Shown here: positions 1 through 64,000 of the stretch, in pieces
Numbering within the stretch: the stretch's first letter is position 1
How the letters are laid out: each line of letters begins with the position of its first letter
NCBI RefSeq assembly: GCF_027111335.1
Contig: NZ_CP114288.1
Span: 1,116,001 to 1,180,000, forward strand
Origin: Flavobacterium aquiphilum
GTDB lineage: Bacteria; Bacteroidota; Bacteroidia; Flavobacteriales; Flavobacteriaceae
Reading direction: 5' to 3'
DNA: 64,000 nucleotides
Made by a program: the position numbers and the translations under genes
The notes under the pieces: model-generated
Seen by the model: the letters and a program-made list of their open reading frames with translations, nothing else
Databases searched by the model: none
Told to the model about the DNA's origin: nothing

Positions 1-2822
1 TTGACGCATCGTTTTTAAACGATTCAAAGAAAGACGATCAATTTAGGTTAAAGGAAAAAGGATGGGTTCAATACGAATTTGATCAGCCGTTTTTGTGCAA
101 ATCTGTTCAAATTGAAACCAAAGGGAATAATTACCAAGCGCATCGTTTAATTGTTGAAGTGAGCGATGACGGCGTTAATTTCAAAAGCCTTGGACGATTA
201 GCCACACCACGTCAAGGTTGGCAAGATACGGATGCCTTTTACACTCACAGTATCGTACCAACAAAAGCGAAATATTTCCGTTTTGTTTACGATCCCGAAG
301 GAAGTGAACCCGGAGCCGAAGATTTGGATCCCGCAAAATGGAATCAGGGATTGAAAGTCGCCAAAATCTATTTGTCAAATGAGCCGCTGATTGATAATTA
401 TCAAGGAAAATCGGGAGCAATTTGGCGTTTGAGTCCACAAGTAACCGAAAAGGAAATCAACAGTTCCGATTGTGTTGATTTGGCAAAAATGATCAATATT
501 TCGAAGTTTGTTGATGCCAATGGAATATTGGATTGGAAAGCTCCATCCAAAGGGAATTGGCGAATCATTCGTTTTGGATACACGTCAACTGGACACGAAA
601 ATGCAACGGCAGGCGGTGGAAGAGGATTGGAAGTGGATAAATTTAATGTTGATGCCGTTCGTTTTCAATTGGATCATTGGTTCGGCGAAATGTTGAGAAC
701 TGCAGGGCCTGAACTGGCTTCCAAAGTGGTCAAAATTCTCCATATGGATAGCTGGGAATGCGGTAGCCAAAACTGGTCTCCTGTTTTTCAAGCCGAATTT
801 AAAAAACGAAGAGGCTATGATATTGTAACCTATTTGCCGGTTATGGCTGGAATTCCTGTTGAGAATATTGAAACTTCGGAGAAAGTATTATATGATGTCC
901 GAAAAACGATTTCAGAATTAATCGCAGAAAACTTTTTTGGAACATTAAAAGGAATTGCAAAAGACGCCAATGTAAAATTCAGTTCAGAGAATGTCGCGCC
1001 AACAATGATGAGCGACGGGCTTTTACACTTTAAATACGTTGATTATCCGAGTGGGGAATTTTGGCTGAAAAGCCCAACCCACGATAAGCCCAATGATATG
1101 CTCGATGCCATTTCGGGAGGGCATATTTATGGTAAAGATATCATTCAGGCCGAAGCTTTTACGGCTTTAAAAATGGACTGGGACGAACATCCCGGAAACC
1201 TAAAAGTGGTTGCGGATCGCAATTACGCACTCGGAATTAACCGATTTTTCTATCACGTTTTTGTGCATAATCCGTGGATAGACAGAAAGCCCGGAATGAC
1301 GCTGGATGGTATCGGTTCTTTTTTTCAAAGAGACCAAACCTGGTGGAAACCCGGGAAAGCTTGGGTGGATTATTGCCAAAGAGTGCAGTTTCAGTTGCAA
1401 AAAGGAAAGCCGGTAATTGATTTGGCTGTTTTTATTGGTGATGATTTGCCTTCAAGAGCGGTGCTTCCGGATAGATTGGTGCCGTTTATTCCGAATGTTT
1501 TTGGAAAAGATCGCCTGGAAAGTGAAGCCATTAGATTGAAAAACGAAGGTCAGCCTAGCATTAAAATGCCGAAAGAGGTTAGTTCGACTAAAAATTCAAC
1601 CGATTTGTCGCAATGGATTAACGCGATGAATGGTTATCAATATGATTCTTTCAATGCCGATGTTTTATTGAATAATGCTAAAGTCGAAAACGGAAAAGTA
1701 ATTTTCAGCAACAGTATTCAGTATGGTGCTTTGCTGTTTCCGGGAAGTCACAAAATGGCGCCGAACAAAATGATTTCTTTGGCTGTTGCCAAAAAAATAT
1801 TGGAATTGGTCAAAGACGGAGCAACTGTTTTCATTGACGAAAAACCGAATCTGCAACCAGGAATGTATTCAGATGCCGATCATAAAAGTTGGCAAACTAC
1901 AATCGATGAAATTTGGAACAATACTTCGAATGCAACTTCGTGGAAAATAGGAAAAGGAACGATAATTAAATTGCCTTATTTAGGAAATGATTTTACTGAA
2001 ATCGGAATTACTCAGGATGTCTATTTTCCAAATCTAAATAGAGCAGATTCTGAAACCATTGCCTGGACACACCGTCAATCGGATGAGGAGGATATTTACT
2101 TTTTATCGAATCAAAAAGAATCAAAAAGAACATTTGAAGCTTCGTTTCGAGTAGTCGAAAAAATCCCGCTTTGGTACAATCCGGTTACCGATAAAACTTC
2201 AGCATTGGCCAACTGGAAAATCGAAAACGGAAGAACTGTTGTTTCGATAACCTTAGATAAAAATGAATCTGGTTTTGTTATTTTTAAGGAAAAAACAAAA
2301 GAGGTTTTGGCAAAAGGCTATCAAAAAGGTTCTGAGTTTGAAAAGGTGCAGACTTTGGACGAAAACTGGGAATTACAGTTTGATTCCGAATTTAGAGGGC
2401 CAAAAGAAGTTGTGAAAACCAATAAATTGTTTGATTGGAGCACTTCGGATAATAACCAAATCAAATATTATTCGGGTACGGTTATCTATAAAAAAGAGTT
2501 TGTTTGGAACGGAAATAGTAAAGAACAATTGTGGTTGGATTTGGGTACAATCGCCAATATCGCCGAAGTTAGCATCAACGGAATAGATTGTGGTACGCTT
2601 TGGACATTTCCCTATAAAGTTGGTATTTCGCAAGCCTTGAAAAAAGGGAAAAATAGTATTGTCATCAAAATTACCAACACTTGGGCAAACCGATTGATTG
2701 GTGACGAAAAATTGCCAAAGGAACAAAGATTAACCTGGACTAACGCCCCTTTCAGATTGGAAGGAGAGCCTTTGCTGAAAGCGGGATTGCTGGGCCCGGT
2801 TACGATTGTAAAAGAAAAATAA
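1..2822 (+). CDS. GH106 family alpha-L-rhamnosidase (5'-truncated by window edge)
   Basis: The frame is open from base 3 of the window, so the gene begins upstream and no start is assigned here; 939 residues are visible. It resembles GH106 alpha-L-rhamnosidases, which remove terminal L-rhamnose from rhamnogalacturonan side chains in the periplasm. Family-like stretches are LHMDSWECGSQNW (about 750-785 on the DNA) with a following GYDI, then QAEAFTALKMDWDEHPG and the segment ending FVHNPW in the catalytic barrel. The C-terminal third (from about 2340) is a GH2-like beta-sandwich with YKKEF and WLDLGTIANIAEVSINGIDCG, as usual for this family. It is followed by a repeat-filled gap and an SGNH esterase on the same strand. 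The signal peptide is not visible. Family call is confident; the exact linkage cleaved is inference. Confidence 0.85.
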   Translation, partial: DASFLNDSKKDDQFRLKEKGWVQYEFDQPFLCKSVQIETKGNNYQAHRLIVEVSDDGVNFKSLGRLATPRQGWQDTDAFYTHSIVPTKAKYFRFVYDPEGSEPGAEDLDPAKWNQGLKVAKIYLSNEPLIDNYQGKSGAIWRLSPQVTEKEINSSDCVDLAKMINISKFVDANGILDWKAPSKGNWRIIRFGYTSTGHENATAGGGRGLEVDKFNVDAVRFQLDHWFGEMLRTAGPELASKVVKILHMDSWECGSQNWSPVFQAEFKKRRGYDIVTYLPVMAGIPVENIETSEKVLYDVRKTISELIAENFFGTLKGIAKDANVKFSSENVAPTMMSDGLLHFKYVDYPSGEFWLKSPTHDKPNDMLDAISGGHIYGKDIIQAEAFTALKMDWDEHPGNLKVVADRNYALGINRFFYHVFVHNPWIDRKPGMTLDGIGSFFQRDQTWWKPGKAWVDYCQRVQFQLQKGKPVIDLAVFIGDDLPSRAVLPDRLVPFIPNVFGKDRLESEAIRLKNEGQPSIKMPKEVSSTKNSTDLSQWINAMNGYQYDSFNADVLLNNAKVENGKVIFSNSIQYGALLFPGSHKMAPNKMISLAVAKKILELVKDGATVFIDEKPNLQPGMYSDADHKSWQTTIDEIWNNTSNATSWKIGKGTIIKLPYLGNDFTEIGITQDVYFPNLNRADSETIAWTHRQSDEEDIYFLSNQKESKRTFEASFRVVEKIPLWYNPVTDKTSALANWKIENGRTVVSITLDKNESGFVIFKEKTKEVLAKGYQKGSEFEKVQTLDENWELQFDSEFRGPKEVVKTNKLFDWSTSDNNQIKYYSGTVIYKKEFVWNGNSKEQLWLDLGTIANIAEVSINGIDCGTLWTFPYKVGISQALKKGKNSIVIKITNTWANRLIGDEKLPKEQRLTWTNAPFRLEGEPLLKAGLLGPVTIVKEK

Positions 2823-2836
2823 AATAATAAATCTAA

Positions 2837-2965
2837 CCACAGATTAAAGGATTTTCACAGATTAGAAATCCTTTTGAATCTTTTAATCTGTGGCAAAAAA
2901 AATTAGCACACAGATTTTGGCAGATTATATATTAAAATCTGTGAAAATTTTTTTAATCTGTCGCA
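2837..2965. repeat. Imperfect inverted repeats with AATCTGTG core
   Basis: CCACAGATTAAAGG at 2837 faces TTTTAATCTGTGG ending at 2893. A second pair, CACAGATTTTGGCAG and TTAAAATCTGTG, follows up to about 2965. The same AAATCTG(T/C)G core recurs in at least seven other gaps of this window, so it is a dispersed intergenic palindrome family. It may act as a transcription terminator or mRNA 3' stabiliser after the GH106 gene. Confidence 0.7.
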
Positions 2966-2978
2966 AAGGAATAAAATA

Positions 2979-3120
2979 GGACGCTCCTATGGAGCTTGTT
3001 TTGGAAATGTTATTTTTTCTACAAACAGATAGTCCCTACGGGACTTTAAAAACTCCTTTAGGAGTGTACTGTTTGTAGAAAATAATGGTAAGATTAATTT
3101 TTAGCTCCGTAGGAGCGACC
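2979..3120. repeat. Nested palindromic element (three levels)
   Basis: Outer arms 2979-2996 and 3103-3120 pair with two mismatches. Inside them TTTTCTACAAACAG (3015-3028) pairs perfectly with 3069-3082. The centre holds two small palindromes, AGTCCCTACGGGACT and ACTCCTTTAGGAGT. Each outer arm is itself self-complementary (GCTCCTATGGAGC). The whole could fold as a multi-branched cruciform or RNA. No ORF is present. Together with the preceding repeat it fills the 333-base gap before the esterase gene. Confidence 0.75.
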
Positions 3121-3155
3121 TGTTTAGATTAGGATAATTTAAGAATAAAATATAA

Positions 3156-4589
3156 ATGAGAAATTTTAAAAAATCAATTATTGCTCTTTTTGTGGTTTTA
3201 GGAAGCTTTCAAATCAATGCCAAAATCAAACTTCCGGCGCTGTTTACGGACAATATGATGTTACAGCAAAAGTCGAATGCACCAATCTGGGGTTGGGCTG
3301 AAAAGAATGCAAATGTTACAGTAAAAGCATCTTGGAGCACAAAAATCTGCAAAACAAAAGCAGACGATTCAGGAAAGTGGAAAACAGAATTACAAACCCC
3401 ATCATTTGGCGGTCCGTTTACAATTGAAGTTTCTGAAGGAGCTGAAAAAGTGCTTATCAAAAACGTTTTGATTGGCGAAGTTTGGTTATGTTCGGGACAG
3501 TCGAATATGGAAATGCCTTTGAAAGGATTTCCTGGACAGCCTGTGAGAAACGGCAATGAAATCATCGTAAAATCGGCCAATAAAAACATTCGTCTGATTA
3601 CAATTCCGCGCGCAACCGTGTTGCAACCTTTGGATAATTTTGAAGGAAAATGGGAAGTGGCTTCGCCAAAATCTACGGGTAATTTTAGCGCAACAGCTTG
3701 GTATTTTGGTTCGCTTTTGCAAGAAGTATTGCAGGTTCCCGTGGGATTGATTCACGTTTCGTACGGAGGTTCAAGTATGGAAGCCTGGATGAATCAGGAA
3801 ATGTTGAAAGATTTTGCAAGTGCCAAAATTCCAACCACAAAAGAAGAGTTGGCCAAAGACCCAAACCGCGTTCCGACGACTTTGTTTAACGGAATGCTTT
3901 CGCCGGTTATTGGTTACGGAATCAAAGGCTGTATTTGGTACCAAGGGGAATCCAATTACGAAAGAGCAAATGAATACACTGCTTTGATGAAAAAGATGGT
4001 TTCGAGTTGGAGAGCGTTGTGGAAACAAGGTGATTTTCCTTTTTATTTCGCACAGATTGCACCGTTCAATTACGCTTCTTTTCATCCGAAAGATTATTTG
4101 GAAAAATACAATTCGGCTTATTTGAGAGAAGCACAATTGAAAGCTTCGAAGGAAATTCCAAATGCTGGATTGGCGGTTTTGATGGATGTTGGTGAAGAAA
4201 ATAATATTCACCCAACGGACAAAGAAAAAGGAGGAAACCGTTTGGCGTTTCAGGCTTTGAGTAAAACCTACGGGGTGGAAGGCTTCGAATTTGAAAGCCC
4301 GAAATACAAAAGTATGGAGATAAAAGACAATTCTGTTACCGTTTCTTTTGATGATGTGCCTAACGGAATAACATCTTACGGAAAAGAGGTGAACGGTTTT
4401 GAAATCGCAGGAGAAGACAAGGTTTTTTATCCTGCAAAAGCGGAAGTTCGCAGAAAATCGGTGGTTTTGACTTCGGACAAAGTGGCGAAACCCGTAGCGG
4501 TACGCTATTTGTGGAAGGATTTTGTAAAAGCGGAATTGTTCAGTAATGGCGGATTGCCGATGTCGTCGTTTAGGACTGATGAGTGGTAG
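3156..4589 (+). CDS. Secreted SGNH-type sialate O-acetylesterase-like carbohydrate esterase
   Basis: A 477-residue protein with a signal peptide (first ~22 residues, ending INA) and a family-like N-terminal beta domain. The SGNH block I is GQSNMEM with nucleophile Ser116. Further blocks are WYQGESNYERA and IHPTDKEKGG with the likely catalytic His352. The family is named for 9-O-acetyl sialic acid, but members in pectin loci remove acetyl groups from plant polysaccharides. The neighbours (GH106, GH127, pectate lyases) suggest rhamnogalacturonan or another pectic acetyl ester as substrate; that part is inference. ATG 3156 was chosen because it immediately precedes the signal peptide. Confidence 0.85.
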   Translation: MRNFKKSIIALFVVLGSFQINAKIKLPALFTDNMMLQQKSNAPIWGWAEKNANVTVKASWSTKICKTKADDSGKWKTELQTPSFGGPFTIEVSEGAEKVLIKNVLIGEVWLCSGQSNMEMPLKGFPGQPVRNGNEIIVKSANKNIRLITIPRATVLQPLDNFEGKWEVASPKSTGNFSATAWYFGSLLQEVLQVPVGLIHVSYGGSSMEAWMNQEMLKDFASAKIPTTKEELAKDPNRVPTTLFNGMLSPVIGYGIKGCIWYQGESNYERANEYTALMKKMVSSWRALWKQGDFPFYFAQIAPFNYASFHPKDYLEKYNSAYLREAQLKASKEIPNAGLAVLMDVGEENNIHPTDKEKGGNRLAFQALSKTYGVEGFEFESPKYKSMEIKDNSVTVSFDDVPNGITSYGKEVNGFEIAGEDKVFYPAKAEVRRKSVVLTSDKVAKPVAVRYLWKDFVKAELFSNGGLPMSSFRTDEW

Positions 4590-4610
4590 GTTAACGAAAT
4601 TATAGATAAA

Positions 4611-4718
4611 GTTTGTCATTTCGACCAACGGGAGAAATCACACAAGTAAATCGACAAAAGTTGAAAACATTCTGTACGGAGCTTCTAGTGCGATTCGCCT
4701 TTCGTCGGAATGACAAAC
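4611..4718. repeat. ~105-bp palindromic element, copy 1 (GTTTGTCATT...AATGACAAAC)
   Basis: The ends GTTTGTCATTTCGACCAACG (from 4611) and CGTCGGAATGACAAAC (to 4718) are imperfect inverted repeats around a loop containing a TCGACAAA motif. Related copies lie at 40016, 41873 and 54016. This one is the most diverged. It fills most of the 157-base gap between two genes. Confidence 0.75.
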
Positions 4719-4746
4719 GAGACAAAAATTAAAATTAATAAATAAG

Positions 4747-7074
4747 TTGAAATACATAAAATACATACTTCTCTTCACTACGTTTTTAGTCAAAGCGCAA
4801 ATTCCCGTGCTTGATAATTACAACCAAATATGGACAACCCAAAGTGCAAATTCCTCTGAGTCGATGCCTTTGGGAGGCGGTGATATTGGCTTGAATGTTT
4901 GGGTAGAAAAAGGGGATTTATACTTCTATTTTTCGCGAAGCGGAACTTTTGACGAACATAATACATTGCTGAAATTAGGTCGCGTAAAAGTGGCGCTAAG
5001 TCCAAATCCTTTTGCCGGAAAAGAAGGTTTTCATCAGGAATTGAAACTCAAAGACGGCTACATTTTGGTTGGACAAAATGATGCTAAAATCAAGCTTTGG
5101 GTGGATGTTTTCAAGCCAGTAATCCATTTGGATTTAGAAAGCAAAACGCCTCTGAAAATGACCGCTTCCTACGAAAGTTGGCGTTACAAAAACCGTGATT
5201 CCAAAGGAAAGGCCAATAATGCCAATTCGTATAAATGGGCACCGCAGGGAGATATTGTCACTTTCAAAGATTCCATTGCATTTGAAAATAACGGAATCAA
5301 ATTTTACCACCGAAACCGAGAGCAAACCGTTTTTGATGTTGCAGTAAAACAGCAAAAAATGGAATCGGTTAAGGATCAAATGATGAATCCGATTGCGAAT
5401 TTGACTTTTGGCGGATTTATGAAAGGCGAGAATTTAAAATCGGACGGAACTTACCTTGGAAAATATCAGGAAACTGATTTCAAAGGATTTAATTTATCGA
5501 GTATAAAACCATCGAAAAAACAGTCACTGGAAATTTATTTGAACACAAGTCAATCTGATTTTAGTACGTGGAATAACGGATTGAAAAATCAAATTTCGGA
5601 GTACAAAATCAAAGGAAAACAAGCGGAGAAAAACACTCAGATTTGGTGGAATAATTTTTGGAACCGCAGTTTTATTTTTACGCAAAAAAACAAATCAGCA
5701 GAGAAAGATTCGGTGTATCAAATCGGGCAGAATTATCAGTTGTTCCGTTATATGCTGGGTTGCAATGCCTACGGGAAATATCCAACCAAATTCAACGGCG
5801 GACTGTTTACAGTTGATCCAGTTTTTACCAATCCCGATTTGAATTTCACACCCGATTTCAGAAATTGGGGAGGAGGAACGATGACGGCTCAAAACCAACG
5901 GTTGGTTTATTATCCAATGACAAAAAGTGGTGATTTTGATATGATGAAATCACAGTTGGATTATTATTTAAGTTTACAAAAAAATGCCGAATTGCGTTCG
6001 AAAGTATATTGGAAACACGGTGGAGCAGTTTTCGTTGAACAACTGGAAAATTTTGCTTTGCCAAATCCTGCGGAGTATGAGTGGAAACGTCCGGCAGACT
6101 ACGATCCCGGAATGGAATATAACGCTTGGTTGGAGTACGAATGGGACACGGTTTTTGAGTTTTGCAAAATGATGTTGGAACAGAAAGAATATGCTGGAGA
6201 AGACATTCAAAAATACAATTCGTTTATCGTCAGTTGCTTGAGATTCTTTGATGAACATTATCAATTTTTAGCGAAACAAAGAGGAAGAAAAGCTTTGGAT
6301 TCGGATGGACATTTGATTCTTTATCCTGGTTCAGGAGCCGAAACTTATAAAATGGCGTATAATTCCAATAGCACTATTTCGGCCTTAAAAATAATTACTG
6401 AAAAGCTATTAAACCTTTCGGAAAAAGAATTGTCTAAAGAAGAGCTTGATTATTTGAAAGGCTTTCAAACGCGAATTCCGCCTTTGAATTTCAGAACTTT
6501 TGATGGATTTAAAACATTGGCACCAGCCAAATCTTGGGAACGCGTAAACAATTCCGAAGTGCCACAATTGTACCCGGTTTATCCGTGGGGAATTTACGGC
6601 ATTGGAAAACCTGATTTAGAAACCGCTTTAAATACCTGGAAATACGATACCGATGCGATAAAATTTAGAAATCATATCGGTTGGAAACAGGATAATATTT
6701 TTTCGGCGCGTTTAGGATTAACGGAAGAAGCAGCGAAATACAACACCTTGAAGATGGCCAATTCGGGTAGAAGATTTCCAGCTTTTTGGGGACCGGGATA
6801 TGATTGGGTTCCTGATCACAACTGGGGTGGTTCAGGGATGATTGGAATGCAGGAAATGCTTTTACAGGAAGCAGATGGTAAACTATACCTTTTTCCGGCG
6901 TGGCCAAAAGAATGGAATGTCTATTTCAAATTGCATGCAAAAGAGAATACTACAATTGAAGCCGAACTGATTGATGGGGAATTAAAAGGTCTCAAAGTAA
7001 TTCCGGAAGGAAGAAAAAAAGATGTTATTAACCTGCTTGGAAAATCGGAAGCAGAAAAAACCAAATTAAAATGA
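4747..7074 (+). CDS. Secreted DUF5703-type glycoside hydrolase-like protein
   Basis: A 775-residue secreted protein. TTG 4747 is preferred as start because it alone gives a complete signal peptide (MKYIKYILLFTTFLVKAQ) and no ATG lies nearby. Residues ~20-280 form a beta-rich N-terminal domain beginning with YNQIWTTQS and MPLGGGDIGLNVWVE, as in DUF5703 proteins. The remainder looks like an (alpha/alpha)6 barrel, with FNGGLFTVDP, NWGGGTMTAQNQR and WGGSGMIGMQEML. The layout resembles GH95-type enzymes, but I know no assigned reaction. Its stop overlaps the next start (ATGA), so it is translationally coupled to the pectate lyase. The DUF5703 name is by recall of family-like sequence. Confidence 0.75.
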   Translation: MKYIKYILLFTTFLVKAQIPVLDNYNQIWTTQSANSSESMPLGGGDIGLNVWVEKGDLYFYFSRSGTFDEHNTLLKLGRVKVALSPNPFAGKEGFHQELKLKDGYILVGQNDAKIKLWVDVFKPVIHLDLESKTPLKMTASYESWRYKNRDSKGKANNANSYKWAPQGDIVTFKDSIAFENNGIKFYHRNREQTVFDVAVKQQKMESVKDQMMNPIANLTFGGFMKGENLKSDGTYLGKYQETDFKGFNLSSIKPSKKQSLEIYLNTSQSDFSTWNNGLKNQISEYKIKGKQAEKNTQIWWNNFWNRSFIFTQKNKSAEKDSVYQIGQNYQLFRYMLGCNAYGKYPTKFNGGLFTVDPVFTNPDLNFTPDFRNWGGGTMTAQNQRLVYYPMTKSGDFDMMKSQLDYYLSLQKNAELRSKVYWKHGGAVFVEQLENFALPNPAEYEWKRPADYDPGMEYNAWLEYEWDTVFEFCKMMLEQKEYAGEDIQKYNSFIVSCLRFFDEHYQFLAKQRGRKALDSDGHLILYPGSGAETYKMAYNSNSTISALKIITEKLLNLSEKELSKEELDYLKGFQTRIPPLNFRTFDGFKTLAPAKSWERVNNSEVPQLYPVYPWGIYGIGKPDLETALNTWKYDTDAIKFRNHIGWKQDNIFSARLGLTEEAAKYNTLKMANSGRRFPAFWGPGYDWVPDHNWGGSGMIGMQEMLLQEADGKLYLFPAWPKEWNVYFKLHAKENTTIEAELIDGELKGLKVIPEGRKKDVINLLGKSEAEKTKLK

Positions 7075-9521
7075 TTAAGAAATTAGTGGGGGCTGCAGCT
7101 TTGGCTATGCTATTGGCAACAAACGGGCAAGCTCAAAATACGGACAAACAAATCGTAAAAGTCGATTTTGACTTTTTTCAAAGACGATTGGAAGAAGTAC
7201 ATGATCCGGCTTATGATTCATGGGTGGTAAACGAGCAAAAAGAAGCTGAGAAAAAGTTTAATAATGTAACTTTTAAGCTAAAAGGAAATTTTACTTCCAA
7301 ATGGAATAAAGTAGGGATGAATGCTCCTTTTTACAACAAATTGGCAAGTGACGGATTGGTTACAGCAGAAAATTTGGAACTAAAAATAAGCGGATTGAAA
7401 GAAGGAAAACATACGCTTTTGACGTTTCATAATGCGTTTGATGTGATTACAGGAAAGACTTTTTCCCCGATAAAAATTTATGTAAACGGAAAATTGGCAG
7501 AGACTGTAAATGCAAGCCAAAGAACCAATACAAAGGTTGATGCAGCAATGGCTTATTTAACTTTTAATGCTGTAAAATCAAAGGAAGTAATCATTCGTTT
7601 TGAAATCGACCCAACTACAAATCCTGATATTGTAAAGGAAATTGTTATCAATGGTTTTGAGTTGGACACACCAAATTTAATGAATCAGGCGCGCACTCCA
7701 CAACCTAATAATGGAGACGAACACGTTGAGCTAACTAAAAATGTAATATTGAAATGGGATGCTTCAAAGAATGCAGTAGCTCACAAATTGTATTTTGGAG
7801 ATGATAAAAACGCCGTAGCTAATGCAACTGAATCATCGAAGGAATTCAAAACAAAATCAATTGAAACAAGTTTTCCAGTTTCTAATTTGTACAGTGGTTT
7901 AACTTATTACTGGCGTGTTGATGAGATTGATAGTAACGGTAATGTAACTTTAGGTAACGTTTGGTCATTCAAGCCTGCACAATTGGCTTTCCCGGGTGCT
8001 GAAGGTTACGGCCGATATGCAGTTGGAGGTCGTGGAGGAAAAGTGGTTGAAGTAACAAATCTAAACGATGACGGACCTGGAAGTTTGCGTGATGCGGTAA
8101 ATCAGGAAATTGGACCAAGAACGATTGTTTTTAATGTTTCGGGAAATATTCAATTGGCTTCAAGATTGGTGGTAAACCAACCTTACATTACAATCGCTGG
8201 TCAAACTGCGCCAGGGGAAGGAATTACAATTACCAGAGCACCTATTGGCTTGACTGGAAATGACGGTGTTATCCGATTTTTGAAAGTTAGAATTGGTGGT
8301 GGAAAGACATATGATGGAATGGGATTGACCGGTGCTAACTTCAGTATTATTGATCACTGCTCAATTAGTTGGACAATCGACGAATCATTCAGTTCTCGTG
8401 GTGCGCACCATATTTCGTTGCAAAGAACCTTGATTTCAGAGGCTTTGAACGTTGCAGGTCATGATAAATACGGCCCAGGTAAAATGCATGGTTATGCAGC
8501 AACGATTGGTGGTGATATCGGAAGTTTTCATCATAATTTATTGGCACATAATGAAGGACGAAACTGGAGTATTGGCGGTGGTTTGAACGGTGAGGGGTAT
8601 TATACAGGAAGAATAGATATCCGAAATAATGTAGTTTATAACTGGGGAGCAAGAGCAACTGACGGCGGTGCCAACGAGGTGAATTTTGTAAATAACTATT
8701 ATAAACCGGGTGCTTCGACTAAGATTTTTGTGGCATTGAATGCGCAACACGAAGGAGTTGGAAAAGGGATGCAACGCTATTATTTTGATGGAAATATAAT
8801 GCCGGGTTATTTTGATGCGAAAACTCAAGAGAAAGGTAGAAAAATGACAATAACTCATGATGAAAAGGTTAGCTATCAAACATTTGTTGATAAACCATTT
8901 TTCGATTCTTATGTAGAAACTCAATCGGCAGAAGCAGCATATAAAAATGTACTTTCGGATGTTGGGGCGAATCAGCCGTTTTTTGACAAACACGATAACC
9001 GAATCATTGACGAAACTTTAAAAGGAACATTTACTTATAAAGGAAGCAAAAGTGGTTTGGGCGGTATGATTGACAACGAAGCCGATCAAGGGGGATGGCC
9101 GAATTTTGCATCAGAAACTCGTGCTGCAGATTGGGATACCGATCACGACGGATTGCCTAACTTTTGGGAAAAAGCTTTTGGTTTGAACGAAAATTCTAAA
9201 GCAGGTGATTTTTCAGATGCCAATTCAGATCCAGAAAGAGACGGATTTACAGAATTAGATAATTATTTAGATTGGTTGGCGCAACCTCATTATTTTGTAA
9301 ATTCGGGCGAAAAAGTAGTTTTATCTGCGACCGATTTTTTCAAAGGATATGAGAAAAGCCCGGTTTATACTTTCTCTGAACTTAAAAATGGGAAAGTAGA
9401 TTTAAAAGGAAAAGAGATTCAGTTTTTTACAGTAGAAAAAGGATTTGCATCTTTCATAATCACGGTGAAAGACGCGGACGGAGATTCAATGAGTCGTAAA
9501 ATTAATTTCTTTGTGAAATAA
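7071..9521 (+). CDS. Multidomain secreted PL1-like pectate lyase
   Basis: An 816-residue protein with a signal peptide (to about residue 22, ending GQAQ). An N-terminal beta-domain covers ~30-205, and an Fn3-like segment ~210-305 includes YYWRVDEID. The right-handed beta-helix lyase domain starts at LAFPGAEGYGRYAVGGRGG and continues through PGSLRDAV, ITIAGQTAPGEGI and ISWTIDESFSSRG. It would cleave de-esterified homogalacturonan by beta-elimination. A calcium-binding-type segment (DTDHDGLPNFWEKAFGLN) follows near residue 690. The C-terminal ~80 residues form a cadherin-like beta module ending at KINFFVK. No typical type IX sorting domain is seen. The start overlaps the upstream stop by 4 bases. 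The N-terminal modules distinguish it from the two shorter lyases at 18935 and 21481. Confidence 0.88.
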   Translation: MIKKLVGAAALAMLLATNGQAQNTDKQIVKVDFDFFQRRLEEVHDPAYDSWVVNEQKEAEKKFNNVTFKLKGNFTSKWNKVGMNAPFYNKLASDGLVTAENLELKISGLKEGKHTLLTFHNAFDVITGKTFSPIKIYVNGKLAETVNASQRTNTKVDAAMAYLTFNAVKSKEVIIRFEIDPTTNPDIVKEIVINGFELDTPNLMNQARTPQPNNGDEHVELTKNVILKWDASKNAVAHKLYFGDDKNAVANATESSKEFKTKSIETSFPVSNLYSGLTYYWRVDEIDSNGNVTLGNVWSFKPAQLAFPGAEGYGRYAVGGRGGKVVEVTNLNDDGPGSLRDAVNQEIGPRTIVFNVSGNIQLASRLVVNQPYITIAGQTAPGEGITITRAPIGLTGNDGVIRFLKVRIGGGKTYDGMGLTGANFSIIDHCSISWTIDESFSSRGAHHISLQRTLISEALNVAGHDKYGPGKMHGYAATIGGDIGSFHHNLLAHNEGRNWSIGGGLNGEGYYTGRIDIRNNVVYNWGARATDGGANEVNFVNNYYKPGASTKIFVALNAQHEGVGKGMQRYYFDGNIMPGYFDAKTQEKGRKMTITHDEKVSYQTFVDKPFFDSYVETQSAEAAYKNVLSDVGANQPFFDKHDNRIIDETLKGTFTYKGSKSGLGGMIDNEADQGGWPNFASETRAADWDTDHDGLPNFWEKAFGLNENSKAGDFSDANSDPERDGFTELDNYLDWLAQPHYFVNSGEKVVLSATDFFKGYEKSPVYTFSELKNGKVDLKGKEIQFFTVEKGFASFIITVKDADGDSMSRKINFFVK

Positions 9522-9525
9522 TAAT

Positions 9526-9588
9526 TTACAGCAAATTCGCAAATTATTTAAAATACGTTTATGTATTAAATTTGCGAATTTGCTGTAA
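9526..9588 (+). terminator. Hairpin with perfect 20-bp arms after pectate lyase
   Basis: TTACAGCAAATTCGCAAATT (9526-9545) is exactly complementary to 9569-9588. The 23-base loop contains a smaller ATAC/GTAT pair. It starts five bases after the stop codon. It lacks a long U tract, so it may be a repeat or mRNA stabiliser rather than a strong intrinsic terminator. Confidence 0.65.
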
Positions 9589-9617
9589 CATTTTATATAA
9601 AAATAAAAAACATTAAA

Positions 9618-11642
9618 ATGAAAAAGAATATCATCGTACTATCAGCCCTATTATTTTCGACTGTTTTTACAGCCCAAAATAAAGGTTTGGTTGCAAATTC
9701 TCAAAGTCCGTATTCAAAATTGAAGAGTGTAGGTTTGCAGGATGTACAATGGACAAACGGTTTTTGGAAAGAGCAATTTGATGTGGAAACCAAGAACACT
9801 TTACCTTATATGTGGGATTTGTATCATAACGATTCAATTTCGCACGCATACAAAAATTTTGAAATTGCTGCTGGTTTAAGCAAAGGTGTTTTCAAGGGGC
9901 CTTCTTTTCATGATGGTGATTTTTATAAAATATTTGAAGGAATGGCGGCGACTTATGCCGTAACAAAAGATAAAAAACTGGATGCCGAAATGGATGAGGC
10001 TATTGCGCTTTTTGCAAAAGTGCAACGCAAAGACGGTTATATTCATACTCCAGTTTTAATTGATGAGCGCTGGGGAACTTTAGGTCCAGAGGAAGTTAAA
10101 AAACAATTGGGTTTTGAGAAATACAACATGGGGCATTTGATGACTGCCGCCTGTATCCATTATCGTGCTACGGGAAAAACCAATTTTCTTGATATTGCAA
10201 AAGGCGTAGCCGATTATTTGTATGATTTCTATAAAAAAGCTTCACCTGAATTGGCACGAAATGCAATTTGTCCGTCACATTACATGGGCATTGTCGAAAT
10301 GTACCGCACAACGAAAAATCCAAAATATCTAGAATTGGCTAATAATTTGCTTGATATCAAAGGAACTACAGATGATGGAACCGATGACAATCAAGACAGG
10401 GTTCCGTTTAGGCAACAAACTACCGCAATGGGTCACGCCGTAAGAGCGAATTATTTGTATGCAGGTGTTGCCGATTTGTATGCCGAAACCGGAGAGAAAA
10501 AATTATTGGATAATTTGGAATCCATTTGGAATGATGTGACCTATCGCAAAATGTACATCACTGGTGCTTGTGGTTCCTTGTATGATGGGGTTTCACCAGA
10601 CGGAACTTCTTATGATCCAACAGTGGTTCAAAAAATTCATCAGGCATACGGAAGACCTTATCAATTACCAAATGCTACTGCTCATACTGAAACTTGCGCC
10701 AATATTGGAAATGTTTTATGGAATTGGAGAATGCTTCAAATTACTGCCGATGCCAAATATGCTGATATCGTTGAGTTGGCATTATATAATAGTGTACTGT
10801 CAGGAATCAGTTTGGAAGGAAAAGAATTTTTTTATAACAATCCGCTGAATGTTTCCAAAGATTTGCCTTTTAAACAAAGATGGAGCAGACAGCGTGAAGG
10901 CTATATTGCTTTGTCAAATTGTTGTGCACCAAACGTCACCAGAACCATAGCCGAAGTTAGCAATTATGCTTATAATCTTTCGAAAGAAGGTTTGTATGTT
11001 AATTTATATGGGGCTAATCATTTGAAAACTAAAAATTTAAATGGAGAAGAAATTGAAATTGAGCAAGAAACCAATTATCCTTGGTTTGGAAAAGTTATCT
11101 TGAAAATTGTGAAAGCTCCAAAAAGTGATCAGGCTTTTTTTCTGAGAATTCCGGGCTGGAGCCAAGGCGCAACAATTTCGGTTAATTCTAAAGCAATTAC
11201 AGAAAAAATTATTTCGGGTACTTATTTGAAAATTAATCAGAAATGGAAAAAAGGAGATGTTATCGAATTGAACATTCCGATGCCAATTGAATTAATGGAA
11301 GCAAATCCGTTAGTAGAAGAAGATAAAAACCAGATTGCCGTAAAAAGAGGACCAATTGTGTATTGCGTAGAATCTGATCAACTTCCGGCGAATGTTGGTA
11401 TTAATGATGTTTTTTTGAATATAAATTCAACTTTCAGCACCGATTTTATCAAAATTAATGATCGTAACATCCTTAGTATTAATGCAAGTTCATCAGCTTT
11501 TGGCGATAATTATTGGGACAAACAGTTGTACAAACCTTTGTCTGCAAAAATTGAGGCTCAGGAATTTGACGTTAAATTGATACCGTATTTTGCATGGGGA
11601 AACCATGGTAAAGGTGAGATGACAGTTTGGATGTCACATTAA
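9618..11642 (+). CDS. GH127-like beta-L-arabinofuranosidase (DUF1680 family)
   Basis: A 674-residue protein with a signal peptide (ending FTAQ). The (alpha/alpha)6 catalytic barrel begins with VQWTNGFWKEQFDV. The zinc/catalytic motif of GH127 is complete: Glu358 and Cys360 in HTETCANIGN, then Cys435-Cys436 in LSNCCAPNVTRT. The spacing matches the family prototype, where a cysteine is the nucleophile. C-terminal beta domains follow, including KRGPIVYCVE. Family members remove beta-L-arabinofuranose; at least one relative in RG-II breakdown acts on aceric acid instead, so the substrate is open. It lies between a pectate lyase and a pectin methylesterase. Confidence 0.9.
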   Translation: MKKNIIVLSALLFSTVFTAQNKGLVANSQSPYSKLKSVGLQDVQWTNGFWKEQFDVETKNTLPYMWDLYHNDSISHAYKNFEIAAGLSKGVFKGPSFHDGDFYKIFEGMAATYAVTKDKKLDAEMDEAIALFAKVQRKDGYIHTPVLIDERWGTLGPEEVKKQLGFEKYNMGHLMTAACIHYRATGKTNFLDIAKGVADYLYDFYKKASPELARNAICPSHYMGIVEMYRTTKNPKYLELANNLLDIKGTTDDGTDDNQDRVPFRQQTTAMGHAVRANYLYAGVADLYAETGEKKLLDNLESIWNDVTYRKMYITGACGSLYDGVSPDGTSYDPTVVQKIHQAYGRPYQLPNATAHTETCANIGNVLWNWRMLQITADAKYADIVELALYNSVLSGISLEGKEFFYNNPLNVSKDLPFKQRWSRQREGYIALSNCCAPNVTRTIAEVSNYAYNLSKEGLYVNLYGANHLKTKNLNGEEIEIEQETNYPWFGKVILKIVKAPKSDQAFFLRIPGWSQGATISVNSKAITEKIISGTYLKINQKWKKGDVIELNIPMPIELMEANPLVEEDKNQIAVKRGPIVYCVESDQLPANVGINDVFLNINSTFSTDFIKINDRNILSINASSSAFGDNYWDKQLYKPLSAKIEAQEFDVKLIPYFAWGNHGKGEMTVWMSH

Positions 11643-11664
11643 ACAAAAATATATTTATTATAAT

Positions 11665-11700
11665 AAGGCATATAAGGTCATTTAAGTACTTATATGCCTT
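11665..11700 (+). terminator. Hairpin with perfect 12-bp arms between GH127 and CE8
   Basis: AAGGCATATAAG (11665-11676) pairs perfectly with CTTATATGCCTT (11689-11700) across a 12-base loop and is followed by TTATGTTT. The 3' arm contains the ATG at 11694, which would be the longest-ORF start of the next gene. This argues for a start downstream. Confidence 0.65.
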
Positions 11701-11720
11701 TTATGTTTAAAACAAAACTT

Positions 11721-12713
11721 ATGAAATACTTCTTTGCTATACTGCTTGCTTTTAATTTTATTGCTTCATCAGCCCAAACAACAGATAACCGATTTGAATT
11801 AACCGTTGCACAGGATGGATCCGGAGATTTCAAAACGATACAGGAAGCTATTAATAATGTGCGTGATCACGCCGAAAGAAAGGTAGTTATTACTGTTAAA
11901 CCTGGTGTTTATAATGAAAAAGTGGTTATTCTTTCGTTTAAAAGAAACGTTGTTTTGAAAGGGACAGACAGAGAAAAAACTGTTATTACTTTTAATGATT
12001 ATTCGGGTAAACCTTTTAGGGGAATTGATGTGACCGGGAATTCAAAATACAGCACTTATACTTCTTATACTTTATTGATTCAGGGAAATGATTGTTCAGT
12101 TGAAAATCTAACAGTTGAGAATACGGCTGGAAGAGTCGGGCAAGCTGTAGCACTGCATACAGAAGGTGATAGAGTTGTGGTTAAAAATTGTTCTATTTTA
12201 GGAAACCAGGATACTGTCTATCTGGCAAAAGGGGGAACCCGAAATTATTTTGAAAATTGCTATATCAACGGAACAACTGATTTTATATTTGGTGCGGCGA
12301 CAGCTTATTTTTACAATTGCACTATTGAAAGTCTTAGTAATTCATATATAACTGCAGCATCAACGACTCAGTTTGATGCTTATGGATTTGTTTTTGTAGA
12401 TTGTAAGCTTACAGCAAAAGACAGCACGGTGAACCAGGTTTTCCTTGGACGACCTTGGAGGCCTTATGCAAAGACAGTATTCATCAATACCGACATGGGT
12501 TCGCAGATAGTACAGGACGGTTGGAATCCTTGGAAAGGCGACAAAAACTTTCCGGATAAAGAAAAAACGGTATTTTATGCCGAATATGGCAGTAAAGGAG
12601 AAGGGGCAAAGGATCTATCCAAGAGGGTATCCTGGTCTCACCTGTTGAAAAAGACAGAACTTAAGCACTATGAACAGCAAAATGTCTTGAACGGTTGGGA
12701 TCCTGAGAGATAA
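11721..12713 (+). CDS. CE8 pectin methylesterase (pectinesterase)
   Basis: From ATG 11721 this is a 330-residue protein with a compact signal peptide (MKYFFAILLAFNFIASSAQ). In-frame ATGs also exist at 11694 and 11703, but 11694 sits inside a hairpin arm. The parallel beta-helix carries the pectinesterase signatures: GNQDTVYL with Asp164 (acid/base), GTTDFIFGAAT with Asp187 (nucleophile), and LGRPWRPYA with Arg244 and Trp246. It removes methyl esters from homogalacturonan, making substrate for the pectate lyases and GH28 in this locus. Length and motifs are typical. It ends a run of genes; the next 716 bases are non-coding and precede susC. Confidence 0.93.
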   Translation: MKYFFAILLAFNFIASSAQTTDNRFELTVAQDGSGDFKTIQEAINNVRDHAERKVVITVKPGVYNEKVVILSFKRNVVLKGTDREKTVITFNDYSGKPFRGIDVTGNSKYSTYTSYTLLIQGNDCSVENLTVENTAGRVGQAVALHTEGDRVVVKNCSILGNQDTVYLAKGGTRNYFENCYINGTTDFIFGAATAYFYNCTIESLSNSYITAASTTQFDAYGFVFVDCKLTAKDSTVNQVFLGRPWRPYAKTVFINTDMGSQIVQDGWNPWKGDKNFPDKEKTVFYAEYGSKGEGAKDLSKRVSWSHLLKKTELKHYEQQNVLNGWDPER

Positions 12714-12808
12714 TTCTGGTTTATTTTGAATAGAAATAAGCATAATGCATTATGTTTTTTGTTAAAATTTATTATGAATAATTTTTTTTTAAATTTGTTT
12801 TACTGGCT

Positions 12809-12822
12809 CGAAAACGTTTTCG
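12809..12822. promoter_or_regulatory. Perfect palindrome resembling a LacI-family operator
   Basis: CGAAAACGTTTTCG is a perfect 14-base palindrome with the central CG and flanking A/T runs typical of LacI/GalR-family operators. It lies about 600 bases upstream of susC and about 100 bases after the pectinesterase stop. No regulator gene is in the window. Functional assignment is inference. Confidence 0.4.
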
Positions 12823-13247
12823 CAGTTTTATTCTTGCTAATTTTTATTTTTTTAGCTTTAAAAATTAACAAAATGAACCTATTTTTGTTATAAATATTTG
12901 ATTTTCAATTATGTTTTGTGTTAAAATAATTTGAGAATAAGTGTTTACAATCCCTAAAGTTATAGTTTTTCAACCTATTGATGTATGATTTTTCTTTCTT
13001 AGTTAGAAATTTTATGGAAAAGGTGAATTTTAGTAATTTGTTGTTTTGCAATAGATTATGGTTGATTTTTTTTCAAAAATCAAATTTTAAGTCAATTTTT
13101 GCTTATTATCTGTATTCTTTTATAATGAGCTTTTAATTATTTTTTTTAGAACCTAATGCCTGTTTTTTTAATTTCTCGTATTTAAAGCTTTAATTTTTTA
13201 TCGATGTAATTTTTAAAGATGTCTTTTTTTTGAGAATTATGTTTTAA

Positions 13248-13287
13248 AACAGGATAGTACAGGACGGTTACCAGATAGTATCCTGTT
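13248..13287. promoter_or_regulatory. Candidate regulator site upstream of susC (CAGGACGGT and 9-bp inverted repeat)
   Basis: AACAGGATA (13248-13256) and TATCCTGTT (13279-13287) are perfect inverted repeats. Between them lies CAGGACGGTTACCAG. The nine bases CAGGACGGT recur at 44907-44915, upstream of the 45014 gene, so the two may share a PUL regulator. It sits 143-182 bases before the susC start, reasonable for an activator site with a long leader. No regulator gene is visible to confirm this. Confidence 0.4.
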
Positions 13288-13429
13288 AATTTTGACGTAT
13301 AAATGTATTTTTAACATTTAATATTGAAATAGAAATTTAAAGCAAGTCAAATTTTTGTTTTAATTAAATGAAAAAAAGCATTAAAAAAAACAACTAACTA
13401 ATTTATAACCTAATTTAAATCAAACATTT

Positions 13430-16400
13430 ATGAAACAAGCATTTATTAAAAGATGTAGTTTTCTTTTGTTTACGCTGATGAGCATAATAGCTGCTGCTCA
13501 GAATTCAAATGGTCAAGTAACGGTTACTGGTCTTGTAACCGATAATGCTGGAATTCCTATGTCAGGTGTAAACGTAACAGAAAAATCATCTAAGAATACA
13601 ACTAGTACTGATTTTTCAGGACACTATAAAATTAAAGTAAACAAAGGAGCTACATTGGTCTTTTCTTTTATTGGGATGAAAAAGATGGAAATTCCTTTAG
13701 GGGGACGTACTTCAATTGATATAAAAATGCAGGATGATTCCAATCAATTGGAGAATGTAGTAGTTGTAGGATATGGTACTCAGAAGAAAAAGAATCTTAC
13801 TGGTGCTATAGCAACTATTAAACCATCAGATCTTCAGGATCTGCCGACAACGAACTTGTCAGACGCTTTGAAAGGATTGGTTCCTGGTATGACTGTTGTT
13901 GGAGGATCTGGACGTCCTGGAGATCCTTCTTCAGTACAAATCCGTCAAACTTTCTATTTTGGAAAAGATGCGGGTTCATCGCTTCCTTTAGTTGTTATCG
14001 ATGATATGGTTCAAATCGATCCTGCATCAGGTTTGCCTACAATGGATACTTTTAACAGATTGGATCCTTCAGAGATTGAAAGTCTTTCGATACTAAAAGA
14101 TGCATCTGCTGCTATTTATGGATCTCGAGCTGCTCAAGGAGCTATTGTAGTAAAAACCAAAAGAGGAAAATCAGGTAAAGCAAGGTTTAATTACAATAGT
14201 CAGTTTGCTGTTAATGATGCTGTGAGTCATACCAAAACGATGAACGCTTATGAATCAGGAGTTTTCAATAATAGATTTTTACTGTCACAAAATCCAACAA
14301 CAGCTGCTGCGAGTTTATTTTCTACAGCTGAATTGGAGGAAATGAAAAGTTTGGATTATGATTGGTTGAAAAAAGCATGGAAAACTGCTACACAACAAAA
14401 ACATACCTTTGGGGTAAGTGGTGGATCTGAGGATATTACCTATTTTGCAGGTGCTACTTATTTAACACAGGATGCGAATCTTGGGGATCAAAAGTATAAC
14501 AAATGGAATTTCCGTACCGGTATTAATGCGAAACTTACCAGTGATTTGGATTTTTCTGCTTCTATTTCTGGAAATAGCGGGAATATTGAAAAATCATTTA
14601 CCAAAGCAACTTCTGGTATAAACGACAGTAGCTATGGGTCACTTACAAAAGGTAGTGGTGAACAGGCTGATTATGGGTATTTAGTACACATGCCAAAATA
14701 CATTCCATGGGAAACTACAGTGAACGGGGTGAATTATTATATGTCTCCATTTCCACGTACTGATCGTAATTTAGGTTCTGCAAATGCCAATAATACAATA
14801 GCAGGATGGAATTATTTTGCTACTTTGAACAATGGTTCAAAACAGACAAGTGATGATTTTTCTTATAATGTAAATGCATCTTTGACTTATAAAATTGCTG
14901 CTGTTAAAGGGTTGTCTTTGAAAGGATCTTATTCCAGAAATCAATTTTCTTCTTATACTGAACAGATTGCATTGCCTTATGATTTAGCAAGAATTACAAA
15001 TTATAATACACAAGATAATCACTTGGCAAGCGGAGCAACTAATGCTGATTATTTAGTTGAGACTAACGTTCGTAGTTCTAGGGTTTATTACACTAATAAT
15101 GATAGTAAAAGTTCTCAAGTTAACTTTTTTACTAATTATGAAAGAACTTTTGGAGATCATGAGGTTGGAGGAATGCTTGGAGTTGAAGGATCAGAGGCTT
15201 ATTCTACAGGAACTCGTTTAGCTTATGAAAATACTCCAAAAGATTATCAAGGAGATTATCGTACAGCTGGGACAATTACTACTAATTCAACTTCTACAAA
15301 AGTTGAATCGGGGACACTATCGTATTTAGGACGTTTTAATTACGGATATCAAGGAAAGTATTTAGCATCATTCCTTTTCCGTTCTGATGCTTCTACCAAG
15401 TTTTCACCAGATAATTATTGGGGATTTTTTCCATCACTTCAATTAGGATGGATAATGTCTAAAGAAAAATGGTTTGAAAATAGTTTACCGTGGGTAAACT
15501 TCTTGAAATTACGTTATTCTATCGGTAAAACAGGAAAAGATAATATTCAGTATTGGAGATGGATTCAGTATTATGATGTTATCGCTGATAAAGGTTTTGT
15601 CTTTGGTACAGGGACCAATGCTTCAGGAGGTGGTGCTCTAGGAGGAGCTGTAACCCCTAAAGTAACTCCAAATGAAGATTTAAGATGGGATTCAACAGTA
15701 AAAAATAATATTGGACTTGATTTCAATGTATTAAATAACAGATTACAGGTTGCTGCTGATTTTTATTATGACAAAACTACAGATATGTTAACGGATATGT
15801 CTAGTGCAACCGGAGTGCCAATTTCTGTTGGAGGAGGGTTCGCTGAGCAAAATTATTCTAATATAAATGCTTGGGGTGCTGAGTTAGGTGTTAACTGGAG
15901 TGATCGTATAAAAGACAAATTTAGCTATAATGTTGGAGTTAATTTTGGTTATTCTGATAATGAAGTAAAAAAATACCCAGAACAAGCAGTAAACTATCCT
16001 TCTATTATGTCAACTACTACAAGAATGGGTAATTCAATTGGTTTTGGACCAGTTTGGGGATTCCAAACTTGGAAAGGAACTTCAACAGGAGATGGTATTT
16101 TGCGTACAGATGCTGATATTGCAAATTATTGGCAATATTTGACAGATCATGCAGCAGCTGCTGGAGCAGGGAATGGTACTGGACAGCCAAATTACATGGG
16201 TATTAATGCTATGAGTGGAATGAGAAAAGGGATGTTAGCTTATGAAGACGTTGCAGGTCAGTTAAATACAAATAACGGTACTATGGCAGGTCCTGATGGA
16301 CAAATTGTAAAAGACAATGATTATGTTAAATTAGCTAAAAGTGCCAGAGTATATGGAGTGACAACCAATTTAGGTATGAAATACGAAGGGTTTTATTTGA

Positions 16401-16819
16401 GAGCTCAGATTGCAACTTCTTGGGGAGGTGCCCGTTTTGTTGATTTGGTAAGTCAAGGTACTGCTTCAGCTCATAATATGTGGGCACACGAAACTTTCTG
16501 GAATGATATGTATGGTGATGATAATCCAAACGGAAAATATCCTAATTTAGCTCAATACAGTTATATTTCAGCTCCTTCAGATTTTTGGCAGTTAGATACT
16601 TTCCGTTGTTTTGTTAGAAATTTAACTGTTGGATTTGATATTCCTAAACAAGCATATGCTAACACTAAATTACAAGCTATTTCATTGGGTATAACAGGTA
16701 ATAATCTTTGGGATATCTATAATCCTTATCCAAATCATTATCGAAACATGTATGACAGTTCTTATGAAAACTATCCAACTCTTAGAACGTGGTCACTTAA
16801 TCTAAATGTATCATTTTAA
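13430..16819 (+). CDS. SusC/RagA-family TonB-dependent outer membrane transporter
   Basis: A 1129-residue protein with a signal peptide ending AAAQ. A CarboxypepD_reg-like domain covers ~30-105 (VTVTGLVTDNAGIPMSGVNV). Next come the SusC-type motif NVVVVGYGTQKKKNLTGA and a plug domain to ~245 with LVVIDDMVQID and LKDASAAIYGSRAAQGAI. The remainder is a 22-strand-type barrel ending LRTWSLNLNVSF. It would import pectic oligosaccharides across the outer membrane using TonB energy. SusD starts 17 bases later (or 5-8 bases later if an upstream start is used). This is the only SusC in the window, so all the enzymes around it probably serve one uptake system. ATG 13430 directly precedes the signal peptide. 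Confidence 0.95.
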   Translation: MKQAFIKRCSFLLFTLMSIIAAAQNSNGQVTVTGLVTDNAGIPMSGVNVTEKSSKNTTSTDFSGHYKIKVNKGATLVFSFIGMKKMEIPLGGRTSIDIKMQDDSNQLENVVVVGYGTQKKKNLTGAIATIKPSDLQDLPTTNLSDALKGLVPGMTVVGGSGRPGDPSSVQIRQTFYFGKDAGSSLPLVVIDDMVQIDPASGLPTMDTFNRLDPSEIESLSILKDASAAIYGSRAAQGAIVVKTKRGKSGKARFNYNSQFAVNDAVSHTKTMNAYESGVFNNRFLLSQNPTTAAASLFSTAELEEMKSLDYDWLKKAWKTATQQKHTFGVSGGSEDITYFAGATYLTQDANLGDQKYNKWNFRTGINAKLTSDLDFSASISGNSGNIEKSFTKATSGINDSSYGSLTKGSGEQADYGYLVHMPKYIPWETTVNGVNYYMSPFPRTDRNLGSANANNTIAGWNYFATLNNGSKQTSDDFSYNVNASLTYKIAAVKGLSLKGSYSRNQFSSYTEQIALPYDLARITNYNTQDNHLASGATNADYLVETNVRSSRVYYTNNDSKSSQVNFFTNYERTFGDHEVGGMLGVEGSEAYSTGTRLAYENTPKDYQGDYRTAGTITTNSTSTKVESGTLSYLGRFNYGYQGKYLASFLFRSDASTKFSPDNYWGFFPSLQLGWIMSKEKWFENSLPWVNFLKLRYSIGKTGKDNIQYWRWIQYYDVIADKGFVFGTGTNASGGGALGGAVTPKVTPNEDLRWDSTVKNNIGLDFNVLNNRLQVAADFYYDKTTDMLTDMSSATGVPISVGGGFAEQNYSNINAWGAELGVNWSDRIKDKFSYNVGVNFGYSDNEVKKYPEQAVNYPSIMSTTTRMGNSIGFGPVWGFQTWKGTSTGDGILRTDADIANYWQYLTDHAAAAGAGNGTGQPNYMGINAMSGMRKGMLAYEDVAGQLNTNNGTMAGPDGQIVKDNDYVKLAKSARVYGVTTNLGMKYEGFYLRAQIATSWGGARFVDLVSQGTASAHNMWAHETFWNDMYGDDNPNGKYPNLAQYSYISAPSDFWQLDTFRCFVRNLTVGFDIPKQAYANTKLQAISLGITGNNLWDIYNPYPNHYRNMYDSSYENYPTLRTWSLNLNVSF

Positions 16820-16836
16820 TTAATTTGATGGTAAAT

Positions 16837-18831
16837 ATGAAAACAAAAATCAATTTATATATAGTTTTTGCACTACTATCACTAGTGAGTGTTTCGTGCA
16901 GTGAAAACTTTTTGGAAGACAAGAAAAGTTATGGTCAATATGATGATTCATTTTTTCAAAGTCAGGAACGCGTAGAATGGTACATAAATAACATGTATTA
17001 TGATTATTTCTTTGCTTATAAAGGACCAACAGGAGCTTTAGTAGGATCTTATACTGATACTTATACTAAAATGACAGAAGAGTTAGGAGGAACACAAGAT
17101 CTTATCAATCCGACTAAAAGCTTTGTAAATGCTCTTGATGCATCTGGATATTTTGGTACTAAACCATCAACCAGTATGAAGAACGAGCCTTATTCTAGAA
17201 TTAGAGAATGTAATGAGATATTAGGCGATCTTGATATTAAAGGAGCAAATTTAGATAAAACGTTCCGTGATCAGATAAAAGGGCAAGTATATTATTTGCG
17301 TGCGCTACAATATTATGATTTGGTACGTGTTTACGGAGGGGTGCCAATTGTATTAACAGTTCAGGATGCTTCTGCTGATGATCCGACCATCAAAATTCCA
17401 AGAGCAAAGACTTCAGAAGTATTTGCTCAAATTGTGAGTGATTTGGATATGGCAGCTAGTTTGTTGCCAGGAACTTGGCCTAATGCTGCAGCAAACTACG
17501 GACGTTTTACAAAAGGTGCCGCTTTGGCTCAAAAATCACGTGTGTTGTTAACTTTCGCGAGTCCATTATATAATAAAAATTGGGATTCTTCAAATGAGCG
17601 TTGGAATGCAGCTTTGCAGGCAGGTTTAGCTGCTGAAGCGCAATTGACAGCAGATGGTTACGGATTATATGGTACTACTGCTAAAGAGTGGGCTTCAATG
17701 TATTCTACTTTCGATAATAAGTTTTGTAAAGAAGCCATTGTAGTTAATATGATGTCAACTCTAACTACAGGTAACTTTATGAGTAATGGATGGGAAAAAG
17801 GAATCCGTATGGTAAGCCAGGGAGGAACAAGTGCTTTGGAAGCTCCAAAAGAAATGATTGATTTATTCCCTCTCGCTGACGGTAGAAGACCTACTGCAGC
17901 CAATGGGTATAATGATTTTACATTCTTCTTGAATCGTGACCCTAGGTTTTATAGAACTTTTGCTTTTTCAGGTATGACTTGGCCATATAAGGAGAGCGGT
18001 ACTGCTACTTATAAACCTGTTGTTTGGTCTTACCGTTGGGTAGATACTGCCAATAAAGCTTATTTTAGTGATAACAATCAAGAGAATAGTCCAGCTTATG
18101 TTAGAAAAATGTCGGATATTGCCGCTAGTAATGCTTCAAATTTCCAATATTCTGGAACTGATCTTTATGAATATCGTTATGCCGAATTGTTGTTGAACAT
18201 TGCTGAGTGTTATGCTGCACTTGGACAAACTAGTAATACGATTGCTTATTTAGGAAAAATTAGAGCTCGTGTTGGTATTCCTTCCGCTAACAATTATGGT
18301 ATTGGTACATTGGCCGATAAGTATGCTGCTATCGAAGCTTGTTTGTATGAGCGTAGAGTAGAATTAGCTTATGAGGGAAAACGTTATTGGGATATTCAAC
18401 GTTGGATGCTTTATGATAATGCGTCACTTCCAGGAGTTTCTGGAGGTACTGTTGCTAAATTAGGTTTAACACCAATCAATGGGACACAACGTACGGGAAA
18501 TTTCTTACAGTATAAAAATACTACTTCAGGTTCTGCTGACCCGTTGGCATCTACTCGTGGAGCTATTTCTGTTGATCCGGATGCGGCTGCGGCTACTTTC
18601 CAAACTCAATTAACAGCTTTGGCAGCTTATTATAATGCTAACTTCGTTAGAACTCCATTATTGACTCCGTTGGATAATGTAAATGGTCAGGCTGTTACAA
18701 TTAAATTTAATCCTAATTATTATATACAAGGATTTAATCTAGCTACCTTGACTCAAAATACATGGTTGCCTCAAACTTTAGGATGGAATGATGCCTCAGG
18801 AGGAGCAGGAGCATATAATTTCCAAGACTAA
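16837..18831 (+). CDS. SusD/RagB-family glycan-binding lipoprotein
   Basis: This surface lipoprotein is the lid and glycan-binding partner of SusC. TTG 16825 and ATG 16828 are also in frame, but ATG 16837 gives the cleanest lipoprotein signal (MKTKINLYIVFALLSLVSVSC, Cys21) and a 664-residue protein. SusD features are the N-terminal helical repeats with YYLRALQYYDLVRVYGGVP, and the C-terminal segment YRYAELLLNIAECYAALGQ followed by ERRVELAYEGKRYWDIQRW. It is followed by a strong hairpin terminator, so susCD may form its own transcript, with processing from the rest of the locus. Confidence 0.94.
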   Translation: MKTKINLYIVFALLSLVSVSCSENFLEDKKSYGQYDDSFFQSQERVEWYINNMYYDYFFAYKGPTGALVGSYTDTYTKMTEELGGTQDLINPTKSFVNALDASGYFGTKPSTSMKNEPYSRIRECNEILGDLDIKGANLDKTFRDQIKGQVYYLRALQYYDLVRVYGGVPIVLTVQDASADDPTIKIPRAKTSEVFAQIVSDLDMAASLLPGTWPNAAANYGRFTKGAALAQKSRVLLTFASPLYNKNWDSSNERWNAALQAGLAAEAQLTADGYGLYGTTAKEWASMYSTFDNKFCKEAIVVNMMSTLTTGNFMSNGWEKGIRMVSQGGTSALEAPKEMIDLFPLADGRRPTAANGYNDFTFFLNRDPRFYRTFAFSGMTWPYKESGTATYKPVVWSYRWVDTANKAYFSDNNQENSPAYVRKMSDIAASNASNFQYSGTDLYEYRYAELLLNIAECYAALGQTSNTIAYLGKIRARVGIPSANNYGIGTLADKYAAIEACLYERRVELAYEGKRYWDIQRWMLYDNASLPGVSGGTVAKLGLTPINGTQRTGNFLQYKNTTSGSADPLASTRGAISVDPDAAAATFQTQLTALAAYYNANFVRTPLLTPLDNVNGQAVTIKFNPNYYIQGFNLATLTQNTWLPQTLGWNDASGGAGAYNFQD

Positions 18832-18869
18832 TTTTATAAAATAATGAAGTATTAAAAATCATAAAAACC

Positions 18870-18901
18870 AATCACCTGTATTTACCAAAATACAGGTGAT
18901 T
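18870..18901 (+). terminator. Hairpin terminator after susD
   Basis: AATCACCTGTATTT (18870-18883) pairs perfectly with AAATACAGGTGATT (18888-18901) around a four-base ACCA loop. It lies 38 bases after the susD stop. Its compact form suggests an intrinsic terminator or attenuator separating susCD from the following lyase gene, though the downstream T run is short. Confidence 0.7.
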
Positions 18902-18934
18902 TAGTTATACGAATAACTGTAACATAAAATTAAC

Positions 18935-20644
18935 ATGAAAAATACCATCTTGCCTCTATTGGCAATAGCGCTTTTTGGGAGTATGAAAAGTTTTGCACAG
19001 TACCCATCAATCTCTCCCGAAGTGCAGGCACAATCCAAACTTATTATGGATGAGGCTCAAAAACGCTCTGATGAAGCTTGGGAAAAAGCGCTCGTAGTTA
19101 TTGAAGAAGAAGCAAAGCACGGAAAACCATATATTTCGTGGGCATCAAGACCAAACGATTTGCCACAGGCAGACATTCCTGCTTTTCCGGGAGCCGAAGG
19201 AGGAGGAATGTACACTTTTGGAGGTCGTGGCGGAAATGTGTACACGGTGACTAGCCTTGAAGACAATGGGCCTGGAACTTTACGTGAGGCTTGCGAAAAA
19301 GGAGGAGCGAGAATCATTGTTTTCAATGTTTCGGGAATTATCAGAATTAAGAGTCCTTTGATTATTCGTGCGCCTTATATTACTATTGCAGGGCAAACCG
19401 CTCCCGGTGACGGTATTTGTGTGGCGGGAGAATCGGTTTGGATTAACACCCACGATGTTATCATTAGACATATGCGTTTCCGTAGAGGAGAAACTTTTGT
19501 GGGACGTCGCGATGATGCTATTGGTGGTAATCCATTAGGGAATATTATGATAGATCACGTTTCGGCGACTTGGGGATTGGACGAAAATATGTCGATGTAC
19601 AGACATATGTACAGCCCGGGACCTGGTTATCCGGACGAAAAAAGACCTACGGTGAACATTACAATCCAAAATAGTTTGTTTGGGGAAGCATTGGATACTT
19701 ACAATCACGCTTTCGGAAGTACTTTGGGAGGAGAAAACTGTTCATTTATGAGAAATATGTGGGCCAGCAATGCGGGTAGAAACCCATCCATTGGGTGGAA
19801 CGGAATTTTTAATTTCGTGAACAATGTGGTGTACAACTGGTACAACAGATCTACAGACGGTGGTGATTATCAGGCTAACTACAATATCATCAACAACTTT
19901 TACAAACCGGGACCTGTGACGAATTTGGCTGAGCCAATCAGTTATAGAATTCTAAAACCGGAATCAGGACGTAGTAAATTACCTTATATGGTTTATGGTA
20001 GAGCGCACGTATCTGGAAATATTGTAAACGGAAATGACAAAGTGACCAAAGACAACTGGGACGGAGGTATCCAAATCGAAAACAAAAAAGGAGAGTTGAT
20101 GTCTTATGACGAAGCCAAACCATATTTTGACAAAATGAAAAGCGACAAACCTTTCCCAATGCCTTGGTTCCGTCCTTTAATGAAAGCTGATGAAGCTTAT
20201 GAATTTGTTTTGAAAAATGTTGGAGCCACTTTGCCAATAAGAGACAAAGTTGACGAAAGAATCGTAAGAACCGTAAAAACTGGAATTCCTGAATACAACA
20301 AAAAAATTGAAGGAAAAACATTCTACCAATTTGAGCACCGTCGTTTACCGATGGATTCTTACAAACAAGGAATCATCACTGATATTTCACAAGTGGGTGG
20401 ATATCCTGAATACAAAGGAAAACCTTATGTAGATACAGATAAAGATGGTATGCCTGACGCTTGGGAGAAAAAATACGGTTTGGATCCAAAAGATCCATCT
20501 GATGCCAAAAAAGATTTAAACGGAGATGGATATACTAATATCGAAGATTACATCAATGGTGTGAATCCTGCGATAAAAGTAGATTGGAAAGATTTGGCCA
20601 ATAACAAAGAAACTTTGGTTAAACCTTTATTGGATTTAAATTAA
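18935..20644 (+). CDS. Secreted PL1-like pectate lyase (paralogue A)
   Basis: A 569-residue protein with a signal peptide ending KSFAQ. A conserved N-terminal helical stretch (EEEAKHGKPYISWAS) precedes the beta-helix lyase domain, which begins AFPGAEGGGMYTFGGRGG. Lyase motifs include PGTLREACE, ITIAGQTAPGDGI, IIRHMRFRRG and SATWGLDENMS. The C-terminus has two calcium-loop-like segments, DTDKDGMPDAWEKKYGLDP and DLNGDGYTNIEDYINGVNP. It is collinear with the lyase at 21481 over its whole length, and the DUF3826 gene lies between them. It should act on de-esterified homogalacturonan outside the cell or in the periplasm; no type IX sorting domain is evident. Confidence 0.88.
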   Translation: MKNTILPLLAIALFGSMKSFAQYPSISPEVQAQSKLIMDEAQKRSDEAWEKALVVIEEEAKHGKPYISWASRPNDLPQADIPAFPGAEGGGMYTFGGRGGNVYTVTSLEDNGPGTLREACEKGGARIIVFNVSGIIRIKSPLIIRAPYITIAGQTAPGDGICVAGESVWINTHDVIIRHMRFRRGETFVGRRDDAIGGNPLGNIMIDHVSATWGLDENMSMYRHMYSPGPGYPDEKRPTVNITIQNSLFGEALDTYNHAFGSTLGGENCSFMRNMWASNAGRNPSIGWNGIFNFVNNVVYNWYNRSTDGGDYQANYNIINNFYKPGPVTNLAEPISYRILKPESGRSKLPYMVYGRAHVSGNIVNGNDKVTKDNWDGGIQIENKKGELMSYDEAKPYFDKMKSDKPFPMPWFRPLMKADEAYEFVLKNVGATLPIRDKVDERIVRTVKTGIPEYNKKIEGKTFYQFEHRRLPMDSYKQGIITDISQVGGYPEYKGKPYVDTDKDGMPDAWEKKYGLDPKDPSDAKKDLNGDGYTNIEDYINGVNPAIKVDWKDLANNKETLVKPLLDLN

Positions 20645-20664
20645 AAATTGATTTTGAAAAGATT

Positions 20665-20696
20665 CTCATTCCATAATTTGCTAATTATGGGATGAG
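20665..20696 (+). terminator. Hairpin after pectate lyase A
   Basis: CTCATTCCATAATT (20665-20678) pairs with AATTATGGGATGAG (20683-20696), with one T-G wobble and a four-base TGCT loop. It is followed by GTATTTTAAAA and lies 20 bases after the lyase stop. It is likely a terminator or attenuator before the DUF3826 gene. Confidence 0.65.
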
Positions 20697-20723
20697 GTAT
20701 TTTAAAATGCTAAAAAAAGAAAA

Positions 20724-21395
20724 ATGAAGTCAATAAAGAAATTAAGTATATTGTTTTTACTTTTTGCTTTTTGCAAACTAAGCGCGCAACAATATGCCGA
20801 CCCGGAATACATTAAGGTTACCAATGAAAGAGCTGCCAAAATTGTAGAAAAATTAGCCTTAGGGAACAAAGAAAAAGAAGCAGCGGTAACCAATGTTATT
20901 GCTCAACAATTCCGCGATTTGAGCAAAATTCAGGACGAAAGAGATGCTCAAATCAAAAAAGTAAAAGAAGACACTACTTTATCCAAAGAAAAACAAAATG
21001 CAGCCATCGATAAACTGAAAGCCGATGCCGACAAATCCATCGACAAACTGCATAAAGCTTATTTGAAAAAATTGGGTAAACACCTAAACGAAGCAAAGAT
21101 TACCGAAGTAAAAGACGGAATGACCTACGGTGTTTTGCCTATTACTGTTTCTGGTTACAACGATATGTTGCCTAATTTAACCGAAGCACAAAAAAAATAC
21201 ATTTACGATGCTTTGGTCGAAGCTAGAGAACACGCAATGGACGGTGGTTCATCCAAAGAAAAACACGCTTGGTTTGGTAAATACAAAGGAAGAATCAACA
21301 ATTATTTATCTACTCAAGGTTATGATTTAAACAAAGAAAGCGCAGATTGGCACAAACGTTTGGAAGAACGCGAAAAAGCCAAAGCTGGTAAATAA
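20724..21395 (+). CDS. Secreted DUF3826-type protein
   Basis: A 223-residue protein with a signal peptide (to about residue 21, ending LSAQ). The mature part is Lys-rich and mostly helical. A coiled-coil-like stretch runs from about residue 70 to 115 (many E/K/D, with DERDAQIKKVKED and KLKADADKSIDKLHK). A conserved core follows with DGMTYGVLPITVSGYNDMLP, and the end is again charged (KRLEEREKAKAGK). I recognise it as DUF3826, a family of unknown function found beside pectate lyases in Bacteroidota. It lies between two paralogous lyases on the same strand, so a supporting role such as binding or periplasmic scaffolding is plausible but unproven. Confidence 0.75.
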   Translation: MKSIKKLSILFLLFAFCKLSAQQYADPEYIKVTNERAAKIVEKLALGNKEKEAAVTNVIAQQFRDLSKIQDERDAQIKKVKEDTTLSKEKQNAAIDKLKADADKSIDKLHKAYLKKLGKHLNEAKITEVKDGMTYGVLPITVSGYNDMLPNLTEAQKKYIYDALVEAREHAMDGGSSKEKHAWFGKYKGRINNYLSTQGYDLNKESADWHKRLEEREKAKAGK

Positions 21396-21480
21396 TTTAC
21401 TCGTGATTAGCTTTTGAACATTGAAAGTGAGGAAGATTTATTACTAAAGCTAATTACTAATCACTTAAAAAAAGATTCCA

Positions 21481-23184
21481 ATGCTTACTATTTTCAAAAA
21501 TAACAAGAATAGGTTTTTTATGGCAGCAGTTTTCTGCCTGTCTTTTTCCTCGGTATTTGCACAATATCCGGAAATTCCAAAAGAAGTTCAGGCCAAGGCG
21601 GACACCATTTTGGCGAAAGAAGAAAGACGATTAAAAGAAATATGGACCAAGAATGCCGACATTATTAAGGAAGAAGCCAAACACGGTAAACCTTATTTGC
21701 CTTGGGCTTCGTATCCAAAAGATTTTGTTCCGGCTGATATCCCTGCTTTCCCGGGAGCTGAAGGTGGAGGTGCTTATACACAAGGAGGAAGAGGCGGAAA
21801 AATTTTCGTAGTGACTAGTTTGGAAGACAGCGGAAAGGGAACTTTCAGAGAAGCTTGTGAAGCTGTTGGAGCTAGAATAATTGTATTTAATGTTTCGGGG
21901 ATTATTCGTTTAAAAAACCGCATCAGTATGCGTGCGCCTTATGTAACAATCGCTGGGCAAACTGCGCCTGGTGACGGAATTTGCATCGCAGGAGAAACTT
22001 TAGAAATAGATACCCACGATGTTATTATTCGTCATATGCGTTTCCGTCGTGGTGCTACCGATGTAGCCCGCAGAGATGACGCTTTGGGAGGAAATCCAAT
22101 AGGGAATATTATTATAGACCACTGCTCGGCAAGCTGGGGATTGGACGAAAATATATCTTTGTACAGACATCAGTTCAGAGCCAATGAAAAATCGACTTTG
22201 GACAAATTGCCGGCTGTGAATATTACCATTCAAAATACAATTTCTTCAGAAGGGTTAGATACTTATAATCACGCTTTTGGAAGTACAATTGGAGGATTAA
22301 ATAGTACTTTTATGCGTAACTTGTGGGCAGATAATATTTCAAGAAACTGTTCTATCGGAATGTATGGGGATTTTAATTTTGTAAATAACGTAGTATTCAA
22401 CTGGTGGAACCGTTCTTTGGACGGTGGTGATTATCGCTCGTTGTTTAATATCATCAACAATTATTTCAAACCGGGACCAATAACTCCAACCGATCAACCG
22501 ATTCGTTACAGAATCTTGAAACCGGAATCGGGTTATATGAAACCAAAAACGTTTGGTAGAGCTTATATTGATGGTAATTATATAGTAGGATCTCCTGAAG
22601 TTACTGCCGATAACTGGAATGGTGGTGTTCAGTTGGAAGACCTTACATTGGAACAATCCAAAGATTATTTGGAATATATCAAACAGCCAAAGCCTTTTTC
22701 AATGCCTAAAATTACCATTATGAAAGCAGAAGAAGCGTATGAGTTTGTCTTGAATAATGTTGGAGCGAATATCCCGAGAAGAGATGCTGTTGACGAACGT
22801 ATTATCAAACAGGTTCGTACCGGAAAAATCGAATCCAAAGACGGATTGGAAAATTCTATTGGTAAAGAATATATCAAAAGAAGATTGCCTGCCGATTCAT
22901 ACAAAAAAGGAATCATCACGCATCCTGACCAAGTGGGCGGATATCCTGAGTACAAAGGAAAGGCTTATAAAGATACTGACGGTGACGGAATTCCTGACGC
23001 TTGGGAAACCAAATATGGTTTGAATCCAAAAGACGCATCCGACGCCAATAAAGATTTGAATGGCGACGGTTATACCAATATCGAGAAATATTTTAACGGA
23101 ATCGACCCAACCAAAAAAACGGACTGGACGAAATTTGAAAATAACACCGATACACTGGCACAGTTAAAAGGATTATTGCAGTAA
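21481..23184 (+). CDS. Secreted PL1-like pectate lyase (paralogue B)
   Basis: A 567-residue protein with a signal peptide ending SSVFAQ. It is collinear with the 18935 lyase: KEEAKHGKPYLPWASYP, then AFPGAEGGGAYTQGGRGG, ITIAGQTAPGDGICIAG, IIRHMRFRRGATDVARRDDA, ASWGLDENISLYRHQ, and the C-terminal calcium-loop motifs DTDGDGIPDAWETKYGLNP and DLNGDGYTNIEKYFNG. Gene duplication with the DUF3826 gene retained between the copies is the simplest explanation. The copies are clearly diverged, for example in the loop after HQFRANEK and around residues 420-470, so different pectin substructures may be targeted. Confidence 0.88.
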   Translation: MLTIFKNNKNRFFMAAVFCLSFSSVFAQYPEIPKEVQAKADTILAKEERRLKEIWTKNADIIKEEAKHGKPYLPWASYPKDFVPADIPAFPGAEGGGAYTQGGRGGKIFVVTSLEDSGKGTFREACEAVGARIIVFNVSGIIRLKNRISMRAPYVTIAGQTAPGDGICIAGETLEIDTHDVIIRHMRFRRGATDVARRDDALGGNPIGNIIIDHCSASWGLDENISLYRHQFRANEKSTLDKLPAVNITIQNTISSEGLDTYNHAFGSTIGGLNSTFMRNLWADNISRNCSIGMYGDFNFVNNVVFNWWNRSLDGGDYRSLFNIINNYFKPGPITPTDQPIRYRILKPESGYMKPKTFGRAYIDGNYIVGSPEVTADNWNGGVQLEDLTLEQSKDYLEYIKQPKPFSMPKITIMKAEEAYEFVLNNVGANIPRRDAVDERIIKQVRTGKIESKDGLENSIGKEYIKRRLPADSYKKGIITHPDQVGGYPEYKGKAYKDTDGDGIPDAWETKYGLNPKDASDANKDLNGDGYTNIEKYFNGIDPTKKTDWTKFENNTDTLAQLKGLLQ

Positions 23185-23590
23185 AGACGAAAGAGTAAAG
23201 AGTATAGAGAATAGAAAAGGAATTATTTTTTTAGGAAGTCTATATTTTTTACTCTTTGTTCTATATTCTAAAAAATCAAAAATAAAATTGTTGCTTTTTG
23301 GAGCAGAAACAAAAGGCATTTTTGGAAATATGGGTCCCGCTTTCCGTTACAATTTTATGTGCGGTCTCGTCTTTTGGGACGAGATCGCACATAAAGATTT
23401 TCACTTTAATCGGGGCTAAAAGGCAACATTAGGCTTTTTTGTAATTATTTTAGAGCTAACGATCACAACCATAGCCGACGGTTTCAACTGTCGGAGCTGC
23501 GGTCGAAGGCATTTTGAAAACGTTTTTTGGAGTTAATCACAAAAAATAAAATTAGTAATCGAACTCAGGTTTATCAAAAATAAAATTGAA
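23185..23590 (+). other. 406-base intergenic gap with strong hairpins
   Basis: No gene is seen. A long hairpin has arms 23354-23371 and 23378-23395 (TTTATGTGCGGTCTCGTC against its near-perfect complement, one wobble, loop TTTTGG). A second inverted repeat, CCGACGGTTTCAACTGTCGG, lies near 23475. The first is a plausible terminator for the 21481 lyase, although it sits 170 bases downstream. The second resembles other short intergenic palindromes of the window. Confidence 0.6.
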
Positions 23591-26500
23591 GTGAATTTTA
23601 TCCAACTCAAAAATATCATAACAAAACAGGATTTACTCGTTTTATCCTGTTTTGTTATTTTCTTTAGTGCTAATGTCAGCGTGGCACAAAGCACATTTCC
23701 TGATATTGTTAAAACCAAAGAAGGAAAACTTTCTTTTACCACTGACAGTCAGGGAAACCAAATTCCTGATTTTTCGTATGCCGGATATATGGCTTCCGAA
23801 AAAGCGATTCCGAATGTGGACAACAAAATTTTTGTTCCAAAACAAGAAGAAGATGCAACCCAAAGAATTCAGGCTGCCATTGATTATGTAAGCAATTTAA
23901 AACCGGATAAATCAGGTTTTAGAGGAGCGGTTCTTTTGGACAAAGGCATTTTCAAAATCAGCGGAACTTTATACATCAAAAAATCGGGTGTTGTATTGCG
24001 CGGAAGCGGGAATACCGAAAACGGAACCGTATTGTTAGGAACCGGAGTGAAAAGAGAATCTGTCATCAGAATTTTGGGTGTCGATGATAAAAAAATGGGT
24101 GAGAATCTTGAATTCGGCAATTCTTACACAGCACTTGGAGCACAAAAAATTCAGTTGAAAAATAGTTCCAAATTAAAACCCTCAGACGAAATTATCATCA
24201 GCAAGCCTTTAACCGACAATTGGATTAAAGAATTAAAAATGGATGATTTTGGGGCAGAAACGGCTTGGGTTGGCTGGAAAAAAAATGATTGGGAAATAAC
24301 TTGGAACAGGGTCGTAACTAAAATCAATGGCAATGAAGTGACATTGAACGCTCCGTTGACAATGACTTTGGATGATAAATACGGAGCTGCAAAAGTTACT
24401 GTTTATTCTTGGCCGGGACGAATTGAACATATCGGGGTTGAAAATATTTTGATGAAATCGACTTACAATGCATCCAATCCAAAAGATGAAGAGCACAGAT
24501 GGCAAGCAATCAGCATCGAAAACACGAAAAATGCCTGGGTGAAACAAGTGAATTTCAAGCATTTTTCTGGTGGTGCAGTTGCTGCGTTAAAATCGGCTCA
24601 ACAAATTACAGTTGAGGATTGTATCGCAACCGAACCGATTTCTGAAATAGCAGGATTTAGAAGACTTACTTTTTATACCGAAGGCCAACAAACCTTATTT
24701 CAACGTTGTTACTCCGAAAACGGTTATCACGATTTTGCGGTGGGCGGTTTTGGAACTACCGGACCGAACGTTTTTGTTCAATGTCAATCGACTTTGCCTT
24801 TCAATAACAGTGGAGCCATAGGAAGCTGGGCAACAGGCGTTTTATTTGACGTTTCGTATGTTGACGGGCACGCTTTAAGTTATAATAACAGAGAGCAAAA
24901 TGGTAGAGGTGCAGGTTGGACTGCCGCCAATAGCGTAATCTGGGAAACTTCGGCTTCAAAAATAGAAAATTACAGTCCGCCAACGGCTCAAAACTGGGCG
25001 TTTGGAACTTGGGGCGGAATTATGGCCGGTGATGGTCATTGGAAAGATGTAAACGGTCATATTACACCTAGAAGTTTGTTTTACGCACAATTAGGAAACA
25101 GATTGGAGAAACTTCCTGTTGATCCGCATATTTATGATTTAGGTTCAGAACCTTCATCAAGTCCTTCTGTCGAAGTGGCTCAGCAATTAACTAAGGAGTC
25201 GGTTGAAAGAAAGGAAAATTTAGTAGAATGGATTGCCGAAGTTTCAAAAGCAAATCCAATTAATACCAATGCTAAAGGTCTTAAAAACGCAAACGACTTA
25301 AAAATTAATGCAACAGTTGCCGAGAATAAATCGAAAGTGGTTACCAAAAACGGTTGGCTTACTTACGACGGAAAACTAATTGCCGGAAACCGATTGAATG
25401 TGCCTTGGTGGAGAGGAAGTCTTAGAGACAGCGATATTTCTAAATCGTTGCCGGACGTTACACGATTTGTTCCGGGAAGAAGAGGTACAGGATTTACAGA
25501 CAATATCAACGAAGTTGTTGATTATTTGACGACCAATAATATGGTTACTTTGGAACATAATTACGGATTGTGGTATGAGCGTCGTATGGACGATCACGAA
25601 CGCGTTCGCCGTTTTGATGCCGATGTTTGGCCACCGTTTTACGAGCAGCCTTTTGCAAGAAGCGGACAGGAATCGGCTTGGGATCAGTTAAGTAAATATG
25701 ATTTGACAAAATTCAATGATTGGTATTGGAATCGTTTGTCCCGTTTTGCCAATTTGGCTGAAACCAAAGGTCAAATATTGGTCAATCAACAATATTTCCA
25801 ACATAATATTATAGAAGCCGGTGCGCACTGGGCAAGTTCTCCTTGGCGTTCGGCCAATAACATTAACAGTACAGGTTTCCCGGAACCGCCGCCGTATGCT
25901 GGTGACAAACGTATTTTTATGGCTGAACAGTTTTATGATGTGACTAATGAAGCCCGAAAAAAATTGCACCAAGGTTTTATTCGCAAATCGTTGGATAACT
26001 TTAAAGACAACAGTAACGTAATTCAGTTGACAAGTGCCGAATATACTGGGCCGCTTCACTTTATGCAATTTTGGTTGGATGAGGTTCAAAAATGGAAAGA
26101 CGAAACTGGTAAAAAAGGAATTATTGGTTTAAGTGCAACCAAAGATGTTCAGGATGCTATTTTGAACGATGTCAACAGAGCCAAAACGGTTGACGCTATT
26201 GATATTCGTTATTGGTATTACAAAGAAGACGGTTCGGCTTATGCTCCTGAGGGTGGTGTGAATTTAGCACCGCGTCAGCACGCACGTAAACTAAAAGTTG
26301 GTAAAGAAACCGATGATCAGGTGTATCGCGCCGTTCGTGAGTATCGTGAAAAGTATCCTGAAAAAGTGGTTTTGTATTCAACTGACGGTTCTCCACGTTT
26401 TGGATGGGCGGCTTTAATGGCCGGGGCTTCTTTGCCAAATATTCCAAAAATTGAACTTCCTGCATTTTATTCAGAAGTTAGCGAAATGAAATTGGTTAGT

Positions 26501-26746
26501 GGAAATACTTTTTCAGACAATCTTTGGACATTAGAAAATAAAGGAAAAGCATATCTTTTTTATGCAAAAAAAGCACAAGATATTTCGATAGACTTAACTA
26601 ATTCTAAAGGGAATTTCGAAGTCTATGCGATTAATGCGGAAAAAGGAAGTGTAGCCAAAATATCTAGCATTGGAGGAGGACAAAAAGTTACAATTCCGGC
26701 TTCAGATGTTAAGGAAAAAGTACTTTTTGTAACGAAAAAAAATTAG
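23591..26746 (+). CDS. Large secreted beta-helix plus DUF6298-type protein, probable pectinolytic enzyme
   Basis: A 1051-residue protein read from GTG 23591, which gives a signal peptide ending SVAQ; no ATG lies close by. Residues ~45-510 look like a pectate-lyase-superfamily beta-helix (ATQRIQAAIDYVS, GVVLRGSGNTENGTVLLG, VEDCIATEP, then WAFGTWGGIMAGDG). Residues ~590-1051 form a separate domain beginning NGWLTYDGKLIAGNRLNVPWWRG that resembles TIM-barrel-type glycosidases with a C-terminal beta domain. I associate this arrangement with DUF6298 proteins, function unassigned. A perfect hairpin overlaps the signal-peptide codons. It lies between a pectate lyase and the GH140 gene, so a pectin role is likely. 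The exact reaction is unknown. Confidence 0.7.
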   Translation: MNFIQLKNIITKQDLLVLSCFVIFFSANVSVAQSTFPDIVKTKEGKLSFTTDSQGNQIPDFSYAGYMASEKAIPNVDNKIFVPKQEEDATQRIQAAIDYVSNLKPDKSGFRGAVLLDKGIFKISGTLYIKKSGVVLRGSGNTENGTVLLGTGVKRESVIRILGVDDKKMGENLEFGNSYTALGAQKIQLKNSSKLKPSDEIIISKPLTDNWIKELKMDDFGAETAWVGWKKNDWEITWNRVVTKINGNEVTLNAPLTMTLDDKYGAAKVTVYSWPGRIEHIGVENILMKSTYNASNPKDEEHRWQAISIENTKNAWVKQVNFKHFSGGAVAALKSAQQITVEDCIATEPISEIAGFRRLTFYTEGQQTLFQRCYSENGYHDFAVGGFGTTGPNVFVQCQSTLPFNNSGAIGSWATGVLFDVSYVDGHALSYNNREQNGRGAGWTAANSVIWETSASKIENYSPPTAQNWAFGTWGGIMAGDGHWKDVNGHITPRSLFYAQLGNRLEKLPVDPHIYDLGSEPSSSPSVEVAQQLTKESVERKENLVEWIAEVSKANPINTNAKGLKNANDLKINATVAENKSKVVTKNGWLTYDGKLIAGNRLNVPWWRGSLRDSDISKSLPDVTRFVPGRRGTGFTDNINEVVDYLTTNNMVTLEHNYGLWYERRMDDHERVRRFDADVWPPFYEQPFARSGQESAWDQLSKYDLTKFNDWYWNRLSRFANLAETKGQILVNQQYFQHNIIEAGAHWASSPWRSANNINSTGFPEPPPYAGDKRIFMAEQFYDVTNEARKKLHQGFIRKSLDNFKDNSNVIQLTSAEYTGPLHFMQFWLDEVQKWKDETGKKGIIGLSATKDVQDAILNDVNRAKTVDAIDIRYWYYKEDGSAYAPEGGVNLAPRQHARKLKVGKETDDQVYRAVREYREKYPEKVVLYSTDGSPRFGWAALMAGASLPNIPKIELPAFYSEVSEMKLVSGNTFSDNLWTLENKGKAYLFYAKKAQDISIDLTNSKGNFEVYAINAEKGSVAKISSIGGGQKVTIPASDVKEKVLFVTKKN
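23618..23658. repeat. Perfect 15-bp inverted repeat inside a signal-peptide coding region
   Basis: ATAACAAAACAGGAT (23618-23632) pairs perfectly with ATCCTGTTTTGTTAT (23644-23658) across an 11-base loop. It encodes residues ~10-23 of the 23591 protein, spanning the end of the n-region and half of the hydrophobic core. The AACAGGAT/ATCCTGTT arms echo the inverted repeat upstream of susC. Confidence 0.7.
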
Positions 26747-26756
26747 CCTCAGACAA

Positions 26757-26825
26757 GACAGATTAGACGGATTTTAAAAAATAAAAGTTAAACTAAGATA
26801 GTCACCGAAATCTGTTCGATCTGTC
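26757..26825. repeat. Inverted repeat of the CAGATT/AATCTG family
   Basis: GACAGATTAGACGGATTT (26757-26774) faces AAATCTGTTCGATCTGTC (26808-26825) with about 14 of 18 positions paired. It lies ten bases after the stop of the 23591 gene and is a diverged member of the AATCTGTG repeat family. Confidence 0.6.
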
Positions 26826-26861
26826 GAGTCAATGGCCATTAAATAATTAAAACAAACTAAA

Positions 26862-28268
26862 ATGAATCTGAAAATTAAATATGTATACGCCTTTTGTATT
26901 TCCTTTTTGTTTGCGACACAAAGCGGATTTTCGCAGTCTGCAAAAACAAACGGAGCTTTACCTAAACTCAAAATCTCCAAAAATCATCACTATTTTGTTA
27001 CCGAAGACGGAAAACCTTTTTTCTGGTTGGGTGATACAGGTTGGTTGACTTTTGGAAAATTGGACAGGGAAGGTGTAAATAAATATTTTCAGGATCGAAA
27101 AGCAAAAGGGTTCAACGTGGTTCAAATTATGGTTTTGCATAATATCAATGCGGTGAATGTTTATGGCGACAAAGCTTTAGTAAATGAGGATGTTTCAAAA
27201 CCGATAACAACTCCCGGTAGTAATTTCAATAACAAGGAAGAATACGATTATTGGGACCACGTAGATTATGTTTTGGATGTGGCACAGAAAAACGGAATTT
27301 ATGTTGGGATGGTTCCGGTTTGGGGAACAAACGTTTCCAAAGGGGATAAAGTAAGCAAAGAACAAGCAACTAAATATGCGAAGTTTTTGGCTGACCGATA
27401 CAAAAACAGAACCAATATTATCTGGATGAATGGTGGCGACACCCACGGAAACGAATTTATGGACATCTGGAATGCCATTGGAAACACATTAAAAACCAAT
27501 AACCCTGACCAATTGGTGACTTTCCACCCTTTCGGAAGAACCGATTCTTCTGACGATTATCACAATGCATCTTGGTTAGATTTCAATATGTTCCAATCAG
27601 GTCACAGAAGATACGATCAGGATTCATCGAAAACCGCTTTCAAAGAAGACAATTACAAATTTGTTCACAGAGATTGGGATTTAAAACCAACCAAACCAAC
27701 TCTTGACGGAGAACCATCTTACGAAGGAATTCCACACGGATTGCACGATACTTTGCAACCATTATGGAAAGCTAGTGATGTGAGACGTTATGGCTATTGG
27801 TCTGTTCTTGCTGGTGGTGCAGGTTATACTTACGGACATAATGCAGTGATGCAAATGTTTAGAAAAGGCGATAAACCCGCTTATGGAAACAAAGTGTTTT
27901 GGTACGATGCCATCAATGCACCTGGTGCGGGGCAAATGGTTTACATCAAAAAATTAATGTTGAGTTTTCCTTATTTGGAAAGAGTTCCGGATCAATCTTT
28001 AATTGCTAATCAAGGTGAAAAATACGATTATTTGGTAGCGACAAGAGGAAAAAATTACGCTTTGATTTATACTTATAATGGCAGAAAAATTGCCGTTAAT
28101 ATGGGGAAAATTGCAGGAGATAAAGTAACGGCAACTTGGTACAATCCAAGCAACGGACAAAAAACAAAGATTGGAATTTTTGATAATAAAGGGACCAAAG
28201 AATTTCAGCCTTCCGGCAAAAAAGAAGACGGAAACGACTGGGTATTGATTCTAACGTCAAACAAATAA
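26862..28268 (+). CDS. GH140 apiosidase-like glycoside hydrolase (DUF4038 type)
   Basis: A 468-residue protein with a signal peptide (to about residue 26). The TIM barrel starts with the family signature YFVTEDGKPFFWLGDTGW. Candidate catalytic residues are Asp193 in WMNGGDTHGNEF and Glu284 in LDGEPSYEG. A small C-terminal beta domain (from ~385: YDYLVATRGKNYALIYTYNGR) completes the usual length. Characterised GH140 members cleave the D-apiose to galacturonic acid bond of RG-II. That matters here because the RuBisCO-like/kinase module at 56604 matches the type of pathway known for apiose acids. The neighbours are the DUF6298-type protein and a GH28, all on the same strand. Confidence 0.87.
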   Translation: MNLKIKYVYAFCISFLFATQSGFSQSAKTNGALPKLKISKNHHYFVTEDGKPFFWLGDTGWLTFGKLDREGVNKYFQDRKAKGFNVVQIMVLHNINAVNVYGDKALVNEDVSKPITTPGSNFNNKEEYDYWDHVDYVLDVAQKNGIYVGMVPVWGTNVSKGDKVSKEQATKYAKFLADRYKNRTNIIWMNGGDTHGNEFMDIWNAIGNTLKTNNPDQLVTFHPFGRTDSSDDYHNASWLDFNMFQSGHRRYDQDSSKTAFKEDNYKFVHRDWDLKPTKPTLDGEPSYEGIPHGLHDTLQPLWKASDVRRYGYWSVLAGGAGYTYGHNAVMQMFRKGDKPAYGNKVFWYDAINAPGAGQMVYIKKLMLSFPYLERVPDQSLIANQGEKYDYLVATRGKNYALIYTYNGRKIAVNMGKIAGDKVTATWYNPSNGQKTKIGIFDNKGTKEFQPSGKKEDGNDWVLILTSNK

Positions 28269-28280
28269 TACTATTCTTGG

Positions 28281-28313
28281 AGACCTAACAGGTTTTTAAA
28301 ACCTTTTAGGTCT
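28281..28313. repeat. GACCTAACAGG palindrome, copy 1
   Basis: AGACCTAACAGG faces CCTTTTAGGTCT around a T/A-rich centre. It is nearly identical to the copy at 35968. It lies 13 bases after a stop codon and probably forms a hairpin that can end transcription. Confidence 0.65.
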
Positions 28314-28336
28314 AATAAGAATAATAAAATGAGAAA

Positions 28337-28375
28337 AAATCTGCGAAAATCTGCGGAATCTGCGGAATCTGCGTG
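28337..28375 (+). repeat. Short tandem repeat of AATCTGCG(G/A)
   Basis: Four direct copies of an eight- to ten-base AATCTGCG unit follow one another just before the GH28 start. It uses the same core as the AATCTGTG palindromes elsewhere in the window, but here as tandem rather than inverted copies. Confidence 0.65.
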
Positions 28376-28389
28376 CAAAAATAAATACT

Positions 28390-29964
28390 ATGAAAATCAA
28401 AAATATATTAATCATTCTCTGCTTCATCACCGGATTGAATACCGCTTTCGCAAATGACGGCTGGTACAATATCCTAAATGAAGGAGGAAATAACAAAGGA
28501 ATAAAATGCACTGAAGCCATTCAGAAAACAATCGAAAAGGCTGCAGCAAACGGCGGAGGAACTATCTTTTTTCCCGCTGGTGAATACTTAACTGGAGCAT
28601 TAAAACTAAGAAGCAACATTACAATTTATTTGGATTCGGGCGCGCTTCTGAAATTTTCAGAGAATTTTGATGATTACCTACCTTATGTGGAAATGCGTTA
28701 TGAAGGAATCGTGATGCAGACATTTTCTCCATTATTTTATGCAAAAGATGCCGAAAATATTACCATCAAAGGAAGAGGTGTAATCGACGGTCAGGGAAAA
28801 GCGTGGTGGAATGAAGTCTATCGAATCGAAACTGCCAAAGGCCCGATTCCGGAAACCAAATACCAAAAAATGTGGGTAGAACAAAACAAAGGAATTGTTT
28901 ATGAACCTTACTACAAAAGAACGATTGACAAACACTTTTTCAGACCTTCTTTCTTTCAAACTTACAATTGCAAAAACATTTTGATTGAGGGTGTGACCTT
29001 CCAAAATTCTCCTTTTTGGACAATAAATCCTGAATTTTGTGACAATGTAACTGTTACGGGTATTACGATTTTCAATCCGTATTCGCCAAATACCGACGGG
29101 ATTAATCCTTCTTCTTGCAAGAATGTGCATATTTCAAATTGCCATATCAGCGTAGGCGACGATTGTATTACCATCAAATCAGGAAGAGACGCTGACGGGC
29201 GAAAATACGGAAAAGCTTGTGAAAACATAACAATCACCAACTGCACAATGTTAAGCGGTCACGGTGGAGTTGTAATTGGAAGCGAAATGTCGGGCGGAAT
29301 CAAAAAAGTCACCATTTCCAACTGCGTTTTTGACGGAACGGACAGAGGAATTCGCATCAAATCGGCTCGTGGTCGCGGAGGTGTTGCCGAAGATATTCGC
29401 GTTGATAATATCGTGATGAAAAACATCAAGGAAGAAGCTTTTGTTTTGGATTTGTTTTACGATAAAGACAATGCGGTGGAACCGGTTACCGAGCGAACTC
29501 CGATTTTCAGAAACATTCATATGAGTAATATTACCGGTGGAAACGTAAATAAAGCGGGAGTTATTCGAGGAATTTCCGAAATGCCAATTCAGAATATCTC
29601 TTTTTCAGACATCAACATTGATGGAAAAGAAGGTTTCTCTGTAATCACGGCATCTGATGTTGAATTTCACGATGTAAAAGTGAATGCGACAGTGGGATCC
29701 TCTTTCAAAATCAGCGATTCTAAAAATCTGATTCTTGAAAATTCAGGTTCGTCAACTCCTATAAAGGGAACTCCGGTTATCAAATTGGACAATGTTTCCA
29801 ATGTAATGATTAACAATAATTTCCCTTTCAATGCAACCGATATTTTCATTGAAGCAGATGGAAAAGAAACGAAAAATATTTTTGTGAAAAATAATGTTTT
29901 CAATAACGTTTCGACGGTGGTTAAAAAAGGCGCGAGTTTAGATAAAAAAGCAATTGTAGAATAA
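28390..29964 (+). CDS. GH28 polygalacturonase-family glycoside hydrolase
   Basis: A 524-residue protein with a signal peptide ending TAFA. The right-handed beta-helix shows the GH28 active-site motifs: NTDGINP with Asp236, GDDC with Asp257 and Asp258, SGHGG with His291, and RGIRIKSARG. It hydrolyses alpha-1,4-galacturonide bonds; exo- or endo-action cannot be told from the motifs. The N-terminal half (IFFPAGEYLTGALKLRSN, GRGVIDGQGKAWW) is typical of bacterial pectinolytic members. The stop codon is immediately followed by the terminal repeat of the element at 29965-30152. Confidence 0.92.
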   Translation: MKIKNILIILCFITGLNTAFANDGWYNILNEGGNNKGIKCTEAIQKTIEKAAANGGGTIFFPAGEYLTGALKLRSNITIYLDSGALLKFSENFDDYLPYVEMRYEGIVMQTFSPLFYAKDAENITIKGRGVIDGQGKAWWNEVYRIETAKGPIPETKYQKMWVEQNKGIVYEPYYKRTIDKHFFRPSFFQTYNCKNILIEGVTFQNSPFWTINPEFCDNVTVTGITIFNPYSPNTDGINPSSCKNVHISNCHISVGDDCITIKSGRDADGRKYGKACENITITNCTMLSGHGGVVIGSEMSGGIKKVTISNCVFDGTDRGIRIKSARGRGGVAEDIRVDNIVMKNIKEEAFVLDLFYDKDNAVEPVTERTPIFRNIHMSNITGGNVNKAGVIRGISEMPIQNISFSDINIDGKEGFSVITASDVEFHDVKVNATVGSSFKISDSKNLILENSGSSTPIKGTPVIKLDNVSNVMINNNFPFNATDIFIEADGKETKNIFVKNNVFNNVSTVVKKGASLDKKAIVE

Positions 29965-30152
29965 TCCCCACCCCAACCCTCCCCGAAGGGGATGGAGCCA
30001 AAACAAAATTGTTGGTGGCGAAAAAGACAGAAACAAGATTTGTAATACTATTCCAATTTTGGAAATAATATAAAATATAATGTTCACAATAAAAAAACAT
30101 TCCAATAATCACATCTCGGCTCCCTCTCCTTTGGGGAGGGTTGGGGTGGGGA
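29965..30152. repeat. 188-bp MITE-like element with ~35-bp terminal inverted repeats
   Basis: The left end (29965-29999, beginning TCCCCACCCCAACCCTCCCC) and right end (30118-30152, ending GGGGAGGGTTGGGGTGGGGA) are inverted repeats matching at about 32 of 35 positions. The C/G-rich ends contrast with the AT-rich surroundings. The element starts one base after the GH28 stop and its right end lies within the GH43 signal-peptide codons, encoding APSPLGRVGVG. No transposase is present, so this is a non-autonomous repeat or an intergenic palindrome family. Confidence 0.75.
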
Positions 30153-31054
30153 TTTTATTATTTTTCACTTTATTAAGTTATTCCCAAAAAAAGAAAGAAA
30201 TCTATTTGTTCACGTCTTTCAGGGAACCTGCTACTGAAGGTTTGTATCTCGCCTACAGCGAAGACGGCTACAATTGGAAAGGCCTTGAAGGATCGTTTCT
30301 AAAACCCGAAATTGGCGGAAGCGAAACCAAAATTATGCGTGATCCATCAATTACAAAAGGCGCAGACGGAACCTATCATTTGGTTTGGACAACCGATTGG
30401 AAAGGCGGAAACGGTTTTGGATATGCTAGTTCAAAAGATTTGATTCATTGGTCAGAACAACAATATATTCCCGTAATGAAACACGAACCCGAAGTGGTAA
30501 ACGTGTGGGCTCCCGAAATTTTTTATGACGATGTCAAGAAAGAATACATCATTATTTGGGCATCAACCATTCCATTCCGATTTGCAAAAGGAGTGGAAGA
30601 CGAAAAAAACAACCACCGAATGTATTTCGTAACCACTAAGGATTTCAAAACCTTTTCGGATACCAAATTATATTATGATCCCGGTTTCAGTGTGATTGAC
30701 TGCGTGATTGTCAAAAAAGGCAAGAACGATTATGTTTTGGTTTTAAAAGATAATACAAGACCAATGCGAAACATTAAAGTGGCTTTCGGGAAATCGCCTT
30801 TGGGGCCTTTCGGAAAAAGTTCGGAGCCATTGACGGCCTATCTTTCAGAAGGGCCAACAGTGGTAAAAGTCGGTAAAAAATGGCTGTTGTATTATGACAA
30901 TTACGGATCCAAAAACTATAAAGCCCTAAGTACTTCCGATTTTGTAAAATTCGAAGATGTTTCCTCAAAAATAAGCCTTCCCGAAGGACACAAACACGGA
31001 ACGATTACAACTATTTCCGAAGAAGTTTTAAAAGAATTAATTGAAAAGAAGTAA
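30080..31054 (+). CDS. GH43-like secreted glycosidase (arabinosidase/xylosidase type)
   Basis: A 324-residue, five-bladed beta-propeller-type protein of typical GH43 catalytic-domain length. Candidate active-site residues are Asp88 in IMRDPSI (base), the Asp in FSVIDCVIV (pKa modulator) and Glu257 in YLSEGPTVV (acid); VNVWAPEIFYDD is also family-like. It probably removes L-arabinofuranose or a related unit from pectin side chains. The N-terminus is odd: residues 13-25 (SAPSPLGRVGVGI) are encoded by a repeat arm, followed by a short hydrophobic core LLFFTLLSYSQ. The ATG at 30080 lies inside the same repeat element, so export efficiency is uncertain. Confidence 0.82.
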   Translation: MFTIKKHSNNHISAPSPLGRVGVGILLFFTLLSYSQKKKEIYLFTSFREPATEGLYLAYSEDGYNWKGLEGSFLKPEIGGSETKIMRDPSITKGADGTYHLVWTTDWKGGNGFGYASSKDLIHWSEQQYIPVMKHEPEVVNVWAPEIFYDDVKKEYIIIWASTIPFRFAKGVEDEKNNHRMYFVTTKDFKTFSDTKLYYDPGFSVIDCVIVKKGKNDYVLVLKDNTRPMRNIKVAFGKSPLGPFGKSSEPLTAYLSEGPTVVKVGKKWLLYYDNYGSKNYKALSTSDFVKFEDVSSKISLPEGHKHGTITTISEEVLKELIEKK

Positions 31055-31063
31055 AATATAATG

Positions 31064-31186
31064 CCACAGATTAAAAGAAAATACAAATAAAAATCTGCGT
31101 AAATCTGAGACCCGAGCGATAGCGAACAGGCGAAGCAAATCTGCGTGAAAAAATAAGTAAGCAAATTCAGGAATAAAATCCGTGGC
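31064..31186. repeat. AATCTGTG-family repeat cluster with a nested 28-bp insert
   Basis: CCACAGATT at 31064 and ATCCGTGG ending at 31185 mark the ends, with several AAATCTGCG units between them. A foreign-looking 28-base block at 31109-31136 (GACCCGAGCGATAGCGAACA, then GGCGAAGC) interrupts the array. Related blocks lie at 46209 and 47283, also inside palindromic repeats. Confidence 0.65.
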
Positions 31187-31200
31187 AAAAAAGAAAAATA

Positions 31201-33075
31201 ATGACTGCATTTAAAAACATAAAAACCAATATAGTAACAGCATCAGCAATCCTACTGACTTGCGGAGCTGTAACTTCTGCATTGGCACAAAATGATACCG
31301 TACGATATACAGGCAAAACACTTTCGAATGTCGATTACCACCACGGGCAATTAGCTCCCGCAGTTGGAGTTCACGCGACACAGATAATGCGCGCAAGCAG
31401 GGAACATCCCGAAAAAGCCGATGGTTTGGGATGGACTTACAACCACCAACCGATGATGGCGTATTGGAACAATACCTTTTATTTGAATTATTTGAGCGAT
31501 CCAACAGGAGAACATATTCCGCCAAGTCAAACTTTTTTAATGACTTCGAAAGACGGCGTGACTTGGACAAAACCTACAGTGCTTTTTCCAATCTATAAAG
31601 TTCCCGATGGTTTTAAAAAAGAAGGAATGGAAGGCGTTGCCAAAAATATGGATGCGATTATGCACCAACGTATTGGCTTTTATGTTACTTCCGACAAAAA
31701 ATTGATTGCTATGGGTTATTATGGTGTAGCATTGGATAAAAAAGATGACCCAAATGACGGAAAAGGAATTGGCCGTGTCGTTCGCGAAATCTACAAAGAC
31801 GGGACTTTTGGACCAATTTATTTTATCCGATACAATAAAACCGGAAATCCGTTGCCAACAACCTTTCCGTTTTACACCAAAAGCAAGGACAAGAAATTTA
31901 TCAAAGCTTGTGACGAATTATTGTCTAAACCTTTGTTGATGCAACAATGGGTGGAAGAAGCCGATCGTGATGATGAATTGATTCCGTTAAAAAAACAATA
32001 CAAAGCTTTTAATTATTACCATTTGCCAAACGGAAATGTAGTCGGTTTATGGAAATTTGCTTTGACATCCATCAGTAAAGACGAAGGAAAAACTTGGGAA
32101 TACATCCCAACAAGAGCGCCTGGTTTTGTCAACAGCAATGCCAAGATTTGGGGACAAAAAACTTCGGATAACCGTTATGCAACTGTTTATAATCCGTCAG
32201 AATACCGTTGGCCATTGGCTATTTCAACTTCTGATGACGGATTGAACTACAAAGATTTATTGTTGGTTCACGGCGAAGTGAGTCCGATGCGTTACGGCGG
32301 AAACTACAAATCGGCAGGACCACAATACGTTCGAGGAATTTCCGAAACTGACGGAACTCCGCCTGACGGAAAACTGTGGGTAAGCTACAGTATGAACAAA
32401 GAAGATATTTGGGTGGCTTCGATTCCGGTTCCGGTGACTAGCGAAGTGAAAGAAAATGTCAATGATGTTTTCAATGATTTGCCAAATGGAGAAGAATTAA
32501 AATTATGGAATACCTATGATTTGGCTTGGGCTTCCGCCAAAGTGGAAAAGAAAACGGACGGCAAAAAAAGCCTAACTTTAAGAGATCAAGATGCTTTTGA
32601 TTATTCCCGTGCCGAGCGCGTGATTCCGTTTGCCAAAAAAATGGAAGCCACTTTTACTGTTAAGCCTGAACAAAACAATCACGGTTTACTGCAGGTGGAA
32701 TTTCAAAATGCACAAGGACTTCCTGCGATTCGCTTGGAATTCGATTCGGATGGGGAATTGAAAGCAAAAAATGGCGCCCGTTTTGGGGGCATTATGAAAT
32801 ATGAAGCCGGAAAGGAATATACTGTTACGGTTAAACTGAATGTGGCTAGTCGTTCTTATACCGTAAAAGTGAATGACGGCAAAGAAACCAACAAAATATT
32901 CTTTGCTCCGGTCGACGGAATTTCACGCATTATGTTCCGTACGGGAGAGCAACGTTATACACCAAATGCAGACACAGAACCGGATACACCGGATTTTACA
33001 GATTTGCCGGATACAGGAAAATTAATTCCCGAGGCGGTGTTTAATATTGAATCGTTGGTTACGAAAAAAATATAA
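31201..33075 (+). CDS. Secreted sialidase-fold beta-propeller protein with C-terminal lectin-like domain
   Basis: A 624-residue protein with a signal peptide ending SALAQ. Residues ~40-420 carry Asp-box-like motifs of sialidase propellers: TSKDGVTWTK, SKDEGKTWEY and STSDDGLNYKD. From ~435 to ~600 a concanavalin-like beta-sandwich follows (ATFTVKPEQNNHGLLQVEFQ, LNVASRSYTVKVNDG). No sialic-acid uptake or catabolic gene is in the window. In RG-II degradation, sialidase-fold enzymes act on keto-deoxy acids such as Kdo, so an acidic pectic sugar is a reasonable but untested substrate. I cannot name the CAZy family. It sits between GH43 and GH78. Confidence 0.7.
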   Translation: MTAFKNIKTNIVTASAILLTCGAVTSALAQNDTVRYTGKTLSNVDYHHGQLAPAVGVHATQIMRASREHPEKADGLGWTYNHQPMMAYWNNTFYLNYLSDPTGEHIPPSQTFLMTSKDGVTWTKPTVLFPIYKVPDGFKKEGMEGVAKNMDAIMHQRIGFYVTSDKKLIAMGYYGVALDKKDDPNDGKGIGRVVREIYKDGTFGPIYFIRYNKTGNPLPTTFPFYTKSKDKKFIKACDELLSKPLLMQQWVEEADRDDELIPLKKQYKAFNYYHLPNGNVVGLWKFALTSISKDEGKTWEYIPTRAPGFVNSNAKIWGQKTSDNRYATVYNPSEYRWPLAISTSDDGLNYKDLLLVHGEVSPMRYGGNYKSAGPQYVRGISETDGTPPDGKLWVSYSMNKEDIWVASIPVPVTSEVKENVNDVFNDLPNGEELKLWNTYDLAWASAKVEKKTDGKKSLTLRDQDAFDYSRAERVIPFAKKMEATFTVKPEQNNHGLLQVEFQNAQGLPAIRLEFDSDGELKAKNGARFGGIMKYEAGKEYTVTVKLNVASRSYTVKVNDGKETNKIFFAPVDGISRIMFRTGEQRYTPNADTEPDTPDFTDLPDTGKLIPEAVFNIESLVTKKI

Positions 33076-33085
33076 AAAAATACAA

Positions 33086-33162
33086 CCACAAATTCCGCAA
33101 ATTTCCGCAAATCTATAGCTGAAAGAAACAGAATAATTTGTGAAAATTTGTGCAATTTGTGG
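33086..33162. repeat. CCACAAATT/AATTTGTGG inverted repeat
   Basis: CCACAAATT (33086-33094) and AATTTGTGG (33154-33162) are perfect inverted repeats, with AAATTTCCGCAAAT and AATTTGTGAAAATTTGTG units between them. The 3' half reads in frame with the next gene and creates the artificially early GTG at 33140. Confidence 0.65.
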
Positions 33163-33178
33163 TAAAAAAATATATAGT

Positions 33179-35959
33179 GTGAAGTTTTTCAAAAACATAT
33201 TATTCCTCTTTTGTCTTCTAATAACATTCATTTCGAATGGACAAATTTCTGCCGAGCATTTAACTTGTGAAATGGTCGAAAATCCTTTGGCCGTAGTTCA
33301 AAACCAACCGAGATTAAGTTGGCAATTGGCTTCAAAAGAATCAAATGTAACACAATCGGCTTATCAGATTTTAGTCGCTTCATCCGAAGAAAAACTAAAA
33401 AAAGACCAAGGCGATGTTTGGGACAGCGGAAAAGTAAACTCGGATAAAAATCTTAAAATAAATTATGGAGGTACTTCTTTAAAAAATGAAGCCAAATACT
33501 TCTGGAAAGTTAAAGTTTGGAATCAAAAAGGGAAACCTTCCAATTGGAGTAAAATTAATTCTTTCCGAATTGCACCTTCAGAATCGGCTTTGAATCCAAC
33601 TTGGATTGGGGCGATTACAAAGGCTGACAGTCATTTGCCGGAAGGCCGAAATTATCATACGGCCACTTTCAACAAAGAGAAAAAAGCGTCTTTAATCAAC
33701 GCTTCCGATTCTTTGTCACGCAGAAGTATTATGCTTCGCAAAGCTTTTGAAGTAAAGAAAGAAATCAAGGAAGCTGTAGTTTACATTTCAGGTTTAGGAC
33801 ATTACGAACTGACGATTAACGGAAAAAAAATTGGCAACAGTGAGTTTGCTCCTTTGTGGTCAGACTATGATAAAACGGTCAATTTCAACACTTATGAATT
33901 GACTGCGAAAGAACTGCAAAATGGTGAAAATGTAATCGGTGTGCTGTTAGGAAACGGAATGTACAATACGCTTGCCGAACGCTATTCGAAGTTTTATGTG
34001 AGTTTTGGACCGCCGACTTTGTTTTTCAAAATGAAAGTGGTTTACAAAGACGGTTCAGAAGAAATCGTGAAATCAGACGAAAGCTGGAAATACAGCAAAA
34101 GCCCGATTACGTTCAATAGTATTTTTGGTGGTGAAGATTACAATGCCAATCTGGAGCAAAAAGGTTGGAACAACAAAGGATTCAACGATTCGAATTGGAA
34201 AAAAGTAGTCGTTCATGAAGCGCCAAAAGGAACTTTGAGAGCACAAACGACATCACCAATTATCGTTCAAAAACAATACGAAGTTAAGGAGGCCAAAGAG
34301 CTGAAACCTAATTTCTATATTTTTAATATGGGGCAAAATCTTTCCGGTTTTCCGACTATTAAAGTGAAAGGAAAAAAAGGACAGACGGTTCGTGTTTGGG
34401 TGGGCGAAAGCCTGAATGAAGATGGAACTGTTGGACAGGGAAAAACAGGAAAACCGTATTATTACGACTATACTTTGAAAGGTGAAGGCATCGAAGAATG
34501 GCGACCTAATTTCAGTTATTACGGCTATCAATATGTTCAGATTGAGAACATCAATTACAAAGAAGACAAGAACAAAGATCTTCCGACATTGGTTGATTTG
34601 AAATCAAATTTTATATACAATTCGGCTGGAGAAGCGGGAACTTTTGAATGTTCCAATGACATCTTCAATAAAGCACACTGGCTGATTAATAATGCCATAA
34701 AAAGTAATTTTCAAAGCGTTTTCACCGATTGTCCACAACGCGAAAAATTGGGTTGGATTGAAGAAATACATTTAAACGGTCCTGGATTGCTTTTCAATTA
34801 TAATTTGGAAAGTTTTATTCCCGCAACGATGCAAAATATTTCCGATTCGCAACGTGACAATGGTTTGATTCCAACGATTGTTCCCGAATATGTTGTCTTT
34901 GGAGGCGATTTTACCGATTCTCCTGAATGGGGGGTGACAGGAGTAATTCTGCCTTGGATGTATTACGAATATTACGGAGATGCTTCTTTAATCGAAAAAT
35001 ACTATCCGGTGATGAAAAAGTATGTGGATTATTTGGGTACAAAAGCCACAGATCATATCGTTTCGCACGGATTGGGCGATTGGTACGATTACGGGACGCA
35101 CGCGGCCGGATATTCCAAAAACAGCCCGATTGCGCTTTCGGCAACAAGTCATTATTTTTATGGAGCTAGTTTGGTTGCAAAAGCGGCGAAACTGTTGAAT
35201 AAAACGGAAGATGTTGCGAAATATGAAGCTTTGACTTTGGATATTAAAAAGGCTTTTAATGACAAATTTTTTAATGTCGAAACCAAACAATACGGGACTA
35301 ACAGTCAGTTTAGTAACGCCGTTCCTGTTTTTATGGATATAGTGGAACCGCAGTACAAACAAGCGGTAATGCAAAATTTATTGGCCGATATCAAAGCCAA
35401 AGGCGACCGATTGACGACTGGTGATGTTGGAAACCGTTACTTGTTTCAGGCATTGGCACAAAATGGCGAAAACGAAACGATGTACAAAATGAACAACCAT
35501 TATGATGCGCCGGGTTATGGTTTTCAGATAAAATTTGGCTTGACGACTCTGACCGAACAATGGGATCCGCGCAAAGGAAATTCGTGGAATCACTTTATGA
35601 TGGGACAAATAGAGGAATGGTTTTACCAAAGCCTTGCCGGAATTGTGCCTGATTCCAACAATCCGGGATTCAAACATTTCTTTATTCAGCCGGAAGTCGT
35701 GGGCGATATGACTTTCGCGAAAGCGGAATACCAATCGATTTATGGAAAAATTGCTTCGGCGTGGGAAAAGAAAGACGGAAAATTAATCCTGAAAGTAGAA
35801 ATTCCTGCCAATACATCGGCGACCATAAAATTGCCGGTTTCGAAAGATTCAGAAATTAAAATGAATAAAAAATCGGTTAGTACAGTTTTTGATGAAAAAA
35901 CCAAAAAACCAACTTTAGAATTAGGATCAGGAATTTATACAATTGAATGTAAAATATAG
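33179..35959 (+). CDS. GH78 alpha-L-rhamnosidase (first copy)
   Basis: From GTG 33179 this is 926 residues with a normal signal peptide (MKFFKNILFLFCLLITFISNGQ). The frame stays open to GTG 33140, but those 13 codons lie in an intergenic repeat. GH78 domains appear in order: an Fn3-like N-terminal domain (LTCEMVENPLAV, RLSWQL), beta domains (AVVYISGLGHYELTINGKKIG), and the (alpha/alpha)6 barrel with TDCPQREKLGWIEEIH, which holds the catalytic acid region. The C-terminal beta domain includes FAKAEYQSIYGKIASAWEK. It cleaves terminal alpha-L-rhamnose. It is paralogous to the 42097 gene but differs in the catalytic loop (REKLGWIEE against RNERMPWLGD), so the specificities may differ. Confidence 0.9.
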   Translation: MKFFKNILFLFCLLITFISNGQISAEHLTCEMVENPLAVVQNQPRLSWQLASKESNVTQSAYQILVASSEEKLKKDQGDVWDSGKVNSDKNLKINYGGTSLKNEAKYFWKVKVWNQKGKPSNWSKINSFRIAPSESALNPTWIGAITKADSHLPEGRNYHTATFNKEKKASLINASDSLSRRSIMLRKAFEVKKEIKEAVVYISGLGHYELTINGKKIGNSEFAPLWSDYDKTVNFNTYELTAKELQNGENVIGVLLGNGMYNTLAERYSKFYVSFGPPTLFFKMKVVYKDGSEEIVKSDESWKYSKSPITFNSIFGGEDYNANLEQKGWNNKGFNDSNWKKVVVHEAPKGTLRAQTTSPIIVQKQYEVKEAKELKPNFYIFNMGQNLSGFPTIKVKGKKGQTVRVWVGESLNEDGTVGQGKTGKPYYYDYTLKGEGIEEWRPNFSYYGYQYVQIENINYKEDKNKDLPTLVDLKSNFIYNSAGEAGTFECSNDIFNKAHWLINNAIKSNFQSVFTDCPQREKLGWIEEIHLNGPGLLFNYNLESFIPATMQNISDSQRDNGLIPTIVPEYVVFGGDFTDSPEWGVTGVILPWMYYEYYGDASLIEKYYPVMKKYVDYLGTKATDHIVSHGLGDWYDYGTHAAGYSKNSPIALSATSHYFYGASLVAKAAKLLNKTEDVAKYEALTLDIKKAFNDKFFNVETKQYGTNSQFSNAVPVFMDIVEPQYKQAVMQNLLADIKAKGDRLTTGDVGNRYLFQALAQNGENETMYKMNNHYDAPGYGFQIKFGLTTLTEQWDPRKGNSWNHFMMGQIEEWFYQSLAGIVPDSNNPGFKHFFIQPEVVGDMTFAKAEYQSIYGKIASAWEKKDGKLILKVEIPANTSATIKLPVSKDSEIKMNKKSVSTVFDEKTKKPTLELGSGIYTIECKI

Positions 35960-35967
35960 TTTTCGGG

Positions 35968-35998
35968 GACCTAACAGGTTTTTAAAACCTGTTAGGTC
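35968..35998. repeat. GACCTAACAGG palindrome, copy 2
   Basis: GACCTAACAGGTTTT faces AAAACCTGTTAGGTC around a single central T. The pairing is perfect. It starts nine bases after the GH78 stop. The near-identical copy at 28281 is also directly downstream of a gene, as expected for terminator-like elements. Confidence 0.7.
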
Positions 35999-36025
35999 TG
36001 ATTTGAAGTTAACAATAAATAAAAA

Positions 36026-37453
36026 ATGAAAAATTTAAAACACACAACTTTTACGTTACTAATTTCAATTTTTGCATTGACTTTAGCGAACGCTCAATGC
36101 ACTTCGGACACCAATTTCAGGAGACCGGTTTCGGAAACGCTTCAAAAAATTGCAACCATTTTTAAGGTTACCATCAATGACGACCGTGGTTTACTAAAAG
36201 GAAAAGAACTCGATTATGCCGATTGGCGAATCGAACCCGGAAATCTTCCAATTTCACTAACGAATATTTTGGCTCCATTTGAGCTGATGTACTTCAAACA
36301 GCCGGACGGGAGTTACATTATTCGAAAATATGAAAACCATAAAGTTTCGGTTGATAAAGGTAGAGAGCGCTTAAACTATCTGACGACTTTGTACTCGAAT
36401 GCAGCAGAATGGGAAGCGCGCAAAAAAGAAATAAAAGCCTGTATGATTACGTCATTTGGTTTGGACAAAGCTCCGCCAATGCCGAAATCAAAACCAATTT
36501 TAACTCCAAAAAGAATCTATAAAGACTACAGCGTTGAGAATATTGCGCTCGAAATTCTTCCTGGCGTTTACACCACGGGATCAATTTACAAACCGTATCC
36601 GCTAAACAAAAAAGCGGCAGTTATCTTAACGCCCGACGGACATTTTGGTGATGGTAGATATAGAAAAGACGAGCAGTATCGTTGTGCCATAATGGCCAAA
36701 ATGGGAGCAATCGTAGTGAGTTATGATTTATTTGCCTGGGGCGAATCGTTGCTTCAATTTCCGGAAGAAACACACCGAAACAGCATTGCATCGACCGTTC
36801 AGGTTTTGAGCGGAATGCGTTTATTGGATTATTTATCGACTCAGAAAAATGTCGATATGACCCGTGTTGGCGTTACCGGTGGTTCGGGCGGAGGTTCGCA
36901 CACGATGTTTTTGGCCGCATTGGATGACCGAATCAAAGTTTCGGCACCCGTGGTGATGGTTTCGTCACATTTTTCCGGAGGATGTCCTTGCGAAAGCGGT
37001 CGCGGCATTCACCTTTGCGGTAACGGAACCAATAATGCCGAAATCTCGGCAATGATGGCACCAAAACCACAATTGATTGTTTCCGATGGAAAAGACTGGA
37101 CATTGGCCGTTCCTGAGTTGGAATTCCCTTTTATCCAAAGAACCTATGATTTTTACGGTAAGAAAAATTTGGTCGAAAATGCTCATTTTGCCAATGAAGG
37201 ACACGATTTTGGGGTTTCAAAACGTATGGCGTTGTATCCGTTTATGGCAAAATATTTAGGATTGGATTTAAAGAAAGTACAAAACGAAAAAGGCGAAATC
37301 GACGAATCAACCTGCGTGATTGAACCTTACGATAAATTATATGTTTTTGGCAACAAAGCCGAAAATCTGCCGAAAAACGCATTGAAAGACATCAACAAAT
37401 TATATGAAATGTTCGGGGAAAAAAATCTGAAGGTTTACGAGGTTAAGAAGTAA
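36026..37453 (+). CDS. Secreted acetyl-esterase-like alpha/beta hydrolase with N-terminal STN-like domain
   Basis: A 475-residue protein with a signal peptide ending LANAQ. Residues ~30-110 (LQKIATIFKVTINDD, then LAPFELMYFKQPDGSYIIRK) look like an STN domain, usually found on SusC or secretin-type proteins. The alpha/beta-hydrolase part follows: TPDGHFGDGRYRK, the nucleophile elbow TGGSGGGSH (Ser near residue 287), VSDGKDW and the terminal His in NEGHDFG. It resembles acetyl xylan esterase-type (AXE1/CE7-like) proteins, so deacetylation of pectin or rhamnogalacturonan oligosaccharides is likely. The STN-esterase combination is unusual and was judged by eye only. Confidence 0.72.
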   Translation: MKNLKHTTFTLLISIFALTLANAQCTSDTNFRRPVSETLQKIATIFKVTINDDRGLLKGKELDYADWRIEPGNLPISLTNILAPFELMYFKQPDGSYIIRKYENHKVSVDKGRERLNYLTTLYSNAAEWEARKKEIKACMITSFGLDKAPPMPKSKPILTPKRIYKDYSVENIALEILPGVYTTGSIYKPYPLNKKAAVILTPDGHFGDGRYRKDEQYRCAIMAKMGAIVVSYDLFAWGESLLQFPEETHRNSIASTVQVLSGMRLLDYLSTQKNVDMTRVGVTGGSGGGSHTMFLAALDDRIKVSAPVVMVSSHFSGGCPCESGRGIHLCGNGTNNAEISAMMAPKPQLIVSDGKDWTLAVPELEFPFIQRTYDFYGKKNLVENAHFANEGHDFGVSKRMALYPFMAKYLGLDLKKVQNEKGEIDESTCVIEPYDKLYVFGNKAENLPKNALKDINKLYEMFGEKNLKVYEVKK

Positions 37454-37457
37454 ATGT

Positions 37458-37511
37458 TTAGCCACAGATTCACAGATTATGTGAATTAAAATCTGTGAAT
37501 CAGTGGCTAAA
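37458..37511. repeat. Near-perfect 22-bp inverted repeat (AATCTGTG family)
   Basis: TTTAGCCACAGATTCACAG begins the left arm (37458-37479), and the right arm 37490-37511 is its complement with one mismatch. The gap between the two genes is almost entirely this hairpin. The right arm contains an in-frame GTG (37495) that lengthens the next ORF artificially. Confidence 0.75.
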
Positions 37512-37518
37512 ATATAAA

Positions 37519-39987
37519 ATGAAAAATATGAAGTTAAGAAGTAAAATTACTGCTATTTGTTTTGGGATTTTTTCCTTTGCAACAGCGCAAAACAGCGAAC
37601 TGAAACTTTGGTATGATAAACCTGCATCCATTTGGAACGAAGCCTTGCCTTTGGGTAATGGACGTTTGGGTGCAATGGTTTTTGGCGATCCGGCTGTGGA
37701 GCGTCTGCAATTGAATGAAGAAACAATTTGGGCGGGTTCACCGAACAGCAATGCGCACAACAAATCAATTGAGGCTTTACCAAAAGTAAGACAACTCATT
37801 TTTGACGGTAAATTTGACGAGGCACAGGATTTGGCGACTCGTGATATAATGTCGCAGACCAATGACGGAATGCCGTATCAGACTTTTGGAAGTGTTTATA
37901 TTTCGTTTCCCGGACATCAAAAATACACGAATTATTATCGTGATTTGAATATTGGTGATGCTAGCGCAAAAGTGAAATACACAGTCAACGGCGTAGAATT
38001 TACCCGCGAAATCATCACAGCATTTTCAGATCAGGTTATTGCGGTGAAACTTTCGGCAAGTAAACCGGGACAAATTACCTGCAACGTTTTTATGAACAGT
38101 CCGATTGACAAAACCGTTCCGTCAACTGAAGGAAACCAAATTATCCTTTCCGGAACAGGAACCAATTTTGAAAATGTAAAAGGGAAAGTAAAATTTCAGG
38201 GCAGACTGGAAGCCAAAAATAAAGGCGGGGAAGTTTCGGCAAGCAACGGAATCCTGAGCATCAACAAAGCCGATGAAGTAACGCTTTACATTTCGATAGC
38301 GACTAATTTCAAAAATTATCAGGATATCACGGGTGATGAAATTGCGAAAAGTAAATCGTATTTGGAGCAGGCATTGCCAAAAAGTTTTGACGAAATTAAA
38401 AAAGCGCACGTTGCCTATTACCAAAAATTCTTCAACAGAGTTTCATTGGATTTAGGAATAAATGAAAACGCAAAGAAACCAACCAACGAAAGAATCAGGG
38501 ATTTCAAGACGCAATTCGATCCGGAATTGGCAAGTTTGTATTTCCAATTTGGACGTTATTTATTGATTTCAAGTTCACAGCCGGGAGGACAACCTGCGAA
38601 TTTGCAGGGAATTTGGAACGATATGGTTACGCCGCCCTGGGACAGTAAATACACGACAAACATTAATGCCGAAATGAATTATTGGCCTGCAGAGGTTACG
38701 AATCTTTCGGAAATGCACGAGCCTTTTATTCAAATGGCAAAAGAATTGAGCGTTACTGGAGCAGAAACCGCAAAGATGATGTACAACGCCAACGGTTGGG
38801 TTTTGCATCACAACACCGATATCTGGCGCGTAACGGCTCCGGTTGATTCGGCTGCATCAGGAATGTGGCCTACAGGAAGCGCTTGGGTTTCTCAGGATTT
38901 ATGGGAACGATTTTTATACACGGGAGATAAGAATTATCTAAAAGAAATTTATCCGATTATGAAAGGTGCTGCCGATTTCTTTTTGGATTTTATGATAATC
39001 GATCCAAATACAGGTTATTTGGTTGTTGTACCATCAGTTTCTCCCGAAAACACTCACGCTGGGGGAAGTGGAAAAGCGACTATTGCTTCGGGAACCACAA
39101 TGGACAATCAATTGGTTTTTGATTTGTTTACGCACGTAATCGAAGCTTCGGAATTGGTTTCGCCGGATGCTAATTTTACCAAAAAAGTGGCAGCAGCTTT
39201 GGCAAAAATGGCTCCGATGAAAGTGGGGAAATACAGTCAGTTGCAGGAATGGCAGGATGATTGGGACAATCCAAAGGACAATCACCGTCACGTTTCGCAT
39301 TTGTACGGCTTGTTTCCGAGCAATCAAATTTCGCCAATCAAAACTCCAGATTTATTTGAAGCCGCCAAACAATCCTTGATTTACAGAACAGACGAATCGA
39401 CAGGCTGGTCAATGGCTTGGAAAGTATGTTGGTGGGCTAGATTATTGGACGGAAATCACGCTTATAAACTGATTCAGGATCAGTTGCATTTGGTTACTGC
39501 TGACCAAAGAAAAGGGGGCGGAACCTATCCAAATATGCTGGATGCACACCAACCGTTTCAGATTGATGGTAACTTTGGATGCACTGCCGGAATTGCCGAA
39601 ATGCTGATGCAGAGTCAGGGTGATGCGATTCAGTTATTGCCTGCTTTGCCAAGTGTTTGGAAGGACGGAAGCATCAAAGGTTTGGTGACACGAGGCGGAT
39701 TTGTAATCGATATGACTTGGAAAAATAATACCGTTTCTACATTGAAGATTTATTCAAGAATTGGAGGAAACTGCCGATTGAAATTGGAAAATACTTTGAA
39801 AGCTGACAAAGGAATCACGCTTAAAAAAGCAAAAGGGAAAAACCCGAATCCGTTGTTTTACGATGTTGAGGTGAAGAAACCAATCATTTCTCAAGAAGCA
39901 AAATTGCCTAAAGTACAATTGCCGAAGTACAATGTGTATGATGTGGAGATGAAAGCGGGGGAGACGTATAGTTTTTCTGCGAATTAA
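37519..39987 (+). CDS. GH95 alpha-L-fucosidase/alpha-L-galactosidase
   Basis: From ATG 37519 this is 822 residues with a signal peptide ending FATAQ; the longer frame to GTG 37495 lies in a repeat. The GH95 N-terminal beta domain begins LWYDKPASIWNEALPLGNGRLGAMVFG. In the (alpha/alpha)6 barrel the active-site Asn pair is in TNINAEMNYWP (Asn381, Asn383), and the catalytic Asp683 is in QIDGNFGCTAGIAEM; QPANLQGIWND is also conserved. GH95 enzymes remove terminal L-fucose or L-galactose. In RG-II-type loci the L-galactose specificity is known, so both are possible here. Confidence 0.92.
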   Translation: MKNMKLRSKITAICFGIFSFATAQNSELKLWYDKPASIWNEALPLGNGRLGAMVFGDPAVERLQLNEETIWAGSPNSNAHNKSIEALPKVRQLIFDGKFDEAQDLATRDIMSQTNDGMPYQTFGSVYISFPGHQKYTNYYRDLNIGDASAKVKYTVNGVEFTREIITAFSDQVIAVKLSASKPGQITCNVFMNSPIDKTVPSTEGNQIILSGTGTNFENVKGKVKFQGRLEAKNKGGEVSASNGILSINKADEVTLYISIATNFKNYQDITGDEIAKSKSYLEQALPKSFDEIKKAHVAYYQKFFNRVSLDLGINENAKKPTNERIRDFKTQFDPELASLYFQFGRYLLISSSQPGGQPANLQGIWNDMVTPPWDSKYTTNINAEMNYWPAEVTNLSEMHEPFIQMAKELSVTGAETAKMMYNANGWVLHHNTDIWRVTAPVDSAASGMWPTGSAWVSQDLWERFLYTGDKNYLKEIYPIMKGAADFFLDFMIIDPNTGYLVVVPSVSPENTHAGGSGKATIASGTTMDNQLVFDLFTHVIEASELVSPDANFTKKVAAALAKMAPMKVGKYSQLQEWQDDWDNPKDNHRHVSHLYGLFPSNQISPIKTPDLFEAAKQSLIYRTDESTGWSMAWKVCWWARLLDGNHAYKLIQDQLHLVTADQRKGGGTYPNMLDAHQPFQIDGNFGCTAGIAEMLMQSQGDAIQLLPALPSVWKDGSIKGLVTRGGFVIDMTWKNNTVSTLKIYSRIGGNCRLKLENTLKADKGITLKKAKGKNPNPLFYDVEVKKPIISQEAKLPKVQLPKYNVYDVEMKAGETYSFSAN

Positions 39988-40015
39988 TTGAAACATATAA
40001 GTCATATAAGTTTAG

Positions 40016-40121
40016 TTTGTCATTCCGACGGAGGAGGAATCTCCGTTGCTAGATCGACAAAGATTGAGGATTTTGATCGTAGAGTTACTTGCGGAGATTC
40101 CTCCTCCGTCGGAATGACAAA
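40016..40121. repeat. ~105-bp palindromic element, copy 2 (perfect 30-bp arms)
   Basis: The arms 40016-40045 (starting TTTGTCATTCCGACGGAGGA) and 40092-40121 are exact reverse complements. The 46-base loop contains ATCGACAAAGATTGAGGATT and GAGTTACTTG, which are partly conserved in the copy at 41873. The spurious ORFs on both strands here come from this repeat. Confidence 0.85.
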
Positions 40122-40148
40122 ATTGAGTAGAAAATACAATTGTTGTCT

Positions 40149-40260
40149 CCGCGTGAGTGATGGCAGTGGAGCTCTTTTTTTGAGAGGCTTTTTCTGCCTC
40201 TCAAAAAAAAGCGGGAACGAACAGCACGACCCGAAGTTTTTCACGAAGGGGCACGCCATA
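40149..40260. repeat. Dispersed ~110-bp repeat, + orientation copy
   Basis: This block starts CCGCGTGAGTGATGGCAGTG and ends with GGGGCACGCC. It contains an internal GAGAGGC/GCCTCTC hairpin with A/T tracts, then GCGGGAACG. Its reverse complement recurs at 50087-50190 with the same order of parts. With copy 2 of the palindrome it fills the 295-base gap between GH95 and the next lipoprotein gene. Confidence 0.75.
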
Positions 40261-40282
40261 ATAAATAAAAAATAATTTGAAT

Positions 40283-41854
40283 ATGTTACATCATTTTAAA
40301 TACAAAATAATCGCTTTCGTAATCTTGATTGCTACCTTGAATACCGGTTGCAAATCGGGTGCGGGACATTCGCAGAAAGGAACTTCGGTTATTTTAAAGG
40401 AAGAAAATTTCAAACATTATGTTGATTATTTCAACACAATGGAAGACGAGAATTTGAAGTTTGCGATTCCGAATGACAGTGCTTGGACGTGGATGGAAAA
40501 GAATATCCCGTTGTTTGAGTGTCCGCAGCAAAATTTTGAGGAAATCTATTATTTCCGTTGGTGGAGCGCTCGAAAACATATTATCAAAACACCACAGGGC
40601 TATGGCATAACTGAGTTTTTGGTCGATCGAAAATATGCCGATAAATACAATATGATTAGTTGTGCTTTGGGGCATCATATTAACGAATTCCGATGGGTTC
40701 ACGATCCTAAATTTATTGAGCAGGATGTGCAGTTGTGGTTTAGGGGCAATGAAGGCAAGCCGATGAAAAAGCTGAGAACCTTTAGCAGTTGGACGGCTGA
40801 TGCTTTGTACAATCGCTATTTGGTCAATAAGGACGATAAGTTTTTATTGGACATCTTTCCTGATTTGGTTAATGAATACAAAGATTGGGAAGGCGACCGA
40901 AGACGAAAAGACGGTTTGTTCTGGCAGTTTGACGTAAAAGACGGAATGGAAGAATCGTTGAGCGGGGCAAGAAAATTTAGAAATGCGCGCCCAACGATCA
41001 ACAGTTATATGTACGGAAATGCGGTGGCTTTGTCGAAAATGGCAAAGATGAAAGGCGATAAAATTTTGGAAGAAAAATTTATTGCCAAAGCCGATACTTT
41101 GCAACAATTGGTGGAAACCAAATTATGGAATCCAAAAGACGAGTTTTTTGAAACGTTTACAGAGAAAGATACTTTGGCGCAGGTGAGAGAGGCGATCGGG
41201 TTTATTCCGTGGTATTTTAATCTGCCACAAAAAGACAAAGGTTTTGAGAAAGCCTGGGAGCAAATTAAGGATGAAAAAGGATTTTCGGCACCGTTTGGAT
41301 TGACCACTGCCGAGCGAAGAAGTCCGCGTTTCAGGACTCACGGAACCGGAACCTGCGAATGGGATGGTGCGATTTGGCCTTTTGCCACTTCACAGACATT
41401 GACAGCTTTGGCAAATGTATTGAATGATTACAGTCAGAATTTTGTTGCCAAAACCGATTATTTCAAACAGATGGAATTGTATGTACAGTCACAATATTAC
41501 CGTGGAAAACCGTATGTAGGGGAATATCTGGACGAAACCACGGGCTATTGGCTAATGGGCGACAGGGAAAGAAGCCGTTATTACAATCATTCGACTTTTA
41601 ACGACTTGATGATTACGGGATTGGTAGGTTTACGTCCGAGAGCCGATGAAAAAATTGAAGTGAATCCGTTGATTCCGCAGGAAAAATGGAATTGGTTCTG
41701 TCTGGATAATGTGTTGTACCACGGGAATATCATTACGATTCTTTGGGATAAAACAGGGGAGAAATACGGTAAAGGAAAAGGTTTCAGAATCTTTAAAAAC
41801 GGAAAAAAAATTGCCGCTTCTGAAAAATTGGAGCGTTTAGTTTCGGAAAAATAA
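40283..41854 (+). CDS. (alpha/alpha)6-barrel glycosidase-like lipoprotein (MGH1/trehalase-like)
   Basis: ATG 40283 (two codons inside the TTG frame at 40277) gives a lipoprotein signal, MLHHFKYKIIAFVILIATLNTGC with Cys23, and 523 residues. The mature part looks like a six-hairpin barrel glycosidase: IYYFRWWSARKHI, RTFSSWTADALYNRYL, YKDWEGDRRRKDGLFWQFD, GTGTCEWDGAIWPFATSQT and YNHSTFNDLMITGLVGLRP. I place it with MGH1-like domain proteins by appearance only. The Trp- and Asp/Glu-rich motifs suggest an active glycosidase facing the periplasm or cell surface. Substrate unknown; context suggests a pectic side chain. Confidence 0.72.
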   Translation: MLHHFKYKIIAFVILIATLNTGCKSGAGHSQKGTSVILKEENFKHYVDYFNTMEDENLKFAIPNDSAWTWMEKNIPLFECPQQNFEEIYYFRWWSARKHIIKTPQGYGITEFLVDRKYADKYNMISCALGHHINEFRWVHDPKFIEQDVQLWFRGNEGKPMKKLRTFSSWTADALYNRYLVNKDDKFLLDIFPDLVNEYKDWEGDRRRKDGLFWQFDVKDGMEESLSGARKFRNARPTINSYMYGNAVALSKMAKMKGDKILEEKFIAKADTLQQLVETKLWNPKDEFFETFTEKDTLAQVREAIGFIPWYFNLPQKDKGFEKAWEQIKDEKGFSAPFGLTTAERRSPRFRTHGTGTCEWDGAIWPFATSQTLTALANVLNDYSQNFVAKTDYFKQMELYVQSQYYRGKPYVGEYLDETTGYWLMGDRERSRYYNHSTFNDLMITGLVGLRPRADEKIEVNPLIPQEKWNWFCLDNVLYHGNIITILWDKTGEKYGKGKGFRIFKNGKKIAASEKLERLVSEK

Positions 41855-41872
41855 ACCGAGGACTACGTTTAG

Positions 41873-41976
41873 TTTGTCATTCCGACGAAGGAGGAATCTC
41901 CGTTTGAAACTCGACAAAGATTGGAGATTTTGATTGCGGAGTTACTTGCGGAGATTCCTCCTTCGTCGGAATGACA
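41873..41976. repeat. ~105-bp palindromic element, copy 3
   Basis: The arms (41875-41902 and 41949-41976) are perfect reverse complements over 28 bases, starting TGTCATTCCGACGAAGGAGG. The loop keeps CTCGACAAAGATTGGAGATT and GAGTTACTTG, as in copy 2 at 40016. It lies 18 bases after a stop codon. Confidence 0.85.
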
Positions 41977-41990
41977 TAAATGAGAAAAAA

Positions 41991-42051
41991 ATCTGCGAAA
42001 ATCTGTGAAATCTGCGTGCTTAAATATTTTTTCACGCAGATTTTCGCAGAT
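41991..42051. repeat. ATCTGCG-family inverted repeat
   Basis: ATCTGCGAAAATCTG with GTGAAATCTGCGTG faces CACGCAGATTTTCGCAGAT across an AT-rich loop. It is the next member of the AATCTGTG/AATCTGCG family and lies directly upstream of a GH78 gene. Confidence 0.7.
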
Positions 42052-42096
42052 GAATTAAATAAATTTCTTTAATCCATTTGGAAGCAAAATAAAACT

Positions 42097-44850
42097 ATGA
42101 AAAAAATATTTCTACTTAAATTCATCCTCATTGCATCGCTCTGTTTTTCTTTGGCGAAAGCCCAAAACAAAATCAGCGTTACGAATCTGCAATGCGAAAT
42201 GCTGAACAATCCGGAAGGAATCGATGTGTTGAAACCTCGTTTGAGCTGGCAAATACAAAGCAATGTCAATGATGTTAAGCAAACGGCCTATCAAATTTTG
42301 GTGGCTTCGACTTTGGAAAACCTGAATGCAGATAAAGCCGATTTGTGGGACAGCGGAAAAGTACAAAGCAATGAATCTGTCAATATTATTTATAACGGAA
42401 AAAAACTTAGAGACAGAGATAATGCATTTTGGAAAGTAATTGTTTTTTCTAATAAAGGCGAAATAAAATCCGCTATAACTGCCCATTTCAGCATCGGGAT
42501 TCTAACCTATGCCGACTGGAAATCGACGCGCTGGATTGGTTATGAAAAATTGTCGAAAGACGATAGTGTTTCTCAGTATTCGAGATTGTCTGCTCGTTAT
42601 TTGAGAAAAGGAATCGATTTGAAAAAACCAATCAAAAATGCCAAGGTTTATATTATGGGAATGGGCTTGTATGAGCTGTACATTAACGGAAATAAAATTG
42701 GCGATCAGGTTTTGGCACCCGTTCCAACGGATTATACCAAGAACGTAAAATACAATGTTTTTGATGTGACTTCACAGTTGAAGGAAGGTAAAAATATGCT
42801 AGGAACGATTTTAGGAAACGGACGATTTTTTGCGATGCGTCAGGACTACAAACCTTATAAAATCAAATCTTTTGGTTTCCCGAAAATGGCTTTGCAGTTG
42901 TTTGTAGAATATACTGACGGAAGCAGTGAGGTAATCCGAACAGACGACACTTGGAAGTTAACAACCGACGGACCTATTTTGTCGAACAACGAATACGACG
43001 GTGAAGAATATGATGCCCGAAAAGAAATGAAAGGATGGGCAACTACCAATTTTGATGATAAATCGTGGGTAAATGCGCGATATGTGCAAGAACCGGGTGG
43101 TTTTTACGAAGCACAAATGACGCCGAGTATGAAAATCAAAGGCGAAGTAAAACCAATTTCGATAAAAGCGACTGCCAAAGGAACTTACATTCTCGATATG
43201 GGTCAGAATATGGTGGGCTGGTTGCAACTGAAAGTAAAAGGAAAAAGCGGAGACAAAATCACGATGAAATTTGCAGAATCTTTGCAAAAAGACGGTTCGT
43301 TGTATATTGCCAATTTGCGTGATGCAAAAACGACGGATGTTTACACTTTGAAAGGCGAAGGCGAAGAAATTTGGGAACCTCGTTTTATGTTTCACGGATT
43401 TCGATTTGTAGAAATTTCAGGTTTTCCAACTAAACCAACAGTGGATGATTTCGTTGGGAAAGTGGTTTATGACGATCTAAAAACAACCGGAACTTTCGAA
43501 TCTTCAGATGCGACGATGAACCAAATTTTTAAAAATGCGTGGTGGGGAATCAGCGGAAATTACAAAGGAATGCCGATCGACTGTCCGCAGCGAAACGAGC
43601 GTATGCCTTGGTTGGGTGACCGAACAACAGGCGCTTATGGCGAAAGTTTTCTCTTCAATAATCAGACTTTATATGCGAAATGGTTGGACGATATTAAATA
43701 TTCCCAAACACAGGACGGAGGATTGCCGGATGTGGCTCCTGCATTCTGGCGATATTACGGGGATAATGTGACTTGGCCTGGAACCTATATCACAGTTGCT
43801 GATATGTTGTACCAACAATTTGCAGATGCAGAAGTAATTAAAAAACAATATCCATCTATGAAAAAATGGATGCTGTATATGGAAGAGAATTATCTGCAAA
43901 ACGATTTAATGGACAAGGACAAATATGGCGATTGGTGCGTTCCGCCGGAATCGTTGGAGTTAATCCGTTCCAAAGATCCAGCACGTATGACGGACGGACA
44001 ATTGCTGTCTAGTGCTTTTTATTATCAGTTATTAAACATAATGCAAAAGTTTGCCAAAATAGCGAATGCCGATGCTGATGTTTTGCATTATAATGACTTG
44101 GCAACAAGAATCAAAAAAGCTTTCAACGCCAAATTTTTGAATACAGACAAAAACTATTATGCCAATAATACCGTGACTGCAAATGTACTGCCTTTGGCTT
44201 TCGGGATGGTTCCGGAAAATCTAAAAGACAAAGTTTTTCAAAATATGACGCACGAAGTGGAGGTGACCAAACAAGGACATATCAGTACAGGGGTTATTGG
44301 AACGCAGTTCTTGATGCGCACCTTGACTAATTTTGGGAGAGGTGATTTGGCTTATAAATTGGCATCCAACAAAACGTATCCTAGCTGGGGCTTTATGGTC
44401 GAAAACGGTGCCACCACCATTTGGGAATTATGGAACGGAAACACTGCGGACCCGGCGATGAACTCTCAAAACCACGTGATGCTTTTGGGTGATTTAATGA
44501 TCTGGTATTATGAAAATATGGCTGGAATCAAGAGTGATCCCGAAAATCCGGGTTTCAAAAAAATCATTATGAAACCTGATTTTAATGCAGGATTAACGTA
44601 TGTAAATGCTTCTTACGAATCGATTTACGGAACAATCAAAAGCAATTGGAAGAAAAATAAAAATACGTTGGAATGGAAAGTTACGATTCCGGTCAATTCA
44701 TCGGCAGTGGTGTATTTGCCAACGGCCAATGCTTCATCGGTAATGGTAAACAATCAAAAATTGGAGAAATCTTCAGCCTCTTATAAAACTGAAAATAACG
44801 GAATTGCAGTGACTTTACCGTCAGGTGTGTATGTTTTGAATGTAAAATAA
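42097..44850 (+). CDS. GH78 alpha-L-rhamnosidase (second copy)
   Basis: A 917-residue protein with a signal peptide ending LAKAQ. The domain order is as in the 33179 gene: Fn3-like (LQCEMLNNPEGIDVLKPRLSW), beta domains with AKVYIMGMGLYELYINGNKIG, and the barrel with the catalytic stretch DCPQRNERMPWLGDRTTGA. The C-terminal beta domain is VNASYESIYGTIKSNWKK. This catalytic loop matches the common GH78 form more closely than the first copy. It releases alpha-L-rhamnose from rhamnogalacturonan fragments. The gene is followed by a 163-base gap with a candidate regulatory site. Confidence 0.92.
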   Translation: MKKIFLLKFILIASLCFSLAKAQNKISVTNLQCEMLNNPEGIDVLKPRLSWQIQSNVNDVKQTAYQILVASTLENLNADKADLWDSGKVQSNESVNIIYNGKKLRDRDNAFWKVIVFSNKGEIKSAITAHFSIGILTYADWKSTRWIGYEKLSKDDSVSQYSRLSARYLRKGIDLKKPIKNAKVYIMGMGLYELYINGNKIGDQVLAPVPTDYTKNVKYNVFDVTSQLKEGKNMLGTILGNGRFFAMRQDYKPYKIKSFGFPKMALQLFVEYTDGSSEVIRTDDTWKLTTDGPILSNNEYDGEEYDARKEMKGWATTNFDDKSWVNARYVQEPGGFYEAQMTPSMKIKGEVKPISIKATAKGTYILDMGQNMVGWLQLKVKGKSGDKITMKFAESLQKDGSLYIANLRDAKTTDVYTLKGEGEEIWEPRFMFHGFRFVEISGFPTKPTVDDFVGKVVYDDLKTTGTFESSDATMNQIFKNAWWGISGNYKGMPIDCPQRNERMPWLGDRTTGAYGESFLFNNQTLYAKWLDDIKYSQTQDGGLPDVAPAFWRYYGDNVTWPGTYITVADMLYQQFADAEVIKKQYPSMKKWMLYMEENYLQNDLMDKDKYGDWCVPPESLELIRSKDPARMTDGQLLSSAFYYQLLNIMQKFAKIANADADVLHYNDLATRIKKAFNAKFLNTDKNYYANNTVTANVLPLAFGMVPENLKDKVFQNMTHEVEVTKQGHISTGVIGTQFLMRTLTNFGRGDLAYKLASNKTYPSWGFMVENGATTIWELWNGNTADPAMNSQNHVMLLGDLMIWYYENMAGIKSDPENPGFKKIIMKPDFNAGLTYVNASYESIYGTIKSNWKKNKNTLEWKVTIPVNSSAVVYLPTANASSVMVNNQKLEKSSASYKTENNGIAVTLPSGVYVLNVK

Positions 44851-44906
44851 AACACCTTATTGCAAAAGTAAAGCCTTGATTTAAAAGAGAAATACATCTC
44901 TAAAAG

Positions 44907-44925
44907 CAGGACGGTACAGGTCACT
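44907..44925 (+). promoter_or_regulatory. Candidate PUL regulator site upstream of 45014
   Basis: CAGGACGGTACAGGTCACT shares the nine bases CAGGACGGT, and a following AC/AG pattern, with the site before susC (13260-13268). It lies 89-107 bases before the 45014 start in the only sizeable gap of this part of the locus. This suggests an internal promoter for 45014 and its followers under the same regulator. Confidence 0.4.
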
Positions 44926-45013
44926 CCATTATTTTTTTAGTGTTATTTTTACACTTAATAATTGCAAACAACTTTTATAGAGTTTAATTTATACGATAAT
45001 AAAGGAATTAATA

Positions 45014-46159
45014 ATGAAATTGAAACAGATAACGATAGCCTTTTTTGGATTGCTACTTTTAGGAAGCTGTAAATCGGCTTTGGAAAAAAAGACTTGGAAA
45101 GAGGGAATTTTGGTAGATGAATTTATATACGACAAAGCGCCTTATCCGTCTTGTCACGCGGTAACGATTGTTGAGGCAACCAATGGTGATTTGGTGGCGT
45201 CATGGTTTGGCGGAACGGCTGAAAGAAATCCTGATGTGTGCATTTATGTGGCCATCAAACCAAAAGGAAGTGACAAGTTTAATGAAGGTGTAAAAGTAGC
45301 CGATGGTGTGATGCCTGATGGTAAAAGACTACCAACCTGGAATCCTGTTTTGTACCAAATTCCGGGAGGAGATTTAATGCTTTTTTATAAAATTGGACCA
45401 AAACCATCGGAGTGGTGGGGGGTAATCAGGACTTCATCGGATGGTGGAAAAACCTGGTCGGAAGCCAAAAAAATGCCGGATGGTTTCTTGGGACCAATCA
45501 AAAATAAGCCTGTTTTATTGAGTAATGGCACTTTGTTGTGTCCATCAAGCATTGAAGGTGATGGTTGGAGACTTCGAATGGAATCGACTCCTGATTTCGG
45601 AAAAACCTGGGTGATGGGAGATACTTTGTCAAGAGGAAAACAAAAAATAAATGCGATTCAGCCAAGTATTCTTTTCCATAAAGACGGAAGTATTCAGGCA
45701 ATAGGAAGAACGAGAAACAGGGCAATTTATAGCGCATTTTCTAGAGATAACGGAAAAACTTGGACGCCTTTAGAATTAATTGGATTGCCAAATAACAACT
45801 CAGGAACTGATGCTGTAACGTTGAAAAACGGGAAACATCTGTTGGTTTACAATCACGTTTTGCCTCCGGGAACCGAAGCAAAAGGACCAAGAACGCCATT
45901 GAACCTTTCTATTTCTGATGATGGAATCAACTGGAAAGCAGTTTTGGTTTTGGAAGATTCAAAAATCAGTCAATATTCGTATCCGTCGATCATTCAAAGT
46001 AAAGACGGAATGGTGCATATCGTTTACACCTGGAGAAGAGAAAAATTGAAATATGTAAAAGTTGATCCAAGTAAGTTGGTCGCTATTCCAATCAAAAACG
46101 GGATTTGGCCTGGTGATGAAGGTAAGGAAGTGAAAGCCGTTAAAGCGGAAGAGGAATAA
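45014..46159 (+). CDS. Sialidase-like (BNR-repeat) lipoprotein
   Basis: A 381-residue protein with a lipoprotein signal (Cys19 in LLLLGSC). The sialidase-type propeller has Asp-box motifs SSDGGKTWSE, STPDFGKTWV, SRDNGKTWTP and SDDGINWKA. VASWFGGTAERNPDVCIYVA resembles the first blade of BNR_2-type proteins. It is single-domain, unlike the 31201 protein. No sialic-acid genes are nearby; an uncharacterised pectic acid sugar is a more plausible substrate, as inference. It may start a sub-operon driven by the CAGGACGGT site. Confidence 0.75.
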   Translation: MKLKQITIAFFGLLLLGSCKSALEKKTWKEGILVDEFIYDKAPYPSCHAVTIVEATNGDLVASWFGGTAERNPDVCIYVAIKPKGSDKFNEGVKVADGVMPDGKRLPTWNPVLYQIPGGDLMLFYKIGPKPSEWWGVIRTSSDGGKTWSEAKKMPDGFLGPIKNKPVLLSNGTLLCPSSIEGDGWRLRMESTPDFGKTWVMGDTLSRGKQKINAIQPSILFHKDGSIQAIGRTRNRAIYSAFSRDNGKTWTPLELIGLPNNNSGTDAVTLKNGKHLLVYNHVLPPGTEAKGPRTPLNLSISDDGINWKAVLVLEDSKISQYSYPSIIQSKDGMVHIVYTWRREKLKYVKVDPSKLVAIPIKNGIWPGDEGKEVKAVKAEEE

Positions 46160-46185
46160 GATTTTAGACGAACCATTAATTAAAA

Positions 46186-46278
46186 TTTACCATTAAGATA
46201 TTAAGTTTGCTACGCCTGTTCGCTATCGCTTGAGTCATGAAGTAGTGTACTTAATTTTCTTAATATCTTAATGGTAAA
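46186..46278. repeat. Hairpin with perfect 20-bp arms enclosing a 28-bp mobile-looking block
   Basis: TTTACCATTAAGATATTAAG (46186-46205) is exactly complementary to 46259-46278. Inside the loop, 46209-46236 (GCTACGCCTGTTCGCTATCG and eight more bases) matches blocks at 31109 (reverse) and 47283 at most positions. The hairpin ends nine bases before the next start codon. Confidence 0.75.
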
Positions 46279-46287
46279 AAGAAAAAT

Positions 46288-47181
46288 ATGATGTTAAATT
46301 TTCAAAAAAACTTAATTGTTGTATTGCTTGTTGCTTTGTCAGCAACATTCAGTAATGCAGTTTTGGCGCAATCCTCAAACAAAAAGCAACGTTATAACGT
46401 TGCGGTTTGTGACTGGATGATTTTAAAGAGACAAAAATTGGGCGCTTTTGAATTGGCATCCGAATTAAAAGCAGACGGAATCGAACTTGATATGGGAGGT
46501 TTGGGAAACCGTGAGACTTTTGACAGTAAACTCGCCGATCCTGTTGAGGTAGCAAAATTTAAGGATAAGTCTAAAGAGTTTAATGTTGGGATTTCTTCTA
46601 TTGCGATGTCTGGTTTTTACGGACAGTCATTTGCCAAGCGGGAAACCGTAAAAAGAATGGTGCAGGATTGTATTGATGCCATGAAAACCATGAATGTAAA
46701 AGTGGCATATTTGCCATTAGGGAATCAATGTGATTTGAGGAAAAATCCCGAATTACGCCCCATTATTATTGAACGATTGCAATGGGCAGCAAAACAGGTG
46801 GCTAAAATAGGAGGTGTTATCGCTATTGAAACTACTCTGGACGCCACGGCTGAGAGAAAATTATTGAAAGACATTGGTTGTAAACAAATCAAGAGTTCGT
46901 TTAATTTTTCGAATGCTATCGAAAATAAAAAAGACATTTCAGAAGAACTTTTAATTTTAGGTAAAAAGAATCTGGCTCAAATTCACGCTTCAAACACCGA
47001 TGGTTTTTGGTTGGAAAATGACAAAGCGATTGATATGCCAAAAATCAAAAAAACGCTGGACGAAATGAAATGGAGTGGTTGGTTGATTGTGGAGCGTTCC
47101 CGCGACACCACACAGGTACATAACGTTAAAGCCAATTACGGAGCCAACGTGGCCTACTTGAAGAAAATTTTTCAGAATTAA
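46288..47181 (+). CDS. Secreted sugar phosphate isomerase/epimerase-like TIM barrel
   Basis: A 297-residue protein with a signal peptide (ending AVLAQ) before a xylose-isomerase-like/AP-endonuclease-2-type TIM barrel: DGIELDMGGLGN, ISSIAMSGFYGQSF, VKVAYLPLGNQCD, GGVIAIETTLDA and the C-terminal MKWSGWLIVERSR. The family normally binds a divalent metal through Glu, Asp and His residues; Glu in IAIETT and His in QIHASNTDG are candidates. Export of an isomerase-type protein is seen repeatedly in Bacteroidota loci and suggests action on free or oligomeric sugars in the periplasm. Reaction unknown. Confidence 0.75.
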   Translation: MMLNFQKNLIVVLLVALSATFSNAVLAQSSNKKQRYNVAVCDWMILKRQKLGAFELASELKADGIELDMGGLGNRETFDSKLADPVEVAKFKDKSKEFNVGISSIAMSGFYGQSFAKRETVKRMVQDCIDAMKTMNVKVAYLPLGNQCDLRKNPELRPIIIERLQWAAKQVAKIGGVIAIETTLDATAERKLLKDIGCKQIKSSFNFSNAIENKKDISEELLILGKKNLAQIHASNTDGFWLENDKAIDMPKIKKTLDEMKWSGWLIVERSRDTTQVHNVKANYGANVAYLKKIFQN

Positions 47182-47187
47182 AATTAT

Positions 47188-47252
47188 TTAGCCACAGATT
47201 AAAAAGATTAGAATGATTTTTTTAATCTGTGGAAATCCATTTAATCTGTGGC
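47188..47252. repeat. TTTAGCCACAGATTAAA inverted repeat
   Basis: TTTAGCCACAGATTAAA (47188-47204) faces TTTAATCTGTGGC ending at 47252, with another AATCTGTGG copy near 47224. It is a member of the AATCTGTG family, seven bases after a stop codon. Confidence 0.7.
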
Positions 47253-47282
47253 AAAAATCACGATTATAATTTGTGCAAATTT

Positions 47283-47310
47283 ACTTCGTCAGTTCGCTGT
47301 CGCTCGGGTG
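47283..47310. repeat. 28-bp block related to those at 31109 and 46209
   Basis: ACTTCGTCAGTTCGCTGTCG and the following CTCGGGTG align with the block at 31109 (reverse strand) at about 23 of 28 positions. It is bracketed by GTGCAAATTT and GTGCAATTTG, as if inserted into, and duplicating, a repeat of the AATTTGTG family. Confidence 0.6.
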
Positions 47311-47344
47311 TGCAATTTGTGGTCAAAAAATAAATTACAATACA

Positions 47345-50077
47345 ATGAAATACCTAAGTTTACTATTTTTAAGTTTTTACGTTTCTTTTGCGACAGCACA
47401 AAATATCACTATTGTTCGTGATGCGAATGCGCCAAGAGCAAAATATGGTGCCGATAAACTCTCTGAATTGGCAACAGCAAAAGGATTCAAAGTAGTTTTT
47501 GCTGATAAAGCACCTAAAAAATCAAATGATAAAGTAATTGTCATTGGCGAAAAAGGAACCGATTTTTGGAATCTGAATGCCAAAAGTGCCAAAATTGACG
47601 ACAGCAAATTAACAAAGAAAGAAGGTTTTCAAATCCGTACACAAAAGAATTTCATTTACATAGAAGGAACCGATGCAACTGGGGCTTTGTACGGCACAAT
47701 GGAATTATCGGATCGCATTAAATCTTCGGGAGTTATTCCATCAGAAATTAATATTGACGACAGTCCGGAAATGGTCTTGAGAGGAGCCTGTATCGGAATG
47801 CAAAAACCGTTTTATCTTCCGGGCAGGGATGTTTACGAATATCCATACACGCCCGAAACTTTCCCTTGGTTTTATGATAAAAAATTGTGGACAAAGTACT
47901 TGGATATGATGGTCGATAACCGAATGAATTCCTTGTATTTATGGAACGGACATCCTTTCGCTTCTTTGGTAAAACTAAAAGACTATCCGTTTGCCTTGGA
48001 AGTAAGCGAAGAGGATTTCAAAAAGAACGAAGAAATCTATAATTACCTTACTGTAGAAGCCAATAAAAGAGGGATTTGGGTGATTCAAATGTTCTATAAT
48101 ATCATTGTTTCCAAGCCATTTGCGGAACATTATAACATCAAAACACAGGATCGTTCTCGCCCGATTACTCCTGAAATTGCCGATTATACCCGAAAATCAA
48201 TTGCTGCTTTTATCGAAAAATACCCAAATGTTGGATTATTGGTGTGTTTGGGAGAAGCCATCAACACTATCGATGACGACGTGGAATGGTTCACCAAAAC
48301 CATTATTCCGGGGGTTCAGGACGGTATGAAAGCTTTGGGAAAAACACAGGAACCGCCAATTATTCTTCGTGCACACGATACCGATGCGCCTTTGGTAATT
48401 GAAAAATCGCTTCCGTTGTATAAAAATTTATACACGATGAATAAATACAATGGTGAGTCATTGACAACTTATACACCTCGTGGGCCTTGGACAGAAACAC
48501 ATAGAAAATTAAGTTCTCTTGGTTCTATCCATATTGAAAACGTCCATATTTTGGCTAATCTGGAGCCTTTCCGTTATGGTTCTCCTGATTTTATCCAAAA
48601 AACGGTTAACGCAATGCACACTATTCACGGTGCCAATGCGCTGCATTTGTATCCGCAGGCATCGTATTGGGATTGGCCTTATGCAGCCGATAAAACGAAA
48701 ACAGGCGAAAGATTGCTGGAAATGGATCGCGACTGGATTTGGTACAAAGCTTGGGCAAGATACGCTTGGGCGAGTAAAAGAGACAGAAATGAGGAAATTA
48801 AGTATTGGGATACCGAATTGGTAGATAAATTTGGAACCGATTCTGAAGCTGCAAATAATATTCTAAAAGCCTACGAAGAAGCCGGAGAAATTGCTCCCAA
48901 AACCTTGAGACGTTTCGGAATCACCGAAGGAAACCGTCAGACTTTGTTGTTGGGAATGTTTGAAAGTCAATTGGTGAATCCGGCCAAATGGCGCGTGTAT
49001 CCTGGTTTCCACGAATCTTGTGGGCCGGTTGGCGAATTGCTTTTGGAGTATGCTAAAAAAGAATGGAACAAAGAACCACACGTTGGGGAATTGCCAACAC
49101 AAATCATCGCCGAAATTACGGAACACGGAAGATTAGCCGTTGACGCCATTGACAAAGCTGAGTCAAAAGTAACCAAAGACAAGGAAGAATTCCTGCGTCT
49201 TAAAAACGATATGCACGCTTACAAAGCCTTCGCCGATTTCTTTTCGGAGAAAGTAAAAGCCGCGATCTTGGTTTTGCGTTACAGTTATTCCAATGATATT
49301 TCGGATTTGGATAAAGCGCTGCCATATTTGGAAAAAAGCATCGAACATTACCAATTATTGGTCAATTTGACGAAAGACAGTTATTTGTATGCCAACAGTA
49401 TGCAAACCGCCCAACGCCGAATTCCGATTGGCGGAGACGACGGAAACAACAAAACCTGGGCAGAATTATTGCCGCATTATGAGCGTGAGTTGGCTAATTT
49501 CAAACGAAATCTGGCACTTTTAAAATCATCCAAAGATGGTAAAATTGCATCCAAAGACGGTAAGCCGTGGCAAACTGCCGAAGTAACTTTGTTGAGTGAA
49601 TCGAAAGGAACTTACGCAGTAAAAAACGGAACGAAAGTATATGGAACACCAATTTCGGAACTGACAAAAATAGCTCCCGAATTACAAAACCTTAAGGGAA
49701 TTGCATTTGATGAAACAGCGCAAAACGAAAACGGAACACATCTGAAATTCAAAAATACCAAAGCTGTTAAACTGGTTGTGGGTTATTTCAATTCAGATCA
49801 AAAAAGGTTCCTGTTGCCACCAAGTCTTGAAACTGATGCTGCCGGAAATGCTTACGGTCAGGCCGAAGTGATTTTGGCAAGCGCAATGAATTTGAAGGAA
49901 TTGCCAAGAATAAACATTCACACCTACACCTTTCAGCCGGGCGAAAACAAACTGGATTTGGGCAAAGGAAGAGTACTGATTTTGGGCTTCATAGATGCCA
50001 ATCAAACTATTACAACTCGTGATGTTGGTTATATAGACGCAGGCGAAAAAGGAGCAGTGGATTGGTTGTTTTATTAA
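47345..50077 (+). CDS. Secreted GH67-like alpha-glucuronidase/galacturonidase superfamily enzyme
   Basis: From ATG 47345 this is 910 residues with a signal peptide (MKYLSLLFLSFYVSFATAQ). The 24 codons upstream to 47273 lie in repeats. Residues ~20-150 form the GH67-type N-terminal alpha/beta domain (ATGALYGTMELSDRI). A TIM-barrel region follows with VLRGACIGMQKPFYLPGRD, YLDMMVDNRMNSLYLWNGHPF and LVCLGEAINTIDDD, then a helical C-terminal part and a final beta domain. Such proteins are often annotated as alpha-galacturonidases. Removal of alpha-linked uronic acid from rhamnogalacturonan fragments fits the locus. The catalytic residues were not assigned. Confidence 0.7.
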   Translation: MKYLSLLFLSFYVSFATAQNITIVRDANAPRAKYGADKLSELATAKGFKVVFADKAPKKSNDKVIVIGEKGTDFWNLNAKSAKIDDSKLTKKEGFQIRTQKNFIYIEGTDATGALYGTMELSDRIKSSGVIPSEINIDDSPEMVLRGACIGMQKPFYLPGRDVYEYPYTPETFPWFYDKKLWTKYLDMMVDNRMNSLYLWNGHPFASLVKLKDYPFALEVSEEDFKKNEEIYNYLTVEANKRGIWVIQMFYNIIVSKPFAEHYNIKTQDRSRPITPEIADYTRKSIAAFIEKYPNVGLLVCLGEAINTIDDDVEWFTKTIIPGVQDGMKALGKTQEPPIILRAHDTDAPLVIEKSLPLYKNLYTMNKYNGESLTTYTPRGPWTETHRKLSSLGSIHIENVHILANLEPFRYGSPDFIQKTVNAMHTIHGANALHLYPQASYWDWPYAADKTKTGERLLEMDRDWIWYKAWARYAWASKRDRNEEIKYWDTELVDKFGTDSEAANNILKAYEEAGEIAPKTLRRFGITEGNRQTLLLGMFESQLVNPAKWRVYPGFHESCGPVGELLLEYAKKEWNKEPHVGELPTQIIAEITEHGRLAVDAIDKAESKVTKDKEEFLRLKNDMHAYKAFADFFSEKVKAAILVLRYSYSNDISDLDKALPYLEKSIEHYQLLVNLTKDSYLYANSMQTAQRRIPIGGDDGNNKTWAELLPHYERELANFKRNLALLKSSKDGKIASKDGKPWQTAEVTLLSESKGTYAVKNGTKVYGTPISELTKIAPELQNLKGIAFDETAQNENGTHLKFKNTKAVKLVVGYFNSDQKRFLLPPSLETDAAGNAYGQAEVILASAMNLKELPRINIHTYTFQPGENKLDLGKGRVLILGFIDANQTITTRDVGYIDAGEKGAVDWLFY

Positions 50078-50086
50078 AATATTTTG

Positions 50087-50190
50087 GGCGTGTCCCGCCG
50101 AAAAAGGCGGGTCGGGCTGTACGTTCCCGCTTTTTTTGAGTCGAAGAAAAATCGCCTCAAAAAAGAGCTCCACTGCCATCCCTCACGCGG
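50087..50190. repeat. Dispersed ~104-bp repeat, - orientation copy
   Basis: Read in reverse, this is the same element as 40149-40260: GAGCTCCACTGCCATC and CTCACGCGG at its right end, a GAGTCG/CGCCTC hairpin in A/T tracts, CGTTCCCGC, then GCGTGTCCCGCC. It starts ten bases after the 47345 gene's stop. The two copies differ mainly in the loop and the acidic end. Confidence 0.75.
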
Positions 50191-50508
50191 ATAATGTGGT
50201 TTGAAAACAAAGAACCGTAGGTTCGATACATTTTGTAGGGACGGGTTTCAACCCGTCCACAAACGAAAGGATTAACAAAGACCCGTAGGGTCGGTACATA
50301 TTAGACATTAGAATGAAAATTGAAAAAAAATGAATCATCCCTACGGGATTTTATTCGGATGGTTGCATTTATTTCCAACGGATTAAAATCCGTTGCTACA
50401 AGATACACCGAGCCGATGGCTCTCTGAAACAACATTGAATTGTGAGTAGCGGTTTGTTTTTAGATAATTTAAATGACCTTATATCACTTATATGGTTCAA
50501 TATAAAGT
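50191..50508 (+). repeat. Array of small palindromes before the first GH2
   Basis: No gene is present. Within 50239-50394 lie GGACGGGTTTCAACCCGTCC (50239-50258), ATCCCTACGGGAT (50337-50349) and AACGGATTAAAATCCGTT (50377-50394), with single-arm fragments such as ACCCGTAGGGTCGG between them. The CCCTACGGG core is shared with the nested element at 2979-3120. The last ~70 bases before the gene are AT-rich and could hold a promoter, not assigned. Confidence 0.65.
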
Positions 50509-53500
50509 ATGAAGAAACTAGTTTATTTTATTTTTTATTTTTTTTCAATGTCTTGCCTTGTCTGGAGTCAAGGCAACAAGCAATCAGCGAAGTTTCGTAA
50601 AGAAGTTTCGCTGAATTCCTCTTGGGAAACCATTGTGATAAACAATCTTCCCGAGCAGGAAGAAAGTTTTGTCCAAAATCCAAAAGTGGATGCACAATGG
50701 CAAAAAGTAAACGTGCCCCACAATTGGGATCAATATTACGGTTTCCGAAGAACGAAACACGGCAATTTACACGGAACCGCCTGGTATCACAAAGGTTTGG
50801 TTTTAGATAAAAATGATAAAGGAAAACAATTGTTTTTGTTTTTTGAAGGCGTAAGCTCGTATGCAACGGTTTGGGTAAACGGTAAAAAAGTAGGCGAACA
50901 CAAAGGAGGAAGAACCACTTTTACGGTCGATATCACCAAAGCCGTTTCTTTCGAAAAAACAAATGACATAATCGTCAAAGCTGCTCATCCGTCATTCATT
51001 GCCGACTTGCCTTGGGTTTGCGGTGGATGTTCCGGAGAGTGGGGATTTTCAGAAGGCTCTCAGCCAATGGGGATTTTCAGACCGGTTACTTTGGTCGTTA
51101 CCGATGCGATTCGAATAGAGCCTTTCGGGATTCACGTTTGGAATGACAAAACAACTTCCAAAGAAAAAGCGATTTTGAACGTTACTGCCGAAATCAAAAA
51201 CTACGGGAATTCCAATCGAAATGTAACGGTAGTAAATACCCTTTTTGACAAAGAAGGAAAGAAAGTCACTTCTTCTCAAACGGAACTAAATAGCGTTGCA
51301 GGCGAAACCAAAGAATTGCTGCATACGTTACCGGAAATTTTAAAGCCCCAATTATGGTCACCTTCAAATCCTTATTTGTATCAATTGGTTACCACAATTT
51401 TGGAAAACGGAAAGAAAATAGACGAAGTAAAGACGCCTTACGGAATCCGTTGGGTTTCTTGGCCGGTGAGCCGTGACGGAAAAGACAATCGTTTTTTCAT
51501 CAACGGCGAACCATTATTCATCAACGGAACCTGCGAATACGAACACTTGATTGGGAACAGCCATTCATTTTCAAACGAGCAGATTCATTCGAGAATTGAG
51601 CAAATAAAAGCGGGCGGTTTCAATGCTTTTCGTGAAGCGCACCAACCGCATAATTTGGAATACCAAAAAGAATTGGACGTAAACGGAATCCTGTTTTGGA
51701 GTCAGTTTTCGGCACATATTTGGTACGACACACCCGAATTCAAAGAGAATTTCAAAACCTTACTGAGAGAATGGATTAAGGAACGCAGAAACAGTCCGTC
51801 GGTAGTTATGTGGGGACTGCAAAACGAAAGCACCATTCCGAAGGAATTTGCGGAAGAATGTACCAAAATCATCCGCGAAATGGATCCGATGTCGGCGCAA
51901 CAACGTATCGTCACAACCTGTAACGGAGGCGAAGGAACCGATTGGAATGTCGTTCAAAACTGGTCGGGAACTTATGGTGGCGATCCGTTCAATTACGATG
52001 TTGAAATGAGCACCCAATTATTAAACGGTGAATATGGAGCGTGGCGTTCACACGACCTTCATACCGAAGGCGAATTTGATCAAAAAGGAACTTTGAGTGA
52101 GAACCGTTTTTCTCAACTAATGGAAATAAAAGTCCGTGAAGCCGAATCGGTAAAAAATAAAATCGCAGGGCAATTCAATTGGATTTTTGCCTCACACGAA
52201 AATCCGGGTCGTGTTCAAAACGGCGAGGGATTCAGGGATATCGACAAGGTTGGCCCCGTGAATTACAAAGGGCTTTTCAGTATTTGGGGAGAACCTTTGG
52301 ATGCCTATTATATGTATCGTGCCAATTACGTTTCGAACAAAACCAACCCGATGGTTTATATCGTTTCTCACACTTGGCCAAGCCGTTGGGATACGCCGGG
52401 AATCAAAAATGGTATCGATGTGTATTCCAATTGTGATGAGGTGGAGTTGTTCAATGATGTCAATAAATCGTCATTGGGCAAATTGAAAAATCCGGGCTTG
52501 GGACAGCATTTTCAGTTTAATAACGTCAATATTCAATACAATGTTTTATATGCGGTTGGTTACGTAAATGGAAAAGCGGTGGCCAAAGATTACATTGTTT
52601 TGAATTCGTTGCCAAAAGCGCCAAATTTCAAAGCATTGGAAACCCAAGAAGAAACTTTGTTGCAACCTCAAAAAGGCTACAATTACGTTTACAGGGTTAA
52701 TGCAGGAGGCCGTGAAATCAAGGATGCTAACGGAAATATTTGGCAAGCCGATGTTCATAAAAGTGGGGAGAACACCTGGGGTTCTTTGTCGTGGACGGAC
52801 AGTTTCAAGCAATTGCCTGATTTTTACGCGAGTCAACGCAGCACTTTCGACCCAATTGCAGGAACCAAAGATTGGAATTTGTTCCAAAGTTTTAGATATG
52901 GAATCGACAAACTTCGTTACGAATTTCCGGCTCCCGATGGTGAATATTTGGTGGAATTATATTTCACCGAGCCTTGGTACGGAACTGGTGGCGGAATGGA
53001 TTGCAAAGGCTGGCGTTTGTTTGACGTAGCCATCAATGACAATGTGGTTTTGAAAGATTTGGATATTTGGTCAGAAGTTGGTCACGATGTTGCTTTGAAG
53101 AAAACTTTTGTCGTAAAAAGCAAAAACGGTAAAATAACGATTTCATTCCCGAATGTAAAAGCGGGTCAGGCGATTATTTCAGCCATTGCGATTGCAACCA
53201 AAGATAAAACGGTTAAAGGAGCTTCGGCTTCGCCTAAAAAGATTCAATATGTTGTGGCAAATTCACAAACTAAAGTCGGTTCTTGGTTGGACATCAATTC
53301 GAAACAATATTTAGATTCTGAAGTTGTTTTTACGCAATTGCCATCGGAATTATTTGGTGCCGATTATCTGCAAATTCCATCCAATGGTAAAGTTTCAGGT
53401 TCTTTTGTAGCCAAGGAAGATTCAGAAATATATTTGTTTAACACATCAAAAGATTCTGTTTCGGGTTATAAAAAAATGACGGAAACGGCTAGAAATTCAA

Positions 53501-54006
53501 ACAAAGTCGAGTTCTCAGTTTTCCATAAAAAAGTTAAAAAAGGAGAGATAGTAGGTTTCGAAAATAATACAATGGCAGTTGTCCCGACTTATGATATGGG
53601 CGAAAAAAATGATTCAAGACCTGTCGTGCTTTTGGAAGCTGAAACCGCTAAAACAACCGGAACCGGAATCGAAAAAGGAAATTTTAAAAAAGCGGATTAT
53701 ATTGAGTTCACTTCCAAAACAAACAACAGTATTCAGTTTGAAGTAAAACCGGGCGTTGCGGGAATTTACCTGATGCGTTTCAAATTTATGAACAGAAATG
53801 CAACACCAATCAAAGTAAAGTTTAAAATGGAAGATGCCTACGGAATCCTGATGCGAAATGATACGATTGAATTTCCGTCTGCTACCGAAAAATGGAAGAT
53901 TGTAAGCACCACTTCTGGCGGTTACATCAACGCGGGAACCTATAAAATCACTTTAGAATCAGACGATATGAAAGGATTGTTGTTGGATTCTTTTGAGTTT
54001 CAGTAG
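50509..54006 (+). CDS. GH2 beta-galactosidase-like enzyme with malectin and C-terminal CBM-like domains
   Basis: An 1165-residue protein with a signal peptide (to about residue 20). The GH2 sugar-binding domain (WQKVNVPHNWDQYY, VWVNGKKVGEHKGG) and Ig-like domain lead to the TIM barrel. There Glu440 in WGLQNEST is the acid/base and Glu508 in LLNGEYGAWR the nucleophile candidate. From ~725 to 905 a malectin-type module follows (YVYRVNAGGREIKDANG, YLVELYFTEPWYG). A C-terminal CBM6/35-like beta-sandwich begins at LLEAETAKTTG. It probably removes beta-galactosyl or related residues from pectic side chains. The long C-terminal extension makes it much larger than the following GH2. Confidence 0.88.
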   Translation: MKKLVYFIFYFFSMSCLVWSQGNKQSAKFRKEVSLNSSWETIVINNLPEQEESFVQNPKVDAQWQKVNVPHNWDQYYGFRRTKHGNLHGTAWYHKGLVLDKNDKGKQLFLFFEGVSSYATVWVNGKKVGEHKGGRTTFTVDITKAVSFEKTNDIIVKAAHPSFIADLPWVCGGCSGEWGFSEGSQPMGIFRPVTLVVTDAIRIEPFGIHVWNDKTTSKEKAILNVTAEIKNYGNSNRNVTVVNTLFDKEGKKVTSSQTELNSVAGETKELLHTLPEILKPQLWSPSNPYLYQLVTTILENGKKIDEVKTPYGIRWVSWPVSRDGKDNRFFINGEPLFINGTCEYEHLIGNSHSFSNEQIHSRIEQIKAGGFNAFREAHQPHNLEYQKELDVNGILFWSQFSAHIWYDTPEFKENFKTLLREWIKERRNSPSVVMWGLQNESTIPKEFAEECTKIIREMDPMSAQQRIVTTCNGGEGTDWNVVQNWSGTYGGDPFNYDVEMSTQLLNGEYGAWRSHDLHTEGEFDQKGTLSENRFSQLMEIKVREAESVKNKIAGQFNWIFASHENPGRVQNGEGFRDIDKVGPVNYKGLFSIWGEPLDAYYMYRANYVSNKTNPMVYIVSHTWPSRWDTPGIKNGIDVYSNCDEVELFNDVNKSSLGKLKNPGLGQHFQFNNVNIQYNVLYAVGYVNGKAVAKDYIVLNSLPKAPNFKALETQEETLLQPQKGYNYVYRVNAGGREIKDANGNIWQADVHKSGENTWGSLSWTDSFKQLPDFYASQRSTFDPIAGTKDWNLFQSFRYGIDKLRYEFPAPDGEYLVELYFTEPWYGTGGGMDCKGWRLFDVAINDNVVLKDLDIWSEVGHDVALKKTFVVKSKNGKITISFPNVKAGQAIISAIAIATKDKTVKGASASPKKIQYVVANSQTKVGSWLDINSKQYLDSEVVFTQLPSELFGADYLQIPSNGKVSGSFVAKEDSEIYLFNTSKDSVSGYKKMTETARNSNKVEFSVFHKKVKKGEIVGFENNTMAVVPTYDMGEKNDSRPVVLLEAETAKTTGTGIEKGNFKKADYIEFTSKTNNSIQFEVKPGVAGIYLMRFKFMNRNATPIKVKFKMEDAYGILMRNDTIEFPSATEKWKIVSTTSGGYINAGTYKITLESDDMKGLLLDSFEFQ

Positions 54007-54015
54007 TCGTCATTT

Positions 54016-54104
54016 TTGTCATTCCGACGAAGGAGGAATCACACTAGTTGAGCACGCACTGTTGCAGAATATTGGATGGGATTTCTCCTTCGTCGAAATG
54101 ACAA
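54016..54104. repeat. ~105-bp palindromic element, copy 4 (shorter)
   Basis: TTGTCATTCCGACGAAGGAG starts the left arm (54016-54040), which pairs with 54080-54104 at about 22 of 25 positions. The loop lacks the TCGACAAAGATT segment of copies 2 and 3, and the element is shorter. It lies ten bases after a stop codon. Confidence 0.75.
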
Positions 54105-54143
54105 CTTTGTGTAAAATTTTAGTATAGAATAAAAAACATATTT

Positions 54144-56573
54144 ATGATTAAGTATAAAAACATTTTACAAAAAATAACAATTGTACTGACAATTTTGTTT
54201 TCAACAACAATTCTAGCTCAAAAACAAGCAAGAATCGTCGAAGACTTCAACAAAAACTGGAATTTCAAGCTGGGAGATTATCCACAGGCTATTAACGCCA
54301 ATTTCAGTACTGCCGATTGGAGAAGCCTTCAATTGCCTCACGATTGGAGTATCGAAGGCGCGTTCAATAAAGACAATCCAACAGGAACTAAGGAAGGATT
54401 TTTGCCGGCAGGAAAAGGCTGGTACCGCAAAGTATTTACTGTTCCCGCCAATTGGAAAGACAAAACCGTGTCAGTTGAATTTGACGGTGTTTTCAAAAAT
54501 AGCGAAGTTTTTATCAACGGACATTCGTTGGGAGTGCGTCCTAGTGGGTACATTTCCTTTGCTTATGAATTGTCGCAATATTTGAATTTTGGCAAAGCAA
54601 ATATCATCGCCGTAAAAGTCGATAACGACGCACAGCCCAATTCAAGATGGTACACAGGTTCTGGAATTTATAGAAATGTGCGATTGGTGGCGACTGAAAA
54701 ATTACACGTTGCGAAATGGGGAACTTATGTAACCACGCCTGAAGTTTCTGCAGAAAAAGCGGCTGTCCATTTCGAAGTAAGTATCGACAATGATAACGCT
54801 TCCGCAAAAGAAATCAAACTGGTTACCTCGATTGTAAATGGAAATAATGTTGAAGTTGCCAATGTCACTTCTACAGAAAAAATCGGAGCTAAAACATCGG
54901 AGAAAAAGATTCACGATTTAACAGTAAATCAGCCAAGATTATGGAGTCCTGAAAATCCGTATTTGTATAAAGTGCTTACCAAAATTTACGAGAATAAAAA
55001 ATTGGTTGATACTTATGAAACACCATTAGGAATTCGGTTTTTCTCTTTTGATGCCGAAAAAGGATTCTCTTTAAACGGAAAGCCAACCAAAATACATGGA
55101 GTCTGCATGCATCACGACAACGGTGCTTTGGGTTCGGTAGAAAACATTCATGCCGTTCGCAGAAAACTAACATTGCTGAAAGAAATGGGTTGTAATGCTA
55201 TCAGAATGTCACACAATCCGCATTCTTTAGAAATGATGCAATTGTGTGATGAAATGGGTTTCATTGTTCAGGACGAAGCATTTGATGTTTGGAAAAAAGC
55301 AAAAGTAAAAAATGATGCTCACAAAGAATGGGATGCGTGGCACAAACAGGATTTGGAAGATTTCATTAAAAGAGACCGCAACCATCCTTCGGTGATGATG
55401 TGGAGCATTGGAAATGAAATCCGTGAACAATTTGACAGTACCGGAATTGCGATTACAAAAGAATTGGCGCAAATCGTAAAAAATCTCGATACCACTCGTC
55501 CCGTAACTTCTGCCTTGACCGAAAATGTTCCGGAGAAGAATTTCATTTATCAGTCAGGTGCTTTGGATTTGTTAGGCTTCAATTACAAACACGAAGATTA
55601 CACAACATTTCCAGCCCGTTTCAAGGGACAAAAAATAATTGCTTCCGAGACTGTTTCGGCTCTCGAAACTCGTGGGCATTACGACCAACCTTCGGACTCG
55701 ATAAAAGCGTGGCCTGTAAAATACGGAGCTGAATTTGATGGCAATGCAGATTGGACGGTTTCGGCTTACGACAATGTAAAATCATTTTGGGGTTCGACCC
55801 ACGAAGAAAGCTGGAAAGCGATAAAAAATTCCGATTTCATTGCGGGTACTTTTGTGTGGACTGGTTTTGATTATATAGGCGAACCCGACCCATATCCATT
55901 TCCGGCGCGCAGTTCGTATTTCGGAATCATCGATTTGGCGGGACTTCCAAAAGATGTTTATTATATGTACCAAAGCGAATGGACAGCCAAACCTGTTTTG
56001 CATATTTTTCCGCACTGGAACTGGCAAAAAGATCAGGAAGTCGATGTTTGGGCGTACTACAACAATGCCGATGAAGTGGAATTATTCCTGAACGGAAAAT
56101 CATTAGGCAAAAAATCTAAGCAAAACGATGATTTGCATATTTTTTGGCGTGTAAAATTTGAACCGGGAACGCTAAAAGCTATCTCTAGAAAAGACGGAAA
56201 AGTAGTGTTGGAAAAAGAAATCCACACGGCTGGAAAAGCTTCTAAAATAGATTTGAAAGCCAATAAAACAGCCTTCAAAAGTGACACTTATGATTTGGTT
56301 TACGTGACCGTTTCGATACAGGACAAAGATGGAAACCTTTCGCCAAACGCCAATGACCTAATCCATTTTGAAGTGACAGGAGGCGGAAAATTAGTGGGCG
56401 TTGACAACGGTTATCAGGCAGGTTTGGATTCGTTCAAGGCAAGTTCCTGCAAAGTCTATAACGGAAAATGCATCGCTATTATCCAATCGAATGGTAAGAA
56501 AGAAAACATTCAGTTGAAAGCTTCTACTGGGAATGGGATTTCCCCTAAAGCTATTGAGGTCAAAGTAGAATAA
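54144..56573 (+). CDS. GH2 beta-galactosidase
   Basis: An 809-residue protein with a signal peptide ending ILAQ. GH2 architecture is clear: sugar-binding domain (FNKNWNFKLGD, LPHDWSIEGAF, VFINGHSLGVRPSGY), Ig-like domain, and TIM barrel with HGVCMHHDNGALG. The acid/base Glu425 is in WSIGNEIREQ and the nucleophile Glu502 in IIASETVSA. C-terminal Ig-like domains (DUF4982-type, HIFPHWNWQKDQEVDVW) and a final beta domain follow. It would trim terminal beta-galactose. The gene ends only 30 bases before the RuBisCO-like gene, physically joining polymer degradation to the cytoplasmic module. Confidence 0.92.
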   Translation: MIKYKNILQKITIVLTILFSTTILAQKQARIVEDFNKNWNFKLGDYPQAINANFSTADWRSLQLPHDWSIEGAFNKDNPTGTKEGFLPAGKGWYRKVFTVPANWKDKTVSVEFDGVFKNSEVFINGHSLGVRPSGYISFAYELSQYLNFGKANIIAVKVDNDAQPNSRWYTGSGIYRNVRLVATEKLHVAKWGTYVTTPEVSAEKAAVHFEVSIDNDNASAKEIKLVTSIVNGNNVEVANVTSTEKIGAKTSEKKIHDLTVNQPRLWSPENPYLYKVLTKIYENKKLVDTYETPLGIRFFSFDAEKGFSLNGKPTKIHGVCMHHDNGALGSVENIHAVRRKLTLLKEMGCNAIRMSHNPHSLEMMQLCDEMGFIVQDEAFDVWKKAKVKNDAHKEWDAWHKQDLEDFIKRDRNHPSVMMWSIGNEIREQFDSTGIAITKELAQIVKNLDTTRPVTSALTENVPEKNFIYQSGALDLLGFNYKHEDYTTFPARFKGQKIIASETVSALETRGHYDQPSDSIKAWPVKYGAEFDGNADWTVSAYDNVKSFWGSTHEESWKAIKNSDFIAGTFVWTGFDYIGEPDPYPFPARSSYFGIIDLAGLPKDVYYMYQSEWTAKPVLHIFPHWNWQKDQEVDVWAYYNNADEVELFLNGKSLGKKSKQNDDLHIFWRVKFEPGTLKAISRKDGKVVLEKEIHTAGKASKIDLKANKTAFKSDTYDLVYVTVSIQDKDGNLSPNANDLIHFEVTGGGKLVGVDNGYQAGLDSFKASSCKVYNGKCIAIIQSNGKKENIQLKASTGNGISPKAIEVKVE

Positions 56574-56603
56574 AATCATAAAAGAATAATTTAAATCAGA
56601 ATA

Positions 56604-57845
56604 ATGGAAAGAGTTTTTGCAGAATATCTCATAGAAACGCCTTATGAAGTAGAACAGGCTGCGGCGGTTTTGGCGGGTGAGCAATCATCGGGGACTTTTG
56701 TGTCCGTTCCGGGCGAAACCGAAGAGTTGAAAAAACGTTTTGCAGCCCGTGTGGAGGATATTCAATTATTGGGTTTGGCAGATGAACCATCCATTCCGGG
56801 AGGTAATATTCCTGGAAAAAAATACCAACAGGCAAGGGTAAAAGTGAGTTGGTCGATAGAGAATTTTGGATATAACCTGCCAGTTTTGATCAGTACGTTA
56901 CAGGGAAATTTATACGAAATCACACAGTTCACTGGTTTAAAATTGATGGATTTCGACGTTCCGGATTCTTTCAAAAAACATTTCAAGGGACCAACATTCG
57001 GAATCAAAGGTTCCAAATTATCCTGCGGAGTGACTGACAGACCGATGATTGGTACGATTATAAAACCAAGTATCGGAATGAGCGTGGAGGAAACCGCAAC
57101 TTTGGTAAAATCCCTGATTGATGCCGGAATCGATTTTATTAAAGACGATGAATTGATGGGATCGGCAGCAAATTCTTTTTTTGATGACCGTGTAAAAGCG
57201 ATTATGAAAGTCATTCGTGACAACGAACAAAAAACGGGTAAAAAAGTGATGTATGCTTTCAATATCAGTGATGAAATTGACGAAATGCAACGCAAATACG
57301 ATTTGATTTTACAAGAAAAAGGAAGCTGTGCGATGGTTAGTATTAACAGCGTTGGGCTTTCGGGGACAAAGAAAATCTGCGATCGGGGCGAACTTGTCAT
57401 CCACGGACACAGAAACGGTTGGGGTATGCTGAACAGACATCCTTTATTGGGAATTGAATTTCCTGCCTACCAAAAAATACAGCGTTTGGCAGGAGTCGAT
57501 CAATTGCACGTCAACGGAATTCAAAATAAATTTTGGGAATCGGATGATTCGGTGGTGACATCAATAAAATCCTGTTTGAAACCCTTTTTGGGCGGAAACG
57601 AAATTTTGCCGGTAGTATCTTCAGGACAATGGGGAGGACAAGCAGTAGAAACTTATCGAAGAACCCAAACTACCGATTTGCTGTATATGGCGGGAGGCGG
57701 AATTTTGGCACACCCAATGGGACCAAAAGCAGGTGTAAACGCATTACAGCAGGCTTGGGAAGGAGCCGTTGACGGTTTGTCTGTAGAAGAAACGGCCAAA
57801 AAGTACCCTGAATTTGCAGAATCGGTTAAGAAGTTTTCAAAATGA
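56604..57845 (+). CDS. RuBisCO-like protein (form IV type), probable acid-sugar phosphate lyase/decarboxylase
   Basis: A 413-residue cytoplasmic protein without signal peptide, similar to RuBisCO large subunit but probably not a CO2-fixing enzyme. Conserved elements are TIIKPSIGMS with Lys154 (counterpart of catalytic Lys175), FIKDDE with Lys180, Asp182 and Glu183 (counterparts of the carbamylated Lys201 and metal ligands), HGHRNGWG, and NGIQNKFWE with Lys309 in the loop 6 position. Known relatives paired with DUF1537 kinases act on 3-oxo-acid-sugar 4-phosphates, for example in D-apiose catabolism. The start of the downstream kinase overlaps its stop (ATGA). Specific reaction is inference. 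Confidence 0.85.
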   Translation: MERVFAEYLIETPYEVEQAAAVLAGEQSSGTFVSVPGETEELKKRFAARVEDIQLLGLADEPSIPGGNIPGKKYQQARVKVSWSIENFGYNLPVLISTLQGNLYEITQFTGLKLMDFDVPDSFKKHFKGPTFGIKGSKLSCGVTDRPMIGTIIKPSIGMSVEETATLVKSLIDAGIDFIKDDELMGSAANSFFDDRVKAIMKVIRDNEQKTGKKVMYAFNISDEIDEMQRKYDLILQEKGSCAMVSINSVGLSGTKKICDRGELVIHGHRNGWGMLNRHPLLGIEFPAYQKIQRLAGVDQLHVNGIQNKFWESDDSVVTSIKSCLKPFLGGNEILPVVSSGQWGGQAVETYRRTQTTDLLYMAGGGILAHPMGPKAGVNALQQAWEGAVDGLSVEETAKKYPEFAESVKKFSK

Positions 57846-59227
57846 TGAATCAGAAAGATAAATTACTGCTGGCCTATTATGGCGACGATTTCACGGGCTC
57901 CACGGATGCCCTAGAATTTCTGACGTTGGCCGGAGTAAAAACCGTTCTCTTTCTTCAAAAGCCGACCCAAAAAGATTTGGATCGTTTTCCTGGAATCCAG
58001 GCCATTGGCTTGGCCGGAAAAAGCAGGTCGTTGTCACCTTCGGAAATGGAAACGGAACTTTTTCCCGCTTTTGAAAATTTGAAAAGTTTTGAACCGACAC
58101 ATTTTCATTACAAAGTCTGTTCCACTTTCGATTCGGCGCCACACGTTGGAAACATTGGAAAAGCAATAGAAATTGGAAGCGAAGTTTTTAATCAAAAAGT
58201 AGTTTTGGTTTCGCCATCAGCGCCACATTTGGGACGTTTTTGTGTTTTCGGAAATCTTTTTGCACGAATGGGGACTATCGGTAACGGGGAAATTTACCGT
58301 ATTGACAAACATCCGTCGATGAGCAAACATCCCGTAACGCCAGCTTTGGAAGGAGATTTGACCATTCATTTGGCAAAACAAACGGAGAAATCCATAGGTC
58401 TTGTCAATTTGACCACAATTGAAAAAGGCTCAAGCGAAGTTCTTGAAGCGGTTAACGACAGTAAAACTGAAATTCTGTTTTTTGACGGTTTCAATTTGGA
58501 GCACCTCAAAACCATAGGAAGTGTTTTTAATCAATTGGCAACAGAAAAAACATTGTTTTCCGTGGGTTCATCCGGAATAGAAATGGCTTTGGGATTGGAT
58601 TGGAAAGCAAAAAATATTATTGGAAACGAATTAAAATTTAAATCGGCTGGAGAAGTTTCACCTTTATTGGTTTTATCGGGAAGCTGTTCTCCTGTGACTT
58701 CAAATCAAATTATATATGCTTTGGGAAATGGATTTCTCGAAATTGCTCTAGAAAGCAAAGCCGTTGATAGTGATTATCAAACTGAAATTATAAAGAATAC
58801 CGTTGATCAAATCATAACCAATTTCAATCAGGGTAAAAGTACTGTTTTGCATACCAGTACAGGTTCCAACGATCCGCGTATTGCTGAAACAGAAGCTTTT
58901 TTTATAGCCAAAGGTATTTCTGCAAATGAGATTCAGAAACAGTGTAGTAGCATTTACGGAAGTGTTTTGGGACAAATAACCAAAGAAGTATTAAAGGTAG
59001 TTCCACTGAAAAGAATTCTTTTTGCAGGAGGCGATACCTCTAGTTATGCCGCCTCTGAATTGGATATTCTGGCATTGGAAATGATTGCTCCAATTGCACC
59101 GGGAGCACCGCTTTGCAAGGCGATTTCAGACAATGAATGGGTTAATGGAATAGAAATGAATTTTAAGGGAGGACAAGTAGGTACTGCCGATTATTTTATA
59201 AAAGTTTTAAAAGGAGAAAAATTATGA
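57842..59227 (+). CDS. Four-carbon acid sugar kinase family protein (DUF1537)
   Basis: A 461-residue cytoplasmic kinase of the DUF1537 family, which phosphorylates tetronates, 3-oxo-tetronates or 3-oxo-isoapionate. Seen in the sequence are the N-terminal acid-binding motif YGDDFTGSTDALEFL and the C-terminal ATP-binding-type region LFAGGDTSSYAASELD with APGAPLC. The length is normal. It overlaps the RuBisCO-like gene by four bases at its start (next in-frame Met at 57845) and the racemase-like gene by four bases at its end, indicating translational coupling. In known pathways the kinase makes the phosphorylated acid that the RuBisCO-like enzyme cleaves or decarboxylates. The true substrate is unknown. 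Confidence 0.88.
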   Translation: MMNQKDKLLLAYYGDDFTGSTDALEFLTLAGVKTVLFLQKPTQKDLDRFPGIQAIGLAGKSRSLSPSEMETELFPAFENLKSFEPTHFHYKVCSTFDSAPHVGNIGKAIEIGSEVFNQKVVLVSPSAPHLGRFCVFGNLFARMGTIGNGEIYRIDKHPSMSKHPVTPALEGDLTIHLAKQTEKSIGLVNLTTIEKGSSEVLEAVNDSKTEILFFDGFNLEHLKTIGSVFNQLATEKTLFSVGSSGIEMALGLDWKAKNIIGNELKFKSAGEVSPLLVLSGSCSPVTSNQIIYALGNGFLEIALESKAVDSDYQTEIIKNTVDQIITNFNQGKSTVLHTSTGSNDPRIAETEAFFIAKGISANEIQKQCSSIYGSVLGQITKEVLKVVPLKRILFAGGDTSSYAASELDILALEMIAPIAPGAPLCKAISDNEWVNGIEMNFKGGQVGTADYFIKVLKGEKL

Positions 59228-59886
59228 GCGCAAAAATTTTAGGTTTTGTACATACATCAGCAACATTGGTCCCATTGTTTCAGCAATTAAGCAGTGAATT
59301 TTTAAATGGTGTAGAAACGTTCAATATCGTTGATGATAGTTTGATAAAAGACGTAATCAAAAAAGGCAAATTAATGCCTAATACGGCAGCGAGAGTGGTG
59401 AGCCACGTTCAGTCTGCCGAAGCTGCAGGAGCCGATGTGATTTTGGTAACTTGTTCGTCCATTGGTGTGGCGATAGAAACCGCTGCAACTTTGAGTTCTG
59501 TTCCGGTGATTCGGGTAGATCAGGCAATGGCGGATGAAGCAGTACAAATCAGCAACAAAATAGGTGTGATCGCTACTTTACCAACTACTTTGGAACCAAC
59601 AAGCGATTTAGTTCGAAGAAGAGCAGAATTAGCAGGTAAAAATGTAACGATTTCTTCCAAATTATGCGAAGGAGCTTTCGAAGCTTTAATGAGCGGTAAT
59701 GCAGCCAAACACGATGAAATGGTTGCTAACGCTTTGAAAGAATTAATGAAAGAGGTTGATGTGATTGTTTTGGCGCAAGCTTCGATGGCTCGTGTTGTCG
59801 ATGGTTTGAGCGCTGACGAAAAAGTAGTGCCAATTTTGGCAAGTCCTGCAATTGCCATGAAAAAACTGGCAGAGGTTTATTTCTAA
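59224..59886 (+). CDS. Asp/Glu racemase-fold protein with a single catalytic cysteine
   Basis: A 220-residue cytoplasmic protein of the Asp/Glu/hydantoin racemase superfamily. The first site is kept (Cys77 in LVTCSSIG). At the second site, where racemases have an LGC-type motif, this protein has IVLAQASMAR with no Cys; the other Cys148 is in SKLCEGAF, a different place. Two-base racemisation is therefore unlikely. Related one-cysteine enzymes include decarboxylases and cis-trans isomerases. It overlaps the kinase stop and lies 17 bases before the transporter. A role in processing an acid sugar or its product is likely; the exact reaction is unknown. Confidence 0.75.
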   Translation: MSAKILGFVHTSATLVPLFQQLSSEFLNGVETFNIVDDSLIKDVIKKGKLMPNTAARVVSHVQSAEAAGADVILVTCSSIGVAIETAATLSSVPVIRVDQAMADEAVQISNKIGVIATLPTTLEPTSDLVRRRAELAGKNVTISSKLCEGAFEALMSGNAAKHDEMVANALKELMKEVDVIVLAQASMARVVDGLSADEKVVPILASPAIAMKKLAEVYF

Positions 59887-59903
59887 CTTTAATAATCATT
59901 TGT

Positions 59904-61190
59904 ATGCGTAAATATTTTCTTTGGGCTGCCCCGATATTTTTCATTGTAGCTGGTTTGGGTTGGTTGCAGCAAATAGACCTCATTTCGAAAATGGGATTGA
60001 TTCTGGGATTTTCAAGTATTGCCATAGGGGTAGGACATGTGAAAATATTGAGCGGTTATCAATATACATTTTGGATCATTACAGCGGTTTGTGCCGGATT
60101 ACTTTATCCTAACTTTTTCCTGCATGTGGGTAGCTTTGATATGCGCAACAAGTGGCTAATCTTAATTATCATTCAAATGGTGATGTTCGGAATGGGAACC
60201 CAGATGAGTATTGAGGATTTTACGGGAATCCGAAAATCAGGCAGGGGTGTATTGATTGGTTTGTTGGGACATTTTACGATTATGCCGATTATGGGATTTT
60301 TGATTGCCAAGACCTTTGGTTTCGAACCCGAAATCGCTGCGGGAATCATCTTGATTGGTTCATGCAGCAGCGGATTAGCATCGAATGTGATGACTTATAT
60401 TGCTAAAGGGAATTTGGTTTTATCTGTTACTGTAACAGCTATGTCAACTTTGACTGCGCCAATTATGACTCCATTTTTGATGAAGATATTTGCAGGCACC
60501 ATGGTCGAAGTACATTTCTTTGACATGATGATGGAAATTATCAAGATTGTCCTTGTGCCTTTGTCTGCAGCAATGATTCATGATGTTTTGAAAAATCATG
60601 GACTGGCAGCAAAAAAACAAATCTATCTTTTGGCAATTTTTTCAGCAGTTTGGCTTGTTATTTTTGCTTGCTTTGGGAATGCTTTTTCAGTTCCTGAAGA
60701 TAATACTGTTGCACATATTTTGGAAATTGTAAACTTCTCCTGTGGAGCATTCGTTGTGGGTTCGCTCTATCATTTGCTGTATAAAAACTTTCCCAAAATA
60801 GATCTCATTATGCCTTATTTCTCAATGTTCGGAATCATTTATTTTACTCTGGTAACCACGGCAGCCGGAAGGGATAATTTGATTCAGATAGGGTTTTTAC
60901 TTTTCCTAGCTTCGGTACTGCACAATGGAGCAGGTTATTTTTTTGGTTATTGGGTTAGTCGAATTAGTGGACTCGACAAAAAAAGCAGTCAGACTATCGC
61001 TTTTGAAGTTGGTCTTCAAAACGGAGGAATGGCTTCGGGGCTGGCGGGTGCAATGGGCAAATTAGCAACGGTCGGTTTGGCTTCTGCAGTGTTCAGTCCT
61101 TGGATGAATGTTTCGGGTTCGTTGCTTGCTAATTATTGGCGGAAAAAAGACAATCGTGATGCACCAGAAATTGCTCCAGTTGCCAATTAA
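59904..61190 (+). CDS. Bile acid:sodium symporter (BASS) family membrane transporter
   Basis: A 428-residue inner-membrane protein with about ten hydrophobic segments. Family-like stretches are GMGTQMSIEDFTGI, LIGLLGHFTIMPIMGF, AAGIILIGSCSSGLASNVMTYIAKGN and AFEVGLQNGGMASGLA. The two halves show the inverted-repeat architecture of sodium-coupled organic-anion transporters. It is the last gene of the RuBisCO-like/kinase module and a good candidate for moving the acid sugar, or a pathway acid product, across the inner membrane. The first ~75 residues hold two extra hydrophobic segments before the core. It is followed by a strong terminator. Confidence 0.85.
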   Translation: MRKYFLWAAPIFFIVAGLGWLQQIDLISKMGLILGFSSIAIGVGHVKILSGYQYTFWIITAVCAGLLYPNFFLHVGSFDMRNKWLILIIIQMVMFGMGTQMSIEDFTGIRKSGRGVLIGLLGHFTIMPIMGFLIAKTFGFEPEIAAGIILIGSCSSGLASNVMTYIAKGNLVLSVTVTAMSTLTAPIMTPFLMKIFAGTMVEVHFFDMMMEIIKIVLVPLSAAMIHDVLKNHGLAAKKQIYLLAIFSAVWLVIFACFGNAFSVPEDNTVAHILEIVNFSCGAFVVGSLYHLLYKNFPKIDLIMPYFSMFGIIYFTLVTTAAGRDNLIQIGFLLFLASVLHNGAGYFFGYWVSRISGLDKKSSQTIAFEVGLQNGGMASGLAGAMGKLATVGLASAVFSPWMNVSGSLLANYWRKKDNRDAPEIAPVAN

Positions 61191-61197
61191 AAACAGT

Positions 61198-61225
61198 AAA
61201 CTCCATTTTTTAGATGGAGTTTTTT
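61198..61225 (+). terminator. Intrinsic terminator ending the PUL
   Basis: AAACTCCAT (61198-61206) pairs with ATGGAGTTT (61214-61222) across a seven-base loop, followed by a T run to 61225. It starts eight bases after the transporter stop. It marks the border between the pectin locus and the opposite-strand arsenic genes. Confidence 0.85.
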
Positions 61226-61356
61226 CGTGTATTATTATATCAGACAGCTGAAGTAAAATGGTAATAGTAATCAAATAGATCGTCTTTTAATCTGAAAAAG
61301 ATAATCCATTCAATGAAACTATTTAAGAGTTTTGAGAATGCAGTAGTTTTACTTAT

Positions 61357-62424
61357 TTAATCGAAAGTATAATATTTTTTTCTAAACCAAAAAGCGAGAT
61401 TAACCAGTGCGATGAGTGCTGGCACTTCTACCAAGGGGCCAATAACTCCCGCAAATGCTTCGCCACTATTTATTCCAAAAACACCTATTGCAACAGCAAT
61501 GGCCAATTCAAAATTATTTCCAGTAGCGGTAAAAGCTATTGATGTTGCTTTTGAGTAATCGGCTCCAAAGTATTTCCCAATAAAAAAACTTATTAAAAAC
61601 ATAATTGTAAAGTAAACTACCAGCGGAATAGCGATTCTTAGAACATGAATTGGAATTTGAACAATCAGCTCTCCTTTTAAACTAAACATAAGAATGATTG
61701 TAAAAAGCAAAGATATCAGTGTGATAGGCGAAATAAAAGGAACGTATTTCGTTTCAAACCATTCGGTTCCTTTCCATGCAAGAAGAAAATAACGGCTGAG
61801 AATTCCAAGTGCAAAAGGAATGCCTAAATATATTCCGACGCTCTCTGCAATCTGACCGATACTAATATCAATTTTAAAACCATGATACCCAAAATACGGA
61901 GGAAGAACAGTAATAAAGATATAGGCATAGATACTGTAAAGCAACACTTGAAAGATGCTATTGAGAGCAATAAGTCCGGTTGTGTACTCCCTGTTGCCTT
62001 CTGCCAAGTCGCTCCAAACTATTACCATGGCGATGCATCGTGCCAAACCAATCAGAATGACCCCAACCATGTATTCAGGGTAATTGCCTAAAAAAAATAA
62101 GGCCAGTATAAACATTAAAACAGGGCCAATAATCCAGTTTAATAAAAGCGAAGCCCCCAAGATTTTGACATTTTTAAAAACTTGTCCGATTTGATCGTAC
62201 TTTACTTTTGCCAATGGAGGATACATCATTAGAATTAATCCAATAGCCAAAGGAATGTTTGTTGTTCCATTTGAAAAGGAATTAATAAAATTACTGCTCG
62301 ATGGTATAAAATAACCTATTGTTACTCCTACTACCATGGCTAGAAAAATCCAAAGTGTAAGAAAGCGGTCTAAAAAGCCTAATTTTTTTCGTCCAATTAC
62401 TGGCGCACAGTTATTTATTGACAT
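61357..62424 (-). CDS. acr3: Acr3-family arsenite efflux permease
   Basis: A 355-residue membrane protein with about ten transmembrane segments. It carries the Acr3 signature [18 protein letters not shown] with the conserved Cys130 and, near the end, [20 protein letters not shown] with the conserved Glu. [19 protein letters not shown] is also typical. It extrudes arsenite using the proton gradient. The gene begins two bases after the arsenate reductase stop in transcription order, so the two are one operon. It is convergent with the pectin locus. Confidence 0.93.
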
Positions 62425-62426
62425 TA

Positions 62427-63056
62427 TTATTGTTTAATTTGTGAGAATACATAAAACATTTCAGTTCCTATTTGAAGGCTTCGTTCCTGATAAATTTGTT
62501 TTTGTTGAGGTGTTCCATCAGAAATTTTTGGATCTTCAAAAGTGATTGGAATGCGTTTTTCTGCACCAGAAATAAATGGACAACCTTCATCGGCGTGTGA
62601 ACAGGTCATTACCGCTGCAAAATCACTTGCAGGATTAAAGTTGTCATCATAGGTTTTAGAAAAACCAATAACAGGATGCTCATTGGCTGAAAACTTTATC
62701 GAATATATAGGATTTTTTCCTTCTGAAATATTTTTGATTTGGAAGCCTGTTTGTTGCAAGGTTTCAACGACCATTGGGTATAAAGCTGTAGCCTCCGTGC
62801 CTCCCGAGTAGCAAGTTACTCCTTGGACGTTATAAAACGCACTTGCCGTCTGTGCCCAGACTTGTGATAAATGACTTCTTCTTGAGTTATGTGTGCAAAT
62901 TAAATTAAGTCTTATTTCTTGCTTATTGTTAACTTTATTTTGAATGTAATCTACTAATGGTTGTAAAGTCTGCTTGCGTTCTTCGGATATTTGGTTAAAG
63001 TCAAATGAGCGAATCACATTTTCAATTTCTGAATAAAGAATATTTTTATTAATCAT
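62427..63056 (-). CDS. arsC: Phosphatase-type arsenate reductase (low-molecular-weight PTP-like)
   Basis: A 209-residue cytoplasmic protein. The phosphate-binding loop is CTHNSRRS with Cys54 and Arg60 (CX5R), and a redox-type cysteine region [12 protein letters not shown] follows, as in phosphatase-fold reductases. It reduces arsenate to arsenite for export by Acr3. It is longer than the smallest ArsC proteins because of an N-terminal helical extension of ~48 residues, common in Bacteroidota. It lies 24 bases after the DUF6428 gene in transcription order and two bases before acr3. Confidence 0.88.
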
Positions 63057-63080
63057 AATTACTTTTTTATTGTTTTGGAA

Positions 63081-63527
63081 TTAGCAACAACCAGTGCCAG
63101 GAGTGCATGAATTCGATGTTTTAGTTTTTTCTGAAGTGATACCACATTGTTCCTGTGCAAGACAAGCAGTATGTTTATTTAATAAAATGAAATTTTTACC
63201 ATTAAAATCAAGATCATATTTACCAATAGTCGTGTCTTGATATTCGACTTCGATTTCATAATCTTCGATACCCAAAACTTTTTGCGAAAGCTCAATAATA
63301 TGAATCAGCTTTTGTGGTTTTAGTCGATGATCGTAGTCATTGGCATCCCAAAGTTGGAAGTTAACAACGGTTTCTTTTCTGACTGTTCCGCCGCAATCAA
63401 TAAAATTTTTGGTTATCAGACCAACTTCAGTCACGTGAAAATACTCAGGAACAAAAGTCCCATTTGGTAATTCAAAATTTACTGTTTCAACTGTTTTTAG
63501 TGTTTCTTTAATTTCTGAAAGTTTCAT
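63081..63527 (-). CDS. DUF6428-type protein with cysteine-rich C-terminal tail
   Basis: A 148-residue cytoplasmic protein without signal peptide. I associate the sequence (LPNGTFVPEYFHVTEVGLITKNFIDCGGTVRKETV) with DUF6428, a family found with ars genes in Bacteroidota. It ends SCTPGTGCC (Cys141, Cys147, Cys148) and has further cysteines in TACLAQEQCG. A cluster of cysteines could bind arsenite or protect against it; that is inference. Its position between the GNAT gene and arsC, with small gaps, points to co-transcription. Confidence 0.75.
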   Translation of the reverse strand: MKLSEIKETLKTVETVNFELPNGTFVPEYFHVTEVGLITKNFIDCGGTVRKETVVNFQLWDANDYDHRLKPQKLIHIIELSQKVLGIEDYEIEVEYQDTTIGKYDLDFNGKNFILLNKHTACLAQEQCGITSEKTKTSNSCTPGTGCC

Positions 63528-63573
63528 GATTTCTATTTTTTAATTAAACAACTATCTTTTAAATAATTTGGAA

Positions 63574-64000
63574 TTAACTGAAGAGTTTACTTCTTCTTTC
63601 TAAGAGAACTGTGTCCCGCCAAATTCCATTTTGTTTTCCGATTTTTTCTCTGACACCCAATATCCGAAATCCAGCTTTTTCATGTATGCGAAGGCTTGCG
63701 GTGTTTTCCGGAAAAATTCCTGCTTGCACAGTCCACAGCCCTTCTGCTTCGCTTAAGGCTACAAGTTCGTTTAAAAGAGCAAGACCTATTCCTTTTCCGG
63801 AATATGCCGGATCAACATAAACGCTAACTTCTGCTACTCCAGCATAAACGCAGCGTGACGAAACAGGTGTGAGCGCGGCCCATCCTGTCAATATACCATC
63901 AGTTTCTGCTACAATTCTGCAATTATTAAGATGGGATTTGTCCCATTCTTCCCATGATGGGGCGCTAGTTTGAAAAGTAGCGTTTCCAGTGGCTATGCCT
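63574..64000 (-). CDS. GNAT N-acetyltransferase, phosphinothricin-acetyltransferase-like (5'-truncated by window edge)
   Basis: The frame is open from the window end to a stop at 63574; 141 residues are visible, starting GIATGNATFQTSAPSWEEW, so the start lies beyond 64000. The phosphinothricin acetyltransferase-type GNAT features are VSVYVDPAYSGKGIGLALL (acetyl-CoA loop, GKGIG), IFPENTASLRIHEKAGF and the C-terminal GIWRDTVLLERR. Family members encoded in ars clusters (ArsN1 type) acetylate the arsenic antibiotic arsinothricin, so an arsenic role is plausible. It is 46 bases upstream of DUF6428 on the same strand. Confidence 0.82.
   Translation of the reverse strand, partial: GIATGNATFQTSAPSWEEWDKSHLNNCRIVAETDGILTGWAALTPVSSRCVYAGVAEVSVYVDPAYSGKGIGLALLNELVALSEAEGLWTVQAGIFPENTASLRIHEKAGFRILGVREKIGKQNGIWRDTVLLERRSKLFS

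Follow-up and report, generated by a model that had tools for sequence, protein, structure and literature searches.

Enzymes that cut rhamnogalacturonan-II (RG-II) are known, while the fate of its strangest sugars in bacteria is less clear. To our knowledge, no route for the breakdown of aceric acid has been described, and no title on aceric acid catabolism was found among open-licence papers. Degradation of RG-II by Bacteroides thetaiotaomicron is said to take 22 enzymes, and knowledge of RG-II metabolism is called limited, in the available part of PMC12282258; in PMC10850190, the aceric acid hydrolase is the GH127 protein BT1003. The locus analysed here shares with this Bacteroides system (BT1003 and its partners) a GH127 aceric acid hydrolase, an alpha-galacturonidase and other RG-II families. 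Bacteroides ihuae, a control, carries an over-cut-off aceric acid hydrolase, and no Bacteroides appears by title among the best 80 of 547 loci related to our RuBisCO-like protein.

Two further systems are close to the cytoplasmic genes of the locus. The D-apionate system has an adjoining kinase and RuBisCO-like decarboxylase, OiaK and OiaX (available part of PMC11747546), and the same pairing is found here. The Asp/Glu racemase superfamily (PF01177) contains racemases, maleate isomerases and single-Cys decarboxylases (available parts of PMC4996985 and PMC12661438). Members such as aspartate racemase (1jfl) and allantoin racemase (3qvj) use two cysteines, whereas arylmalonate decarboxylase has a single active-site Cys, with Gly at the first site and Cys at the second (available part of PMC4996985).

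The operon and its protein families

The window (the whole 64,000-nucleotide stretch of DNA that was analysed) contains a tight four-gene operon at the end of an RG-II locus, all on the forward strand. It encodes a RuBisCO-like protein (RLP, 413 aa, 56604-57845; Pfam RuBisCO_large 8.3e-62), a DUF1537 acid-sugar kinase (KIN, 461 aa, 57842-59227; SBD_N 1.6e-53, NBD_C 5.1e-30), a single-Cys Asp/Glu racemase-fold protein (RAC, 220 aa, 59224-59886; Asp_Glu_race 1.3e-23) and a BASS-family transporter (BASS, 428 aa, 59904-61190; SBF 1.2e-35). The genes are joined by two 4-base overlaps and one 17-base gap, and RLP starts 30 bases after the end of a GH2 gene at 56573. The earlier note had described this packing and these four families; the open reading frame coordinates give the same spacing, and all four family calls have Pfam matches. 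A stem-loop followed by a T run just after BASS (61198-61222, forward strand) may mark the operon end; it is a pattern match, and the 9 terminator-like sites in the scanned region against 6.9 expected are not above chance.

RLP and KIN have OiaX and OiaK as their nearest enzymes, and both fall below the 700-bit equivalog cut-offs of these families (500.2 bits for RLP against NCBIfam NF042437 and 422.5 bits for KIN against NF042436). RLP also falls below the cut-off for true RuBisCO of form III (TIGR03326; 247.6 bits, cut-off 497), and it retains the active site of the RuBisCO superfamily: K154, K180, D182, E183, H267, H269 and R270 are identical in 81 of 81 aligned rows and K309 is kept in 80 of 81. 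We take K180, D182 and E183 to be the Lys-Asp-Glu metal ligands of the superfamily, and K154 and K309 its catalytic lysines. An alignment column search found no RLP residue common to all RAC-bearing clades; 13 columns with the residue of the window passed the filter, and only 88 and 256 match one further clade each. KIN belongs to the DUF1537 kinases (SBD_N 182.3 bits, cut-off 25; NBD_C 105.6 bits, cut-off 28.3) and scores 187 bits against the 3-oxo-tetronate kinase model, short of its cut-off of 350. BASS exceeds the cut-off of Pfam SBF (123.4 bits, cut-off 24.3) and stays below those of the NCBIfam PanS and bass models.

RAC belongs to the Asp/Glu racemase superfamily by fold. A profile alignment to 3qvj places Cys77 at the first catalytic position and Gln185 at the second, so that one of the two family cysteines is kept, much as the earlier note had claimed from the sequence. 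RAC thus departs from the two-Cys racemases proper and, having Cys first and Gln second, also from the arrangement of arylmalonate decarboxylase. Gln185 is invariant, and RAC has a motif of its own, LAQ(A/G)SM. One catalytic Cys with an invariant Gln fits proton transfer on one face.

The link to the GH127 hydrolase

In our reading, which we consider probable at roughly 0.7, the GH127 hydrolase of the locus frees L-aceric acid from RG-II and the operon serves to catabolise it in the cytoplasm. The hydrolase gene, the proposed source of the substrate (9618-11642, forward strand), reaches 1105.9 bits against NCBIfam NF049879 and so passes the cut-off of 950. This curated cut-off, stricter than a stand-in of E up to 1e-283 that takes in 13 of 14 GH127 cluster members, was used for all hydrolase calls. 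A survey of 392 Bacteroidota genomes found a hydrolase over the cut-off in 21 and RAC (E up to 1e-30) in 8, every one of which also belongs to the hydrolase set (hypergeometric 1.6e-11, without correction for relatedness). The same 8 genomes carry a close RLP (67-100% identity), and in each of them the hydrolase and RAC lie on one contig within 58 kb; the distance is about 48-57 kb in the window and in the three other genomes of Flavobacterium type. The remaining 13 of the 21 hydrolase genomes are without RAC. Seven of the 8 genomes with the module, and 19 of the 392 overall, have an RG-II alpha-galacturonidase. The hydrolase thus marks RG-II loci generally, and genome co-occurrence alone cannot single out aceric acid.

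We compared gene neighbourhoods in the best 80 of 547 matches (numbered with the prefix L). In nine loci from three phyla (L009-L013, L015, L018, L019 and L054) the hydrolase gene shares the strand of RLP and ends no more than about 150 bases before it, and in L062 it lies 18 bases upstream of RAC. Two other RAC-bearing clades have a different gene in this place: a distant GH127 is found upstream of RLP in all five loci of a Sphingomonad/Granulicella clade, four of them within 40 bases, and in five Paenibacillaceae loci the gene next to RAC on its upstream side encodes a GH127-like protein. Counting all types, a GH127-type gene accompanies RAC in 23 of 44 loci, against none of the 24 ApnO/ApnL loci; the fetched stretch is without one in the other 21 RAC loci (all counts from the best 80 of 547). 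For the hydrolase counts we placed L028 on the RAC side; its RLP is 62% identical and its hydrolase is over cut-off, but a RAC match is absent. In the 32 other genomes, near-cut-off hydrolases occur in L033 and L034 (907 and 942 bits); these 32 include L046, L057 and L061, which have RAC elsewhere in the genome and best hydrolase matches of 480, 508 and 503 bits. Four independent pairs, drawn through supported branches only, gave on average 2.6 pairs going the same way, none opposite and 1.4 without difference, which is not significant (median p 0.25).

A proposed route for L-aceric acid

L-Aceric acid is 3-C-carboxy-5-deoxy-L-xylose. We propose it as the substrate on the strength of gene context, and the reactions, the transport and the order of steps below are proposals as well. 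BASS would import aceric acid across the inner membrane, and RAC would convert the aldose to its 2-ketose, a step that we infer. KIN would then phosphorylate the C1 hydroxyl of keto-aceric acid, and RLP would decarboxylate the resulting alpha-hydroxy-beta-keto acid to 5-deoxy-L-xylulose 1-phosphate, as OiaX does with 3-oxo-isoapionate 4-phosphate. The two decarboxylase substrates would presumably differ only in bearing CHOH-CH3 or CH2OH on the carbinol carbon. Finally, a rhamnulose-1-phosphate aldolase would cleave the product, whose configuration is presumably 3R,4S like that of L-rhamnulose 1-phosphate, to DHAP and acetaldehyde. The genome has a bifunctional rhamnulose-1-phosphate aldolase over cut-off, whose gene ends some 17 kb before the window begins. 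The proposed route would be redox-neutral up to the aldolase, so the dehydrogenases missing from the window would not be needed. If this is true, aceric acid gains a catabolic route and RAC would do a job new to its protein family; we know of no aldose-ketose isomerase in the Asp/Glu racemase superfamily.

In a variant of this route, aceric acid is still the substrate, RAC would act on a different intermediate as an epimerase or tautomerase, and the first step would fall to a sugar isomerase that is not linked to the operon. Epimerisation with one base is possible with the single catalytic Cys of RAC, and the racemases, maleate isomerases and single-Cys decarboxylases already known in the superfamily (available parts of PMC4996985 and PMC12661438) agree with such a role. 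However, compact loci such as L010 and L054 contain no recurrent cytoplasmic enzyme other than RLP, KIN and RAC, so that a separate isomerase would have to be unlinked every time, and we regard this variant as possible but unlikely. A xylose-isomerase-like TIM barrel in the window (46288-47181) was rejected as the isomerase: its N-terminus has, by eye, an apparent signal peptide, and its cluster occurs in only 2 of the best 80 of 547 loci (L005 and L021).

RAC cassettes and apionate-type cassettes

The four genes co-occur elsewhere, a point on which the earlier note had staked its proposal: RLP-KIN-RAC-BASS is again the gene order in 24 of the best 80 of 547 loci (L001-L022, L025 and L037), in Bacteroidota, Balneolota, Verrucomicrobiota and Planctomycetota, and three further loci from Sphingobacterium (L026, L027 and L032) have RAC-BASS-RLP-KIN. 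By tblastn among the best 80 of 547, a BASS relative is present in 28 loci, every one of them also with RLP and RAC, and RAC is present in at least 44, an ApnO-like gene in 25 and both in 3, all Acidobacteria. Apionate-type cassettes, mostly without RAC, carry ApnO-like, ApnL-like and Gfo/Idh/MocA dehydrogenase genes. RAC-bearing RLPs do not form one clade (AU p 2e-132), and supported branches of the RLP tree force at least 7 label changes. This indicates that the RLP-KIN pair has been joined to RAC or to ApnO more than once.

The figure of 44 is a lower bound, since some RAC genes are hidden by the fetched flanks. In the 36 genomes whose fetched locus has no RAC, a genome-wide search (E up to 1e-20) found a match elsewhere in 14. 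Strong matches of 239-346 bits occur in six genomes (L024, L046, L049, L057, L061 and L079) that have neither set of genes; a seventh of these 12 genomes, L048, has weak ones, as do 7 of the 24 ApnO/ApnL genomes (98-187 bits). The motif was checked at 6 strong and 7 weak places, none of them from L048; L046 and L061 have two places each, of which one was covered, and L040 has three, of which two were. All 6 strong matches have LAQ(A/G)SM in the aligned stretch, and the weak ones are without it save that of the L067 genome (LAQASM, 98 bits).

These distributions bear on an alternative D-apionate pathway, in which 3-oxo-isoapionate would be the substrate of KIN and RLP, working as OiaK and OiaX, and RAC would stand in for the oxidoisomerase. 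The enzymes nearest to RLP and KIN are those of D-apionate, RLP is 49-59% identical to the RLPs of the 24 ApnO/ApnL loci (best 80 of 547), the window has an apiosidase-family gene (26862-28268), and the three Acidobacteria loci combine RAC with an ApnO-like gene. Unlike the D-apionate system, however, the operon is without an ApnL-like, ApnO-like or apiose-dehydrogenase-like gene, has RAC and BASS instead and is tied to the GH127 hydrolase, a neighbour that the ApnO/ApnL loci do not have. ApnO catalyses an NAD-linked oxidation, and a racemase fold that uses no cofactor is unlikely to take over this reaction. A query that we take for ApnO from its context and domains (the L059 protein), which finds the relatives in 25 of the best 80 of 547 loci, had no match in the genome, the window or the adjoining stretches, an empty answer of little weight; an ApnL search of the genome was likewise empty, as it was in 14 controls. 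Transketolase genes like those of the apiose route also speak against this pathway; they are neighbours of RAC in 8 of the fetched loci (best 80 of 547), and the genome has a 63% relative of one of them. Given the rarity of RAC and ApnO together, we hold a D-apionate pathway to be improbable. Breakdown of another RG-II acid (Kdo, Dha or a keto-deoxy acid) is very improbable: the window does hold two sialidase-fold genes (31201-33075 and 45014-46159), presumably the Kdo/Dha enzymes of RG-II loci, but by gene clusters both recur in only one of the best 80 of 547 loci (L013), unlike the GH127-type gene, and Kdo and Dha offer no carboxylated tertiary carbinol to an OiaX-type decarboxylase.

L-Aceric acid therefore remains our preferred substrate. 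The earlier suggestion of a pectin sugar that is branched or acidic, with apionate, aceric acid and a keto-deoxy acid as examples, is borne out as a general idea, and the evidence points to aceric acid, since the aceric acid hydrolase accompanies RAC cassettes and apionate-type cassettes carry other genes. More tentatively, the module may be the first pathway for L-aceric acid, assembled more than once from an OiaK/OiaX-like pair and a RAC isomerase, and the Paenibacillaceae protein of 575 aa (c37) may represent a new family of aceric acid hydrolases that resemble GH127. The AF2 model of c37 is poor (pLDDT 55.6), so that its first 11 structure rows, all GH127, and an hhalign match at probability 50 serve as leads only. 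Like the GH127 of the window, c37 has the ETC and CC motifs.

An operon within an RG-II locus

The four tightly packed genes described in the earlier note stand as an observation. The reading frames for a RuBisCO-like protein (RLP, 56604..57845), a DUF1537 acid-sugar kinase (57842..59227), a single-cysteine racemase-fold protein (RAC, 59224..59886) and a BASS transporter (59904..61190) lie on the plus strand where that note placed them, with two 4-base overlaps, a 17-base gap and a GH2 gene 30 bases ahead. Pfam assigns their products, in order, to the RuBisCO large-chain, DUF1537 kinase, Asp/Glu racemase and BASS transporter families. Among named sequences, the RLP is closest to those of Flavobacterium. 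Judged from gene content and neighbourhood, the best reading, to which we give a probability of about 0.7, is that the operon would serve a pathway for L-aceric acid; the part assigned to RAC, a proposed isomerase, is less sure.

The closest NCBIfam models of the RLP and the kinase are the D-apionate decarboxylase OiaX (500 bits) and kinase OiaK (422 bits), both with a cut-off of 700. Given these scores and the absence of apionate partner genes from the operon, we do not class it as an apionate system.

The window (1116001-1180000 of a one-contig 5.05 Mb genome) is, by its predicted enzymes, a locus for rhamnogalacturonan-II (RG-II). It encodes an alpha-galacturonidase (1539 bits, NCBIfam cut-off 1300) and a GH127 aceric acid hydrolase (9618..11642, plus strand; 1106 bits, cut-off 950), alongside Pfam matches to apiosidase, GH106, GH78, GH95, GH28, pectinesterase and SusC/D-type proteins. 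The GH2 at 50509-54006 reaches 1574 bits against a beta-glucuronidase/beta-L-arabinofuranosidase model (cut-off 1800) and its alignment does not start until profile position 361, leaving the model's first quarter without a counterpart here. Also within the locus, a xylose-isomerase-like TIM barrel (46288-47181) looks secreted, with a signal peptide seen by eye. After the operon, a separate minus-strand block (61357-63999) encodes another transporter of the SBF family, a protein of 209 aa with no Pfam match, a DUF6428 protein and an acetyltransferase-like frame truncated at the edge of the window; by eye it is arsenic-type, and it is apparently unrelated to the operon.

Two main settings of the RLP-kinase pair

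The RLP was searched against contigs of named genomes, the best 80 of 547 loci (48 to 96% identity) were fetched, and RAC and genes like that of the oxidoisomerase ApnO (domains PGDH_C and KARI_N) were sought in them by tblastn. RAC was present in 44 of these 80 loci and an ApnO-like gene in 25, the two occurring together in only three (L045, L065, L074), while neither setting was visible in the fetched stretch of 12. The 25 ApnO-like loci also carry a gene like that of the lactonase ApnL in 11 cases and a Gfo/Idh/MocA dehydrogenase (at least 33% identity) in 12; weaker dehydrogenase matches (22-27%) in eight RAC loci were left out. Two loci, L031 and L040, have an ApnL-like gene without an ApnO-like one, and the sole ApnL-like protein scanned (L059) scored 289 bits (cut-off 750). 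An excerpt of one report names, for a strain growing on D-apiose, apionolactonase, apiose dehydrogenase, apionate oxidoisomerase, 3-oxoisoapionate kinase and 3-oxoisoapionate-4-phosphate decarboxylase (PMC11747546). The RLP-kinase pair thus has two main settings, an apionate-type one and one with RAC.

The three shared loci are from Acidobacteria and hold RLP, kinase, RAC and ApnO-like genes in one region, where kinase and decarboxylase could possibly serve two branched sugars. Cohnella cholangitidis has two RLP-kinase loci (L046, L122), one without RAC and adjoining a member of a GntR-type regulator cluster, the other with RAC and transketolase genes. Split transketolase genes lie near the RLP region in L001, L014, L025, L026, L027, L032, L039, L049, L050 and L122, accompanied by an FGGY kinase in all except L014, and resemble the non-oxidative apiose route.

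On the RLP tree, from a short search with SH-aLRT as its only support, the RAC label needs nine changes if the best tree is taken and no fewer than seven if supported branches alone are counted, and a single clade of RAC-bearing RLPs is rejected by the data.

Co-occurrence of predicted aceric acid hydrolase with RAC

Within the best 80 of 547 loci, members of the window gene's GH127 cluster occur in 14 of 44 RAC loci (L017 being a contig-edge fragment) and, by tblastn at 46% identity or more, in none of the 36 non-RAC loci. In L009-L013, L015, L018, L019 and L054 the gap between the end of this GH127 gene and RLP is at most about 150 bases; in L062 the gene stops 18 bases short of RAC. Genome-wide, the same 80 were divided into a RAC-side set of 48 (the 44 RAC loci plus L024, L028, L049 and L079) and 32 others. 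Over-cut-off hydrolases were found in 26/48 versus 0/32, and matches above 830 bits in 33/48 versus 2/32, the two being Verrucomicrobia MAGs (L034, 942 bits; L033, 907 bits). Eight of the 48 gave no hydrolase match at E up to 1e-100. L028 has the hydrolase and a 62% RLP, yet the RAC search gave no match.

Among 392 Bacteroidota genomes drawn separately, 21 have an over-cut-off hydrolase, and all eight with RAC, the same eight that hold a close RLP, fall among them (66 further RLPs of about 30% identity were left out). At least three of the eight (G021, G080, G286) match L004, L011 and L013 by coordinates, so this sample overlaps the named loci. The RG-II control, alpha-galacturonidase, occurs in 19/392 genomes and in seven of the eight; the eighth, G286, has no over-cut-off galacturonidase, and its hydrolase and RLP matches are separated by about 36 bases. 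RAC matches were absent from 13 of the 21 hydrolase genomes, and many RG-II degraders may thus free aceric acid and not consume it through this pathway.

In cassettes that lack an adjacent hydrolase of the window type, a similar gene can occupy the position. All five loci of a Sphingomonad/Granulicella clade (L043, L058, L072, L075, L077) have a distant GH127 upstream of RLP (102-113 bits with the GH127-cluster profile), ending within 40 bases of it in four. In Paenibacillaceae, a 575-aa protein (L053:7530-9257) with relatives in L039, L049, L050, L060 and L122 adjoins RAC or RLP, and is directly upstream of RAC in all but L049. The one member scanned had neither a Pfam nor an NCBIfam match; GH127 structures still fill the first 11 rows for its poor AF2 model, and the family has GH127-like ETC and CC motifs, so that it is possibly a new glycoside hydrolase family. 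Counting both kinds, a GH127-type gene is found in 23/44 RAC loci versus 0/24 ApnO/ApnL loci, the latter being those without RAC and including L031 and L040 (best 80 of 547; Fisher 2.7e-6, relatedness ignored); on supported branches only, there are four independent pairs, none against, which is not significant.

Candidate downstream aldolase and uptake

The genome has a bifunctional rhamnulose-1-phosphate aldolase/dehydrogenase (TIGR02632, 932 bits, cut-off 568), encoded upstream of the window: its gene stops about 17 kb short of the window and roughly 74 kb short of the operon. The configuration of 5-deoxy-L-xylulose 1-phosphate matches that of L-rhamnulose 1-phosphate, and the aldolase could cleave the former in the proposed L-aceric acid pathway. 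Beside the aldolase gene lie those for an L-fucose dehydrogenase scoring over cut-off and for a fuconolactonase-like protein with 277 bits (cut-off 400); Aldolase_II has four further matches elsewhere in the genome. In L075 and L077, the place of BASS beside RAC is taken by a gene of one cluster, whose L077 member is an MFS transporter, as expected if the role of BASS is uptake.
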